A DNA stretch of 64,000 nt, taken from the NCBI RefSeq assembly GCF_905475395.1, contig NC_058337.1, positions 12,884,983 to 12,948,982 of the forward strand. Reading direction: 5' to 3'. Positions within the stretch are counted from its first letter, which is position 1. Every line of letters starts with the position of its first letter. The notes under the pieces are model-generated. The model was not told the DNA's origin and made no database searches. It was given only the letters and a program-made list of their open reading frames with translations. This document shows positions 1 through 64,000 of this stretch, piece after piece. The stretch comes from Chrysoperla carnea (taxonomy: Eukaryota > Arthropoda > Insecta > Neuroptera > Chrysopidae). The position numbers and the translations under genes are program-made.

Positions 1-1075
1 TTTTAATAAAAATTATGTTTAAGAAAATTATTTTGATTTTTCACATGTTCTCAAAATTAAATTGAGGTTAATTTTTAAATCACACGTTGTTCGATGTTAC
101 TTATTGACATATAAACATTACCAATCCAACCACCAATCACCAAGCACCTTTAGTTATGACATTGGAATAGAGCTCTATTTATTATATGTGATTATGTGGG
201 TGAGATCGCTCGCCATTTTGATGCTAGTGTCAAATAGACAAAATATTTTCAAATACTATTTTTAAGTAAAGGTAAATTTTTTAAATTAATAATTTATTAA
301 TATCAAAGTTTCACAAATATTTTTTTGAAGATATACATTTTTAGACGTGTTATGAAAAAATAATGAGAGTGAATCAATTTATGAAGCCTGTGTCGTGAAC
401 TTGGCTAGAAGATATCAGATATATTCTCAAAAATTCTTTGATTCTTAGCCTGCTGTATAAGCTATCGGTCTTAGAAAACGTAGCAGCGAAGTTGTTGGGA
501 TAATATGACCACTTAATTACGGTATGTTCGAAAAGTATGTACATTTAACAAAAGGGATCCTATCCCTCGGACTAGAGACATGGTTTATATTCTCTTCAGT
601 TGCTATTACTACAACACCAGAATAATTTGGTTATCTTCTGTATCCATCGTGTACTCTAGATTGCCTCGTAAATTCGTAATAACCAAATAAAACGTCGAAT
701 ATATCTAAGATACATCGTTCATTTGATTAAACATGGCAAGCTTCATTCATAGATCATCTTTACTACATATTTTCAAAGGCTCCATTCCATTCATGAAAAC
801 TAGTAGTTGCAACCCACCAATTGGCGATAATAATACGTACTAATTAAAAGAAGTGGGCCCGATTTCAGTAGTTCAAATTTAGACTACCAGATAGCAATAC
901 TTTTACCTATCATTTTTAAAGACCAGCTAAAATATTCAAACTCAAATAAAATAAATCCCGCCAACAGGCGATAAAAATTCGTACTAATTAAAACAGGAGG
1001 CGGAACGCTTTTTCAGTAGTTCCAATTTAGATCACCAGGTTAATTACTATTTATCAATAATTATTCTTTTAATCC
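1..1075. other. Intergenic DNA with a degenerate direct repeat
   Basis: No gene is recognisable here. The one open frame near the start (62-265) has no recognisable composition or motif. About 818-900 and 960-1045 form a degenerate direct repeat sharing a 'gcgataa...cgtactaattaaaa' stretch followed by a 'cagtagtt' block, so a unit of roughly 140 bp has been duplicated in tandem. Confidence 0.5.
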
Positions 1076-1541
1076 CATGGAGGTTATAAAGAAGGAGAAC
1101 GATCGCTATAGAAAATATTGTCCCCAAAATATGGACAAAATAAGTAAGGCGCTGGGATCGCTAAGTTGTCTCATTAAAAGCGGGCTGTTGTGCGCTAATT
1201 TCAAATGATCTTTCAACGTTTAATATACGTGTATATAATATCATCAAAAGGAAAAAAAAGCAAATAATGAAATTATTATTAATTATTATTATTATTTACT
1301 AATGAATAAATTATAAATTATCTATTCTACTTTATAAATTTATCTATACTACTTTATAAATTTGAATGGTACTAACTTCATCTACTTGTACTCATAAACA
1401 GCTAACTTCGCAGATACTACTTACCGACGACAGCGCGGCTGATGGCTGAAAAATGAACTATAAATTCTAAAAAATTTTCAGGGACAGGTGCGCTAATGCT
1501 TAAGCACGTAACGATCGTTCTCCTTCTCTCTAGCCTCCATG
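1076..1541. mobile_element. TIR element (MITE), split by an insertion
   Basis: The ends are inverted repeats starting CATGGAGG and ending CCTCCATG, with an inner part close to GAAGGAGAACGATCG on the left and CGATCGTTCTCCTTC on the right. The body matches the intact 251-bp copy at 49457-49707, but about 214 bp of unrelated AT-rich sequence (about 1200-1413) interrupts it. Both flanks carry AATCC, so the original target duplication may have decayed. Short size, no transposase and long TIRs indicate a non-autonomous DNA element of the hAT or P type. The open frame at 1417-1629 on the - strand lies inside it and is not a gene. Confidence 0.75.
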
Positions 1542-1830
1542 AATCCTGCTTAAAATCTTTTATAAAAAGGTTAGCTCTATTGACAGGCTTTGTGCAGTGG
1601 CGCCTTCTATAGTACAGTTTCTTGGTCAACTATAATCATAGATAATAAATATTTATTATTATAATTAGTTGTCTATGACTATAATTTAACTATGTCAGAG
1701 ACTATATCAGTAAATCTCTGTTGATCTCTGTCTATGTCTTGTTGAGTTGCGATTTGCGAATTGATCAGTGGAATTGATGATTGAACCTTGGATAAATAAG
1801 TTTAAAGATAATATTAAATATTAAAACAAA

Positions 1831-2883
1831 ATGGCAAATAATTCATTTGTTGACACAAATAATCATTTGTTTATCAGTAAAGAAAATATTAAACTTGAAA
1901 AAGAATTACAAACAGAATTTGATGACAATGTTGTAATGGAAATTGGTCAAATTAAAAGTGAAATATCAGAAGAAGTCAGCAATGACATTGATAATGTTCC
2001 AAATGTAAAACGTGAACCTGTTAAAAATATTAAACTTGAAAAAGAATTACATACAGAATTAATTGTTAAAAATGAAATACTAGATGACAATCTTGCGATA
2101 GAAGTTGTACGAATTAAAAATGAAATACCAGAAGAAGACACCAATAATAGTGATAATGTTATAAGTGTTAAACATGAACCCGTTCACGACAATGATAAAC
2201 AATTGTACACAATTAATGATGAAAATATTAAAGTTAAAAAAGAATTACATACAGTGTATATTAAAAGTGAAATATTAGATGAAACTGTTTTAGGAGAAAA
2301 ATCATTTTCATGTGATATTTGTAATAAAACATTTACTTATCAACATAATTTAGTTGTGCATAAACGTATTCATAGTGGAGAGAAACCATTTTCATGTGAT
2401 ATTTGTAATAAAACATTTACTCAGCAAAGTCATTTACTTCAACATAAACGGGTACATAGTGGAGAAAAACAATTTTCATGTGATATTTGTAATAAAACAT
2501 TCAATCAGGAATCTAATTTAGCTATACATAAACGTATTCACAGTGGAAATAAACCATTTTCATGTGATATATGTAATAAAACATTTACTTATCATCATAC
2601 TTTAGTTAAACATAAACGTATTCACAGTGGAGATAGACCATTTTCATGTGATATTTGTAATAAAAGATTTACTTTTCAACATGATTTAGTTAGGCATAAA
2701 CGGATACATAGTGGAGAAAAACCATTTTCATGTGATATTTGTAAGAAAACATTTACTCAGCAAGGTTATTTAGTTCAACATAAACGAATTCATAGTGGAG
2801 AGAAATCATTTTTATGTGATATTTGTAATAAAACGTTTACTCAGCAACGTTATTTAGTTCAACATAAACGTATTCACAATTGA
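1831..2883 (+). CDS. C2H2 zinc-finger protein, seven fingers
   Basis: This is a 350-residue open frame with no sign of introns, starting at an ATG preceded by AAAACAAA. Residues about 159-350 are seven tandem C2H2 fingers of 28 residues each, with C-x2-C and H-x3-H ligands joined by HSGEKP-type linkers. Such arrays normally bind DNA, so a nuclear transcription regulator is likely, but the target is unknown. Residues 1-158 are acidic and built from three degenerate copies of a module beginning like ENIKLEKELQTE. They contain many psi-K-x-E motifs (IKSE, VKRE, VKNE, IKNE, VKHE, VKKE), which fit the SUMO-acceptor consensus. The N-terminus resembles that of the zinc-finger gene at 60842-61960, so the two are paralogues. 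A dispersed repeat starts about 26 bp after the stop, so the 3' UTR probably lies in repeat DNA. Confidence 0.88.
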   Translation: MANNSFVDTNNHLFISKENIKLEKELQTEFDDNVVMEIGQIKSEISEEVSNDIDNVPNVKREPVKNIKLEKELHTELIVKNEILDDNLAIEVVRIKNEIPEEDTNNSDNVISVKHEPVHDNDKQLYTINDENIKVKKELHTVYIKSEILDETVLGEKSFSCDICNKTFTYQHNLVVHKRIHSGEKPFSCDICNKTFTQQSHLLQHKRVHSGEKQFSCDICNKTFNQESNLAIHKRIHSGNKPFSCDICNKTFTYHHTLVKHKRIHSGDRPFSCDICNKRFTFQHDLVRHKRIHSGEKPFSCDICKKTFTQQGYLVQHKRIHSGEKSFLCDICNKTFTQQRYLVQHKRIHN

Positions 2884-2908
2884 TAAACAAATAGAAACAA
2901 ACATAAAA

Positions 2909-3466
2909 AAACAAGTGAAAACAAACAATTGACTGAGTTAATTGTTGAAATACCATGTATAGTCAGTGTTGATTTCTTTATCACATTACACATACAAACA
3001 TGTGACACATAACTGATAATCAAGTATAGTACATATTATAAAATTTCCGCCTAATTGGCGCTCTCGCGGGTAAACAGTGATGTTTACGAAAAAATGTTTC
3101 AAACAAAAGTGGTTTAGTTTTTGATAAGGAACATTTTTTACATTTAAACTTTTGTTCTATCTCTAACGGTTTACAAGATGGGTCCTACGGACCCAAGACC
3201 CAATTGACCTATGATGCTCATTTACGAACTTGACCTCACTTTTTACGCCCTGAGTACGCTGTAAAAATTTCAGCTCGATATCTTTTTTCGTTTTTGAGTT
3301 ATCGTGTCCACAGACGGACGGACGGACAACCGGAAATGGACTAATTAGGTGATTTTATAAACACCCATGAGAAAATTTTTTTCCTAGCATCATTATTTTT
3401 AAGCGTTACAAACTTGGGACTAAACTTAATATACTATGTATATTTCATATATACATGGTATAAAAA
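2909..3466 (+). repeat. Dispersed repeat family R1, near full-length copy
   Basis: This repeat contains the signature GGTCCTACGGACCCAAGACC and a GACGGACGGACGGAC run. It begins with an AACAAGTGAAAACAAACAAT-like block. Its body is bounded by short inverted ends, ATACCATGTATA on the left (about 2950) and TATACATGGTAT on the right (about 3451-3462). Other copies are at 5238-5570, 30092-30578 (-), 47216-47700, 48327-48885, 55800-56222 and 58494-58790 (-). There is no coding capacity. The class is not certain; a non-autonomous DNA element is my best guess. Confidence 0.8.
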
Positions 3467-4380
3467 TGTGAGCCGTCACGGGACGCCTGGCAGATGTGAA
3501 ACATGGACATTATTTTGTAAAAGTAATATGCAGAAAAGAACAGATTGTGATAGGAACTAAATATGTCATAATGATAAAATAAAATATTACGATTTTTTTT
3601 CCAGATAACGATGACTATTTATTATTGAATAAACATTTATTTTCATTATTTACAAAAATTTACGAATTTATTTCAAATCGTGACTACTTAATTCGTTTAA
3701 TCAGTGACTTTGGTAATAGTTATTTTCAATGTTGCCTCTGAGGACAGTATTACTGTGACAATTGGTCGATGGTAACTGAAGTATGTTACAAAAGTATTGG
3801 ACATAACATTATCAAGATATCGAATAAATACAGCATTTATTGTACACACTACTGCATATAGACTGTATATATATACCATCATATAGCTACTACTACTGTC
3901 TACACACTACTGCATATAGACTGTATATATATATATCATCATATAGCTACTACTACTGACTACACACTACTGCATATAGACTGTATATATATATCATCAT
4001 ATAGCGTGGCGACGCGTCGCCTCGCCAGAAATCGGTTTTACGTGCGGCTATAGATGTTTCACATCAAAAATTCATAATCTAAATATTTCATGCGGAAGCT
4101 TGACGCAGAGTTTGAGCCTCAAATTGAATTACATGATTAGTTTAGGACGTATTGCAGTCATCTGATTAAAAGCTTAGCAGTGTCATATTGCAAAAAACTA
4201 AACATAATTTAGCTTTTTATTCTCAGGATTGATTTTGACAGTACTGGGGCTAATTAAATTTATATTCATTATCGAATTTATATAAGCATTTAAAATAATG
4301 CATATATTTATGTACAGAATTGTTTTTTGGCATTAATAAACCCACAATTGATAATCATATTCACCAGCTATTATTATGTA
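3467..4380. other. Intergenic DNA with a 58-60-bp tandem repeat
   Basis: No gene is visible. About 3843-4004 is a tandem repeat of nearly three units of 58-60 bp. Each unit reads CACACTACTGCATATAGACT, then a variable run of TA, then a CATCATATAG block and repeated CTA triplets. The number of TA steps differs between units, as expected for slippage. The frame at 3697-3882 on the - strand runs through it and is not coding. Confidence 0.7.
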
Positions 4381-5237
4381 TACAAGATGGACCATTTTAA
4401 TCTATTATAGCTAAAAGCTCGTTTTGTAGTTAACTAATAAAAAAATAGCTAAAACAAAAGTTATAGAATTTGATGGAAGACATCATGTTCTGACATCAAA
4501 TTGGACCTAATTCTCCGGATTGCTTTCAATAGTCAATTTAAATTATTTCAGTTTAATTCTGAAACTTAACAGTAGAAGCCTTGTTTTTGTGAGTGTGTAA
4601 TATAAAATACAATTTCATTATTATTAGAAAATAATTATCATTATTACTGAATAAAAGTGTCTTTTGTGTCAGTAGAAAAACTGAGAAAGTTAGTTTATTT
4701 TCAGAAGAAACAAAGGCTATATCTAAGACAATTTTACAATCACGAAAGCATCACAGACTTAATAAAACCGCGAATCTCTGAGCTGGGGCTGCATTCGACA
4801 ATTTCGATAGATTTGATGCTACGAAAACTGGAAAAGACACTCTCCAAAATACCGTCGGGATAATCTTATCAAAATATTGACCATATAGCTTTGGAGCCAA
4901 TATTACAGAATTGTATTTTTATTAAATAATTTGTGTTAAATGAACAATAAGAATAAAAATTTAGTTATTTTCTTTTTACCACCATTGTATGTTTATGTTT
5001 ATTATTTGCTTCTTCCTTGTAATCGATCCATCTTTCCCATAATCTACTTTAAATCATTAAATCTATTATTTTCTATAATAATAACAAATTTTTTTTCAAA
5101 TGTAATCGTTTCCGAAGGCTGTGTCTCGCTATGAACAATGGGCATAGTACAAGTTTTTTAATTCTAGAAAAATACTAGATTTAAGATATTTTCAAAAAAC
5201 TAACTGAACATTGTATTTGTCCTGATCTAAAAAAAAA
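4381..5237. other. Intergenic DNA with a partial foldback-element arm (R11)
   Basis: About 4383-4580 matches the left arm of the foldback element at 7705-8478, sharing blocks such as GACATCATGTTCT and GACCTAATTCTCCGG. The rest has no gene I can support. The frames at 4657-4863 and 4940-5134 have no recognisable protein features. Confidence 0.55.
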
Positions 5238-5570
5238 AACAAGTGAAAACAAGTTTTGTCCTAATTTGCGCCCTTACGGATAAACAGTTATGTTTACGAA
5301 AAAATGTTTCAAACAAAAGTTGTTTATTTTTTTATAAGGAACATATATTTAAACTTTTTTATTATATCTCTAACGGTTTACAAGATAGGTCCTACGGACC
5401 CAAAACCCAATTGGCCTATGTTTCTCATTTACGAACTCAACGTTACTTTTTACGTCCTAAGCACGCTATAAAAATTTCAACTTGATATCTCTTTTCGTTT
5501 TTGAGTCATTGTGTTGACACTGACAGACAGTCGAAAACGGAGATTTTATGAACGTACAGGTGTTCATAAA
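5238..5570 (+). repeat. Dispersed repeat R1, 5'-truncated copy
   Basis: The stretch carries the R1 core: a TTTACGAAAAAATGTTTCAA block, then CTCTAACGGTTTACAAGAT, then GGTCCTACGGACCCAAAACC. It lacks the left end seen at 2909 and has lost the polypurine/pyrimidine GACGGAC tract. The open frames at 5243-5485 and 5511-5696 are translations of this repeat. Confidence 0.7.
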
Positions 5571-7162
5571 ATTAATTTAATTAATTTTGTTGATAAAAAT
5601 AGTACATGTTTATCAAAGAAACTTGGCGGATGTGTTAAAAGTCTTAAATTAAAAATTACCTGTCAATGCTCATTTAACCTATTAATGCTCATTTAACAAA
5701 ATTAAATAAAGTTCTTGTGGCACGCACAAGGGTTGCTAGCTTCGGGAGTTAACTGCTCCTTTCTTTTTAATGTTAAGAGGACACTCTGAGCTTCGGGGAC
5801 CTAATGCATTACTCCACCTAGTTGTATGATAGCTACGCCACTGGTTAAGCTTTAACCACGAATGCAGTACCTAAATTAGATATTAAACTATGCATGGACA
5901 TAAAACCGAAATTTTCTTTTATTATAATTTTAGTTTCGTTTACGCTATGTAATATTTAATCGCTATAACGTGATAAATAAAGACATTTAAATAAAAATGT
6001 TATTCATGACATAATCTTATTTACATTTACACCCATAGCCCAATTTATTATATACCTACGAAATTAATTAAAGTAAATAACAGTTGTAAAAACGCCAAAT
6101 ATTGGAGTACTAGCTGGGAACTACCCGCTTTGCTGGGCAACATCCCCACTTGCACCCCTCCCTCCACATTTCCTTGCGTTGGATAACAGTTTTGTAATGT
6201 ACACGTCATGCTCTTTTATTTGATACCCCACTTAGGTATATTTGTAAATATTCGATATTTCCTTCCCACTTTCTCGCTACACCTTTCTACCCTCCGAAGG
6301 TTAAAAAAATTTCTAAATGTAATTTAAAACATTCTGAGCAAGTTTTGAACTATTAAAAGCCATAATTGAAAAATATGAATTTTTTATTCATGAACACCCC
6401 CGCAACCCCCCTTGTGGGTGGAATTTCGTAAAATCCGTTCTTAGCTGACCTCTACTTGGCAAAAGGAATATTCCTGCCAAATTTCAATTCTCTAGGTCTT
6501 ATAGTTTCAGAGATATCGTGATGAGTGACTATCTATCTATATCTATAGAAAGTCTCCTATATATATAAGATATAATAAATCAAATGGATGTAAAAAAAAA
6601 GCAAAGAGTATAGGATAGAGCAGAAGCTAATCATTGATAGAAGATTTAGGTATTTTGAAGGTTGAAGCTAATGTTAAATCGTAGTATACGAGTTTCAGCA
6701 GCACTACCGAGTAAGGCTTTTAAATTTAATAGGCAAAGGCCGACAAACTTAGTAGTTGATCACCATAGAACTTCTAGTCCGAGCACTTGAGGACATGACG
6801 TCTCTAATAAATATTATTGCCTTAGATAATAGAGAGCAATGCTTTGGTAACATACAATTATATTTCTGCAAATCCTCTGTTCTATACTCTTTGAAAGAAA
6901 CTATAATTTTGGTAAACGCATGCGCATACACCATATTGCAATAGATTATGTGAATTTTCACTTTTCTTGAGATATAATTTGATATAACCATACTTTATTA
7001 ATTAAATTTAAATACTATCATTATTAATGAGTATTAATTGAAACTGAATACATTTTATGTGATTATCAATACTATCTGCTAATAGTTTTAAAACTACAAC
7101 TGAATTCATTTTAATTTATTTGTTAATAAAAAAGTGTAAATTAATACCGGCTTTTGGTAAAA
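5571..7162. other. Upstream region of spermine synthase with repeat R2
   Basis: About 6107-6530 belongs to dispersed family R2. It starts TACTAGCTGGGAACTACCCG and continues into GCTTTGCTGGGCAACAT, with the same start as the copy at 52866. It is followed by short CTAT and TATA runs. The final several hundred bases before the spermine synthase ATG (6600-7162) are AT-rich. They must hold the promoter and 5' UTR unless an upstream non-coding exon exists. I could not pick out a core promoter motif. Confidence 0.5.
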
Positions 7163-10100
7163 ATGGCAGTGCATACGGTATTACTTGATTTTTCATTTGA
7201 TCCTGCGTTAGGGAAAACAGATAATCAAGTCTCAAATATGTTAACTAAAGTGGAAAACATATTAAAGGATTATTTACATACTTTGAAAATTATTCATAGT
7301 ATGCATTTGGATGGTGGCTTCGTAAAAATTTTCACCAGTGAAAAAGGATGTATGGTTACTCTACGAACTTATGATCATGGTTTGTTAACAATTACTTGGG
7401 AATATTATAAAGCTGATAATCAAGAACCACTTCTGAATTTAGAGGTATCAATTGTAATATTTTAGCTTTTTTGATTAAGGTTGGATTTAATTTTCTTGAT
7501 TAACTAAGAGCCTTCCTTTGCTATGGCACTAGTTATGAAGTTCAAATTTTATTTTATTTTATAATGATTTATGAGGTGCTGGGCTTTATAAGACATGAAA
7601 CTGAGAAAAGCCTTATAATATTTACACCGAAGTTTGAATTTTAGTTGGATAATCTAATATAAATAATAAAAAACATGTTACTCAAACTACTCTAATTTTT
7701 ATCAAAATATACAGAGTGAATCATTTTAATCAATCTATTATGGCAAATAGCTCGTTTTAAAATTAATCTACAAAAAATAACTTTGTAGTTAGCCAATCAA
7801 AAAATAACTAAACAAAAGTTGCAGAGTTTGATAGGGGACATCATGTTCTCTGACATCAGATTAGACCTAATTCTCCGGGTTGCATTAATAGTCAATTTAG
7901 ATTCTAAAAGTTAAGAAATAGAATAACACTTTAAATTAGAAAGTTGATCCTCATAAAAAACTAACCTTTTTTATTTAAAAACTTTTTTCGAAAATCGTTA
8001 ACTTTCGAAATAAATGGTACTTAAAAATATGTCGTTATTGCATTTAATCGAAAGAAAATACGCTAGTTTTTGATAAATTATTTTAGGAAAGTTATCAAGG
8101 ATAATAAAGATCATTCGCCTGCGTTAATAAGTTTTAAGACCAAGTAAATTTTTCAAGATCATCTTCAAGGTCATCCCTTTTCAAATGCCCTTGAAAAGAT
8201 ATATTTTTCCGTAGTTAGCATGTTTTTTTTCGACTAAATGCAATAATGACATATTATTAAGTGCATTTTCTCTGAAAGCTAACGATGATCAAAAAAAAAT
8301 TTCAAACAAAAAATGATAGTTTTTTTATGAAAATTAACTTTATAATTTTTAGCGTTATTCTATCCTTTACCTTTTAGGATCTAAATTGATTATTATTAAG
8401 GTATTTGTTGATTGATTAACTACTAAAACTAGCCATACTCATTACTCATAGTAGATTGAAATGGTCTACCCTGTATATGTATATTAACTTCATACTTATA
8501 GGACAGTAAATTATCAAATTTTTCAGTTATTTGACGTTAAGTACTCCGAATTTCAATAATTTGGAAGATATTGACATTTCGAAATATGCTTAAATGACTT
8601 TTTGCTTAGAATTCATCCCTCTATCGATGGTTACCACAACCTGGACAAAAGCACCACTCAGCATCATAGAACTTTAGTTTCTTGGGGTCTTATATACTTA
8701 CCGTCAAATTTTCAATTCAATCGGAGTTATAGGAAATTATTTAGAGGTTTAACCCTCGTATACTGTACTATACAGATGATAAGGAAGTGATTTTGGGAAT
8801 TAAAATCTTTAGTCATTGGATTATGTGAGGAAACTTAAACAAATTTGTTTCTGGCATAATTTAAAAAAAAGAAAATATCGAAATATTCGTAAATGAAATA
8901 ATATGATTTATGTAATTTTAGTCTGATTTTGGTATAGAATATAGTAGTATTTATATAATTTTTACAGTGTTCCAAGTCTTTAGAACAAAAATTACGAGTA
9001 TCTTTAGACAGTTATCGCCATAAATTATTTCCACCAATAAAACGTGGTGCCAAATTCGATGTGTATTTGTCGAGTTCAGGTTAGCAGCTTTCATGAAGAA
9101 TTTAATTCTATTTTAAATGTTTTATTTAGATCAAATGTTTATAAAAATCACCTTTTGTTTGAATGCATCAACATTTTCACATTGTTCGTTTTTTTAAATG
9201 CCGTTTTGGTTTACTCTTCCATGGAATGTTTAGTTTATTATATTTATATTTATATTTACATAATACAACAAAGCATGATGTAATGTTGTAAATTGTAATC
9301 GAAAGATTTTCCAATTTTTATCTATAAGCTATTTTTAATGTGTATAGAAGATAAATATTTTTTTTATGTTTAAATTTATTATTTTAGGCCACCAATTCTC
9401 GACATCGATTAAATATATAGTACAATCATCCTATATTTTTAAATCGCATTCTTGGAGGGAAGTCCGACTTTTTTGGTTACAGTTAGGGCGGTTAGTGTCG
9501 TCAAACATATGTTTAAATTTCAAAGGGCGTTATAGTACCCCATGGGGGAAGGCAGCCAAGTTCGCATGAATATGATTTTGTTGAAGACACTCAGACAAAC
9601 TTTTTCCATCAGCTTTCATTGTAGAAACTATTGTAAAAACATAAAAGTGCAATTTAAAAAAATTTTAAACGCCCGGTATCGGGTACGGAACCCTAAACTT
9701 GAACTTGAAACGTATCTAAGAACACTCTTCATTAAATTACCTTCTTCCTTAGAGCCTTCTCCAAACAGAACCGATTTTGACGATCAAGGCCTATTTTTGA
9801 GTTTTTTCGGTTATGGAACCCTAAACTCGCACTTGAAACATGGCTAAGAACAATCCTCATTAAATTATCTTTCAAACGAAAAAAAATCCAATTCGGTTCA
9901 TCCGTTTAGGTGCTACGATGCCATAGACAAATACACAGACACATAGAAAGAAAAACCAACACACATAGCGGTCAAACTTATAACAACTCTTTTTTGGTTC
10001 GGGGGTTAAAAATATATGTCAACAAGTGAAATTTACAAAATTTCAAACCCCCCACGAAATTAAAAAAAATTATATTACCTTTCAAACGAAACAAAAAAAA

Positions 10101-13100
10101 TCCAAATCGGATTATCCGTTTAGGCGCTACGATGCCACAGACAGACACACACATAGCGGTCAAACTTATAACACCCCTTTTTTCGGTCGGGGGGTTAAAA
10201 TGTCCCATATTGCACATGCGTCTACAATTATACATCTTACAAACGACTTCAATTGTATAATAGGCTTTAATTTTTTGGACTTGGATAATTTCCAATTTTT
10301 TCTTACTAAATGACTGATTAAAGTGACATTAAGAAACAGGTGGATTGTTATGAAATATTGTAAATAAAAATATGATTTGACTAATTGCCACCAAAGTTGT
10401 CTAAAATAACATTTGAATGAGAAATATTTTCGATAATAAAATATTTATGAAATTTATTATCGGTATACAAGATCTGAAAACCGTTATAATTTATTTTAAA
10501 TGTTTGAAAACTGAAACAATTCAATAATCCTTTCTTTTTTTTTGTAATATGTGGCTTCTTCCTTTTTTGTTTGCATGAATTTTGTGTTTATAGCGAGTAC
10601 GAGAACTTGAACGTCAGATATTAGAGGACATTGAAGATTTGAAACGAAGTGAATCATTCATCCCAATTAAACGGGGAACGTTTATGAGATATTATCCAAC
10701 AGCAGGTAAGTTTATTATTAATTTTAGTTGGAGAACTCGCGTCTTAGATATGTACAAGTATTACGAAAAGTTATATTTTAATATTAGTTAATCTATTTAT
10801 GTGGACTTAAAGAGAGGGTGGGTTAACAAATTTAACATTTTTACGTAAAATTTAAAATCAGCCGCCCCAAAAACTCCCTTAAACGTCATTAAATGTATTA
10901 ATTTAAAAAAAAAAATGATTCTTTTGATTTTGAGAGTATTTCAGACTGCGAAAGGGAGGGGGAGGTGCATAAAGGAGTTTATTAATAAAAATATCTTAAA
11001 TTTCAGATTAGTTTAGCATTTTGACCTTATTAAAAATTTCTTCAATCCAATGGCACGGAGGTTAAAACTAAAAAGTTTCATTTTAAACCATATAGACTTT
11101 TTTAGGATAATTTCCTGAAGCCAATGCAAAAAACCGCAAGTCAATACACCCTGTGATCTACGGGTTGCCTACGCCTTTAATTGGGTCGAGTTAGCACGGG
11201 TCTGCGGGTACTTTGTCCCTTGCGTTCACCGTGTGATAATTGAAACTATTTTCCTTAATTAAAGAAATATTTTAAGCGTTCACTATCTCCGCAACCGAAT
11301 TCATAATTTACGTAAAAATTTACGTCATTTGGTTTTTTCCCTGACGTCCTAGAATCGTTTTTAAGAAAAGTCGCTTAACTGAACTTTTACCAATTTCAAT
11401 CAGCTCTACAAATTTAGTAATAATATGTCCATTTGACAAAGATAAAGGTTAAAACCTCTACATAGAATGCTAGAGCAGGGGGTTAATGGTAGCGGAATTG
11501 AAAAAAAACTTTCTGCCTCAAACTTAAAAACTTATTAAATCACGAAGTTTTAGAGATCAGTTAGTCAGTATATAAACTAATATTAAAATATAAATTTTTT
11601 CGAATTGTGTATGCATTTAATACTGTAGCTTCTCCAAAATTAAATAATAAAACTAAATATTGAAGACAATGAGTTGAAAACACTGGTAAATAAGTAAAAT
11701 TTATATAAATTTTATATTGTAGATTGATCACCTAGTAATTTTGCACACTTTAGCAGAGTAGAGTTAGTTTAATTTTTATAGTTATAATTTTTATGATCAT
11801 TATTTTAGTATTAAGATATTAGTTTTATTGGTACAAGAACTGACAACTTATTTTCGTAAATTAATTTTAAGAAGGGTGAATTTCGGACATTTCTTATTGA
11901 AATTAGGGATGAAGTACATATTGCGTCTGAGATCGGATGAGAATGTAGAAATAAAGAGAACTATCTTGTATGAAAGACAAATTAAAAAAGTATCCAGCCG
12001 TAAGCAACAAATTATAACTCAAAAACCCGCTAAAATAACGCTAGCGTAGCAAAAGGGTGTTTAATGTGAACTTCTCTACCCTACTCTAACAACTTGTTTA
12101 AACCTTTATTTTACTCTTACTACTTTCAGCACTTATTTTAAAATTTACGCTTTGCTACTGCAGCTATTATATCACTTGCTAACGTGGCGTCATTCATTTG
12201 CTGCTTTTTGATGGACACTTTTTATAAACATAGATTATCCTCCTTATCTCTACCCCCTAGAAGGCAAACGAATTAGTATCTGGAAATTAAAATTACATTC
12301 TTTGATTTTCAAAACAAAATCATATTAAAATTATAGCCTTACATAAGGTATTTCCAGCATTATATTTGCAGTTTCTATGGTAAAACCCACTTTTCGACAG
12401 ATTTTAATGAATTTTTGTTCACAGACTAAGGATAGGGCTTACTATTAAATCCCAAAGCTTCAGAAATTTTCTCAAGTAATACTCAAACAAAACAACGTGA
12501 TGCTATTTTTTTTATGTATTCTAAAAACATTTTCCTTTTAATTCTCCTATTTTTTTGTTAGAATTCTATCGAGATAATTTTTTAATATCGTAAATAATAA
12601 CTGGGAAAACAGTGATTTTTATATTCTTTGACCCTCGAAACCGCGAACTTTGCAACTGATTATCTCGCGATCTAAACGACCAAAAATTATGCAACTCCGA
12701 GATCTCACAGAAAACATTATTCTGAGTCTGTTAAAAAAATAGACCAAATCGGTCGACAAGTGCTTTCATGCTGGAAATACCTTAAATAATTTGAAATTTT
12801 TTTTAAACTATTAGAATAGTAACTGGCGCGGTATTAGGGCCGGCAAAACTGCCTGCAAATTATACTTTATCTTGCTAAAAGATATGAAAATTGATTTTAA
12901 CAAAATTGTCTTATAATAGTTTTTAAAATTGCTCTGCCAGACGTATTTCATACCTTCCTAATCTCAATAAAAAAAAAAAACCAAAATTTAGTCATTTTGA
13001 AATTATCTTGTTCTATGAGTAATAAAATGTAAAGTTTTAGCTTATACGTGGTGTTTTTTTAATTTGATATATGGTTGAAACTAGAAAATATGTTTTATTG

Positions 13101-16100
13101 AGAAAAAAAAATGCTTCACACAAAAAAGTTCAAAGCTTTTGTTTGAAGCATTTTTTTTTTTTTTTCAAACTGAATAGCTTAGATAGTTTCAATTTCTGTC
13201 TAAAGAAATCTACGCTATTATAAATTTGTTTTTGCAATTTTTGTAAAAAAGTAAGATATAATTTTGGGTACGACTTTGCAGTCAGTTTCAGTATTAAAAA
13301 ATGCAGTTTTCGAAAAAATGATTCAAATAAAAATTGTTACCTTTTAAATTAGGATTAACTTTCTAATTTAAAGTTTTCTTGTATCTCTTATCGGTTATAA
13401 AGCAGAATGATGATTGCGTGAAATTGCGGGCCAATGAACCCCATAGTTTTCTTGAAGTATTTTTCTTGAATTTTCGACTTTTAATCACATGTCTAGTTAA
13501 AAAAAAACACTCCGTATATATGTTCAATATGTGATTGAAGTCTTTAGCCACCTTTTATCGGATTGTAAAGCCTTCCTTTCACAATTATTGGTTCCGATAC
13601 CTGGCTCTCATCCAGAAGGCGGGAACTCTGGTTTGATTCTCGGTATTGGAAGCAATTATGTAAAGGCTTGTCCTTACATATAAAGATGAATTATGAAGAT
13701 AAAAATAAAACAACCTAAATATCTTGTCTTGTCCACATTCTGAGGGTAATAGTTAAATTATCCAAAGTAATATCATTATATGGTATTCATGGATCTAATT
13801 TATCTTGAATAAGATCAATGAAAAATAAAAATCATTAAGTGGTAAGGGAACTCAGATACAGGAAAAGGTTCCAAGCAGAAGTTGTTCATATCAAAGGGAA
13901 GCATCTCATAGGCACCTTGAATTGGATCTTGAAATTAAAGGTCAGTTAAAGGTCAACTCGTTCTTATTACCTGTAAAAAATAGAAGAGCAATTAAAATAT
14001 GAAAGTTATTCTTTATAAGAAAACTAAAAGGTCTGCGGCCAAGCGTAGTTTTAGTGAGCCAATACCACGTCCTCAATCGTAAGCGTATTTCGCGTTCTGG
14101 GGGGCTTTGGCCCAGATTGTCCGCAATGGCTTTGGACGGGGAGGCGATTTAGCTTATCCGCAACGCTATATATGTCGTTTCAATCCGGAAACTGATTTCA
14201 GAATGGCTGCAAATGCAAATCTATCCACTTGAAACTTTCTTTTGAAGATGGGGAAGCATTGTAGATGGGAAAGTTTAATCAGTCCGCAATCAGAAAAAAT
14301 TTAATTCAAAGAGATAGGAATATCTGTTGAAAACGGGGAAAAAGCTTACGGTATAGAAGGCAATGTTGGCTAACAACTATGAAATTTTCAGCCTTTCTGG
14401 AACGACTCATTAAAACTACGCTTGGCTACAGACCCATAATAATTTTGAAATTAAGTTTGATCATCAGATACGAGAGTTTGAATGTTTTTTTTTTTAATGT
14501 CAAAGTGAAATTTTTCTTAATCTTATCCAAAATAAAAAAATTTCTATTTTAAAATGGTCCTCTATCTCTTATCAGTAACGAAAACGAGTTGATTTTAAAT
14601 TGAACTTGGAGGACATTTTGTCATTATGATATGTACCCCAATGCAAACTTTCGTGTTACAGATCTGGACACCTATCAACCGTCGCATATTGATCAAGACG
14701 AACCGATTTCTTTATTCTAGGTCCATTAACTCCCAAATAGATCTCCGGCCCTTGACCCATCCGTGTAAAGATATGGTCCGGAAGGGGGTGAAAACTTAGG
14801 TACATTTCTATCCCATTCCTTGCGATTAAAACGGTAAATCGGAACAGTGGAATTCTGTACCATTTCTACAAGTGGAATCACAGTCTCCAACCTGATCATT
14901 ATAATCGCAAGATCTTTCTTCGTCTTACAGTGCCACTGTCTGCAGCTTCGAAGTTGGTTGGCGGCTGTCATGGCTTCCCCTTAAACATTAACTTATTAAA
15001 TGGTGGTTGAGGACTTTTAGGACATATTGTATATTGTATATTACAGTTATAACTTTTAAAAATAAATATTTTTCAAAAAAAAAATTTAGTGACGCATTCT
15101 TAGATAGAACTAATATCTTAAACAAAAGTTTCTTATTTTTTCCAAACAAAACGAATCTGCTTGAAATATGAAATTATATAATTAAAAATTTTGTTGTTCT
15201 TCATTTTACCTTGAAACCTGCCCTGCTGGAAAAAATATTTAAAGAGTCTTAAAAGTTAAGTCTTAATAAGTTTTAGAAACTCTGAATAACTCCGAATTTC
15301 TCAACGTTTTTGGACTGTCTAATTCAGAGTTATCCAAACTTATTAAGTCTGAAAGAGTTATTCAGAGTTCCTAAGACTTTTTTTAGAGTTTATAAGACTT
15401 ATTCTTTCTTCTTATTCGGAAAAATATTTTTGCATCAGGGTCGCTAATGAAAAAACTGATATCGGTAATATAGTCTAGTCGATAAGTTGAAAATGATGAA
15501 AAATAGAGATTCTGCTCTTAAAAATATGTGCGATAGCTCGTTGATTTCGGAAGGATGTCTAGAAAAATGTGCCGCAGGCGTTTTTTAGCACATAAAAAAT
15601 TGCAAAAGTTATAAACAATTAAAAATGGAAAAAAAAAAGTATGTAGTTTTTCGTCAATATTTCATAAAATATTAAAATTTATGAAATTTAAAAAATACAT
15701 TCTTAAAGAGGAGGAAATTTCCAATGAAAAATTCTGATCACTCTCGGAAGTCTATCTCCATTATTTATAATTTTAATTTAACGCTGAAAAAAGCTCTCAC
15801 GTCATTTTTAGGTTTTTGTAGTAGCCTGAATTCGACTTTTTTTCTCAGATATAAACCGTTTGAAGTTTCAGAAAAATTTTAATTTTTCTAAAATGTGTCA
15901 CCTTTTTAAAGGCGAGTGTACTTCTTTCCACATAGACAACAATTTTTGTAAAAAATGTCTTTTTCAATAATGTACCCCTGGTAAAATAAATGCTTGATTC
16001 ATTTGAAATGAACGCTCTGTATATTTATTGTGTGAATTAAGGTAAAAATAATTTTTTATTTTTTAGATGAACGTTTATTAGAATATGATATCGACAAGTT

Positions 16101-19100
16101 GTTATTTGAAGAACGATCACCATTTCAACGAGTTCAAATTGTACATTCCAAAAGTCTTGGAAACATGTTGGTTCTTGATGAATTACAAAGTAATACATTT
16201 AAAAATATATTTACATCAAATATATCTTATAAAATCTATTATGCTTCTAGATATTTCTGAAAGAGATCTCATATATACTGAAACCCTAATGCGAAGAGGA
16301 ATAGAAAACTATGAAAATAAAGAAATTATAATATTGGGTAAGCAAAATAACTAAATTTATATATTTAACGTATTATCAATACGTTATTGGTTCGAAGGAA
16401 GATTTTAAATAAACTGTCAGTTTATACAAGTAATTTTAAACTCAAAATAAGTGAATATTCTTAAATTACCTTAGACTTGTAAAATAATGTATCATATAGA
16501 TGCAGTACCATAGACTTGAAGAATATTACATATTCGTTGTGTGCGTAGTCATGGTAGGGATAATAAAATCGATGCCAGCGCTTTAAGTGAAAAATTTTGG
16601 AGATAAAGGGGGCTGTTATGACTAATTTGCAATTCTTTACATGTTAATGATATAGAAACTGTCAAATTAAAATGATTGAAAAACACTAATTAATTAAACT
16701 TAATGCATTAAAAATTGTGAAAGTAAGAAATCAAATTGTACAAATATTATTTTTCAAATGTAAATTATCATAATTATTTATTTAAATTTGTGAAACAAGA
16801 ATATTAAATTTTAAATGTAAGTTTTCAATGCAATCCATACAATTATATATGCATCCATACAATTCTATAATTAAAGTAGTGTATCGTTGTCATGGAAACG
16901 AAACTCACGCACGGAGCGAATAGAAATATTAATATTGGTCGTTAGTAACCACATACTATTATTTTCTAAATATATTTCCCTAAACTCAAGGTATTAGGTT
17001 CAGTGACAATTAAGGAGGGCGTAATGTATGCTCGATTTTACTTATATCTTTACATGTAGAATTTGAATAGCTATTCAAATTCTATTTTTAGAAGTTAAAG
17101 AGCGACTATTTAGAAGAAAAAAACTTGAAATTCATAGTTTAAATGATATTAAATAAGATACACGTAAAATCGTGCATACATTACGCTTCCCTCAATTGTT
17201 ACTGAACCGAATGCCTAGAGTTTTAGGGAAAATATAGTTTCCGATCTGCTTAAAAAAATCCAAATGAAGTTTTTTCACCTGGACTATCTTTATTTGGATG
17301 CAAGAAATCGTCTATGAAAAGTCCATTGAAAAATCATGTGCGCTAAAAAAATTATTCGAGGTCAAAGGTCGCGTTAATAGTTTTTTTTTTTCAAATATCT
17401 CGTAAAATATTAGTTTATGGCAGTTTTAGATATTATAACATTTGTTCATAAGTTAATTTTAAATTTAAAAAATCAAAAAAATTAAATTTTAAAGGTGGTG
17501 GAGATGGTGCTTTATTGTATGAATTATTAAAAGAAAAACCAAAAATGGTGACTATGTTAGAAATTGACGAAGTGGTTTTAAAAGCATGTAATGAGTATAT
17601 GAAGTCAATTTGTGGAAATGTTTTAGAAAAACGTAGAGATACTAATTATGAGGTATTCAATTCAATTTATTCATTCTTTTTTAAACAATAAAAATATTAT
17701 ACAGAACATGTCATAAAAAAAGAGATAAAGAAAATGAAAGGAAGGGGGAAAGGAGAAATAGGTTTTCATACTGAATATTAAATATGTTAAAATCGATTCG
17801 CATTCAGAAAATGTGCGTTTTCCATGAAAACGTTAACAGTTAGGTATAGGAAAGTTGATGCTATTTGATAAAGAATTGCATTTTACATCTGCTGTTGACT
17901 TAAAAAAAAAGAGTGTTCTATTTAACTTTAGTCATAATTTCGGCACAACCTGTATACGCCATTCAATTATTCACAGTTGCGACATAAAACTCAATTGATT
18001 ACTAGACTTCAAGTTGAATTTGGTTTGGAAAACGGAAATAATACTTAATACGTATACGTTAAAATTGCTACTAAATTTTCAGAAAATCATGAATTTTAAG
18101 TAAGGTAAACACTGATGAAACTTACTTTTATTTTCACCGTAGAACTTGAAAATAAAATAATATACAAACTGTTCCATTTAAAAAAAAAAAATACAACTTT
18201 GATAATTTTCGTGTTTTTCGTGTAATTTTAAAAAGTACAGCCAATAAGCCTATCTATCCCGGAATGAAAATTTTCTTAAAATCAAGGAGGTTAGTCACAA
18301 TCTTTCGTGTCGTTTAACGTGAATAGCCCTGTGCATATAATTCGTGTAGATTATGGCAAGTAAATTAAATTATTGTAGATTATAGCAACTATAGTAAGGA
18401 CATTTTTAAGATAGAAAAATTAATAAAATTAAAATATGTCTACTATAAATTATAATATGATTGCCAACATTATTTGACATACCTAGATGCTTGCAGTCAT
18501 TTTATCTACTTAAGACGGCGACATACTCCTACAGGACGACATGTCTAAATTAATGTTTTCAAATTTTTTGATATTGCAACCCTAAAATGCTTTCAATAAT
18601 CATTTCTGAAGTTTTGTGTTTTAATAAATTTTATCTTTTAGATTATTATTGGTGATTGTATGAAGTCTATTGATAAATATATCGAAGAAGGGCGAAAATT
18701 TGATTATGTGTTTGGTGATTTAACAGATATTCCAATATCTGACACTCCAAGTGGTGAAATATGGAATTTTATTATGACTATATTAGATAAATCCTTCAAA
18801 GTACTTAAACCAACTGGAAAATTTATGACACATGTAAGCTTTAATCATTAATAATAAATACTTTGCTTATAGTTGTAAACAAATGAAACCTCAAAAAATA
18901 TTGGTAATGTGATTTTTAGTTTCCGTTGTCAAATGGCAAAAAAAGAATCCTATATTCATTTTTTTTTTTGGTCTCTAGTGCGTTTGGTCTCTAGTGTGCC
19001 ACATAGGAACACTCGACAAGAACACCCGACTGCGCATCGCGCAGCCGAGTAAAAATTCTCAATCACAAAAAACTATAAACCATAATTTTTCTGATTGCGG

Positions 19101-19809
19101 ACTGAGTAAATTCTCCCACCTATATTGCGGACGATATGATTTTTGTGATTTTCAGAATTAATTCTTCATGTGAACAAATTTTCATTCTAAAATCGGTTTC
19201 CTGATTAGATTGAACCGACATATTTAGCATTGCGGGCTAGCTAAACCCTCAATTCCCACTACCATTGCGAATGATCTCACATCGACTATATTTTTTTGGA
19301 ATATTTGTCTATTAAAACCGGTTTTACCCTTTCTGAAATCAGTTCAAACTTGAGACAGACGCTGCATTTTTAACATTATCTTGAGGCGAAAGCTCCCCCC
19401 CCCCCCTTCTATGGAATTTTCAGCTTTTTTAAATGATTTACTAAAACTACACTTGGTCGCAGAAATATTAAATGCTATTAACGTCTCAAATTTCTGTCCT
19501 TAACAAAATGAATTGATAAAATTTACCCTGTCCCTAGACCTAATATTAATAAAAAAAATGTGGTAAACATCCTTTTATCGATGAATATTTACCAGTTTAA
19601 CCCTAAAAGCAATGGATTTTACAGGATAAAAGAAAATTTGTTTTTTTTTCTAGGGAAATGGTGTAAATTCACCCGAATCATTAATTATGTATGAAAATCA
19701 ATTAGCCAAGTTAAGGCCGCCAGTTAAGTTTGAAAAATGTACAGCATTTATTCCGTCGTTTATGGAAGACTGGGTATTTTATCAAATTTGTTTTGATTCG
19801 AAACCCTAA
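7163..19809 (+). CDS. Spermine synthase, complete, with alternative second exon
   Basis: Spermine synthase transfers an aminopropyl group from decarboxylated S-adenosylmethionine to spermidine in the cytosol. Coding exons: 7163-7444, then either 8968-9079 or 10594-10705, then 16067-16189, 16251-16337, 17495-17652, 18642-18833 and 19654-19809. All have GT-AG borders and compatible phases (0,1,1,1,0,0). The product is 369 residues, against 366 in human. The start follows TGGTAAAA and reads MAVHTVLLDFSFD. Visible signatures are LLEYDID, the GGGDG cofactor loop (about 202-206, made across a splice junction), LEIDE, and FGDLTDIPIS. Acidic residues D178, D280 and E356 fall where I align the human catalytic Asp201, Asp276 and Glu353. 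Intron 3 is only 61 bp, while intron 2 (after exon 2b) is 5.4 kb. A candidate AATAAA lies at 20063-20068. Confidence 0.95.
7445..8967. repeat. Spermine synthase intron 1 with foldback element R11
   Basis: About 7705-8478 is a foldback element. The left arm (TATACAGAGTGAATCATTTT onward, including ATGTCGTTATTGCATTTAAT) returns in inverted form on the right (ATGCAATAATGACATATT onward, ending near GGTCTACCCTGTATA). A partial copy of the left arm lies at 4383-4580. The open frame at 8602-8790 lies just beyond the element and has no recognisable feature. Confidence 0.6.
8968..9079 (+). CDS. Spermine synthase alternative exon 2a
   Basis: This 112-nt exon enters in phase 0 and leaves in phase 1, after a TTTTTACAG acceptor and before a GTTAGC donor. 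It encodes 37 residues plus one base, including SLEQKLRVSL and PPIKRGAKFDVYLSSS. With exon 3 it gives PPIKRG...SSSDER, the same spacing as human PPIVRG...PTADGR. It lacks the Y-x-PTA part of that motif. Its length and phases equal those of exon 10594-10705, and the two proteins align (L-E near the start, PIKRG near the end), so one arose by duplication of the other. The donor is weaker than that of 2b. Confidence 0.85.
9655..10197 (+). repeat. Dispersed repeat R3 (two partial copies in tandem)
   Basis: The family shows a GGTACGGAACCCTAAACTCG-type block, then ACATGGCTAAGAACA, then GGTTCATCCGTTTAGG and CTACGATGCCACAGACAGAC, ending in CAAACTTATAACACCCC. The second half (10026-10197) repeats the 3' part, so two partial copies lie head to tail. 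Other copies are at 20703-21047, 38925-39085 and 49330-49775. The open frames in this stretch on both strands are shadows of the repeat. It sits between the two alternative exons of spermine synthase. Confidence 0.75.
10594..10705 (+). CDS. Spermine synthase alternative exon 2b
   Basis: This exon is also 112 nt with phases 0 and 1. The acceptor is GTTTATAG and the donor is the consensus CAG|GTAAG. It encodes RVRELERQILEDIEDLKRSE, then PIKRGTFMRYYPTA, and is completed to PTADERLLEYD by exon 3. The YYPTAD element is the form conserved in known spermine synthases, so this looks like the canonical exon, though it is one residue shorter than human between the RG and Y-x-P-T-A-D. It lies 1.5 kb downstream of 2a, with copies of repeat R3 between them. 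Confidence 0.9.
12346..12782. mobile_element. R4 MITE with TA target site, copy 1
   Basis: The ends are inverted repeats, AGGTATTTCCAGCAT on the left and ATGCTGGAAATACCT on the right, directly flanked by TA on both sides. This 437-bp element has no coding capacity. TA flanks and such TIRs fit a Tc1/mariner-type MITE. Two further copies, also TA-flanked, are at 34888-35659 and 41490-41984 and share the internal blocks CGACAGATTTTAA and TCTCGCGATCTAAACGACC. Confidence 0.85.
14726..14971 (-). pseudogene. Relic of a LINE RNase H region
   Basis: The reverse strand encodes an 81-residue frame with TAANQLRSCRQWHC near its start and PYLYTDGSRAGD near its end. The YTDGS stretch with its catalytic aspartate, preceded by a region rich in arginine and tryptophan, is the pattern seen at the RNase H border of insect non-LTR retrotransposons (I, R1 and Jockey-like groups). 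The frame opens shortly after a stop and closes soon after YTDGS, so neither reverse transcriptase nor the rest of RNase H is present. I read it as a dead fragment within the spermine synthase intron. The family assignment is from motif memory only. Confidence 0.55.
15530..15815 (+). repeat. Dispersed repeat R7, copy 1
   Basis: The stretch contains GCGATAGCTCGTTG and ATGTGCCGCAGGCGTTTTTT. It matches the reverse complement of 43855-44130 (CCAACGAGCTATC and CGCTTTCGGCACATTTTTCT) over about 270 bp. No coding potential is seen. Confidence 0.65.
16338..17494. repeat. Spermine synthase intron with repeat R5 and a palindromic MITE
   Basis: 16531-16921 is repeat R5, nearly the same as 57851-58244 over about 390 bp (both start near TTCGTTGTGTGCGTAGTCAT and end near CTCACGCACGG). 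About 16989-17216 is a separate element of about 225 bp with inverted ends of some 60 bp (TTCAGTGACAATTAAGGAGG on the left, CCCTCAATTGTTACTGAACC on the right) and a central palindrome (TTTGAATAGCTATTCAAA). Neither encodes protein. Confidence 0.75.
17653..18641 (+). repeat. Spermine synthase intron with repeat R8
   Basis: About 17935-18215 matches 50965-51205 in the same orientation. Shared blocks include ACTCAATTGATTA, CGTTAAAATTGCTACTA and TTTTCACCGTAGAA versus TTTTGATCGTAGAA. No exon is seen in the rest of the intron. Confidence 0.6.
18834..19653. repeat. Last spermine synthase intron, repeat-derived
   Basis: About 19075-19300 is an inverted relative of 14035-14320, sharing TGATTGCGGACTGA, GCGGACGATATG and TAGATTGAACCGACATAT with its reverse complement. 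A C-run (CCCCCCCCCC) lies at about 19396. There is no coding sequence. Confidence 0.55.
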
Positions 19810-20400
19810 CATTTTCAAAGAATAGCAAAATCTCAAATTGTCAATATTAAAAATCGATATTTGTGCAGTATTTTTCAATGTATTCCTTCACTAATTGTTA
19901 CTATTGTTCAATGTTTAAAAATACTTTTTAGAATCACCTACAAACCTACTAGATTACCATGTATTTATCGTACTTTAGTACTTATTGTTAGATAGTATTC
20001 AATGTTTAATATAAATTACTACTTACTATCACATTTACTATCTCATTTACGTTTATTTAACAAATAAAAGTGTAATATAAGAGTTCGATCACTTTTCATC
20101 AGTCCTTCGAAATCACAATCAGCGGAAGAAAAATAAAAGAAACAAAACAGGAAAAACCTCGAAAAAAATTACCATAAACATGATTTTAGTTTAATTCTAA
20201 ATAAAATATTAAATATACTGCCCCGCATTTAAAAAATCATAAATTTTCGTGAAATTTCAAACCGGTATATTTCCGCGAAAATGATTGAATCTGAATGAAA
20301 TATAATCAATATGTCAAAGATTTGTATCATTCCTTAATATTTTATGTGCGGGTCTGAAACGCTGATAAAATTTATTTATTAATTTGATATAAATTTTAAA
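19810..20400 (+). other. Spermine synthase 3' flank
   Basis: AT-rich sequence downstream of the stop. AATAAA at 20063-20068 is a plausible polyadenylation signal about 255 bases past the stop, and further AATAAA-like hexamers follow. Nothing else is recognised. Confidence 0.45.
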
Positions 20401-21335
20401 AACATACACGGGGTGCATAAGTATTTATACAAAAAATTGAGTAATATCAAACTTATTTATTTCTGTTTTTAAAATTCGCTTATATTGATTTTTATACCAA
20501 TTTCTAAGAACGAGTTATTCACCGACAAAGCAAAATGGACACTTTTCACTTAAAACTGTCGTAACTCCTCAAATAATGACCTTACAGAAATAAACCTGAA
20601 CCATTCAAAAGGGCCGACGGTTCAAATTGTGGGAAAAAATTTTCTAGTTGTTTATGAACTTTGAAGGGGTGTACGGGGTTCTTAAAGTTTTTCTTATAAA
20701 AAATCTTATAACAGTGAAATTTACAAAATTTAAAAAAAAAACCCGACAAATTTTACGGCTACGGCACCCTAAACTCGCATTTGAAACATATTTAAGAACA
20801 TTCTCCATTAAATTGCCTTTTTCCTTAAATCCTTTTCCAAACTGTGCCAAATTGGAAAATCATCGCCAATTTTTAATTTTTTCGGGTACGGAACCCTAAA
20901 TTCGCACTTGAAACATAGATAAAAACACTCACTCCATTAAATTACCTTTCAAACAAAACCAAAAAATAAAAATTGGTTCATCCATTTAAGCGCTACGCAT
21001 AGCGATCAAACTTATAACATCCCTTTTTTAGTTCGGGGACTAAAAATACTCGATAGCTTGTTAATTTCTTTTTAAAACTCGTTACTATTCAACCTCGTAC
21101 GAGCTTTCGTGACTAATTTATTCACTGTCAAATAAAAATTGCTACAAAAAAAACAACAATAAATCTAAAAAATCACTTTTTCAACAAAACATTTACTAAC
21201 AATGATAAAAAATACAAAAAATTATGGGAGTTCAGATTTATTTCTATAAGGTCATTATTTTAGGCGACACAGTAATTTAATGTGAAAAGTGTCTACTCTG
21301 CTTTGTCGCTAAATAACTCGGTCTTAAAAGTTCGT
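20401..21335. mobile_element. Foldback element with an R3 repeat nested in its centre
   Basis: The outer arms, about 20505-20605 and 21220-21330, are inverted copies. The left reads ACAAAGCAAAATGGACACTT and GACCTTACAGAAATAAA; the right reads TTTATTTCTATAAGGTC and AAGTGTCTACTCTGCTTTGT. Between them, 20703-21047 is a copy of R3 (CTACGGCACCCTAAACTCGC to CAAACTTATAACATCCC). R3 therefore appears to have inserted into an older foldback element. The open frames here on both strands are not genes. Confidence 0.7.
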
Positions 21336-24300
21336 ATTAATAATTTCTTGTTCAGTTCGTTTTTGTCTCAGTTTATCCACCTTCTTGTTCCATACATGTA
21401 ATTGTATTGTTACAAAATTCTTTAAATATACTCCTACATATCTTGAGAGTGACTTCTTGAACCGTTAACTTTATTATCTGTTCTAAATGGTTTACATTTC
21501 TAAATAGCCATTAACATTCCTATCGATCTTTTTCGATTTGTGGCCACCCTGTACATTCGATGTCACAAGTGAATAGCTGAATGTTAATATTTTCAAAAGC
21601 AGAGATTTTTATAAAGAAAAACTTTTCGTAAACCTTATAAAAAAAAAGGTTTCCATATAGAGCCAACTTGAGTAGACAAGCTGTATATTTCATTCAGATC
21701 CAATCATTTTGTTTGAAATTTCGAGAAAATTTAATTTTTTTTAAGTGCGTTTATCACTTTTGCTCTAAAATTAATTATTTTTTATTCGGAACCAAAAAAA
21801 AAATATTTAAATTCTTTGGTTATAAACACTTAGAATAATTCCTGTTTCAAATTTTCGTGTTTTTCTTGCTTATGACTGACTGCTGTGCTGAAAAGTGATT
21901 AGACTTCTAGATTATTATTATATTTTCATTGAACAATTTTATTTAATTTACCATTGAAATATTTTTAGGCAATTTTAGTTGTATAGGCAAAAAGGCTTCC
22001 TAATTTATGAAATATTAAGTATAAATGCGTTTGTAGTGAAATTTAATAGACTAGGAAAGTATGACGTCACAATCAGAGATAGAAATATTTTCAATCAGAA
22101 TATATATTCTACACTTTATGTTAAAAAATAGTTTAACTTCTTAGGTCTTCATAAAAACATTCGCTCCTAGTCTAATAATAGCGTCGAAAAAACGGGCTAG
22201 GTTTTGCGCAACTGAATATCTGGATATATTAAATTTTTGAAAAAAAGTGCTATAACCGTGATACAGATTTTTTTAAATTAATCTTTAAAATGGCTCAGTC
22301 TCAGCAAATTTTTGGTGTCTTTGCAAAAATGTGTATAATCTATACAATTTTTAGCATATTATTAAAATCTGAATATTTAAAAAGAAAAATTTTATTCATT
22401 CCAACCTAACATTAAAGTTTTATTGGCCTCCGATTCAGGGCAGAATTAACCATTAGATAGAGTAAGCAATTGCCTAGGGGCGCCGGGGAATTATTAAAAG
22501 AGAAAAAGATAAATTTGTACGAGAATGGCAGCATTCAACGGCGCGCAAAAATGGTTAACGAAGACTTATAAAAATAGGGAGAAAAGACAAAAGATTCCGC
22601 CCAAAAGCAGAAGGTAGTTTTCGAGCTACAAGTGATCAAAGATCTACATATATTATGGTTATAGTATATGACTACCAACTAACAAGACACTACATTTAAT
22701 ACAACTATACTATACACACTATACACACACACACACACACGTACCACACACGGTAGTCATATACTCTAAATATAATATATGTGTAGCTTTAATCGCCTGT
22801 AGCTAGAAAACTATTCTTTAAAAAATTTTGCGAAGAACTTTTTGGGCGGTTTAAAAAAGTTTCTCAGGAATCCATTTTCCTATCCAACCGTACGGGGTCC
22901 TTTGTATGGGAAGGGCTCGCACAAAGAGATGCTGAGGTGATTTGACCAATGTACCAATTTAAAGTTGTAGATAATAAAAGTAATAACCACAAGGTTTTAG
23001 TAAAAAGTGAGCGGTTTACTTCATTTTCCTTAATATGTTACATCTTTGCCTGTACTATAATAAAGAATCTCCTAAAATCACCATGTAATTATCTTCCATT
23101 GTAAACGAACTCTTCTAAAAGGTATCCAGGTACAGATCCAGGAATGTTTTGAATTTTGTGATTAAATAGAATTAAAGAATTTAGTCAACCGCAAGTAAGT
23201 CACTTACAGTTACGCTATTAATTGTTATTTTGTTATTTTTGTGATTATTTGTTAATTTTGATAAAAATAGTTTTAAGTTAATTCAAACTCATATTTTTCA
23301 AGTATTAAATTGAAATAATGTATTACTACTACACGATAATAAAAACTTTATCATAATAATAAATCACATTTGTTTTTCTTAAATATTTGAAACATTTTAG
23401 CCCAGTCTTACTAGGGGTCAAGATAATAAGCTGAATGTTTGTATATAGTTTCATTTTGCCGTTCTAAAAATATCATACAATCTCATGTCAGCGTCGGTAA
23501 GTTATTTAAGGTCAAAGTTAAAAAAATCGGTTTTTTGCGATTATCTCGGTTTCTATTGCTCCCATGATGTTACCATTTATTATTTATAAAATTTGTAACA
23601 GATTTTATTTGAAACATTTGTTCATGCGCTCAAATGTTTTTGAGATAAAGGGCGACGAGCGCCATAATTGAAGTTCACTCACTGACTGATCTATACAAAT
23701 TCTAAGGGACTGCTAGAATTGCTAGAAAGATGCGGTTTTTGTCATTCGACGCGAATTTGCAACTCTGAGATTTTCGGGGAGGGGGGAGGGTTTATATGCG
23801 TTGCGATGTCGGTAAAAAAATTTTTTGTTAATTTGAATTTATTTCATGTCGATTGGTGAATATTTTTGGGGGTGTTGGTTTTTTTCGATTTTACAGGGGG
23901 TTTAATAAAAACATTGAAGTTTTTCGATTTTCCAGTTTTTTTTCTTTGCACCTTCGGATGTTTAAATTGACCGGAAAAATTCTCATTTATGTCCTTTATA
24001 AGCAGGTAAATTTTTAATACCCCTTACGGTGTTAAATTTATATAGATTTGAGCTGTTAAAGTTTGCATCGCAAGGGTAACTTTCGTAGGATTCATTTGGA
24101 AAACTAATATTCATATTCATTAGTTAAAAGAATCACAAATATTTTCCTATAAAGAAAATTATAACAAGCGGAACTCGTTTTCCATTTAAATTGATGAAAT
24201 GAATGGCATTTGTGTTATTTCTTCTAAAAGTGATTTCCTATAAATGATAACTTTATACATCAGAGCTTGCGTCAAATCTGGTATTTCTGATTTTTTGGTT

Positions 24301-24470
24301 GTTTATGATGTTGGCTCAATGAATAATCCAAGTTTGTGACCTCGAGCACCGAACGCAACTTTGTCAAAAATCGAAGAAACCGTGAAAATTTTATCTTTTT
24401 TTCATATTTTGACGATTACAACCCAAAAGGACTAGTTTTTGATAGTACCTATTTCAAGAGGTTTTTAAAG
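21336..24470. other. Gene-free repeat-rich region
   Basis: No gene is supported. About 21545-21650 matches 28145-28255 (CATTCGATGTCACAAGTGAA, then GAATGTTAATATTTTC). About 22600-22850 is an inverted repeat (CCGCCCAAAAGCAGAAGG and CTACATATATTATG on the left, their reverse complements on the right) with a short CA repeat in its loop. The rest is AT-rich with G-runs near 23790. Confidence 0.55.
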
Positions 24471-25160
24471 TTCACTAAATTTGCTACAATATGAGACTAG
24501 AATTGTCTATGTAGACCTATTAGTTTCCGAGGTAAAGCCTTTCAAACTTTATGATTTTTTCGAACTTCACAACTTTTTGCAATATCTGTCGTTCTGTATT
24601 AAAATTTCGGCTTGTTTCAGATTTACGAGCGGTTACGAAGGGTCAGGGTAAAAATTCATTCAGAAAGACAGAATATTCCAAAAAATTGTTTGAAAAAATT
24701 ATTCACTTTGAAAGGCTTTATCTCGAAAACTATTAGGTCTACAGAAACTATTCTAGTCTCATATTGTAGGAAATCTAATCTAGTTTTGAAAAAATCCTGA
24801 AGAGGTACTATCCAAAAAGAGCCCTTTAGGTTTATACTCACCAAAATATGAAAAAAAGCCGAAATTTTCACGGTTCAATTCTGTTTTTGACATATTTTAA
24901 AAGCGAAAAGTGGGAGAGTGATAAAAGTTTTTACAAAACAATAAACCAGGACTTAAACGAAAGCAGTTTAAGTTTTCCAACGATACATAAAAAATTTCAG
25001 TGCGATGATTATTTCAAAAGATACAGGATTTTAAATTCAGAAGTGCCAATTTTGCTTAGAAAGCGAATATCTTGGTCCAAAAAGGTCGTACGCAAATTTT
25101 TACATCTCATTTTCAAGATAAATAAACAAGCGAGTGGTCAAAACAAATTTGTTTAGAACT
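24471..25160. mobile_element. Foldback element R12
   Basis: Arms of about 80 bp, 24485-24565 and 24695-24775, are inverted copies (CAATATGAGACTAGAATTGT on the left, CTAGTCTCATATTGTAG on the right). The right half recurs at 33310-33495 (CAGATTTACGAG, TGAAAGGCTTTATCTCG). The several overlapping open frames at 24551-25156 show no known protein pattern and I treat them as chance. Confidence 0.6.
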
Positions 25161-25424
25161 TTGGTACGCATTTTATGGTAGGGGAGCTGGTGACAGATTT
25201 TATGTCATTATTTTAGCAAGGTTGAGAACACTGGCCCAATACATCTTATCGATAGTACTGGCCCAATACATGAATAAGCTATTGGTTTTTCAAACCGTAC
25301 GCGTTGCGGGAAAATAAACCAGTCCGGCCGCGGGGAAAGAAGGCAAAACTTATTTTTAACGATTAATTCAAGTCAAAGAATTGAGAAAATGTAAGTCTTC
25401 CATTCGAAATATGTTTTAAAATGC

Positions 25425-25756
25425 GTCTTCCCAGGTGGTAGACATTCCAAAAATAATTCTACAAATAATGTACAAATTGACCAAGGTTGAGCTTTTGTCA
25501 ATAGATAAACTAGTTGGCATAATAAGTAAAAGGAAAATCATAGTCTTCCATTAAATTAAAGTTGCAAACATCGTCTTCCTAGGTGTTAGACATTGAAAAA
25601 AAAATTTTTTAATGTAAAAATTGACCAAGATTGGGATTTTGTCGGTAGATAGTTGGTGTAATACGTAAATGGAACATCATCTTTCCGGGTGTTAAAAATT
25701 TTAAAATGTACAAATTGACCAAGGTTGAGCTTTTATTAGTAGATAATTAGCGTAAT
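25425..25756 (+). repeat. Degenerate tandem repeat, about three units of 100-150 bp
   Basis: Each unit carries a TCTTCC...GGTG motif followed by TACAAATTGACCAAGGTTGA and a GTAGATA...TAGTTGG-like stretch. Unit starts are near 25425, 25573 and 25677. The rest of 25160-26090 has no gene. A TATCGATA octamer lies at 25247-25254. Confidence 0.65.
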
Positions 25757-26122
25757 AATTATATATAATTAATACTTCGGTTGTGTATAATAAATAAACA
25801 ATAGTGAGTTAAATTTTGAATTTAATACACCAAAAAATATTCGCTCGCCCAGCCCCTGATATAAAAGTAGTCCTAAATCATCGGTCCAAAAAAAAAAAAC
25901 TATGAATGTTTTTCGATCTGACTCACCGTTATCAATTAAGCGGTTAAGGTCAGAAAAAATAATACAACAGTTAAGCTATTGTTTTTAAAAATGCGACACT
26001 TTATTTTTATTGCTTGACTTTTGTCAAGCACTTAAAACATGTTTTAATTGTTTGTCATTTTTATTCCGAAGTGTACTGATGCATAATTCGAAATACATCG
26101 GTAAATTGGAACAAAGCTATTT

Positions 26123-26130
26123 TTTCCCGC
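26123..26130 (+). promoter_or_regulatory. E2F-like site upstream of PCNA
   Basis: TTTCCCGC matches the E2F consensus TTTSSCGC. It lies about 480 bp before the PCNA start codon. As an 8-mer in AT-rich DNA it could be chance; its support is the gene it precedes. Confidence 0.4.
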
Positions 26131-26317
26131 TTAAATTTTGAAACATACAATTTTATTCTTATATATAAATAAATCAAAACCATTTTTATATAAAATTTTT
26201 TAATATTTACTGTTGATTTTCGCAATTTTTTTTTTTAAACGAGAGTTCAAAAAAAATTTTAAACCTTGTATAAAAAAAATTGTGAAATAACCACTACCAT
26301 CTGTTTTTGGAAAACAG

Positions 26318-26322
26318 CCAAT
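26318..26322 (+). promoter_or_regulatory. CCAAT box upstream of PCNA
   Basis: CCAAT in the context CAGCCAATGAG fits the extended NF-Y consensus. It lies about 285 bp before the PCNA ATG, between the two E2F-like sites. Confidence 0.4.
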
Positions 26323-26492
26323 GAGAACACTTCCCACTCAATTACAAACTTCAACTTTACAAAAATTGGATCATGAAGTTTGTTGGTATAAAGCTGTCTT
26401 CGTTTGAATTACACAGTTTTTAATCGTTTTACCAATTGATCCAAACTTGGTTAGTAAATTTATTAAAACGCCTGAAATAATTATTCATTATT

Positions 26493-26500
26493 TTTCGCGC
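26493..26500 (+). promoter_or_regulatory. E2F site in the PCNA proximal promoter
   Basis: TTTCGCGC is an exact match to the E2F consensus TTTSGCGC and lies 107 bp before the PCNA ATG, where a proximal promoter element would be. PCNA is a known E2F target in animals, so S-phase control is likely. The CpG-rich core stands out from its AT-rich surroundings. Confidence 0.65.
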
Positions 26501-26594
26501 GTTTTGACAGAGTTATTCGATTACTGAACCAAGGCGGGTGCAAGTCGTTTTTAAATTTGGTGTTGTGTTTATTTTGTTCATATTAATAATTTAA

Positions 26595-30790
<4,196 letters not shown>

Positions 30791-31140
30791 GTTATTTATC
30801 ATCTCTCACGTTCTTTTGGTTGATTACATTTTTGTTTAATTATAATAATTAAGAATCTTCGTCAATGTATTTTTATAGCTACCGTATAATATTTGTATAA
30901 TTATAATCTAATGCCCATTTTAATTATTTAATTTTTTAGTATTAAATAAACATCTTTTTCATTTATTTTTGTGTGTTTATTTTTGTACAGGGAAAGTACT
31001 TATGGGTTTCGATTCCCAGTCGATTTTTTGTTGAAACTTTGGGAAAACGTTCTCCTTAAGAGTTTCAATGAGTCCAGGGGCCGGCCAATAATAATGGATT
31101 GTTTCCGTGTAATTAGAACTCCAGTGTTTATATGAATCTG

Positions 31141-31196
<56 letters not shown>

Positions 31197-32520
31197 GATG
31201 AATCTGGAGGAATGTTTCTAATTCGACAGAGGAAAATATTTTGGGCTCCCAATTTAGTTTTTCAGTCACTCATACCTAAGAACATTATCTATCTAACTAA
31301 AAATAAGAGTACAAATTTAATTCAAAAATTTGAAATATCTTGAGAATTTTTTTTTTTTTTTATAAAAAAATAACAATAATTTACCCGTCACTCAAGAGAT
31401 AGGTCGTAATGGTTCAAGGGATAGCAGTTATAGTTGTGTTAAATGGGCGAGCTAGCGAGTGGCTTAACCGGTCTTGGAGGGTGGGCTAAGCATAATATAG
31501 CTATAACTAGCTGGACCTGTACGAAATTCCGCTCCGGTAGTTACCGTAACCCGTGGCCACCCCGTATCCATGGCTAAAAACAACAATACAATAAATTTCG
31601 TAAAAAAGAGGTGAGAAAAATCAATAGTTCTTAAATTAATATTAGGAGAAGATGTATTAAAAATAGTAATTATGTCTAGAGCAAAGACAGCGAACCAATG
31701 GCACGCGACACATTATTTTGAGCACGCCTCCGATCACAAAGTTCACTATGAAATAGTATGTAACGAACGAACGCGAGTGATCCTACGAACACACGCTCAT
31801 TTGTATAGTAGTTACATCGTCGACTACAATTGGCATTTTGAAATAATGTCACGGGTTTGTTAACAGATCACAAATCTGTTAGTCAAAAAATCGAACTAGA
31901 ACAAAAAGAAGTAATTCCAAATGCAATGAAAGATAGAAATAAACAGTCGACGTCTACGCTTAAGTATAATGGCAAAAATCAAAACAATAATCTTGGTCGG
32001 CGGAACCTCCTCCCACCCCTTGACATCACATTGTGTGTAACAGCGTAAGAGTATTTGGTGTGGGTGAAGGTTTCTAAAAATTCACTTTTTACATTAAAAT
32101 GAGACACCTTCACGTTTGGGGAAAGGGTAGGGGGTAGGACTGTGGCCATAGTTGTATTAAACTGTTGATATTGATGTTCGATTAATATAATTACAAAACC
32201 TTGTTTCGGCTACTTTTTTACATTTCGAGTAACTTTGTCTACTTTTGATCGGCTGTATCTCGGGCACTAATGAGTCTAGAAAATTCTTTTAAATACCAAA
32301 TTTTAGCAAATTTAATGTTCTACAACTTTGTAACCGACTAAAGAGTATGAAATTGGCTTAAGTAACGAGATATAAGCGAAAAACTGTAAGAAGTCCGAAA
32401 ATTTTGGTGTTTTTGCCCCTCTCCCTCGGGTTAGCACAGGGTCCTCAAGGTCGAAAACTTATAATAGACATCATAGAGAATACCCAAATAGCCTGTATTA
32501 TTCGCCTAGTCTAAAACTAT
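30791..32520. other. PCNA 3' flank and gene-free region with a TA microsatellite
   Basis: 31142-31190 is an uninterrupted (TA)n of about 24 units. The frames at 31672-31863 and 31857-32048 have ordinary composition but no recognisable motif, and I do not call them. The rest carries nothing I recognise. Confidence 0.5.
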
Positions 32521-33275
32521 TTTGATGGAGGAAAGACAGTGTAAAGAAATGAAAATAGTTATTTAAAATGACTATAATCAATTTTATTTATTTACAATTA
32601 AAATATACAGTAAAATAATAGGCACAATATTAAAAAAAAAAAAATACAATTTCAAAACAACTAAAATAGAGTTTTTTTTAAATCATCACAGTTTGTTACA
32701 TTTTACGTTTATTTTTTAATTTTAACCAAAAATTAAATTTGTAATGAATGCATAATTTGGTATATTCAACACAATCAATTTTAAGTGGGGAAAAATTACA
32801 CAAGTTTCATAAAAATTCTTACGTATACCTTAATAATAGTATACACTCACTCATTGAGTGATATGATTAGATCTCACATCTTATAATCAATCTTTTAAAA
32901 ATTTATACTTCGAAATTATATTTGAATAAAATATAGTTCACACTTTTTTCATGCGATACAATATTTAGTACTTAATTTTTGGAATTCCATGATAAATAAA
33001 TATAACGAAAATTATTTTGGAAAATTTCCACTATATTTTATATTTTTTTAAATTTTAAATTAATTAAAATAATTATTTTGATAATGGCCGTAATGGTTGA
33101 AACAATTGTAACAATATTATTTTAATTTAAAATAATATTAAAAAATATAGTGGAAATTTTCAAAATAATTTTGTTTTATTTATTTATCATGGAATTCCAA
33201 AAATTAATGTTCAAAAAAATTAATTAGTACTTTTACTCCAAACTAATCCTATAAAAAGTTTTAAATATAAAGTTT
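32521..33275. repeat. AT-rich foldback
   Basis: About 32970-33060 and 33140-33215 form inverted arms (left TTTTGGAATTCCATGATAAA and GGAAAATTTCCACTATAT; right ATATAGTGGAAATTTTC and TTTATCATGGAATTCCAAAA). The centre is A/T-only over long stretches. No gene is present. Confidence 0.6.
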
Positions 33276-33795
33276 TTGGATAGTTTCATGATAGTTTTGG
33301 AATCATGGCCCAGAAACACACATCAGACCTTGATATCAGATTTACGAGGGGTTACGAAGAATCAGGATCAAAATTCATTTAAAACGACAAAATATTGCAA
33401 AAAATTCCCAAATTCGAAAAAAATGCTAAACTTTGAAAGGCTTTATCTCGGAAACTATTGGGTCTACAAAGACAATTCTAGTCTCATATTGTAGTAAAGG
33501 ACTCCGCAATATTAGATAGGAAAATGACTTTCTGTGAAACTTCTAACCCACTTTAAAATTTTCTTTAGGTCATTCTGATCAAAAGTTCTCACAGCCACAA
33601 ATTTTAAACGAGTAATTTTCGAGTTACGGGCAATCAAAGTTACGAATATGTTATAGTTTTAGTACCTATATGACTAGGAAAATGGCTTTCCTTGAAACTT
33701 TTTCAAACATCCTCCAAAATTTTAGATTGGATTATAAAAAGTTTCACAGAAAGCCATTTTCCTATCTAATATTGCGGGGTGTTCTTTAATTGATA
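33276..33795. mobile_element. R12 fragment abutting a second foldback element
   Basis: 33310-33495 matches the right half of R12 at 24620-24775. It runs into an inverted-repeat element at about 33497-33790. That element's left end reads GGACTCCGCAATATTAGATA and AGGAAAATGACTTTCTGTGA; its right end reads TCACAGAAAGCCATTTTCCT and ATCTAATATTGCGGGGTG. The open frame at 33276-33494 belongs to the repeat. Confidence 0.6.
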
Positions 33796-34887
33796 GTAGA
33801 AAAGTACACTACTCAATTAAGCTTATCAAGACATAGGAAAAAGCATTTTACCAAAACGTATTTTCCGAGATAAGTAAGCAAAACAATAAAGTAAAAAAAA
33901 ATTCCAAAAAGGCCATTTTCAAAGCTGAAAAACGAGGCAAAGTTGAAAATGACTCTTTTGGAGTTTTTCCAAACATTAAATTGTTTATATCTCAAAAACA
34001 GTGAACCTTACGAAAACATCACAAACGGCCTTTTTTACGTGAAATGACCCATAGTGGAGAAAGGGATATATAAAAATTAGAGAAATGGGATTTCTGGCAA
34101 CATCTGGAATATAGTAAAGAGTAATAATAATATAAGATTTTCTGAACAAGAATCAATTGACAAAATGTGGCCCTCTCATTTTGCAAACTCAAATACCTCC
34201 AGCTCCTGCTCTATGAAAGGACGTCGTTTATTATGGAGGTGCTTCATATAATCAAAGAAAGTGAGATAATTTGATAACTAAATTCCACGATAAAGACAGC
34301 AAATTGTTTTTGTTTTATTTCATATAAACTGTCAAATAAAATTATTTGATGTTTTTTTTTTTGGTAGTAAATTTTGATTTAAGTCACTCCTCCTCCTACT
34401 ATGGCAATACTAAGACTACGATATACCTGTAATAAGTGCTCTGTAGTTGGATAAATTTATTGATTTGTTTACTTATCTCATAAAGTACGAAATTTGATAG
34501 AAATAGTGTAATTTTCTGAAGTCAATTAAAGAACATCCTGTATACTAAAAGTACAAATTTAATAAAAAATAATTTAAAAATTATAAATTATAAAGCCTTG
34601 GTCTACTCTGCTCGCACATCTTTTAAATGGACGGTGACACCTTTCTTTTGCCATTGCTTTTACTTTCAAATCAAATCAAAAAGTATTTTTTTCTTTTGTA
34701 TTTTTTTATTCTAAGTGAATTCTATTTAAATCTATTAAAATATGTCAATTATTGGGATTTCTCCTTAAGAACAATGTATTAAAATGTAAACTTTAATATT
34801 AAACAATTATTTAAAGAACACGGTTTAAAAATTTCAAAATTTATTTATAAGCAGTAGGACTACTTATAAACAAAGAATGAAGCCTTA
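33796..34887. other. Gene-free AT-rich stretch
   Basis: I see no gene, RNA or structured repeat that I can support here. A GTCAATTAAAGAACATCCTGTATA-like end near 34522 resembles the end of the foldback at 33790, so an older copy may be present. Confidence 0.4.
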
Positions 34888-35659
34888 AGATCTTTCCAGC
34901 ATTGTATTTGTAGTTGCAGTTGCAGTTCAGAATTGAAAAGTAAAGTGTTCACTTTTGCACTGCAGAGCAGTGCACTTACCGCACGTAAAATTGAAAGAAA
35001 CATTTTAAAAATTCAGCTAAAACACAGAGTTCGTTGCGTGGACATAAGACAAAAAACAAAAGTCAGAGACGTTGCGGTGAGTATTCGAGCTTTGAAGTGG
35101 CGTTAAGCGGGACACAGCATTGTACAATTTGGACGCCTTATAACTGTATCAGAAAAAAAAGTCGACAGCACAAACGTTGGAGCGACGATCTGATCAGAAC
35201 AGAGTAGTTTCAAAAGGGGCTGGCCTTTGCCCAATTATTAAGACAATAATAGGCTTATTATTATTTGCAGTTCCCATGCTAAAACTATGGTCTAACCCAC
35301 TTTTCGATAGAATTTAACAAATTTTTTTTCACAGACTAAGGATAGGGCTTACTACTAAATCCCAAAAAATTAAAGTTCCAGAAATTTTGACCAATTTGCG
35401 TCAAAATTTCAACTCTTTACGTCAAAACATTCCTTTCAACTCTTCTACTTTTTTTTTATATAATTTTGTCGAGAGAATTTTTTAATATCGTAAAAAATAG
35501 CTGGGGGGATACTGAGTTTTAGATACTTTGACTCTTTTACGCGAATTTTGCAACTGATTATCTCGCGATCTAAACATTATTCACAGCTAATATTATTCTG
35601 AGTCTGTGAAAAAAAATAGGCCAAATCTGTCGACAAGTAATTTCATGCTGGAAATACCT
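34888..35659. mobile_element. R4 MITE copy 2, interrupted by an insertion
   Basis: The TA-flanked ends AGATCTTTCCAGCAT and ATGCTGGAAATACCT belong to R4. About 34925-35262 is absent from the other copies and is therefore a later insertion. Sequence similar to the other copies resumes at ATTTGCAGTTCCCATGCTAA. Confidence 0.75.
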
Positions 35660-36305
35660 TAATCTATTTGAAAAGGAAGCCGTACTATCTTAAACTAAAG
35701 AAAAATTTACAAACCACAGGCTATAGAATTAGTTGGAATTTTAGATATTTTTTCATTGAAATAAAATAAATTTTTAATTTTTAAATAGAATAAGTAAATA
35801 AGATTCTCTATGAAAGCTTATGCTTCTACTATCACAGTAATATTATTGTATAATCTCAAATCAACAAAACTACTTTTAAACTGAATAAAAATTTTAATTC
35901 CATTCAAAAAATATTCAGCTTGTTTTTTTTTTAATTTTCCTTCACTTTTACCTATTTTTGATTTCCCCATTTTAATTCCCCAAAGGAAAATGTGCAATCA
36001 AAAAGTAACAAAGAAAAAAAACGTGCTTGCATACCTATGTCGAGAACAGATTTTAAAAATAAGTACGTATTTTTATTTATAAGTTACAAAATTTTATGCT
36101 TAATACACAATACCACTCATTGGTCAACAAATTTTTATTCGTCATGCGAATTTTTCCGCCGTCATATAAAGTAATATTTCTTATGGAGTTCATGTACTGA
36201 ATCCGAATCAGACTTTGTTTCACTACGTCAAATCCATTCCAAAATTTTTTTAAATAACTTATTTTCCCTCTTAATACCTTGAATTCGCCCGAAAAAACTG
36301 TCAAA
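35660..36305. other. Gene-free stretch
   Basis: No gene or clear repeat is seen. The open frames at 35992-36174 and 36077-36304 overlap on opposite strands and have no recognisable features. Confidence 0.4.
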
Positions 36306-37325
36306 ATTGGGAAACAGCATCGATTTTAGTGAAACTTTCCGTACCGTGTTTATAGGACCCCAAGGAACATTCAGCCAACTTAACATAGTCATAAAGGGCA
36401 TAGGGCTCTAGCGGGGTTATATGTGGTCCAAATTTTTTTGAAATGCTTATTTTGGCTTAAAATTATCATCTAGTAGGTATTTTCGGTCACTGAATATATC
36501 AATCCGATGTCAGATCATACGAATTCTGTTACGTATTCCAAAAATCGTGATTCGATGTGCGTTTACGCGGATTCTGTCCATCTTCCGAAAATGGTGCCAC
36601 TTTTTTGGCACAAAAACTGCAAATTCAATATTTATCGTTCAAACTGTTTTCTAGAAGGTATAATTGATTCCTAATTACGAATTCGATGTCATATTACATG
36701 AATTCTGCCATGTCTACCGAAAATCGTCCTATTTTTTTTACACAAAAACGGTAAACTAAATATTTATCGTTCAAACTGTGCTATAAGGGGTATTTTTGTT
36801 CGCTGATTACGAATCATAGAATCCGTGCAATCGGACATTGGATTCATAATCAGCGGTCAAAAATATCTTCTAGAGCAAAGTTTTGAAGATAAATACTCCT
36901 GTTTGTCGTTTTTGCGTAAAAAAGTGAAATTCTTGGCCAAAAAGGCACGATTTTCGGAATACGTGACAGAATCCGTTAATCTGACATTAGATTCGTAATC
37001 AGCCATCAAAAATACCTCCTAGATAACAGTTTGGATGATAAATACTTTCCTTTGGATGATAAAAAGTGGAATTTCGGGTAAAAAATGGCATGATTTTTGA
37101 AATACGTGACAGATTTCGTGTAATCTGTAATGATATTCGCATTCAGCGACCACAAATACTAATCAGATGACAGTTTTAAGCCAAAATAAGCATTTCAAAA
37201 AAATTTGCCCATAAAACTACATATGCCCCCTTATAACTAGGTTTAGTTGGCTAAATGTTCCTTGAGGTTTTATAAACACGTTACAAAAAGTTTCATTAAA
37301 ATCGATGCTGTGTTTCATCTTTTCC
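36306..37325. mobile_element. 1-kb palindromic foldback with internal repeats
   Basis: The outer arms of about 170 bp are inverted copies: left ACAGCATCGATTTTAGTGAA and TGAAATGCTTATTTTGGCTT, right AAGCCAAAATAAGCATTTCA and TTCATTAAAATCGATGCTGT. The interior consists of degenerate units of about 125 bp. Each has CTGATTACGAATC, a GAATTCTG block, and AATATTTATCGTTCAAACTG. The units point one way up to about 36820 and the other way from about 36840, so the whole element is a palindrome built of internal repeats. It has no open frame of note. Confidence 0.8.
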
Positions 37326-38104
37326 TATGTATCCCGGCTTATTAGTTGTACTATCTAATAACAAATCATAAAGGATATATAATCAGTCTTGCAAAAAATA
37401 TTTTCTTAAAAATATTCACATTCAAATACATATACTTTTGTTTGTTTTTGAAACTAATGTAAAATCAGGGTCGAATAACTAATTTTTTTGATAATGAATC
37501 GATTTTGTTCGTAATTGCATTTAGAAAAAGCTCCCTAAATTAGATTGTGATTCTTTCCTATTCCCTTTTACGGAAATTCGTGTATAGAAAAAAACAAATT
37601 TTTTCACATTTCAGATACAATCTCTGGAAAATCTGACAAAGAGAAATTCTGATTTTGGATTCAATACGTAGAGATCTGCAGTAAAGTATATTTAAAAATT
37701 TAAACGATCAGCTATAATTCATAATTTGGGAAAATTATCATGTACTTTTTAAATAAATTTTAAAATTAGCATCTTATATAAAATTTGTACAATGTTACTA
37801 TACAGTAATATTTTGTTTGAATTATCTTGGCAAAAACATTTCTTCTGGTATTTATAAAGTACTCTATATTGTAAAAGCACTACGTTTAAGTTATTACATT
37901 ATGTATTAGGTTACATGCTTTTATAATGTTTTTTTTTATTGTATACATCATAAAATTTAATTTTTTGTGCTTTCCGCTTGACACGACGCTACACTCTTTA
38001 AAAACAATAACTATTTTAATATTACTGAGAGTATTTTTTCTCCACTAGTTCAGTTCCATTCGATTATCTACTTCAAAATAGCTGAAATCATTGATGTATC
38101 ATTA
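37326..38104. other. Gene-free stretch
   Basis: AT-rich DNA in which I recognise no gene or structured repeat. Confidence 0.4.
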
Positions 38105-38578
38105 TACAGAGTGTCCCGTAAGTACCGCATGCTTTTGTTGCATCAGGTAGAAAATAAAATTCTAAGACGAAAAGTCATTTCCATTTTTTGATACGATGTA
38201 CGGATAGTTAGCTATTAATTAAAATAGGCAGCCAATCAGAAGCATTGTAACTAAAAATTAAAACCACTCGACTCTGATTGAGCCTAAATTATTAAATAAT
38301 TATTATTGTTATTAAAAAAAATAATAATAATTAAGTATTAAGTTTTCAGTTTTTAATAACAAAAATAATTATTTGATAATTTATTTTTAATCTATCAAAA
38401 ATCATTAATTTAGTCAATCTTAGTCAGAGTCGAGTGGTTTTAATTTTTAGTTACAATGCTTTTGATTGGCTGTCTATTTTAATTAATAATGGAAGAGGAT
38501 TTTTCGTCTTAGAATTTTATTTTCTACCTGATGCATTAAAAGCGTGCGGTAATTACAGAACACCTTGTTTAAATACTT
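38105..38578. mobile_element. Foldback MITE with arms of about 180 bp
   Basis: The left arm begins ACAGAGTGTCCCGTAAGTAC and contains GCATCAGGTAGAAAATAAAA and AACCACTCGACTCTGA. The right arm is its reverse complement with few differences, ending GTGCGGTAATTACAGAACAC. The loop is an AT-rich stretch of TAATAATT repeats. The high similarity of the arms suggests a fairly recent insertion. The open frame 38434-38700 starts inside the right arm and is not a gene. Confidence 0.85.
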
Positions 38579-39538
38579 TATTATGTAATAGTGAAGTGCC
38601 TGGTCGGTTGGAGTGGAGTTTTGATCTCGGATTTCCGGAATTAGGAATGAATTTATTTGATCGAAGTGGATTTTTAATTTGTTTAATCATTTATTTTTAA
38701 CCTTGAGATTTACCGTTTAAACGATAGTTCTACCCCTTTTTTATCACTTCTATCGCTCTACAGTCTCTTTTCTGAATCAACCGATTTTTAGAAATTTTTT
38801 TAACAAATAAAAAATAGGAGCAAATAGATACATAATAAATAAAAAATAGAAGCAAATAGATAGGATAATAAATAAATAAATTTCTAGAAATGTCTCTCCA
38901 AACTGAACCGATTTTGAATATCATCGGCCCTTTTTTAGCTGTTTCGGGTACGGAACCTTAAACTCGCACTTTAAACATAACTAAGAACGCTCTCCTTAAA
39001 TCAGTTCATCTGTTTAGGAGCTACGATGCCACAGACAGGCATACATAACGGTCAAACTTATAACACGCATCTTCGGGGGTTAAAAATCGAGATAAAATTT
39101 TGTTTAATTGTAAACTTGTTCATATATATTATAAGCTAAACATTCTATATATTTTTTCATTTTTCATTCACTATCTCGGAATTCAGAGCATTTTATGTTT
39201 TCAATACTCCAGGAACTCCACTATAAAATAAATAAAAATATTAGACTTGATTAAGACACTGACTCATTAATAAGATGAATTACGCAATTAAATTACGTAA
39301 GAAAAATGATGGTCACAGCGTTGGTGGTCGAGGCATTATCGCAAGTTGATTAAAAGAATATAATACAGGCGTAATTTTATTTTTTAGAGGCTTTTTATTC
39401 TGTCATTCACAAAAATAATCATGCAATACAATTGAAAGATCCAAATAGCCGCCATACCGCCGCCTTTGCGTATGTCATGACGATTTTTGTGAATGACAGA
39501 AAGAAAATGATCAGTCAAAAAAAAAATTAACTCTCTAT
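38579..39538. repeat. R3 copy and a small inverted repeat
   Basis: 38925-39085 is an R3 fragment (GGGTACGGAACCTTAAACTC to GCTACGATGCCACAGACAGG). About 39395-39507 contains an inverted repeat with CTGTCATTCACAAAAAT on the left and ATTTTTGTGAATGACAG on the right. No gene is seen. Confidence 0.65.
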
Positions 39539-40528
39539 AGGCACAATTTCACTGAGGCAACTTCTAGGCATTCCGCATACATGTAGTATGCGGCATTGAC
39601 GCATGCTTCACAGTCTTTCAATAGAAGGAAGCGATAAAAAATATGTCTCCTTGCCTTTTGCTACATTGCTACATACTGACGGTTGTCAACAGTCAACAGA
39701 TTTAGTAGAAGATCGAAAAAATTACGACGGTTACCATAATTCCTTCGAATTATGGAATAACGAAATCGTCGAATACAAAGATATAAGAATTAAAAACGCT
39801 AAATTGAAACAATTATGAGGTAAATATAATTATTGTACGGTAATGGAGGTAAATATAATTGGTGTATTTACTAATGATAGAGGTAAAAAAAGTAAAAAAT
39901 TTGCAGCGGTCAGCATTTCATCGCGAGCGCGAAAAGCTTCAGCTTAGAAATGCTCGGCTCAAATATTCGAAATAGATACATAAGCGATGGATAGCTATCA
40001 CCCGTAGCCAAACATCTCACTGTCACTAACAATCTCATACGATGTATTATTGCTTCCCGATATCCCGAAAGTTAGTATCATTTTTTTTTTATCAAATTGA
40101 GATTTTTTCAAGTACTGAAAATCGTTACTCATCCGTATGAAATTTCGAAAGCATCGAAAAGCATTATCATAAGCAACCAACTTCTTGTACAAATTTTACT
40201 GAATTTCTAGATCATCGACATATAGCTCTCTTCTCCAATATGGTAGCGGTATTCTTTTCGTCTTATGATTCAAAGCGATTACTAAATAAGCAGTTGTCGC
40301 GACTGTTTGGAATGACCTGATGTATCAAACTGAATTTGCCTGAATGGAATCGCTTCAGACGCATGCTACACTCATGTACGACAAAGCGCATGCGATGTGG
40401 GTCAACAATTCCGCATGCGACATTTAATTAAATTTGGTGCCACATAGTCGAAAGCCCATAATAGGTAACACTAAAAAACAATTATATAGTCCCATGTCGT
40501 TCACTGTTGCCTCAGTGGAATTGCGCCT
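39539..40528. mobile_element. 990-bp TIR element, possible Harbinger relic
   Basis: The ends are inverted repeats, AGGCACAATTTCACTGAGGC on the left and GCCTCAGTGGAATTGCGCCT on the right. Inside each end is a GCATGCG- or GCATAC-containing stretch. The reverse-strand frame 39998-40192 reads DNAFRCFRNFIRMSNDFQYL, which resembles the region before the nuclease domain in PIF/Harbinger proteins. No catalytic domain follows and the target duplication is not clear. The + strand frame 39603-39818 is not recognised. Confidence 0.6.
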
Positions 40529-41489
40529 TAACAATTAAAATTAGTAGATTCGCACTTTTGCATCGAAAAGTAATGGATTCGCCCAAATATAAAATTAATT
40601 ATTTTATTAAGATTTTTTTTAGTTAAAGTCTATCTAAAAAAATTATCAAACGTTTTTTTTAATACATTAGTACCTAAGATACCATGAAAAAATTTGACTT
40701 TTTAGCTCAGCTGCTATTACATCTCTGATTAATCAAACTATTTCAGAAATATTAAGATTTAAATTATTGTTTTTTCTGCTTGCTTCAAGGGCTTTTTTGG
40801 TCCAGTTAATGTTTTAGTACCTTATAATGACTTATTTAAACACAACTTAATCAAATATTTATTTGTATTTATAGTCGAAACGACTTCGTAGACATGATAA
40901 GACGCTTAAGATAGGGAAGCCGTTTTTTTAACAATCGTTAGAATGTTATGATATTGACAGAAATAGATTATTTTGCAGTCTAGATCAGATGCAGTCATGG
41001 AAGTTTTATTTGTACCCTGGTTTAACATTTTATCATATCGTCCGAAGTTAATTCATGCGTAGCTTTTCTGTCGTCAATAGTACCGTAAAATCTACGCTCA
41101 AATCAAAATGATGACTTTTATTTGCTGTTATTGGATAATTTTAAGTCGAAAGTGCTTTTTATACTTTTGTTCAAAATCCAATAGTTAAGGATTTATGGGC
41201 ACTATTGAATTTAGCCAATAAAGTAAAGTCATTGTTGAGTAAAGTAGTTTAATGTTTTATTAATAAAAATTTTTCTTCGTACACTACTAGAGAGACTATT
41301 TTCGACCATGTTAAGGATAGCTTCTTCGTCGAAAATTTCTTGCTGTTCGGGGCGTTCTGCGCCTCTTTCTGACAAATGACGACTTTCGACTTAAAATTGT
41401 CCAAAGAATACGATCCTAAGCTATGCCCATCGAGTGACGTGATACTCTGTATAGACAAATTGCTGAAACGATGAAAATTTAAGTCTATA
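40529..41489. other. Gene-free stretch
   Basis: No gene is recognised. CTTTTATTTGCTGTTATTGG...TTTAAGTCGAAAG near 41115-41150 and CTTTCGACTTAAAATTGTCC near 41384-41403 are partly inverted copies, a hint of another foldback element. Confidence 0.4.
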
Positions 41490-41984
41490 AGGAATTTTCA
41501 GCATGGCATTTGCAGTTCCTATGCTAAAATTATGGTAAAACCTACTTTTCGACAGAATTTAACAAATTTTTATTCATAGACTAAGAATAGGACTTACTAT
41601 TAAATGCCGAAGTTTCAGAAATTTTAAAACGCGAAATAATTAATGCGCAAGTTCCCAATTTTGGCCAATTTACGTCAAAATTAATAACTCGAAAACAAAA
41701 CAATGTGTTGCTATTTTTTGTTTTTATTTTAAAAACATTCCTTTCAACTTTCCTACGTTTTTTTAGTTCTGTCGAGATAATTTTTTAATACCGTAAAAAA
41801 TAGCTAGGAGGACAATGAGTTTTACATGTTTTAATATTCAAAATAGCGAAATTTGCAGCTGATTATCTAGCGATCTAAACGACCAAAAACTCTACAACTT
41901 CGGGATCTCACAGCTAACATTATTTGAACCTATGAACAAAATAGTCCAAATCTGTCGACAAGTGCTTTCATGCTGGAAATACCT
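41490..41984. mobile_element. R4 MITE copy 3
   Basis: The element is flanked by TA on both sides. The left end AGGAATTTTCAGCATG is diverged; the right end CATGCTGGAAATACCT is intact. The interior shares CTTTTCGACAGAATTTAACA with copy 2 and GATCTAAACGACCAAAAA with copy 1. Confidence 0.8.
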
Positions 41985-44310
41985 TAATCGGTACTTTTAT
42001 TATTTTAATATAATTAATAGCCCTTGTAATGATCAATATTGTTTTTATCAAATGTGTTCTCTAGTCCACACTTTTTTGTTATGCATTTCAAATTGTAAAT
42101 GGAACGAAACTACATATTTTAACAGATATAATAAGTACTTTTTTAAATCATTTATGTATATTCTTTCTTATTCTTTACATTTTTTTTAATTTTTGTATTT
42201 GTAAAACGATAAAATTCACACAAAACAAAATTAGGCAGTCATATTAAAAAATCAGTGCAAAGAAATTTATGCGCGGCTATTTAGTTTTGTTTAAATCACA
42301 CAATATTAAGTATATTTTACTTTGAAAAACTTTTATCTTTTGTATTGTCTTACATGTTAACACATATCATGAATTAAGAGAGCTACGGATACAAAGAAAA
42401 CACAATTACGAAAATTTCCAAATATCTAAAATGTTGGTAAATGACGTCATGTTAGTTGTATTCGATGTGTGGCGAATTGGCATCAAGTTGACGCCAAAGA
42501 ACGAGAAACGGACATTTTTTCAAAATATTGCGCATATTTTGGTCTTAAGGTGATGCTAAATCACCAGTTTGAAATTCTTCATCGAATACACCTAGTTTAT
42601 TGATAGATTACATTATAGAAACGGATTATTTAATAAAAATTTGTTTTCATTTCTTTTACAGTATTTTAAATTACTTCATTACTTCACTTATACAAGGAAA
42701 AAATGTTTGTCCAGTTTTATAAATGTCGTATTTGGGAACCAATTTTTAGCGGAGTGCCTGGAGAATTTTACACCGGAACCCGTTTACACTGAGTAAATTT
42801 CAATAATTATGTTTTTAAGACAATTATGCTATTGTTTAAGTTATTTTTTTTGATTGGCTAGTTAACAAGTTCAAATTGGTGAAATACAGAGATAATGGTC
42901 GTAAAAATACGATAGCTCGTTGGATTTGAATTATTTTTTCAGAAGTTTGATAATTAATAAATTATATCAAATTTTAATTTAATAGACCTTTTTCACATTT
43001 TTCTTTCTTTTTTTTAAATGAAAGTAAATGTCTTGATAAATAGGCTAATTTTTTTCCCCGATTTTTTTGAAGCCACAAGACCGAGAAAACAGACAATGAA
43101 AATCATTAAAATTCAAATTGGCGTAAACGATCCGAAAACACACGCAGTTACACGAATGTCGTTGTGACGTCATTTAAAGTTGATAATAATGATATATTAA
43201 TACGACTGTTGACACTGTTGTCAACAGTCGTATTAATATATCAATGTCATTGTTTGTCGGAGTGACATCACAGATCACGTGTGCGGTGGAGCAAAAAAAA
43301 ATCGTTTTAAATTATTTCAAATATTGTGTGACTTTTTTACAATTTTTTTCATAGTGTTTTCATTGTTAAAAATGATTAATTTTCGAGTTACAGGCTCTAC
43401 TCGAACTATATTTTCATAAAAAAATTAGCAAAAAGCATTTCTGAAAGCATTAACAAAACGCATTTCATGAAAAAGGTCTATTTTTACTTCAGGTAATGTA
43501 TTTTTTATTTATGTAAGTGGCTTTAATGGCTCAATGGCCCTTGAAAAAATATTTTAAATAAAAAAAAAATTACCAAAAACAGAAGGTCGAAGTCAAAATT
43601 TTGTGCCAATTCTTTAAACTTTTGTTTTTAGTTTACAATGAAGATGAAAATTAGAGAAAGTTTTGTTAATAAAGAATTAGTTGTCTAACTTGTTGAAAAA
43701 TTAACTTTAAGACAAATTTCTAACGGTAATAAATTCTTTAAAGTGTTCAGAATACACAATAAATTTTCAAATATTTAAATCAATATTTAATACCCAAAAA
43801 AATTATTTAGTGTGAGATACTTGTTTTTGACGCCATTACAACAATCTAAAAATGGCGAAAAAAACCAACTGTCAGCGTTAAATTAAAATTATAAATAACG
43901 GGCATAGAATTCCGGGAGTAGGAGTTTTTAATTGGAAATTATCTACTCTTTAAGAATCTTGAAAATTTCATAAATATTAATAGTTTATGAAATATTGGCG
44001 AAAAACGAAATATCTTTTTTATCATCTTTAATTGTGTATAACTTTTGAAATTTTTAATGTGCTAAAAAAACGCTTTCGGCACATTTTTCTAGACATCATT
44101 TCGAAGCCAACGAGCTATCACACGTATTTTTCGGTTCATTAACTTGTTGACTAGACTACTGTGGTTAAATTCCACAAACTCAATTTGTTAAACTATAATA
44201 AATGGTTTGAATTTCAGTGCAAGCAAAGCAATATCCAATACGAATACATACATCTGGCATAAAATTCATGATATGTAAATTACCATCTATTTCAAATATG
44301 CAAAAATAAG
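41985..44310. other. Gene-free region with a perfect hairpin and R7 copy 2
   Basis: 43191-43214 and 43219-43242 are perfect 24-bp inverted repeats separated by CTGT. 43855-44130 is the reverse-strand R7 copy. No gene is supported. The open frame at 41932-42189 begins in an R4 element. Confidence 0.6.
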
Positions 44311-44316
44311 TTTATT
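44311..44316 (-). terminator. Candidate poly(A) signal for the MARCH8-type gene
   Basis: TTTATT on the + strand reads AATAAA on the - strand, about 150 bases downstream of the stop codon of the gene on that strand. Confidence 0.45.
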
Positions 44317-44465
44317 GTAAATTGGGTTGGTCTGAAACTATAAAAGTAAAGAATTATTATCTTAATGATTATTTACTGTAATAACCCGGTAACTATTTTT
44401 AAAACAAAGAGGAAGAGTTTTTTTTATATGTTGAAAAAGCTCATAATCATAAACTCACTTACTTG

Positions 44466-47400
44466 TTATGGTAAAAGTTTTTCATTACTAGAACTTAAAT
44501 TTGGTAACGATTTAAATAATGATTTATTTTTATCAAAATTGGTTCTATTCGGTACATCATGTAATGAGATCATAGAATTTTTGCCAACTCTTGATTTTGA
44601 ATGTTCAATATCTAAAGCTAACATTTCTTGAATATCAATTTCCAATGGATCAAAATCAGTTTTTTGAAGTGAATCTTTGGATGTTGATTCATTTGAACTT
44701 TTACTTTGAGCTTTCTGTCTGTCTCCAGCTCCGCCGCCCCCCGCACATTCAATAATATTATATGGCTGAACTGAAGCATAACGTATATCTTCTTCACTGC
44801 TACCAGCAGTTAATGTTGGAGTTACATTTTCAGTATTTGTTTGTGTAATATTCGATTCTAAATTATTTTTTTCACCAAATACATAACTACTTTCTAATTT
44901 GATAGATGTGATATTTTGTTTGGGTATCACATTTGCAATAATGGCAATTTGTGAACTACCTGGTATTTCGCTAACATCTTCATGGTATGATGGAGTGTTG
45001 CCCAGAGTTGGCTCATGACTTAAATTGTTTAAACTATTATTTTCTATATTTGCAATTACTTGTGCTGGTCGACTGGACGTTTGTCTAGTATTTGCAATGG
45101 CATTTGGACGAATTGATACACGAAACGTTGGTGATGGTGGTGCCACACTTTTTTCTGGTGCATTTTGTATTAAAATTATTCTATAACAAATCAAATAATT
45201 TATTTTATTTATCATGTTAAAATATAATAATACACTTAATCCAATTAATCTACGGAGACCCAATTTTAAACAAAATTGCTATCAGAAAATTATTTGTTAT
45301 TCTGATGTATGAGTTAGATTATTAAAAGTTTCATAAAAATACATTGAGTAGTTTTTACGTGAAAGCGTAACAAACAAAGTTACTTTCGTATTTATAATAT
45401 ATAAAGATAGGGATTATAGCTGAAAGTAGGCTATGATTTGAAAAAAATGTCAAATTAATTTTTATAAGATATTATTATTAATTTAATATTCTAGGATATC
45501 ACAATCAAAAAATCTATGAACCCTAACTTTCTGCCGCGTGGTAAATAAGCTCCTGTGTCGGTGTGGAACATTTTCTCTCATAGGACATATGTATGGCAGG
45601 ATGATCATTTTCCAAATAGAGGGGCGTGTTAAAATCTCGGGGAAAAAAGTGGACGCTAACCGTCTGGAAGCAACGGTAAGTCAAAGCATCCATATTTTAT
45701 AAATCGGGGAAAATAGGTGCAGGCAAAAAAACTAAGGCGATTTTGGAGGGAAGTGGGATTGAAGTAAACCGGAAAAAAAGTGGATCCTAACCGGATAAAT
45801 TCAAGCGCGGGAGAATTCTCGAACACTATAGTAAAACAAAGTAAGTAAAACTGAATATTTTTACCGCTTGCAAAATAACTTCCATAACGACCACACAAAC
45901 GTTATACAATACTGGTAGACATTTGATAAGCAACAGCTTCACTACATAGCATAACACAAAGTCGCTTTCCGCTGTCTGTCTGTCCCTATGTATGCTTAGA
46001 TCTTTAAAACTACGCAACAGATTTTGATGTGGTTTTTTTAATAGATAAAATGATTCAAGAGGAAGGTTTATATATATATAATACATGCATAATATAGTAG
46101 AGTCCACTGATAATTTTAGGGGCCGGGGCGTATCGCTAGTACCCTATATAAAGAAACGTTGTACACTAAAAATTTGTTTTAATTACCTATTATGTGCGCG
46201 CCAACGATAACATAAATGTAAATATTGTCGACATTGAATATACATAAATACAGCTCCACCCGTAAAACCCACTGCTACAACTACTAATTTTGTCCAAAAA
46301 GGCCAATCTATAAGTCCTTTTTGTACTTCTTCTGTTGCTCTATCAATGAGAACAAACAAAGACCATATCACACATAACGCAGCCACGCAATGAAATAATA
46401 CTGCACAACATAAACGTCTTCTTTCAACGCCTGACATTTCTAATCTTCGCCACTGTAAACAAACAAAATCAATTATTAGATTTTAAATATTGAAAATAAC
46501 AACTAACACAAATAAATGTAATTAGCGTTAATATAACCAGTCTGTTAACTCTATGTAAAATGCATTAGAAACATATGTTCCCTTATTGATGTACGCGTTA
46601 GTTCCCAAAACTGCTACATAGCAACGCCACCAGTATCGAATCCAAATCACTGGCCAATAATTTATTTACAGTCAAACCTGGGTAAATGAGAACTGGATAA
46701 GTGAGAAAACTCTATAAGTGAGAGTAAACGCCAGGACCCGTCATTTTAAGATCCAAAAACCTCTATTAGCGAGAAACAGAAACCTCTGTAAGAGTCGTTT
46801 TTCCCTCATGGACCTCCGTAAGTGAAACTGCTACTTATCTATACTTCTATAAGCGACAGTCATTTTATCATATTACATATTTACTACATTTGTACTTGCT
46901 GTGACTTGTTATTGCTGCGTACCTGTATAAAAGAGAAACGCTACCCATGTACCTGCATTAGCAAGAAACTCAGGTTAGTGAGAAAGCTCTATAAGCGAGA
47001 ATGAGATTGTGCTCCCTTGAACTCTCGCTTATCCAGGTTTGACTGTATTTATAATTAATTTTTATTTCAGCAAATATTATTATCAATTAATTAAAATTAT
47101 TTATTAATTTAATGAAAATATAAATATAATTTAAACAAAAATAAAACTTGTTTATTTATTTTAAATTTTCGACTAATACCCCAATTTGGATTCGACATAT
47201 GTGGCGCTGTCTAATGTTTAATAATGTAACTAACACACATACAAACATGTCTCACAAATATAACTGATATTCCCATATTAATGGGAATACAAACTATAAA
47301 ATTTGCACATAATTTGCGCTCTCGTGGGTATACAGTGATGTTTATAAGAAAATGTTTTAAACAAAAGTTGTTTATTTTTTTTATACGGAACATTCTTTAC

Positions 47401-49880
47401 ACTTTTGTTCTATCTCTAACGGTTTACAAGATAGGTCCTACGGACTCAAGACCCAATTGATGACCTATGTTGCTCATTGACGAACTTGACCTCACTTTTT
47501 ACGTCCTAAGCACGCTATAAATAATTTCAGCTTGATATCTCTTTTCATTTTTGAGTTATCGTGTTCACAGGCCGACAGACAACCCGAAATGGACTAATTA
47601 GGTGATTCTATGAACACGTATCAATATTTTTAAGCGTTACAAACTTGGGACTAAACTTAATATACTATGATATATTTTTTCATATATACATGGTATAAAA
47701 AGTGTAAAACGAAAAATTTTTTTATATCTCAACCTATTAGGCCAATTTTAAAAAAAATGTACTGGAAGGTGCTAGAAAGTTTGGCCAGTGCTGTTGGCCA
47801 AATAAGCTAATTATTGGAATCCATTCTTAAGGAATTTTTGAAAATTTTAATACTCAATATATTTGAATTTAATTTATGGAGAAAGTCATCATTTAATTTT
47901 AATTTAACTTATTCCATAAATAAATATCCCAATTACAAATTTGCCGAATTTTTACCAAATTCAAAGGCGTTACAGTGTTGGGAGCAGGAATACTGATAGT
48001 ATTCCTGCTAATTTTGAAGGCATTTTTATTACAAATAAACTACTTTTAACATGAATTGAACTAAAATTTTCCAGTAATTAATATTGATGGCATTAATTGT
48101 AAATGTGTAAGTGGATGAGGAATTTAAAACGTAGGTATATAATATATATTATAAATTACAAAATGTAAAAACTTTGGACTTCTTATCATAATCGAATTCA
48201 ATAAATAATACTTTAAAAGTTGTAAATAGACAGCAATATATCAGATAATATTTAGGCAAGTCGGAGAAATTTTTTTTTTCGTCAGAAAACTGAAGGGGTC
48301 AGTTATTGACTATTTTTATATAAAAACAAGTGAAAAAAAACAATTGACTGAGTTAATTGTTGAAATACTATGTATAGACAGTGTTGATAACGCAATCGTT
48401 TGTTTTTTGACATCACGTAAGTAAAGAAAGATATCTACTCTTAGATAGTCACACACACACTACTGATATTCCCATAAAATACATACTATAAAATTTGCAG
48501 CTAATTTACGCCCTCGCGGGTAAACAGTGATGTTTACGAAAAAATTTTTCAAACAAAAGTTGTTTATTTTTATTAGGAACATTTCTTACATTTAAACTTT
48601 TATTCTATCTCTAACGGTTTACAAGATGGGTTCTACGGACCCAAGACCCAATTGACCTATATTGCTCATTTACGAACTCGACCTCACTTTTTATGTCCTG
48701 CGTACGCTATAAAAATTTCAGCTTGATTTGTTTTCTTTTTTGAGTTATCGTGTTGACAGACAGGCGGACAACTGAAAATGGACTAATTAGATGGTTATAT
48801 GAACACCTGTATTAAAATTTTGTTCCTAGCATCAATATTTTTAAGTGTTACAAACTTGGAACTAAACTTAGTATACCTTGTATACATTCATTGATGCGAC
48901 TATCATATAGGAATGTCAGTTATCCTTATCATGTGTCTATGATATGTATGTATATGTTCTCTCTCTAAGAGTGGCTATCTTTTTTTATTTTCATGATGTA
49001 AAAAAAAAAAAACAAACGATTGTTCAATCAACACTGTCTATACATGTTATTTCAAAAATTAACTCAGTCAATTGTTTGTTTTCACTTGTTTTATATAAAA
49101 ATACGACTCGCCTATATACTGTTTTTTTATTTTTAGAATCTAAATATCAGTGATAAAAATTGAAAAACAACAAACATTATTAATAATATTCGTAAATGCC
49201 AACATTTTTTCATTAAACAGGCGACAGGTCGTCAAAATTGTAATTTTTGAAAATTCAATTGAAAATAGAATGCGAATCTGCCAAAATGATGAAAAATTGA
49301 CATATAATTAAAAACATCCTAATGGTCCATTTTAAACAAGTGAAATTTACAAAATTTCCAAAACCCCCGACAAATTTTCGAAATATAACTAAGAACATTC
49401 CCGATCAAATTACCTTTCAAACCAAAAATAAATAAACTCAGCAGTTTAGGAACTACCATGGAGGTTATAAAGAAGGAGAACGATCGCAATAGAAAATATT
49501 GTCCCCAAAATATGGACAAAATAAGTGAGGCGCTGGAATCGCTAAGTTGTCTCATTAAATGTGGGCTGTTGTGCGCTAATATACTACTTACCGACGACAG
49601 CGCGGCTGGTGGCAGAAAAATGAACTATAAATTCTACAAATTGTCAGGGACAGGTGCGCTAATGCTTTAGTATATAGCGATCGTTCTCCTTCTTTATAAC
49701 CTCCATGGGAACTACAATGCCACAGACAGACACATTAAACTTATAACACCGCTCTTCTTAGTCTAGGAGAAGGGGGGAGGGCGTTTTAATAACACTGAAA
49801 ATGATTACACTCTAATTTTTATCCCCTTTTTGCAACTTCTATTGGGATCCTTTTCCCTTTTTTTCAAAGTAATATTTTGG

Positions 49881-49962
<82 letters not shown>

Positions 49963-52900
49963 AGGTGTTCTGTTATTGACTGCAGAACTGGGACCTATAG
50001 AATAAACTCATAACGGCAAAGGGAAAAGTTATTTACCAATTTTGGATCTGAGGCCTATTATGCGAGATAATTAACAAAATAAATTAAAAAATTATTCATA
50101 AAAAGAAAATAACTTTATCGAATCACAGTTCAATAAGATATTGAAGGATGGTATTGTGTTATTACATAAACTAAGTAATAATAATAATAATAATAATAAG
50201 AGAAGAAGAATAAGTAGGATGTGTTACATTGTACATAAATACAACCATTCCCACTACTATATTTTATTAATATGCATGCAATAAACTAAACTGATGGTGA
50301 CTCAGTCAATTGATTCAGACATGTTATGTGTATTATTTTATTTTGAAGAACTTTTTCCTTCGTCTTTATGAGCTTAGCTTCGTCTTTATGTAGACCAACG
50401 TTCTGCAGCAATAACAGAACACCCTATATATATATTTATAGGTTTATCTCTTGGAATCATTTTCCCTTTTTTCATAGTAATATTTAGGAGTTGTAAAAAA
50501 ATTGTCGCCGATCCGATTTTCGATATATATATTTCTAACTAGTCCTCCAAAAATATTTTCGATACTATTTACTATTTGGCATGTTACTTTTAATAACCAA
50601 GTATGGCGAAATTTGTAAAGTATTTTGAAAGACGTAGTTTGAATGTTTGAGTCAATAAACTTGTAAGACGTATTTTGAATGTTTTGAAGCCATAAAGCTA
50701 CCGGCGGAAACGCATTTTTAATTATTCCATGTTAGTGATGTGACGAATATTCGCAAGAAACGAAAACGATGCGAAATTCTGAATATTTGGCGAATGTATT
50801 TAACAAACAAATGAAATTATATTATATGTTCGAATCTAAAAATGTAGCACAGTTGATGGTATTTGATAATTAACAGCATAGAATAATATAGTTAACAGTC
50901 ACAATTTTTTGCTGATGTTGACATAAACCAAGTGTTGTCAACGTAGAACATGCAATTCTTTAGTCATAATTTTGTGACAACCTATACACGTAATCCAATT
51001 ATTTACAATTGCGACAAAAAACTCAATTGATTAGTAGATTCCAAGTTAAATTGGACTTTGAGAAATTATACGTTAAAATTGCTACTATAATTTCAGAAAA
51101 TACAGAATATTTCGAAAACCATGAACTTAAAGTGACCTTAATGAAAAACACCTTTATTTTGATCGTAGAATCTGCAAGTGAAATAATAAACAGAGTAAAA
51201 TAAAATTTTGATGAATTCCGCGTTTCCGGTCTATATATATATTACGAAAATAATTTTTAAATGCACAGTCAATAATCCTCCATCTAGTCTTGAAAAAATA
51301 TTTTATTAAAATCAAGCCGCTTAGCGATAATCTTCCGTTTTTTTACTTTTATTTTAATGGTAAAAAGTATTTCATTAATTTAAAAAAAAAATTTTTTATT
51401 ATAAGGGGTTTTTTATGTTGACATATGCTTGAAACTCGAAAAATAACATATGCTTGAAACTCGAAAAATAACTTTTTGATAAAAATGCTTCAAGCGAAAA
51501 ATGTTGTGTGTGTATCTTTTTTTTTCGTATCAAAATTGTTATTTCGTATAATTGTTTCTGGGAAACCTAGACATTCAAAAAACTTTCCAATAAATTCAAT
51601 AAAGTGATTTGTTTTTCTATGAAGACCGTTTTTGTTCAACTGGAATGAACAAATGCATAAAAAACAAAATGTTTACTATCATTTACTGTATAAACTGTCA
51701 ATTTTAAGCACATGTCAACTTGTGCTTAGTGTCCTTACACTCTGTATGTAAAGTCTTATTTTGTAGAAAGCCTGATGAAGGATTAATAAGATCTGAAACT
51801 AGTTGCAGGTTAGAAATATATCAAAAAATCTGCGAAAAATAATTTTATTTAATTATTAGTTATTATCAATAATTTCAATTTGACGAATTCACGAACGCAG
51901 AGTTTCGGTGTGGCCGAAAATTCGGCCGATTTTCTGCCGAAACCGAAACTGATGCCGAAACTAGAATTTTTGTCGAAACCGAAACCGAACCTTCGGTCGG
52001 ACACTAGGTACTCTCCACCTACAACACACCCAACGAATACGAAACTAACCTCGAATCAAAACAAATATTTTCGAATAAACTGTATGTGGATAACTTCATT
52101 CATTCATCATACATCGACTTTCTAACAATTTCCGCGCGCTGAACATTCGCCTTCGCGACCGCGAATATTGGAGATAAACATTATGAATTCGATAATGTGA
52201 TGAATTCGCATGAATTCATATTATTTCCTATATGTTTTCGCATTCATATTCGAATTCGCGAATCTAAAAAAATACAGCATTCGTCACATCACTACTACAG
52301 TTATGTACATAGCAAATATATTATTAAATACAAATTACCTATACCGGGTGTCAACCAAATCTTTTCAAAAAGATACCCTATTTTGTTACTATGTATTAAA
52401 AATGATAATTTTATTTTTGGTTGGAATGAATCTCTAAATATCTTTGCTGTGAATTACAACCCCCGACTATACTATGGCGAGGATTATGTGTTTGATCGAT
52501 ATGTATGTATGTTCATCTGTTCCCTCCAAGCTACTAAACTACTTATCATAATTTTACAAATGAGGTATCCTTAAAAGAATCTTGATCGTCCGCTGGTGGA
52601 CTATATGACTTTACATAAAATTTAAAATGGCGCACTCTAGAGGACATAAAGTTATGATCGAAAAACAAATTTCGATTTAATGATAGCGTGTTTGGTATCA
52701 AATGAAAGAGCGTTATTAACATTCTTCAAAAATATATATATTGTTATACTTTATTACGAAAATATAACCAAAAAATATGAATATGTTAAAAAATAATAAT
52801 AACTTAATGATACCGTACGGTATCAAATAAAAGGACGTAATTAGCACGTTTCAAATATATGTATATACTAGCTGTGAACTACCCGCTTTGCTGGACAACA

Positions 52901-55900
52901 TTCCCACTTTCACCCCTCCCCCCATATTCCATATCCTTTTCTAGGTTACTATCTATCACCTAACTAAATTTCATCAAAATCCGTTCAGCCGTTTAGGCAT
53001 GATAGAGCAAAACTCCCAGCAAAAACCATAAAAAAATCACTAACTCAATTCAATTTTCTGCCTACTTCCTACCCCCTAAGTACGATGACGTGATCATTTT
53101 GATCTTATATCCGTTTTTAGGTAACCATCTATTACCTTACTAAATTTCATCAAAATCTGTTCAGCCGTTTAGACGTGAAAGAGCAAAAGTCCCAACAAAA
53201 ACGACTAAAAATCACTAACTCAATTTAGTTATCTGCCTACTGCCTACCCCCTAAGAACGATGGCCTGATTATTTATAGTCTATGACCATTTCTAGGTTAT
53301 CATCTATCACCATACCAAATTTCATCAAAATCCGTTCAGCCGTTTAGGCGTGAAAGAGTAACAGACAGACAGACAGAGTTACTTTCGCATTTATAATATT
53401 AGTATGGATATAAATTAATAAAATAAAGTTCAAAAACTAAAACCCCGACGCTCTTACAAAATCGTGCTCTTAAAAGTATGAAAACAAGAAAATATATTCA
53501 TCTGAAATTGTTATGATAATAGAAATCGTCATTACAGTCGGGGGACCTCTTTTCCGTCCTGTGGAAAACTTTTTAATCTTAGAGGTCCCCCGACTGTAAT
53601 GACGATTTTACTTATCATAACAATTTCAGATACTTGCACGGATACGTTTTTCGCTCTGGCAGACTGTTGGTGATGGGCATTAAATATTATGAATTATTAA
53701 TATATTTTCTTTATTCTGTTAAAATTTCAAGACTGATGAAATGACAACATTAGATTTTTTTTAAATAAATATTTATAGCGTTCTGGCAATAATTAGGAGG
53801 GATGTAAATGTTCTGGCAAAAATTATATGAAGTAAAAGTACTGTCGAAAGTAATTTCCTAAAATTTTATGACTTATACTTAAAAATAAGCCTTATTTCTT
53901 ACCCTCTTTAAAAATTTAGGGTAGTCCACCTCGGCCACACATGGCTGCCAGAAGTGGCTTTTCAGTATCTGTAGGTATTGAGGTTTTACTATGAAAAGTT
54001 TCGTGACTTTTGAAATGACCACGTAAAATTGGTCACTGATTCTTGGTCTATAAGGTTTTAACTTTAATTGAAATAGTTTTTTTTTAATTTCTATCGACTA
54101 GTTTTGGAGAAATCTATGAAAACATATCATCCATCTAGCCGTTTACCATAAAACCAATGTTAAATATGTCTAGTTTTGAAGTCATTTATTTTTTTATATA
54201 TTCGGGCAAACCCCCCTAAAATTTTCAGAATTGTTTTAGACTTAGTTCAACTTCATATAAAAAAAATCAAGCCATTTATCCAAAATTTCCCTGTCGCGCG
54301 TACATCCTTAACTAAAATTCGATTTGGTACACCGTGCAAAATGATTTTGTGACACCGTGTATTTATTATTATTAAATTACTTTTAAATATCATATCATAT
54401 AAATTATTTTTATTACTAAATGTTTGCTGATAATATACGACAAAATACAAGCGATCATGTATCAATGTTACCTACAATAGGGATGTGCGTAAATTAGCCG
54501 CAAAGATAAAATTTAATCAACAGATCAATGACTTGTAAAAGAAAAATATTAGTATAAAACTTCTATTTCCTTGCTAATTCTACCCGCGAATGGTAGGATA
54601 TTTTTTCAAATTTCAGCAGTGGATTGTGTACCACCGCTTTATAGCATCTACCCTCTCTTGATATACACAGTTTTCAATTTTGTTAAATGTAAAATAGTCA
54701 TAATTCATTGAGTATATCAGAATAGTTGGCTATGATTTGTTTGACATTTACTATTTTAAATTTTTACAGAGTTTTTTAATTTATGGTTCAAAATGATTAT
54801 CATAGATCTACTCCAACTATAATCATCATTTTGAACCATAAATTAAAGATTTCTGTAAAAATTTTAAATATGGTAAATGTCAAATTAAATTTAATTTTTT
54901 TATTTTTTTTTTTAAATATATCTTTATAAATTATAGTTCATGTGTTACTCTGATATATCAAGTATATTGCTGTACAGTTTCATTAAAAACCATTCGCTAG
55001 TTTTAGCGTGAAAGCGTAACAAACAAACATGCTTACTTTCACATTTATAATATATAGGGATAGGGATAGATAAATGTTTGCGATAATAATATGTCACTAT
55101 AGTTTTTTTAACTTCATGTTGTCTATAATATTTACAAAAGATAATCCTAATTATTATTCTCACAAGCAGTATGTCAGGCATGTTTCTTTATAGATCGAAA
55201 ATCTGAAACTATATTTTATCGCTGTATAAAAAAATTAAAATAATGGTTATAAAGCTATACATACTGTGTACAAAAAATAAGATGACATTTGAATTTAAAC
55301 TACGCGCGTTTGTTGTGCATTATGAATTCCTTCCCCCCGGCCAAACAGTCAACAAGGAATATTATTTGAACGTTATGCGTCATTTGAGTAACGCTATCCA
55401 CCTAAAAAAGGGCGGAATTGTGTATTTCAAATAATTTTTATCTTGTTGTATATTTTTCATTTTTTTTGAAATTGTGTTTTTTATATCAAATCAACACAAG
55501 CCACACTGAATATTTAAAAAAAAATATAGGCAGAAGAAAAAAGCACAAAATGATCTTACAAAATTGAACATGTACATAACCAATCATTCAAACTAGCAAA
55601 AAAATCAAAGCCAATCTGAGTAAAAAAGTAATCGCTACATTTATAATATACGAAGATATTATAGGATCATGGCTCCAACCGAGTGTCCCACGACACCTCT
55701 CTTTTCTTTTCCTGTCATGGAAACCACATGTTCTTCCTATTCATATTTTAAATGTCAAAATTGGTATCTATATTGTTCCATGTATTTTAGTGTGTACCAA
55801 ATTTCATTGGTTGGCTAATTAGCGCCCTCGTGGGTAAACAGTGATGTTTACAAAAAAAATGTTTTAAACACAAGTTGTTTATTTTTTTATAAGGAAAATT

Positions 55901-57185
55901 TTTTACATTTAAACTTTTATTCTATCTCTAGCGGTTTACAAGATGTTCCTACGGACCCAACACCCAATTGATCTATAATGCTCATTTACGAACTCGACTT
56001 CACTTTTTACGTCCATGGTACGCTATGAAAATTTCATCTTGATATCTCTTTTCGTTTTTGAGTTATCGTGTTGACAGACAACCGGAAATGGACTAATTAG
56101 GTGATTCTATGAACACCTATACCAAAAACCAAAATTTTTTTCGTGGCATCAATATTTTTAAGCGTTATAAACTTGGGACTAAACTTAATATACCTTGATA
56201 TATTTCATATATACATGGTATTCAAACCAAGGAAGTATTATAAAGAGCATTTTCACAACAACAACAACAAAAGTTTATAACAAAAGCTCTGTCAGAATTT
56301 GGCAAACTACTACTACAAATTGTATAAATTTTAAGCCGGCCTGTTTTGGGAAAAAATTTAACACTAAATTCAAAAGTTTATCAAATAAAAAAAACAATTT
56401 TTTTACATTTTATTTTACATTCGATGAGGTGCTTTTTATTGTTATAGGCTTTTTTAATATAAGTGTTTTCAATAAACATAAATGAAACTTGAAAATTTAA
56501 TACTATGCTACATTGAATTTCACTTGTTGAATATTTCTATATTCGAACAGTTATGGAATAAAAAATACAATTTTCAATAAATCCAGACATAAAATAGACA
56601 TGTAAATAAAATACCATTTCACTTGAAAAAATGGTTCTTTTCTATTTCGAAAAGATGTCAAAAAAAATGTTATATGTGGTTTTCTCTACTTGAATAGTTT
56701 TTTGACAACTGTTCGAAACAATAGCGAATCGATGAAAAAGCCCTTTTCTCAATGTGTGCGAGAGTTTCTATAAAGGAGCTTTTGAAATTAAAAAAAAAGA
56801 ACACTATTATTATTAAACATAAAAAACTTACCTCATTGAATGGTTTAATTTTGGTATGCATAATGAAATTAAATTTACATAATTCACAGGATCGTGTCTC
56901 TGATGCCGTTAACCATTGTTGTAAACATGCCTGATGAACATACTTTAAACTACCAGAACAATAACATGGTGCCAACAAAGGATTCTGTGCATCAGCTTCA
57001 CAATGACATATCCGACATATATCATTATTTGAGAACGATATATTAGAGCTAGTTGAACCTAATCGTACACTACTTTGAGAATAAACAGGTGGCTGTTGAA
57101 TACAACAACTATCTTGTTGTTCTTCAACATTTGACATTTTCCAATGATCGTTGTTCTTCACACTTATTTCGTTGTAAAAGGACAT
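44466..57185 (-). CDS. MARCH8-type membrane RING-CH E3 ubiquitin ligase
   Basis: This is a membrane-bound E3 that ubiquitinates surface and endosomal membrane proteins, as MARCH1/8 do. Coding exons on the - strand are 57185-56832, 46452-46187 and 45180-44466, with GT-AG borders (phases 0 and 2), giving 444 residues. Residues about 57-103 are a C4HC3 RING-CH domain: CRIC, then CYC, then H-x2-C, then CELC. The conserved [12 protein letters not shown] and [11 protein letters not shown] follow. The exon junction continues [11 protein letters not shown]. Two membrane segments are at about 132-154 and 174-196, with [11 protein letters not shown] between them, so both tails face the cytosol. Residues 208-444 are Ser/Asn-rich and probably disordered. 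The ATG at 57185 is the first in frame, although the open frame extends a few codons further upstream. The gene resembles Drosophila CG4080, to my recollection. Intron 1 is 10.4 kb. Confidence 0.93.
45181..46186. repeat. MARCH8-type gene intron 2, repeat-bearing
   Basis: A fragment of repeat R2 lies at about 45329-45415 (CGTGAAAGCGTAACAAACAA, then GTTACTTTCGTATTTATAAT). About 45640-46140 is another dispersed-type sequence with CCGCTGTCTGTCTGTCCCTA and CAACAGATTTTGATGTGG. The frames at 45656-45898 and 45826-46107 fall in this material and are not genes. Confidence 0.6.
46669..47045. mobile_element. Pogo/Tigger-like MITE with TA target duplication
   Basis: The element is bounded by CAGTCAAACCTGGGTAAATG on the left and TATCCAGGTTTGACTG on the right, with TA immediately outside both ends. 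The CAGT start, the sequence of the ends and the TA target fit the pogo/Tigger branch of Tc1/mariner. The 377-bp interior repeats the end motif in degenerate form (CTCTATAAGCGAGA-like blocks). No transposase is present. Confidence 0.85.
47216..47700 (+). repeat. Dispersed repeat R1 copy
   Basis: It carries the R1 core with GGTCCTACGGACTCAAGACC and the right end CATATATACATGGTATA. The GGACGGAC tract is reduced. It lies in intron 1 of the MARCH8-type gene. The open frame at 47211-47393 on the - strand is a shadow of it. Confidence 0.75.
47701..48326. other. MARCH8-type gene intron, unclassified
   Basis: No gene or recognised repeat. AGTGTTGGGAGCAGGAATAC and GTATTCCTGC around 47972-48009 form a small inverted repeat. 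Confidence 0.4.
48327..49097. repeat. R1 copy paired with an inverted R1 end
   Basis: 48327-48885 is a + strand R1 copy beginning AACAAGTG and ending near TATACCTTGTATA. About 48900-49097 is the left 190 bp of R1 in reverse orientation, ending CAATTGTTTGTTTTCACTTG. Outer ends are therefore inverted over some 150 bp. The frame at 48944-49153 is not a gene. Confidence 0.7.
49330..49775 (+). repeat. R3 copy carrying a younger TIR element
   Basis: R3 sequence (GAAATTTACAAAATTTCC onward, then CTAAGAACATTCC) is interrupted at 49457-49707 and resumes with CAATGCCACAGACAGACACA. The interruption shows R3 was in place before the MITE inserted. Confidence 0.8.
49457..49707. mobile_element. Intact 251-bp TIR element with 8-bp target duplication
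   Basis: Inverted repeats of about 31 bp start CATGGAGGTTATAAAGAAGG and end CTTCTTTATAACCTCCATG. The octamer GGAACTAC lies directly outside each end (49449-49456 and 49708-49715), and removing one copy restores the R3 sequence. An 8-bp duplication fits the hAT or P superfamily; a 31-bp TIR starting CATG leans towards P, but this is not decisive. There is no coding capacity. Its relative at 1076-1541 is interrupted. Confidence 0.92.
49885..49960. repeat. (TA)n microsatellite
   Basis: An uninterrupted run of about 38 TA units immediately before the R6 element. Runs of this length are unstable and polymorphic. Confidence 0.95.
49961..50426. mobile_element. R6 foldback element, copy 1
   Basis: The left end GTTCTGTTATTGACTGCAGA and the inner GGATCTGAGGCCTA match the copy at 59378-60055. 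The right end (GTTCTGCAGCAATAACAGAA) is a shortened inverted version. A TAA-repeat lies inside at about 50179. No transposase is present. Confidence 0.75.
50733..52294. mobile_element. 1.56-kb element with hAT-like ends
   Basis: The ends are inverted repeats TAGTGATGTGACGAAT and ATTCGTCACATCACTA. The interior includes repeat R8 at 50965-51205 and a stretch of CCGAAA-type degenerate repeats (about 51905-51990). The right side is dense in GAATTCG and GCGAAT words. No transposase frame is seen and no target duplication is evident. The open frames at 51009-51203, 51880-52125 and 52197-52574 are not convincing genes. Confidence 0.6.
52866..53410 (+). repeat. Dispersed repeat R2 with three internal tandem units
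   Basis: It begins TACTAGCTGTGAACTACCCG and ends ACTTTCGCATTTATAATATT plus AGTATGGATA. Inside, a unit of about 170 bp occurs nearly three times, each with TTTCATCAAAATCCGTTCAG, CCGTTTAGGC and a CTGCCTAC...CCCTAAG block. Such ends are common in insect genomes. Fragments occur at 6107, 45329 and 54978. Confidence 0.75.
53500..53633. repeat. Strong hairpin with a GC-rich stem
   Basis: The left arm ATCTGAAATTGTTATGATAA followed by CGTCATTACAGTCGGGGGAC is matched by GTCCCCCGACTGTAATGACG followed by TTATCATAACAATTTCAGAT. The stem is about 50 bp with one small bulge. The loop of about 29 bases contains its own short hairpin (TTTCC...GGAAA). Confidence 0.85.
54739..54886. repeat. Hairpin with arms of about 60 bp
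   Basis: The arms TTTGACATTTACTATTTTAA and TTTATGGTTCAAAATGAT pair with ATCATTTTGAACCATAAA-type and TGGTAAATGTCAAA sequences across a loop of about 20 bases. The stem carries a few mismatches. A short R2 tail (54978-55072) follows. Confidence 0.75.
55073..55799. other. MARCH8-type gene intron, unclassified
   Basis: No gene is supported. The frame at 55243-55434 has a [20 protein letters not shown] stretch, which resembles the mariner transposase sequence around 'H-E-F-x-P-x-G-x-T-V-N-x-x-Y-Y', so this is probably a short mariner relic on the + strand. Confidence 0.55.
55243..55434 (+). pseudogene. Mariner-type transposase relic
   Basis: A 63-residue frame contains [20 protein letters not shown] and then [10 protein letters not shown]. 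In mariner and related DDE transposases a block of the form H-x-E-F-L-P-x-G-x-T-V-N-x-x-Y-Y precedes the last part of the catalytic domain, and this fits it closely. No DDE triad or DNA-binding region surrounds it, so it is a dead fragment. It lies in intron 1 of the MARCH8-type gene and is on the opposite strand. Family assignment rests on motif recognition alone. Confidence 0.7.
55800..56222 (+). repeat. Dispersed repeat R1, 5'-truncated copy
   Basis: It carries GCGCCCTCGTGGGTAAACAG, CTCTAGCGGTTTACAAGATG, and the right end CATATATACATGGTAT. The left end is missing. The open frame at 56195-56485 starts in its tail. Confidence 0.75.
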
Positions 57186-57850
57186 TTTATTATTATTTAT
57201 AAAATTCACAATTGATTTCGTCACATAATTGCTTATTTTCTATTTTATCTATGCTTTATTAATTTATTATATATATATATATATTTATTTTTTTATTAGC
57301 GTTTATAATTATTTAAGAGGTGTTTTTTTATTATTCTCTTTTGTATTTTTTATTCAACACAATTGCATAATGAATATGTATATTAACATATGTACATAAT
57401 ATGCTCTATTCAATACAATATTGTTTGTGAATTTTGTTCTGTCAAATTGATCAAATCAGTCTAATATTAAAATATTTTACTATTTTCATATTGTAGGAGT
57501 GGCGACAAAAATAGCTATTATTTTAGGGTGCATTCATTATTGTCTCTACAAAATCATCTTTCAAACACTAGTACTGCATACATGATGATGTCCTGTTCCT
57601 GTACTATAATGACCACAATGACATACAGCAATATAACATAAAATTCTAAGTATAACAGTACTTAGAAGATTCTCGATTCGATGTAAATATTTTTATTTTT
57701 TTAGAACCAAGTTCCATAACGTGGCTTGTCATGGTGAGCTAACTTGTAGAAATCGCCCCGTAACGTTGCAATTGTGTAATCTAATGTGTATGTGTATGCC
57801 ATGCCCAGCAGCCTACAATCAACTGTTTTGTTTGTGTGTGTAACGTGTAT
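57186..57850. other. Upstream region of the MARCH8-type gene
   Basis: This should hold the 5' UTR and promoter of the gene on the - strand. A TA run lies at about 57266-57282. No core promoter motif or other gene is recognised. Confidence 0.4.
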
Positions 57851-58244
57851 TATTCGTTATGTGCGTAATCATGGTAGGGACAATAAAATCGATGCTAGCG
57901 CTTCCAGTGAAAAATTTTGGCGATAAAGGAGGCTGTTATGACTAATTTGCAGTTCTTTACATGTTAATCTTATAGAAAATGTCAAATTAAAATTCTTGAA
58001 AAACACTAATTAATTAAACTTAATGCATTGAAAATAAGAAATCAAATTGCACAAATATTATTTTTCAAATGTAAATTATCATAATTATTTATTTCAATTT
58101 GTGAGACAATTATATTAAATTTTCAATGTACGTTATAAATGCAATCCATACAATTATATATGCATCCATACAATTCTATAATTAAAGTAGTGTATCGTTA
58201 CCATGGAAACGCCTCCAATAAAACTCACGCACGGTGCGAATAGA
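57851..58244 (+). repeat. Dispersed repeat R5, copy 2
   Basis: It matches 16531-16921 with few differences over about 390 bp, including ATAAAATCGATGCTAGCG, GGCTGTTATGACTAATTTGC and ATATATGCATCCATACAATT. The copies carry no open frame. The high identity suggests a recently active family. Confidence 0.8.
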
Positions 58245-58493
58245 TTAAACTCTATCCGTTCCTCTCTCTTTCTTTCTGTTTTTTCTGTCTCCATTTTTTT
58301 AACAAGAAAGCTAAAACTTAATTGTTATTTGTGTTTTTGTTTTAAATTATATTTTTCTATTTCCCCATCTTTTTTTTATTAGAAAACCTCAAAATTGGAT
58401 TGTAATAGCTTTAAAACGTTGAAACTTAATTGTTGCTTGTGTTTTTGATTTAAAATAAAGGCGAGATATTCTATTTATTTTATTGAACCCTGT

Positions 58494-58790
58494 ATATATA
58501 TATGAAATACCAAGGTATACTAATTTTAGCCCCAAGTTTGTAACTAGAGCATAGAAATATTGATGATACGAACAAAATTTTGATATAAGTGTACATAAAA
58601 TCTCTTAAATAATCCATTTCCGTTCAGTCACCTGCCTGTCCTTGGACACGATAACCCTCAAACGAAAAGAAATATCAATTTGAAATAGGACCCATCTTGT
58701 AAATCGTTAGAGATCGAACAAAAGTTTAAATGTAAAAAATGTTCCATAAAAAAATTAACAACTTTCGCTTGAAACATTTTTTCGTACTGA
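58494..58790 (-). repeat. Dispersed repeat R1, partial reverse copy
   Basis: TAGCCCCAAGTTTGTAACT at the left and GAAACATTTTTTCGTA at the right are R1 blocks in reverse orientation. The GGTCCTACGGACC core is partly deleted. Overlapping frames at 58739-59084 are not genes. Confidence 0.65.
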
Positions 58791-59377
58791 AAGCTGCCAG
58801 TGAAATCTTTTGTTGCAAAAACCTAACAGTTTTCCAGAAAATCGTACAAATTCGAATTTCACACAAAATTTCAATAAGAAAAAGGTTGATGGGTGTTTAT
58901 AAGGTTGCAAGTGGTATCAAAATTTCGAAATACCTTACAGCTGTCTTTTGCCATGCTTACATTTTCCAAAAACCAATTATTTACCCGAAAATTCAAGAAA
59001 ATAATTTTTCGAAATTTTTTACAAGTAATTAAATATGTTAAGAGTGGAACCAAAATTTCGAGTTATTTACGAGTTACTAGCTGAAAAAGCAAAAAAAATT
59101 TCCAGACAATGGTAAAAATTCGAATCATGAACCTGCTATAGTGAACGCCTCTTATTTGTCACTCGCAGCGCCTACTATCATTTCAGATTTTTTAACAGGC
59201 TTCGTAAGGAACTTCGTTTCTAACGGAGTTCCATGACTGCACTGTTTTTTTTTTTTATTCCTATTTTCTATTATCAGTTCTTAAAAGAACTATAAATAGA
59301 TCTAGTGACTAAAAGGTTGACTTGAATGGTAAGCTACCCACATGGTGATCATCTTAATGAGATTAAAGTAAGCATAA

Positions 59378-60055
59378 AGGATTTTCTCTTATTGACTGCA
59401 GAACGTAGGCCTACAGAATAAGCTCATAAAGACGAAGGAAAAAGTTACTTACCAATTTTAGATCTGAGGCCTACTTTGAAAGATAATTAACAAAATAAAT
59501 TAATTGAATATTATTAAAAATTAAATAACTTTATCGAATCACAGTTCAATAAAATATTGAAGGCTGGTATTGTGTTATTACATAAACTAAGTAATAATAA
59601 TAATAAGAGAAGGAGAACTAGGTAGAATGTCTTACATTGTACATAAACACAATCGTTCCCACTACTATGTTTTATCAGTATGCCTACAATAAAATATACA
59701 ATTTTTTTTGTGATGTGACTTAGTTAATTGATCCAGACATGTTATGTTGTTCATTTAATAAATTGTATATATGTATTTATGTAGACATACAATATTTGAA
59801 TATTTTATGTGTGTAAATAGAATATAGGATAACCTACTAATAGTTTATGTAATAACACAATACCAGCCTTTAATATCTAAGTGAACTGTGATTCGACAAA
59901 ACTATTTACTTTGTATTAATATTTATATTAATGTATTTGGTTAATTATCTCTCAAAGTAGGCCTCAGATCGAAAATTGGTAAATAAGTTTTCCCTACGTC
60001 TTTATGAGCTTATTATGTAGGCCAACGTTCTGCAGTCAATAACAGAGCACTCTGT
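59378..60055. mobile_element. R6 foldback element, copy 2, complete ends
   Basis: Inverted ends of more than 100 bp: left TATTGACTGCAGAACGTAGG and AGATCTGAGGCCTACTTTGA, right TCAAAGTAGGCCTCAGATC and GTTCTGCAGTCAATAACAGA. The interior is AT-rich and non-coding. Copy 1 at 49961-50426 has a shortened right arm. Confidence 0.8.
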
Positions 60056-60841
60056 ATAAATTGATTTTTCCTATATCTTCTGCAGAATCTAATTTTTTTT
60101 CGAGAAACATATACGTTTCTCTATCTCTTACCTTTTTTAAAAGTTAAAATACATTAAAATATAGATTTCTAGATTCAATTCTAAATACATAATTCGGTTT
60201 CCAAAAAAAATGTTCCGGGCAAAAAATGAATCTTCTAATAAGAAACCACTTTTTAATTTAACGCGTTCTTCTAAATCTTGACAATTACTAAGCAGAGACC
60301 TATGAACTCATTTTTTCATAGTAGCATTTTTTTCAAATCGTCTATTTTTGAGTTTTAAGGACGCTGTCTTGCTATAATATTGCAGAAAAGTTTTGTATTA
60401 TATGCACGGTAAGAGACTAAGAGTCAATGAACTTGTAGTGAAATGAAGTATAATTTTTGTGTAATACTGCACCAACGATGCCATTTCATACACGAGAAGT
60501 CAAAATGGTGTCTGATAGTCACAATAAAGTATGCAATATTTCAAATCTGTTTTAAACTAAATCGAACGGTCCCTACGTTCAGCTGTAGTAACATCAAATA
60601 GGATATTATCTCTATTGTGAGAAATATACACGTTCTATTAAATAGTTTGAGACTCAATAGAGCTCTTACTAAGAGCTCTGTACAGTCAGTACAGTCCTCG
60701 CAGTGTAAAATAGAACGCACCCTAAGATACTTAGCCTCCATACTTAAAAATATTGCGAATGGCGTTATTTGTAAATTGCATAGAAGTAATATCAAACCTT
60801 TTTGGTAAATTGTCATAATTTGAGTGAACCGAATAAAAGAA
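60056..60841. other. Upstream flank of the second zinc-finger gene
   Basis: No gene is supported. The frames at 60541-60816 (-) and 60617-60808 (+) overlap on opposite strands. About 60650-60690 has an AGAGCTCTTACTAAGAGCTCT palindrome followed by CAGTCAGTACAGTC. Confidence 0.4.
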
Positions 60842-61960
60842 ATGGAAAATAATTTATTTGATAATGTAAATAATCATTTTTTTATCGATGAAGAAAACTT
60901 TAAATTTAAAAAAGAGTTACACAGTGAATTTATTAAAACTGAAATATTTGATGAAAGTGATTCTATGGAACATGAATCAATTAAAGAAGAAAATAATACA
61001 ACGGAAGATCATGAAATAATTAAAAAGGAAATACTAGAAGAAAATGTTACAGCAAAACACAAACGGATTGATTTTAATGAAGAAGTTTCCATGGATAAAT
61101 ATAAAAAAATTAAACTTGAACATCAATTAAATACAGAATTTATTATAAATGATGAAATATTTGATGAAAATGATTTAGAACATCAATCAATTCAAAAAGA
61201 AGACAAGAATATTTCATGTGACGTTTGTCATGCAAAATTAGCTGATCAATACCGTTTAATTGAACATAAACGAATACACACTGGAGAAAAACTTTTTTCT
61301 TGTGAAGTTTGTGATAAATCATTTACTCACCGACACAATTTAAAAAGACATAAACGGACTCATACTGGAGAAAAACCTTTTCCTTGTGAAGTTTGTGGTA
61401 AATCATTTACTCAGCCAACCACTTTAACAGCACATAAACGGACTCATACTGGAGAAAAACCTTTTTCTTGTGAAGTTTGTGATAAATCATTTACTCAGCC
61501 AGCCACTTTAACAGCACATAAACGGACTCATATTGGAGAAAAACCTTTTTCTTGTGAAGTTTGTGATAAATCATTTACTCAGCTACCCACTTTAACAGCA
61601 CATAAACGGACGCATACTGGAGAAAAACCTTTTTCTTGTGAAGTTTGTGATAAATCATTTGCTCAGCGAGACGGTTTAAAAAAACATAAAGGGACTCATA
61701 CTGGAGAAAAACCTTTTTCTTGTGAAGTTTGTGATAAATCATTTACTCAGCGAAGCCATTTAACAGTACATAAACGGACTCATACTGGAGAAAAATCTAT
61801 TTATTGTGAAGATTGTGGTAAATCATTTACTCAGCGATCCACTTTAACAGCACACAAACGGACTCATACTGGAGAAAAACCTTTTTCTTGTGAAGTTTGT
61901 GATAAATCATTTACTCAGCGAAGCCATTTAACAGTACATAAACGGACTCATACTGGATAA
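60842..61960 (+). CDS. C2H2 zinc-finger protein, nine fingers, 3'-truncated array
   Basis: The ATG at 60842 opens a 372-residue, apparently intronless frame; the GTG further upstream is not a likely start. The N-terminal 130 or so residues are acidic and resemble those of the 1831-2883 protein (NVNNHFFIDEENFKFKKELH versus NNHLFISKENIKLEKELQ), with psi-K-x-E motifs (IKTE, IKEE, IKKE, IKLE). Nine C2H2 fingers of 28 residues follow, most with the consensus CEVCDKSFTQ...HKRTHTGEKP. Fingers 3-5 and 7-9 are nearly identical at the DNA level, and fingers 7 and 9 carry the same QRSHLTV helix. A nuclear DNA-binding role is likely. The frame ends at HTG where the linker codon GAA has become TAA, and finger-like sequence continues beyond it. 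Confidence 0.87.
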   Translation: MENNLFDNVNNHFFIDEENFKFKKELHSEFIKTEIFDESDSMEHESIKEENNTTEDHEIIKKEILEENVTAKHKRIDFNEEVSMDKYKKIKLEHQLNTEFIINDEIFDENDLEHQSIQKEDKNISCDVCHAKLADQYRLIEHKRIHTGEKLFSCEVCDKSFTHRHNLKRHKRTHTGEKPFPCEVCGKSFTQPTTLTAHKRTHTGEKPFSCEVCDKSFTQPATLTAHKRTHIGEKPFSCEVCDKSFTQLPTLTAHKRTHTGEKPFSCEVCDKSFAQRDGLKKHKGTHTGEKPFSCEVCDKSFTQRSHLTVHKRTHTGEKSIYCEDCGKSFTQRSTLTAHKRTHTGEKPFSCEVCDKSFTQRSHLTVHKRTHTG

Positions 61961-62046
61961 AAACGTTTTTCTTGTGAAGTTTGTGATAAATCATTTACTC
62001 TCCGAAGCGATTTAATTTGCCCATAAACAAACTCATACCAGAAAAG
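61961..62046 (+). pseudogene. Remnant of a tenth zinc finger
   Basis: Directly after the stop the sequence still reads FSCEVCDKSFTLRSDL in frame. It then loses frame by one base: CATAAACAAACTCATACC encodes the HKQTHT half in another frame. A nonsense change (GAA to TAA) and an indel have thus removed the last finger. Confidence 0.85.
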
Positions 62047-62788
62047 CACCCAACCCGATTCCTTTATACGCTAGTAAAGTAGAACGCCATCTCGTGTTTT
62101 ATTTTTATTTTTTGGTTTTATTTTCTCTCTAATTCATAAGAATATCCAGGAAAACGGTAAAATTGCAATTATGGTTTATTATTGGGTGTGTTTTCACAAA
62201 TTATGATAATAAAAACGGTCAGGGAATTTTTCTTATCAACATGGAAGTCAAGGAATTTCAAATTAATTAATTCGATTGCCATCTTGTGTTTATGATTCGA
62301 GAAAATTTCAAAAAAATGTGAACCAGGTCGTTACACACGGTGGGATTGTTTGGGTTTTGAGAATCAAAGTCCATTTTTGTGTCGTCTTAAAACATACGTT
62401 AGATTTACAATGTCTTAAAATGAGGTCACGTACAGAGTTTTGGAAAAGTTTTTTTCTGGACTTTATAGAATTAACTTCTTGAAAAATAGTGACTGAATAT
62501 CATAAAATGTTCTCTTACTATGAAAAATAGTTTCTTGTCTTTATTGACTTTATGGCCTAACATGATGAACAAAAGTTTGAACCCTTCACCTTGGGATGAT
62601 TCCTGGACACGGGCCTGATGTGAGCAAATGTAGAAAACTGCTATTTATCGAAAGTGTTCAGATTGTTGGCCATAGTAGCTCACAAACGAATAATTGTAAA
62701 TTACGTCGGTAAATCGCGTTGAGATTTCATCAGTAAATACACTAATAATTTACTAGATTTACAATAACACCTTCGATTTTTTTTCTAG
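62047..62788. other. Between zinc-finger gene and FAHD2 exon
   Basis: No upstream exon of the FAHD2-type gene or other gene is recognised. The frame at 62276-62482 has no known pattern. Confidence 0.4.
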
Positions 62789-62936
62789 GTTATTTACATT
62801 ATACCCAGGTGATGTAATTTTAACAGGGACACCTGCTGGAGTGGGTGTGTTTAGAAATCCTCCTCTATATTTACAAAAAGGTGATGTAATAAGTGAAATT
62901 GAAGGTATCGGAAAAATGATAAATAAAGTAGTTTAA
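62789..62936 (+). CDS. Terminal exon of a FAHD2-type fumarylacetoacetate-hydrolase-family protein
   Basis: A TTTTTTTTCTAG acceptor leads into one base plus 48 codons and a stop. The translation contains [18 protein letters not shown], then [20 protein letters not shown] and ends INKVV. The [13 protein letters not shown] motif and the C-terminal E-I-E-x-I-G-x-x-x-N are the hallmark C-terminus of FAH-domain hydrolases and decarboxylases, closest to FAHD2. AATAAA at about 62952 can serve as the poly(A) signal. The exon enters in phase 2. I find no earlier exon in the window, so this is either the end of a gene with a long last intron or a duplicated fragment. The product's substrate cannot be deduced. 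Confidence 0.8.
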
Positions 62937-64000
62937 AATAAAGTGTAAAGAATAAATGTTGGTTTTTTAATTTTAATCATGTACAATACTTAAAAATGAT
63001 GTACTTAAAATAATCACCTACACATTATACAATAAAACCAAATTAATTAGAATTTTAACTTCTTTTAATTTAAAATTATTTCCTGTATATAATCCATTTT
63101 CATTTTCATTTATCCAATAGAAAGAATAATTCACGCCTAAAGATGTAACCTCATGAAGAAGCTTGCCTTAAAATTTACTAATCCGACTAGAATGTCTCGT
63201 GATAATAATAAAAGTTATTAACTTTTCTTTTTTTTAAAGAACAGCAATAGATCTTTTTCATGAAAAATTGAAATACTTTTTGTTAACTTTTTATGAAAAT
63301 TTAGGTAACTCGAAAATTACGCATTTTTAAAAATAAAAACACTATGATAAAAATGGTTAAAAAGTCACCATATTTGAAATAATTTAAAACTATTTTTATT
63401 GGCTAGTAGCCCATGATGTCAATTATTATTTTCAATACTACAATTTTAGTTCTTATCAATTATTTCCTAGGATCGATATTTTTCGATTTAGACCCGAAAA
63501 AGGGGGTCGTGATTATTGTTTGTTACGTAACTCGTTTATTTTTAATCTTACACGAAAATGGTTATTACCAAAGTTTTTTGAAATTGAATTTCCTACACTT
63601 TTAATCCTTATCATTTTTTTCTTAGGATCGATATTTTTTTTCGGACCTAGTGTCAGAACGAGTACCACCGACTTTCCTTAGCTTCTGGACGACGTCATCT
63701 ATAGTTGTGATGAAGACTAAGATGGCCCCAGCTTGGTCCTGCTTGGCCCAGTAACCAGTATAGCTGACTAAAAAGGAACGGCTTCGCACTACACTGAATA
63801 AATGTCATATCTTACATTGGTCTCAGTGTATTTCGGAACGTACCTTTAGATAGGGGCTAAAGTAAAAAAGTGTTCAGCTGCTAACATCAAATACCAGTTC
63901 TGAAATTGACCAGAATGGCGCTTGTGTAGCAAAAGGGGGATTGATGTTTAGATATCTATCCTATTCTTATTGCTTTGCGCACTTCTGTTAAAACTTGGAG
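62937..64000. other. 3' flank of the FAHD2 exon
   Basis: AT-rich DNA to about 63640, then a somewhat more GC-balanced stretch. GGATCGATATTTTT occurs twice (about 63471 and 63626), suggesting a small duplication. No gene is supported; the frame at 63413-63604 is not recognised. Confidence 0.4.

What the first reader, a model, noticed from the sequence alone, without database searches (positions are those of the whole stretch)
8968..10705. Spermine synthase has a pair of mutually exclusive second exons locked by reading frame
Exons 8968-9079 and 10594-10705 are both 112 nt, both enter in phase 0 and leave in phase 1, and encode alignable peptides (both with L-E near the start and PIKRG near the end). 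Joining 2a to 2b gives GCG AGT ACG AGA ACT TGA, a stop after five codons. Skipping both gives ATG AAC GTT TAT TAG, also a stop. Only single inclusion yields a full protein. The segment links the N-terminal dimer domain to the catalytic part; 2b keeps the YYPTAD form while 2a has VYLSSSD. Two enzyme isoforms, or one active and one altered form, are therefore expected.
Basis: partly seen in the sequence, partly recalled or inferred. Interest (0 to 1): 0.85.

Follow-up and report, generated by a model that had tools for sequence, protein, structure and literature searches.

The report
Spermine synthase's two swappable second exons
An arthropod gene for the enzyme that makes spermine carries two alternative versions of one exon that fit the protein only one at a time, so the animal can probably make two forms of the enzyme that differ next to its dimer contact and substrate pocket.

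Summary
The window holds an intact spermine synthase gene (7163-19809, + strand; seven exons per transcript) with two candidate second exons, 8968-9079 (2a) and 10594-10705 (2b). Each is 112 nt, phase 0 in and phase 1 out, with AG/GT borders. Either one gives a 369-aa enzyme; both, or neither, give an early stop. The two isoforms match human spermine synthase equally well (301.5 and 301.3 bits). In 0 of 400 shuffled introns did a candidate score as high as 2a. Simulated neutral decay kept open frame, splice sites and similarity in 12 and 6 of 200,000 runs. I read 2a and 2b as an old, diverged exon duplication with both copies kept by selection.

Each copy keeps a different part of the human motif: 2a the Pro-Pro turn (human P112), 2b the Tyr-Pro-Thr-Ala-Asp loop. 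The catalytic aspartates lie in shared exons. The frame lock suffices to explain exclusion; no RNA pairing stood out. Not shown: that either exon is used in RNA. No relatives could be fetched. A paper reports two isoforms of the fly gene; whether they are this pair could not be checked. New member of a known kind.

The parts
7163..7444 (+). exon 1 of spermine synthase (ATG; 94 codons, leaves in phase 0), N-terminal dimerisation (AdoMetDC-like) domain
8968..9079 (+). exon 2a, 112 nt, phase 0 to 1, acceptor TTTTTACAG, donor CAG|GTTAGC; keeps FPPIKRG, has DVYLSSS
10594..10705 (+). exon 2b, 112 nt, phase 0 to 1, acceptor GTTTATAG, donor CAG|GTAAGT (full consensus); has FIPIKRG, keeps RYYPTA
10472..10591 (+). 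120-nt AG-free zone upstream of the 2b acceptor with pyrimidine runs; possible distant branch point
   Evidence: other six acceptors of the gene 18-58 nt; 16 of 2864 AG gaps on the + strand of the window are 120 or more, 7 of 1390 if only YAG ends are counted
16067..16189 (+). exon 3 (enters in phase 1), DERLLEYDIDKLLF..., holds the equivalent of human Q148 (Q152)
16251..16337 (+). exon 4
17495..17652 (+). exon 5, with D205, the equivalent of human D201
18642..18833 (+). exon 6, with D280, the equivalent of human D276
19654..19809 (+). exon 7 with stop codon
9080..10593 (+). 1514-nt intron between 2a and 2b; holds a dispersed repeat at about 9676-10201

Best explanation
2a and 2b descend from one exon that was duplicated in tandem long ago, and both are kept as real alternatives. 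Pre-mRNA splicing joins exon 1 to one of them and that one to exon 3. Because each is 112 nt (3n+1), transcripts with both or neither shift frame, stop early and should be removed by nonsense-mediated decay, so only single inclusion gives enzyme. The two products share the active-site aspartates but differ within a 37-residue segment that ends the dimerisation domain and forms the strand and loop leading into the substrate pocket. 2b has the ideal donor and may be the default, but this is a guess: the 2a donor is weaker only than 2b's, not than those of the shared exons. Likely effect: changed dimer stability, turnover or polyamine fit. Shown: gene structure, frames, homology; constraint is strongly suggested. 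Inferred: use in RNA, decay of wrong products, which form is default, biochemical effect.
For: Frames and stops. Equal fit of the isoforms to human spermine synthase 3c6k, 301.5 bits for 2a and 301.3 for 2b, and to three Pfam domains above curated cut-offs. Candidate scan and shuffles. 12 of 36 aligned codons encode the same residue and 8 of those 12 use different codons; mismatches by codon position are 20, 15, 26, as expected of selection on protein. Neutral-decay simulation: open frame, splice sites and score kept in 12 of 200,000 (from 2b) and 6 of 200,000 (from 2a). Donors match CAGGTAAGT at 9 of 9 (2b) and 7 of 9 (2a); the five shared-exon donors match at 5 to 7 of 9.
Against: No transcript data were available. 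No relative carrying the pair was found, so conservation is untested. Raw similarity is weak without the splice filter, with chance hits at or above it, and the global score only just reaches the 15% mark used by a published predictor (28 of 187 against 2b; 28 of 189, 14.8%, against 2a). NG86 gave no dS and two other methods failed. The decay simulation assumes that all divergence was neutral and has no indels; an exon that lost its function only recently would pass it. No RNA pairing near the splice sites beat shuffles.
Confidence: 0.82

Rival explanations
1. 2b is the only working exon and 2a is a dying duplicate that is rarely or never spliced.
For: 2a's donor is weaker than 2b's (7 of 9 against 9 of 9); it lost the W/Y-P-T-A-D loop residues. 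A recent loss of function would leave little trace.
Against: 2a's donor is as good as or better than the five shared-exon donors by matches (5 to 7 of 9), and its 18-nt distance to the previous AG is like exon 7's (19). Open frame, both splice sites and PPIKRG kept at 43.5% nucleotide identity; simulated decay keeps all this in 12 of 200,000 and 6 of 200,000 runs. 2a fits human as well as 2b does and keeps P112, which 2b lost.
Confidence: 0.08
2. 2a is the ancestral working exon and 2b is the extra or dying one.
For: 2a has the human spacing and the Pro-Pro turn; its isoform covers the SpmSyn_N profile to its end (96/96), 2b only to 82/96.
Against: 2b has a full-consensus donor and keeps RY.PTAD; same decay argument.
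Confidence: 0.03
3. Both exons are used, but exclusion is enforced by a dedicated device (paired selector and docking sequences, or a distant branch point at 2b) and not only by frame and decay.
For: 120-nt AG-free zone before 2b; gaps this long are 16 of 2864 on the strand. Distant branch points enforce OGDH exon 4a/4b exclusion (PMC7969005 passages).
Against: In OGDH the separating intron is 118-131 nt in birds and mammals; here it is 1514 nt, too long for steric exclusion. None of six splice-site regions paired better than shuffles (11 to 24 of 25 shuffles were as good or better). Inverted repeat 8949-8986/11673-11710 was not the best partner of the 2a acceptor region, whose best pairing did not stand out.
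Confidence: 0.25

Closest known systems
Internal homologous mutually exclusive exons of insects (Dscam1, Mhc, 14-3-3zeta and others; Kassiopeia/WebScipio sets)
   Same: Equal length, phase, splice type and detectable homology of neighbouring exons. 261 of 1,297 annotated mutually exclusive exons of D. melanogaster are internal (PMC3923563 passages).
   Different: This one is in a polyamine enzyme and the pair is strongly diverged (12 of 36 residues identical). No paired RNA device found (low power).
OGDH exons 4a/4b (2-oxoglutarate dehydrogenase)
   Same: An ancient exon duplication in a metabolic enzyme whose choice tunes the enzyme; long AG exclusion zone before exon 4b (PMC7969005 passages).
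   Different: OGDH intron between the exons is 118-131 nt in birds and mammals; here 1514 nt.
Drosophila spermine synthase CG4300/dSms
   Different: The differing segment is in a supplementary figure I could not read; whether it is the same event is unknown.
Human spermine synthase (3c6k)
   Same: Matches either isoform at about 301 bits; D201 and D276 conserved.
   Different: No such exon pair known to me (recalled, not searched in a genome). A human variant named c.329+5G>A (PMC11203672 passages) implies a human intron after codon 110, inside this segment, so exon borders differ.

Membership tests
Homologous mutually exclusive exons (criteria of PMC3228551, passages) | about equal length | tested here: met
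   112 and 112 nt
Homologous mutually exclusive exons (criteria of PMC3228551, passages) | same splice-site type and reading-frame phase, no in-frame stop | tested here: met
   AG/GT, phase 0 to 1, open
Homologous mutually exclusive exons (criteria of PMC3228551, passages) | sequence similarity (minimal score 15% in that paper's search) | tested here: inconclusive
   28 of 187 (15.0%) against 2b, 28 of 189 (14.8%) against 2a with my own gap costs; 0 of 400 shuffles reach 28
Homologous mutually exclusive exons (criteria of PMC3228551, passages) | transcripts contain exactly one of the two | not testable with these tools
   no RNA data; frame analysis only
Mutually exclusive exons set by competing RNA pairing (Dscam type) | docking and selector sequences that pair | tested here: inconclusive
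   six 70-nt splice-site regions against 70-nt windows of 7445-16066: none better than shuffles; one sequence and 25 shuffles each, so low power
Animal spermine synthase | SpmSyn_N, Spermine_synt_N and Spermine_synth domains | tested here: met
   all three above curated cut-offs in both isoforms
Animal spermine synthase | active-site Asp pair (human D201, D276) | tested here: met
   D205 and D280 invariant in the three-row alignment, in exons 5 and 6; roles from PMC3585406 passages
Animal spermine synthase | makes spermine from spermidine | not testable with these tools
   no assay

The most novel reading that the evidence does not exclude
Splicing switches the chemistry of one polyamine enzyme: the swapped segment ends in the strand that, in spermidine synthases, carries the tryptophan forming the floor of the amine pocket (Trp28 in human, PMC12812037; Trp55/59 in Arabidopsis, PMC6514230; passages). 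At both positions that the two available alignments suggest for it, the exons differ (residue 128: L in 2a, Y in 2b; residue 131: S in 2a, A in 2b), so the isoforms may prefer different acceptors or products (spermine, thermospermine, or use of putrescine), or form mixed dimers with one altered partner.
Probability: 0.12. Interest if true: 0.78.

Novelty: new member of a known kind. Interest (0 to 1): 0.5.

Why it matters
Spermine synthase is usually thought of as one enzyme from one gene; its human loss causes Snyder-Robinson syndrome. A natural, probably splice-controlled swap of a segment that contains a disease position (P112) and borders the pocket would give two ready-made, selected variants for testing how this linker controls dimer stability and polyamine choice. 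Stony corals carry two spermine synthase paralogues, one of which makes thermospermine (PMC12803844 passages); this gene could have reached a second activity or setting by duplicating one exon only.

Tried and rejected
Searches for relatives in viral contigs and genome contigs with the 2b isoform and with a three-row alignment gave 1, 3, 276 and 117 pattern matches, none confirmed as a relative. By their descriptions these collections hold viruses and prokaryotes, so this says nothing about conservation in animals. The genome search on the window's own genome did not complete, so copies elsewhere in the genome are unchecked; within the window no third exon candidate stood out.

RNA pairing as the exclusion device: inverted repeat 8949-8986/11673-11710 over the 2a acceptor looked attractive, but the region's best pairing is no better than shuffled sequence and lies elsewhere. 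Steric exclusion was rejected because 1514 nt separate the exons; mixed U2/U12 introns were judged unlikely because all borders are GT-AG (no U12 model was run). I first took 2a for the exon with weak splice sites; one search does not bear this out, since its donor and AG spacing are within the range of the shared exons.

Mapping spermidine synthase Trp28 onto exon 2 is uncertain. phmmer's ungapped match to 2o05 puts it at A131 of the 2b isoform (the chain offset of 2 is inferred from 304 against 302 residues), while the gapped match to 2e5w pairs the Tyr-Pro of 2b with a Tyr-Pro. I give both.

Paper searches: 'CG4300' 4 papers; 'spermine synthase' with 'mutually exclusive exons' 0, with 'tandem duplicated exon' 0, with 'alternative splicing', 'insect', 'isoforms' 3, none on point from the listing, with 'Drosophila', 'exon', 'isoform' 14, one clearly on point from the listing. 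The Hatje and Kollmar 2013 paper is not held. Every paper cited was seen as passages found by term, none whole; passages of PMC3840789, PMC3303723, PMC4342090 and PMC12328646 did not bear on the exon pair.
Full report
What is there. The + strand of the window carries an intact spermine synthase gene: exons 7163-7444, 8968-9079 (2a), 10594-10705 (2b), 16067-16189, 16251-16337, 17495-17652, 18642-18833 and 19654-19809 with the stop (the ends of exons 5 and 6 were one base short and were corrected). Exon phases are consistent throughout. With 2a or with 2b the gene encodes 369 residues. With both, translation stops at codon 137; with neither, at codon 99. The organism is an arthropod by its neighbour gene: a PCNA gene starting at 26607 has its best single-copy PDB matches in 4cs5 and 4hk1 (that these are shrimp and Drosophila PCNA is recalled). 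That it is an insect is not shown.

Is 2a a real exon? Both isoforms hit human spermine synthase 3c6k with the same score (301.5 bits for 2a; 301.3 for 2b) and three Pfam domains of the family above their curated cut-offs. I listed every stretch in the window that starts after AG, ends before GT, is 82-142 nt long, has length 3n+1 and is open in phase 0: 322 on the + strand and 263 on the - strand. Variants overlapping 2a or 2b were set aside. Scored against 2b, the best remaining one is 2a (28; next unrelated 14, then 0). Scored against the human segment, the two best are 2b (33) and 2a (28); the next unrelated scores -1. In 400 dinucleotide shuffles of the introns (8398 nt) the best score was never above 15 (against 2b) or 16 (against human).

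Is 2a selected or decaying? The two exons share 12 of 36 aligned residues, and 8 of these 12 are written with different codons, including I, R and G of the PIKRG block; nucleotide identity is 43.5%, mismatches at codon positions 1, 2, 3 being 20, 15, 26. I simulated neutral substitution to this identity, without indels: open frame, both splice dinucleotides and a score of 28 survived in 12 of 200,000 runs starting from 2b and 6 of 200,000 starting from 2a. This assumes that all divergence was neutral; a copy that lost its function only recently would not be caught. NG86 gave no synonymous distance and two other methods failed. Results that weaken the case: the bare similarity is poor. BLASTP of the two peptides aligns 15 residues at 18.1 bits (E 8e-4 for one comparison). 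tblastn against the window finds 2b from 2a at E 0.55, behind a chance hit at 56266-56325; from the human segment it finds 2a at E 0.081, behind a chance hit at 55484-55401 (22.3 bits against 21.6) and level with one at 13802-13873, and 2b at E 0.29. The evidence therefore rests on similarity, frame, length, splice sites and position taken together.

What differs in the protein. Exon 2 encodes residues 95-132: the end of the dimerisation domain and the linker into the central domain. Human numbering follows from 3c6k with an offset of 15, counted by hand and checked on Q148, R130, V132 and C206 named in PMC5668419, PMC11203672 and PMC3585406 (passages). The human stretch LPPIVRGGAIDRYWPTAD (111-128) corresponds to FPPIKRGAKFDVYLSSSD with 2a and FIPIKRGT-FMRYYPTAD with 2b. 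So 2a keeps P112 and the human spacing but loses W/Y, P, T, A; 2b keeps RY and PTAD but has Ile for P112 and is one residue shorter in this stretch. P112L causes Snyder-Robinson syndrome; P112 lies at a turn in the dimer interface, and patient cells had 20.3% of control protein (PMC4730321, passages). R130C and V132G, just downstream in the part encoded here by shared exon 3, lie in the loop between the domains (PMC11203672, passages). In spermidine synthases a tryptophan of the N-terminal hairpin closes the amine pocket (Trp28, PMC12812037; Trp55/59, PMC6514230; passages). Its exact partner in this enzyme is uncertain: residue 131 by the ungapped 2o05 match, or residue 128 by extension of the gapped 2e5w match. 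Either way it is inside exon 2 and differs between 2a and 2b. The active-site aspartates (D205, D280) and the MTA-site glutamine (Q152) are in shared exons, so both isoforms could be active (inference).

How choice could work. All borders are GT-AG and the exons are 1514 nt apart, so neither steric exclusion nor mixed spliceosomes is a likely explanation. The frame lock plus nonsense-mediated decay suffices (inference). The 2b donor matches CAGGTAAGT at 9 of 9 and 2a at 7 of 9, with U1 pairing energies of -11.6 and -7.1; but the five shared-exon donors match at 5 to 7 of 9 (-1.8 to -9.2), so 2a is not weak by this gene's own standard. The 2b acceptor sits behind a 120-nt AG-free zone, longest of the gene's seven acceptors (others 18-58); gaps this long occur at 16 of 2864 AG intervals on this strand, 7 of 1390 counting YAG only. 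That is suggestive of a distant branch point, as in OGDH exons 4a/4b (PMC7969005, passages), but it is one observation among several looked at. Long-range RNA pairing at six splice-site regions was no better than 25 shuffles each.

Against what is known. Neighbouring homologous exons of equal length and phase are what published predictors look for (PMC3228551, passages; PMC3923563, passages). This pair meets length, phase and splice-type tests and sits on the similarity mark (28 of 187, or 28 of 189). [quoted passage not shown] The same event in flies is therefore quite possible and may already be annotated. I file this as a new member of a known kind, with a testable functional angle.

Noticed in passing
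window 10472-10591: 120-nt stretch without AG before the 2b acceptor, with pyrimidine runs; possible distant branch point.
   Followed up: partly
window 7886-8395: 510-bp fold-back repeat (arms about 72-78% alike) in intron 1; adjoining 7782-7903 resembles 4423-4544.
   Followed up: no
window 9676-10201: Dispersed repeat in the intron between 2a and 2b, with related pieces at 20751-21048 and 38895-39066.
   Followed up: no
window 26607-28900: PCNA gene downstream on the same strand (partial reading by eye).
   Followed up: partly
window 1831-2883 and 60824-61960: Two C2H2 zinc-finger ORFs open over their whole length, with 6 and 8 zf-C2H2 stretches passing the threshold.
   Followed up: no
window 56670-57224 (-): 184-aa ORF with a RING-variant domain; MARCH-like by recall.
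   Followed up: no
window 44466-45263 (-): 265-aa ORF without a Pfam match at E 0.001, possibly a coding exon.
   Followed up: no
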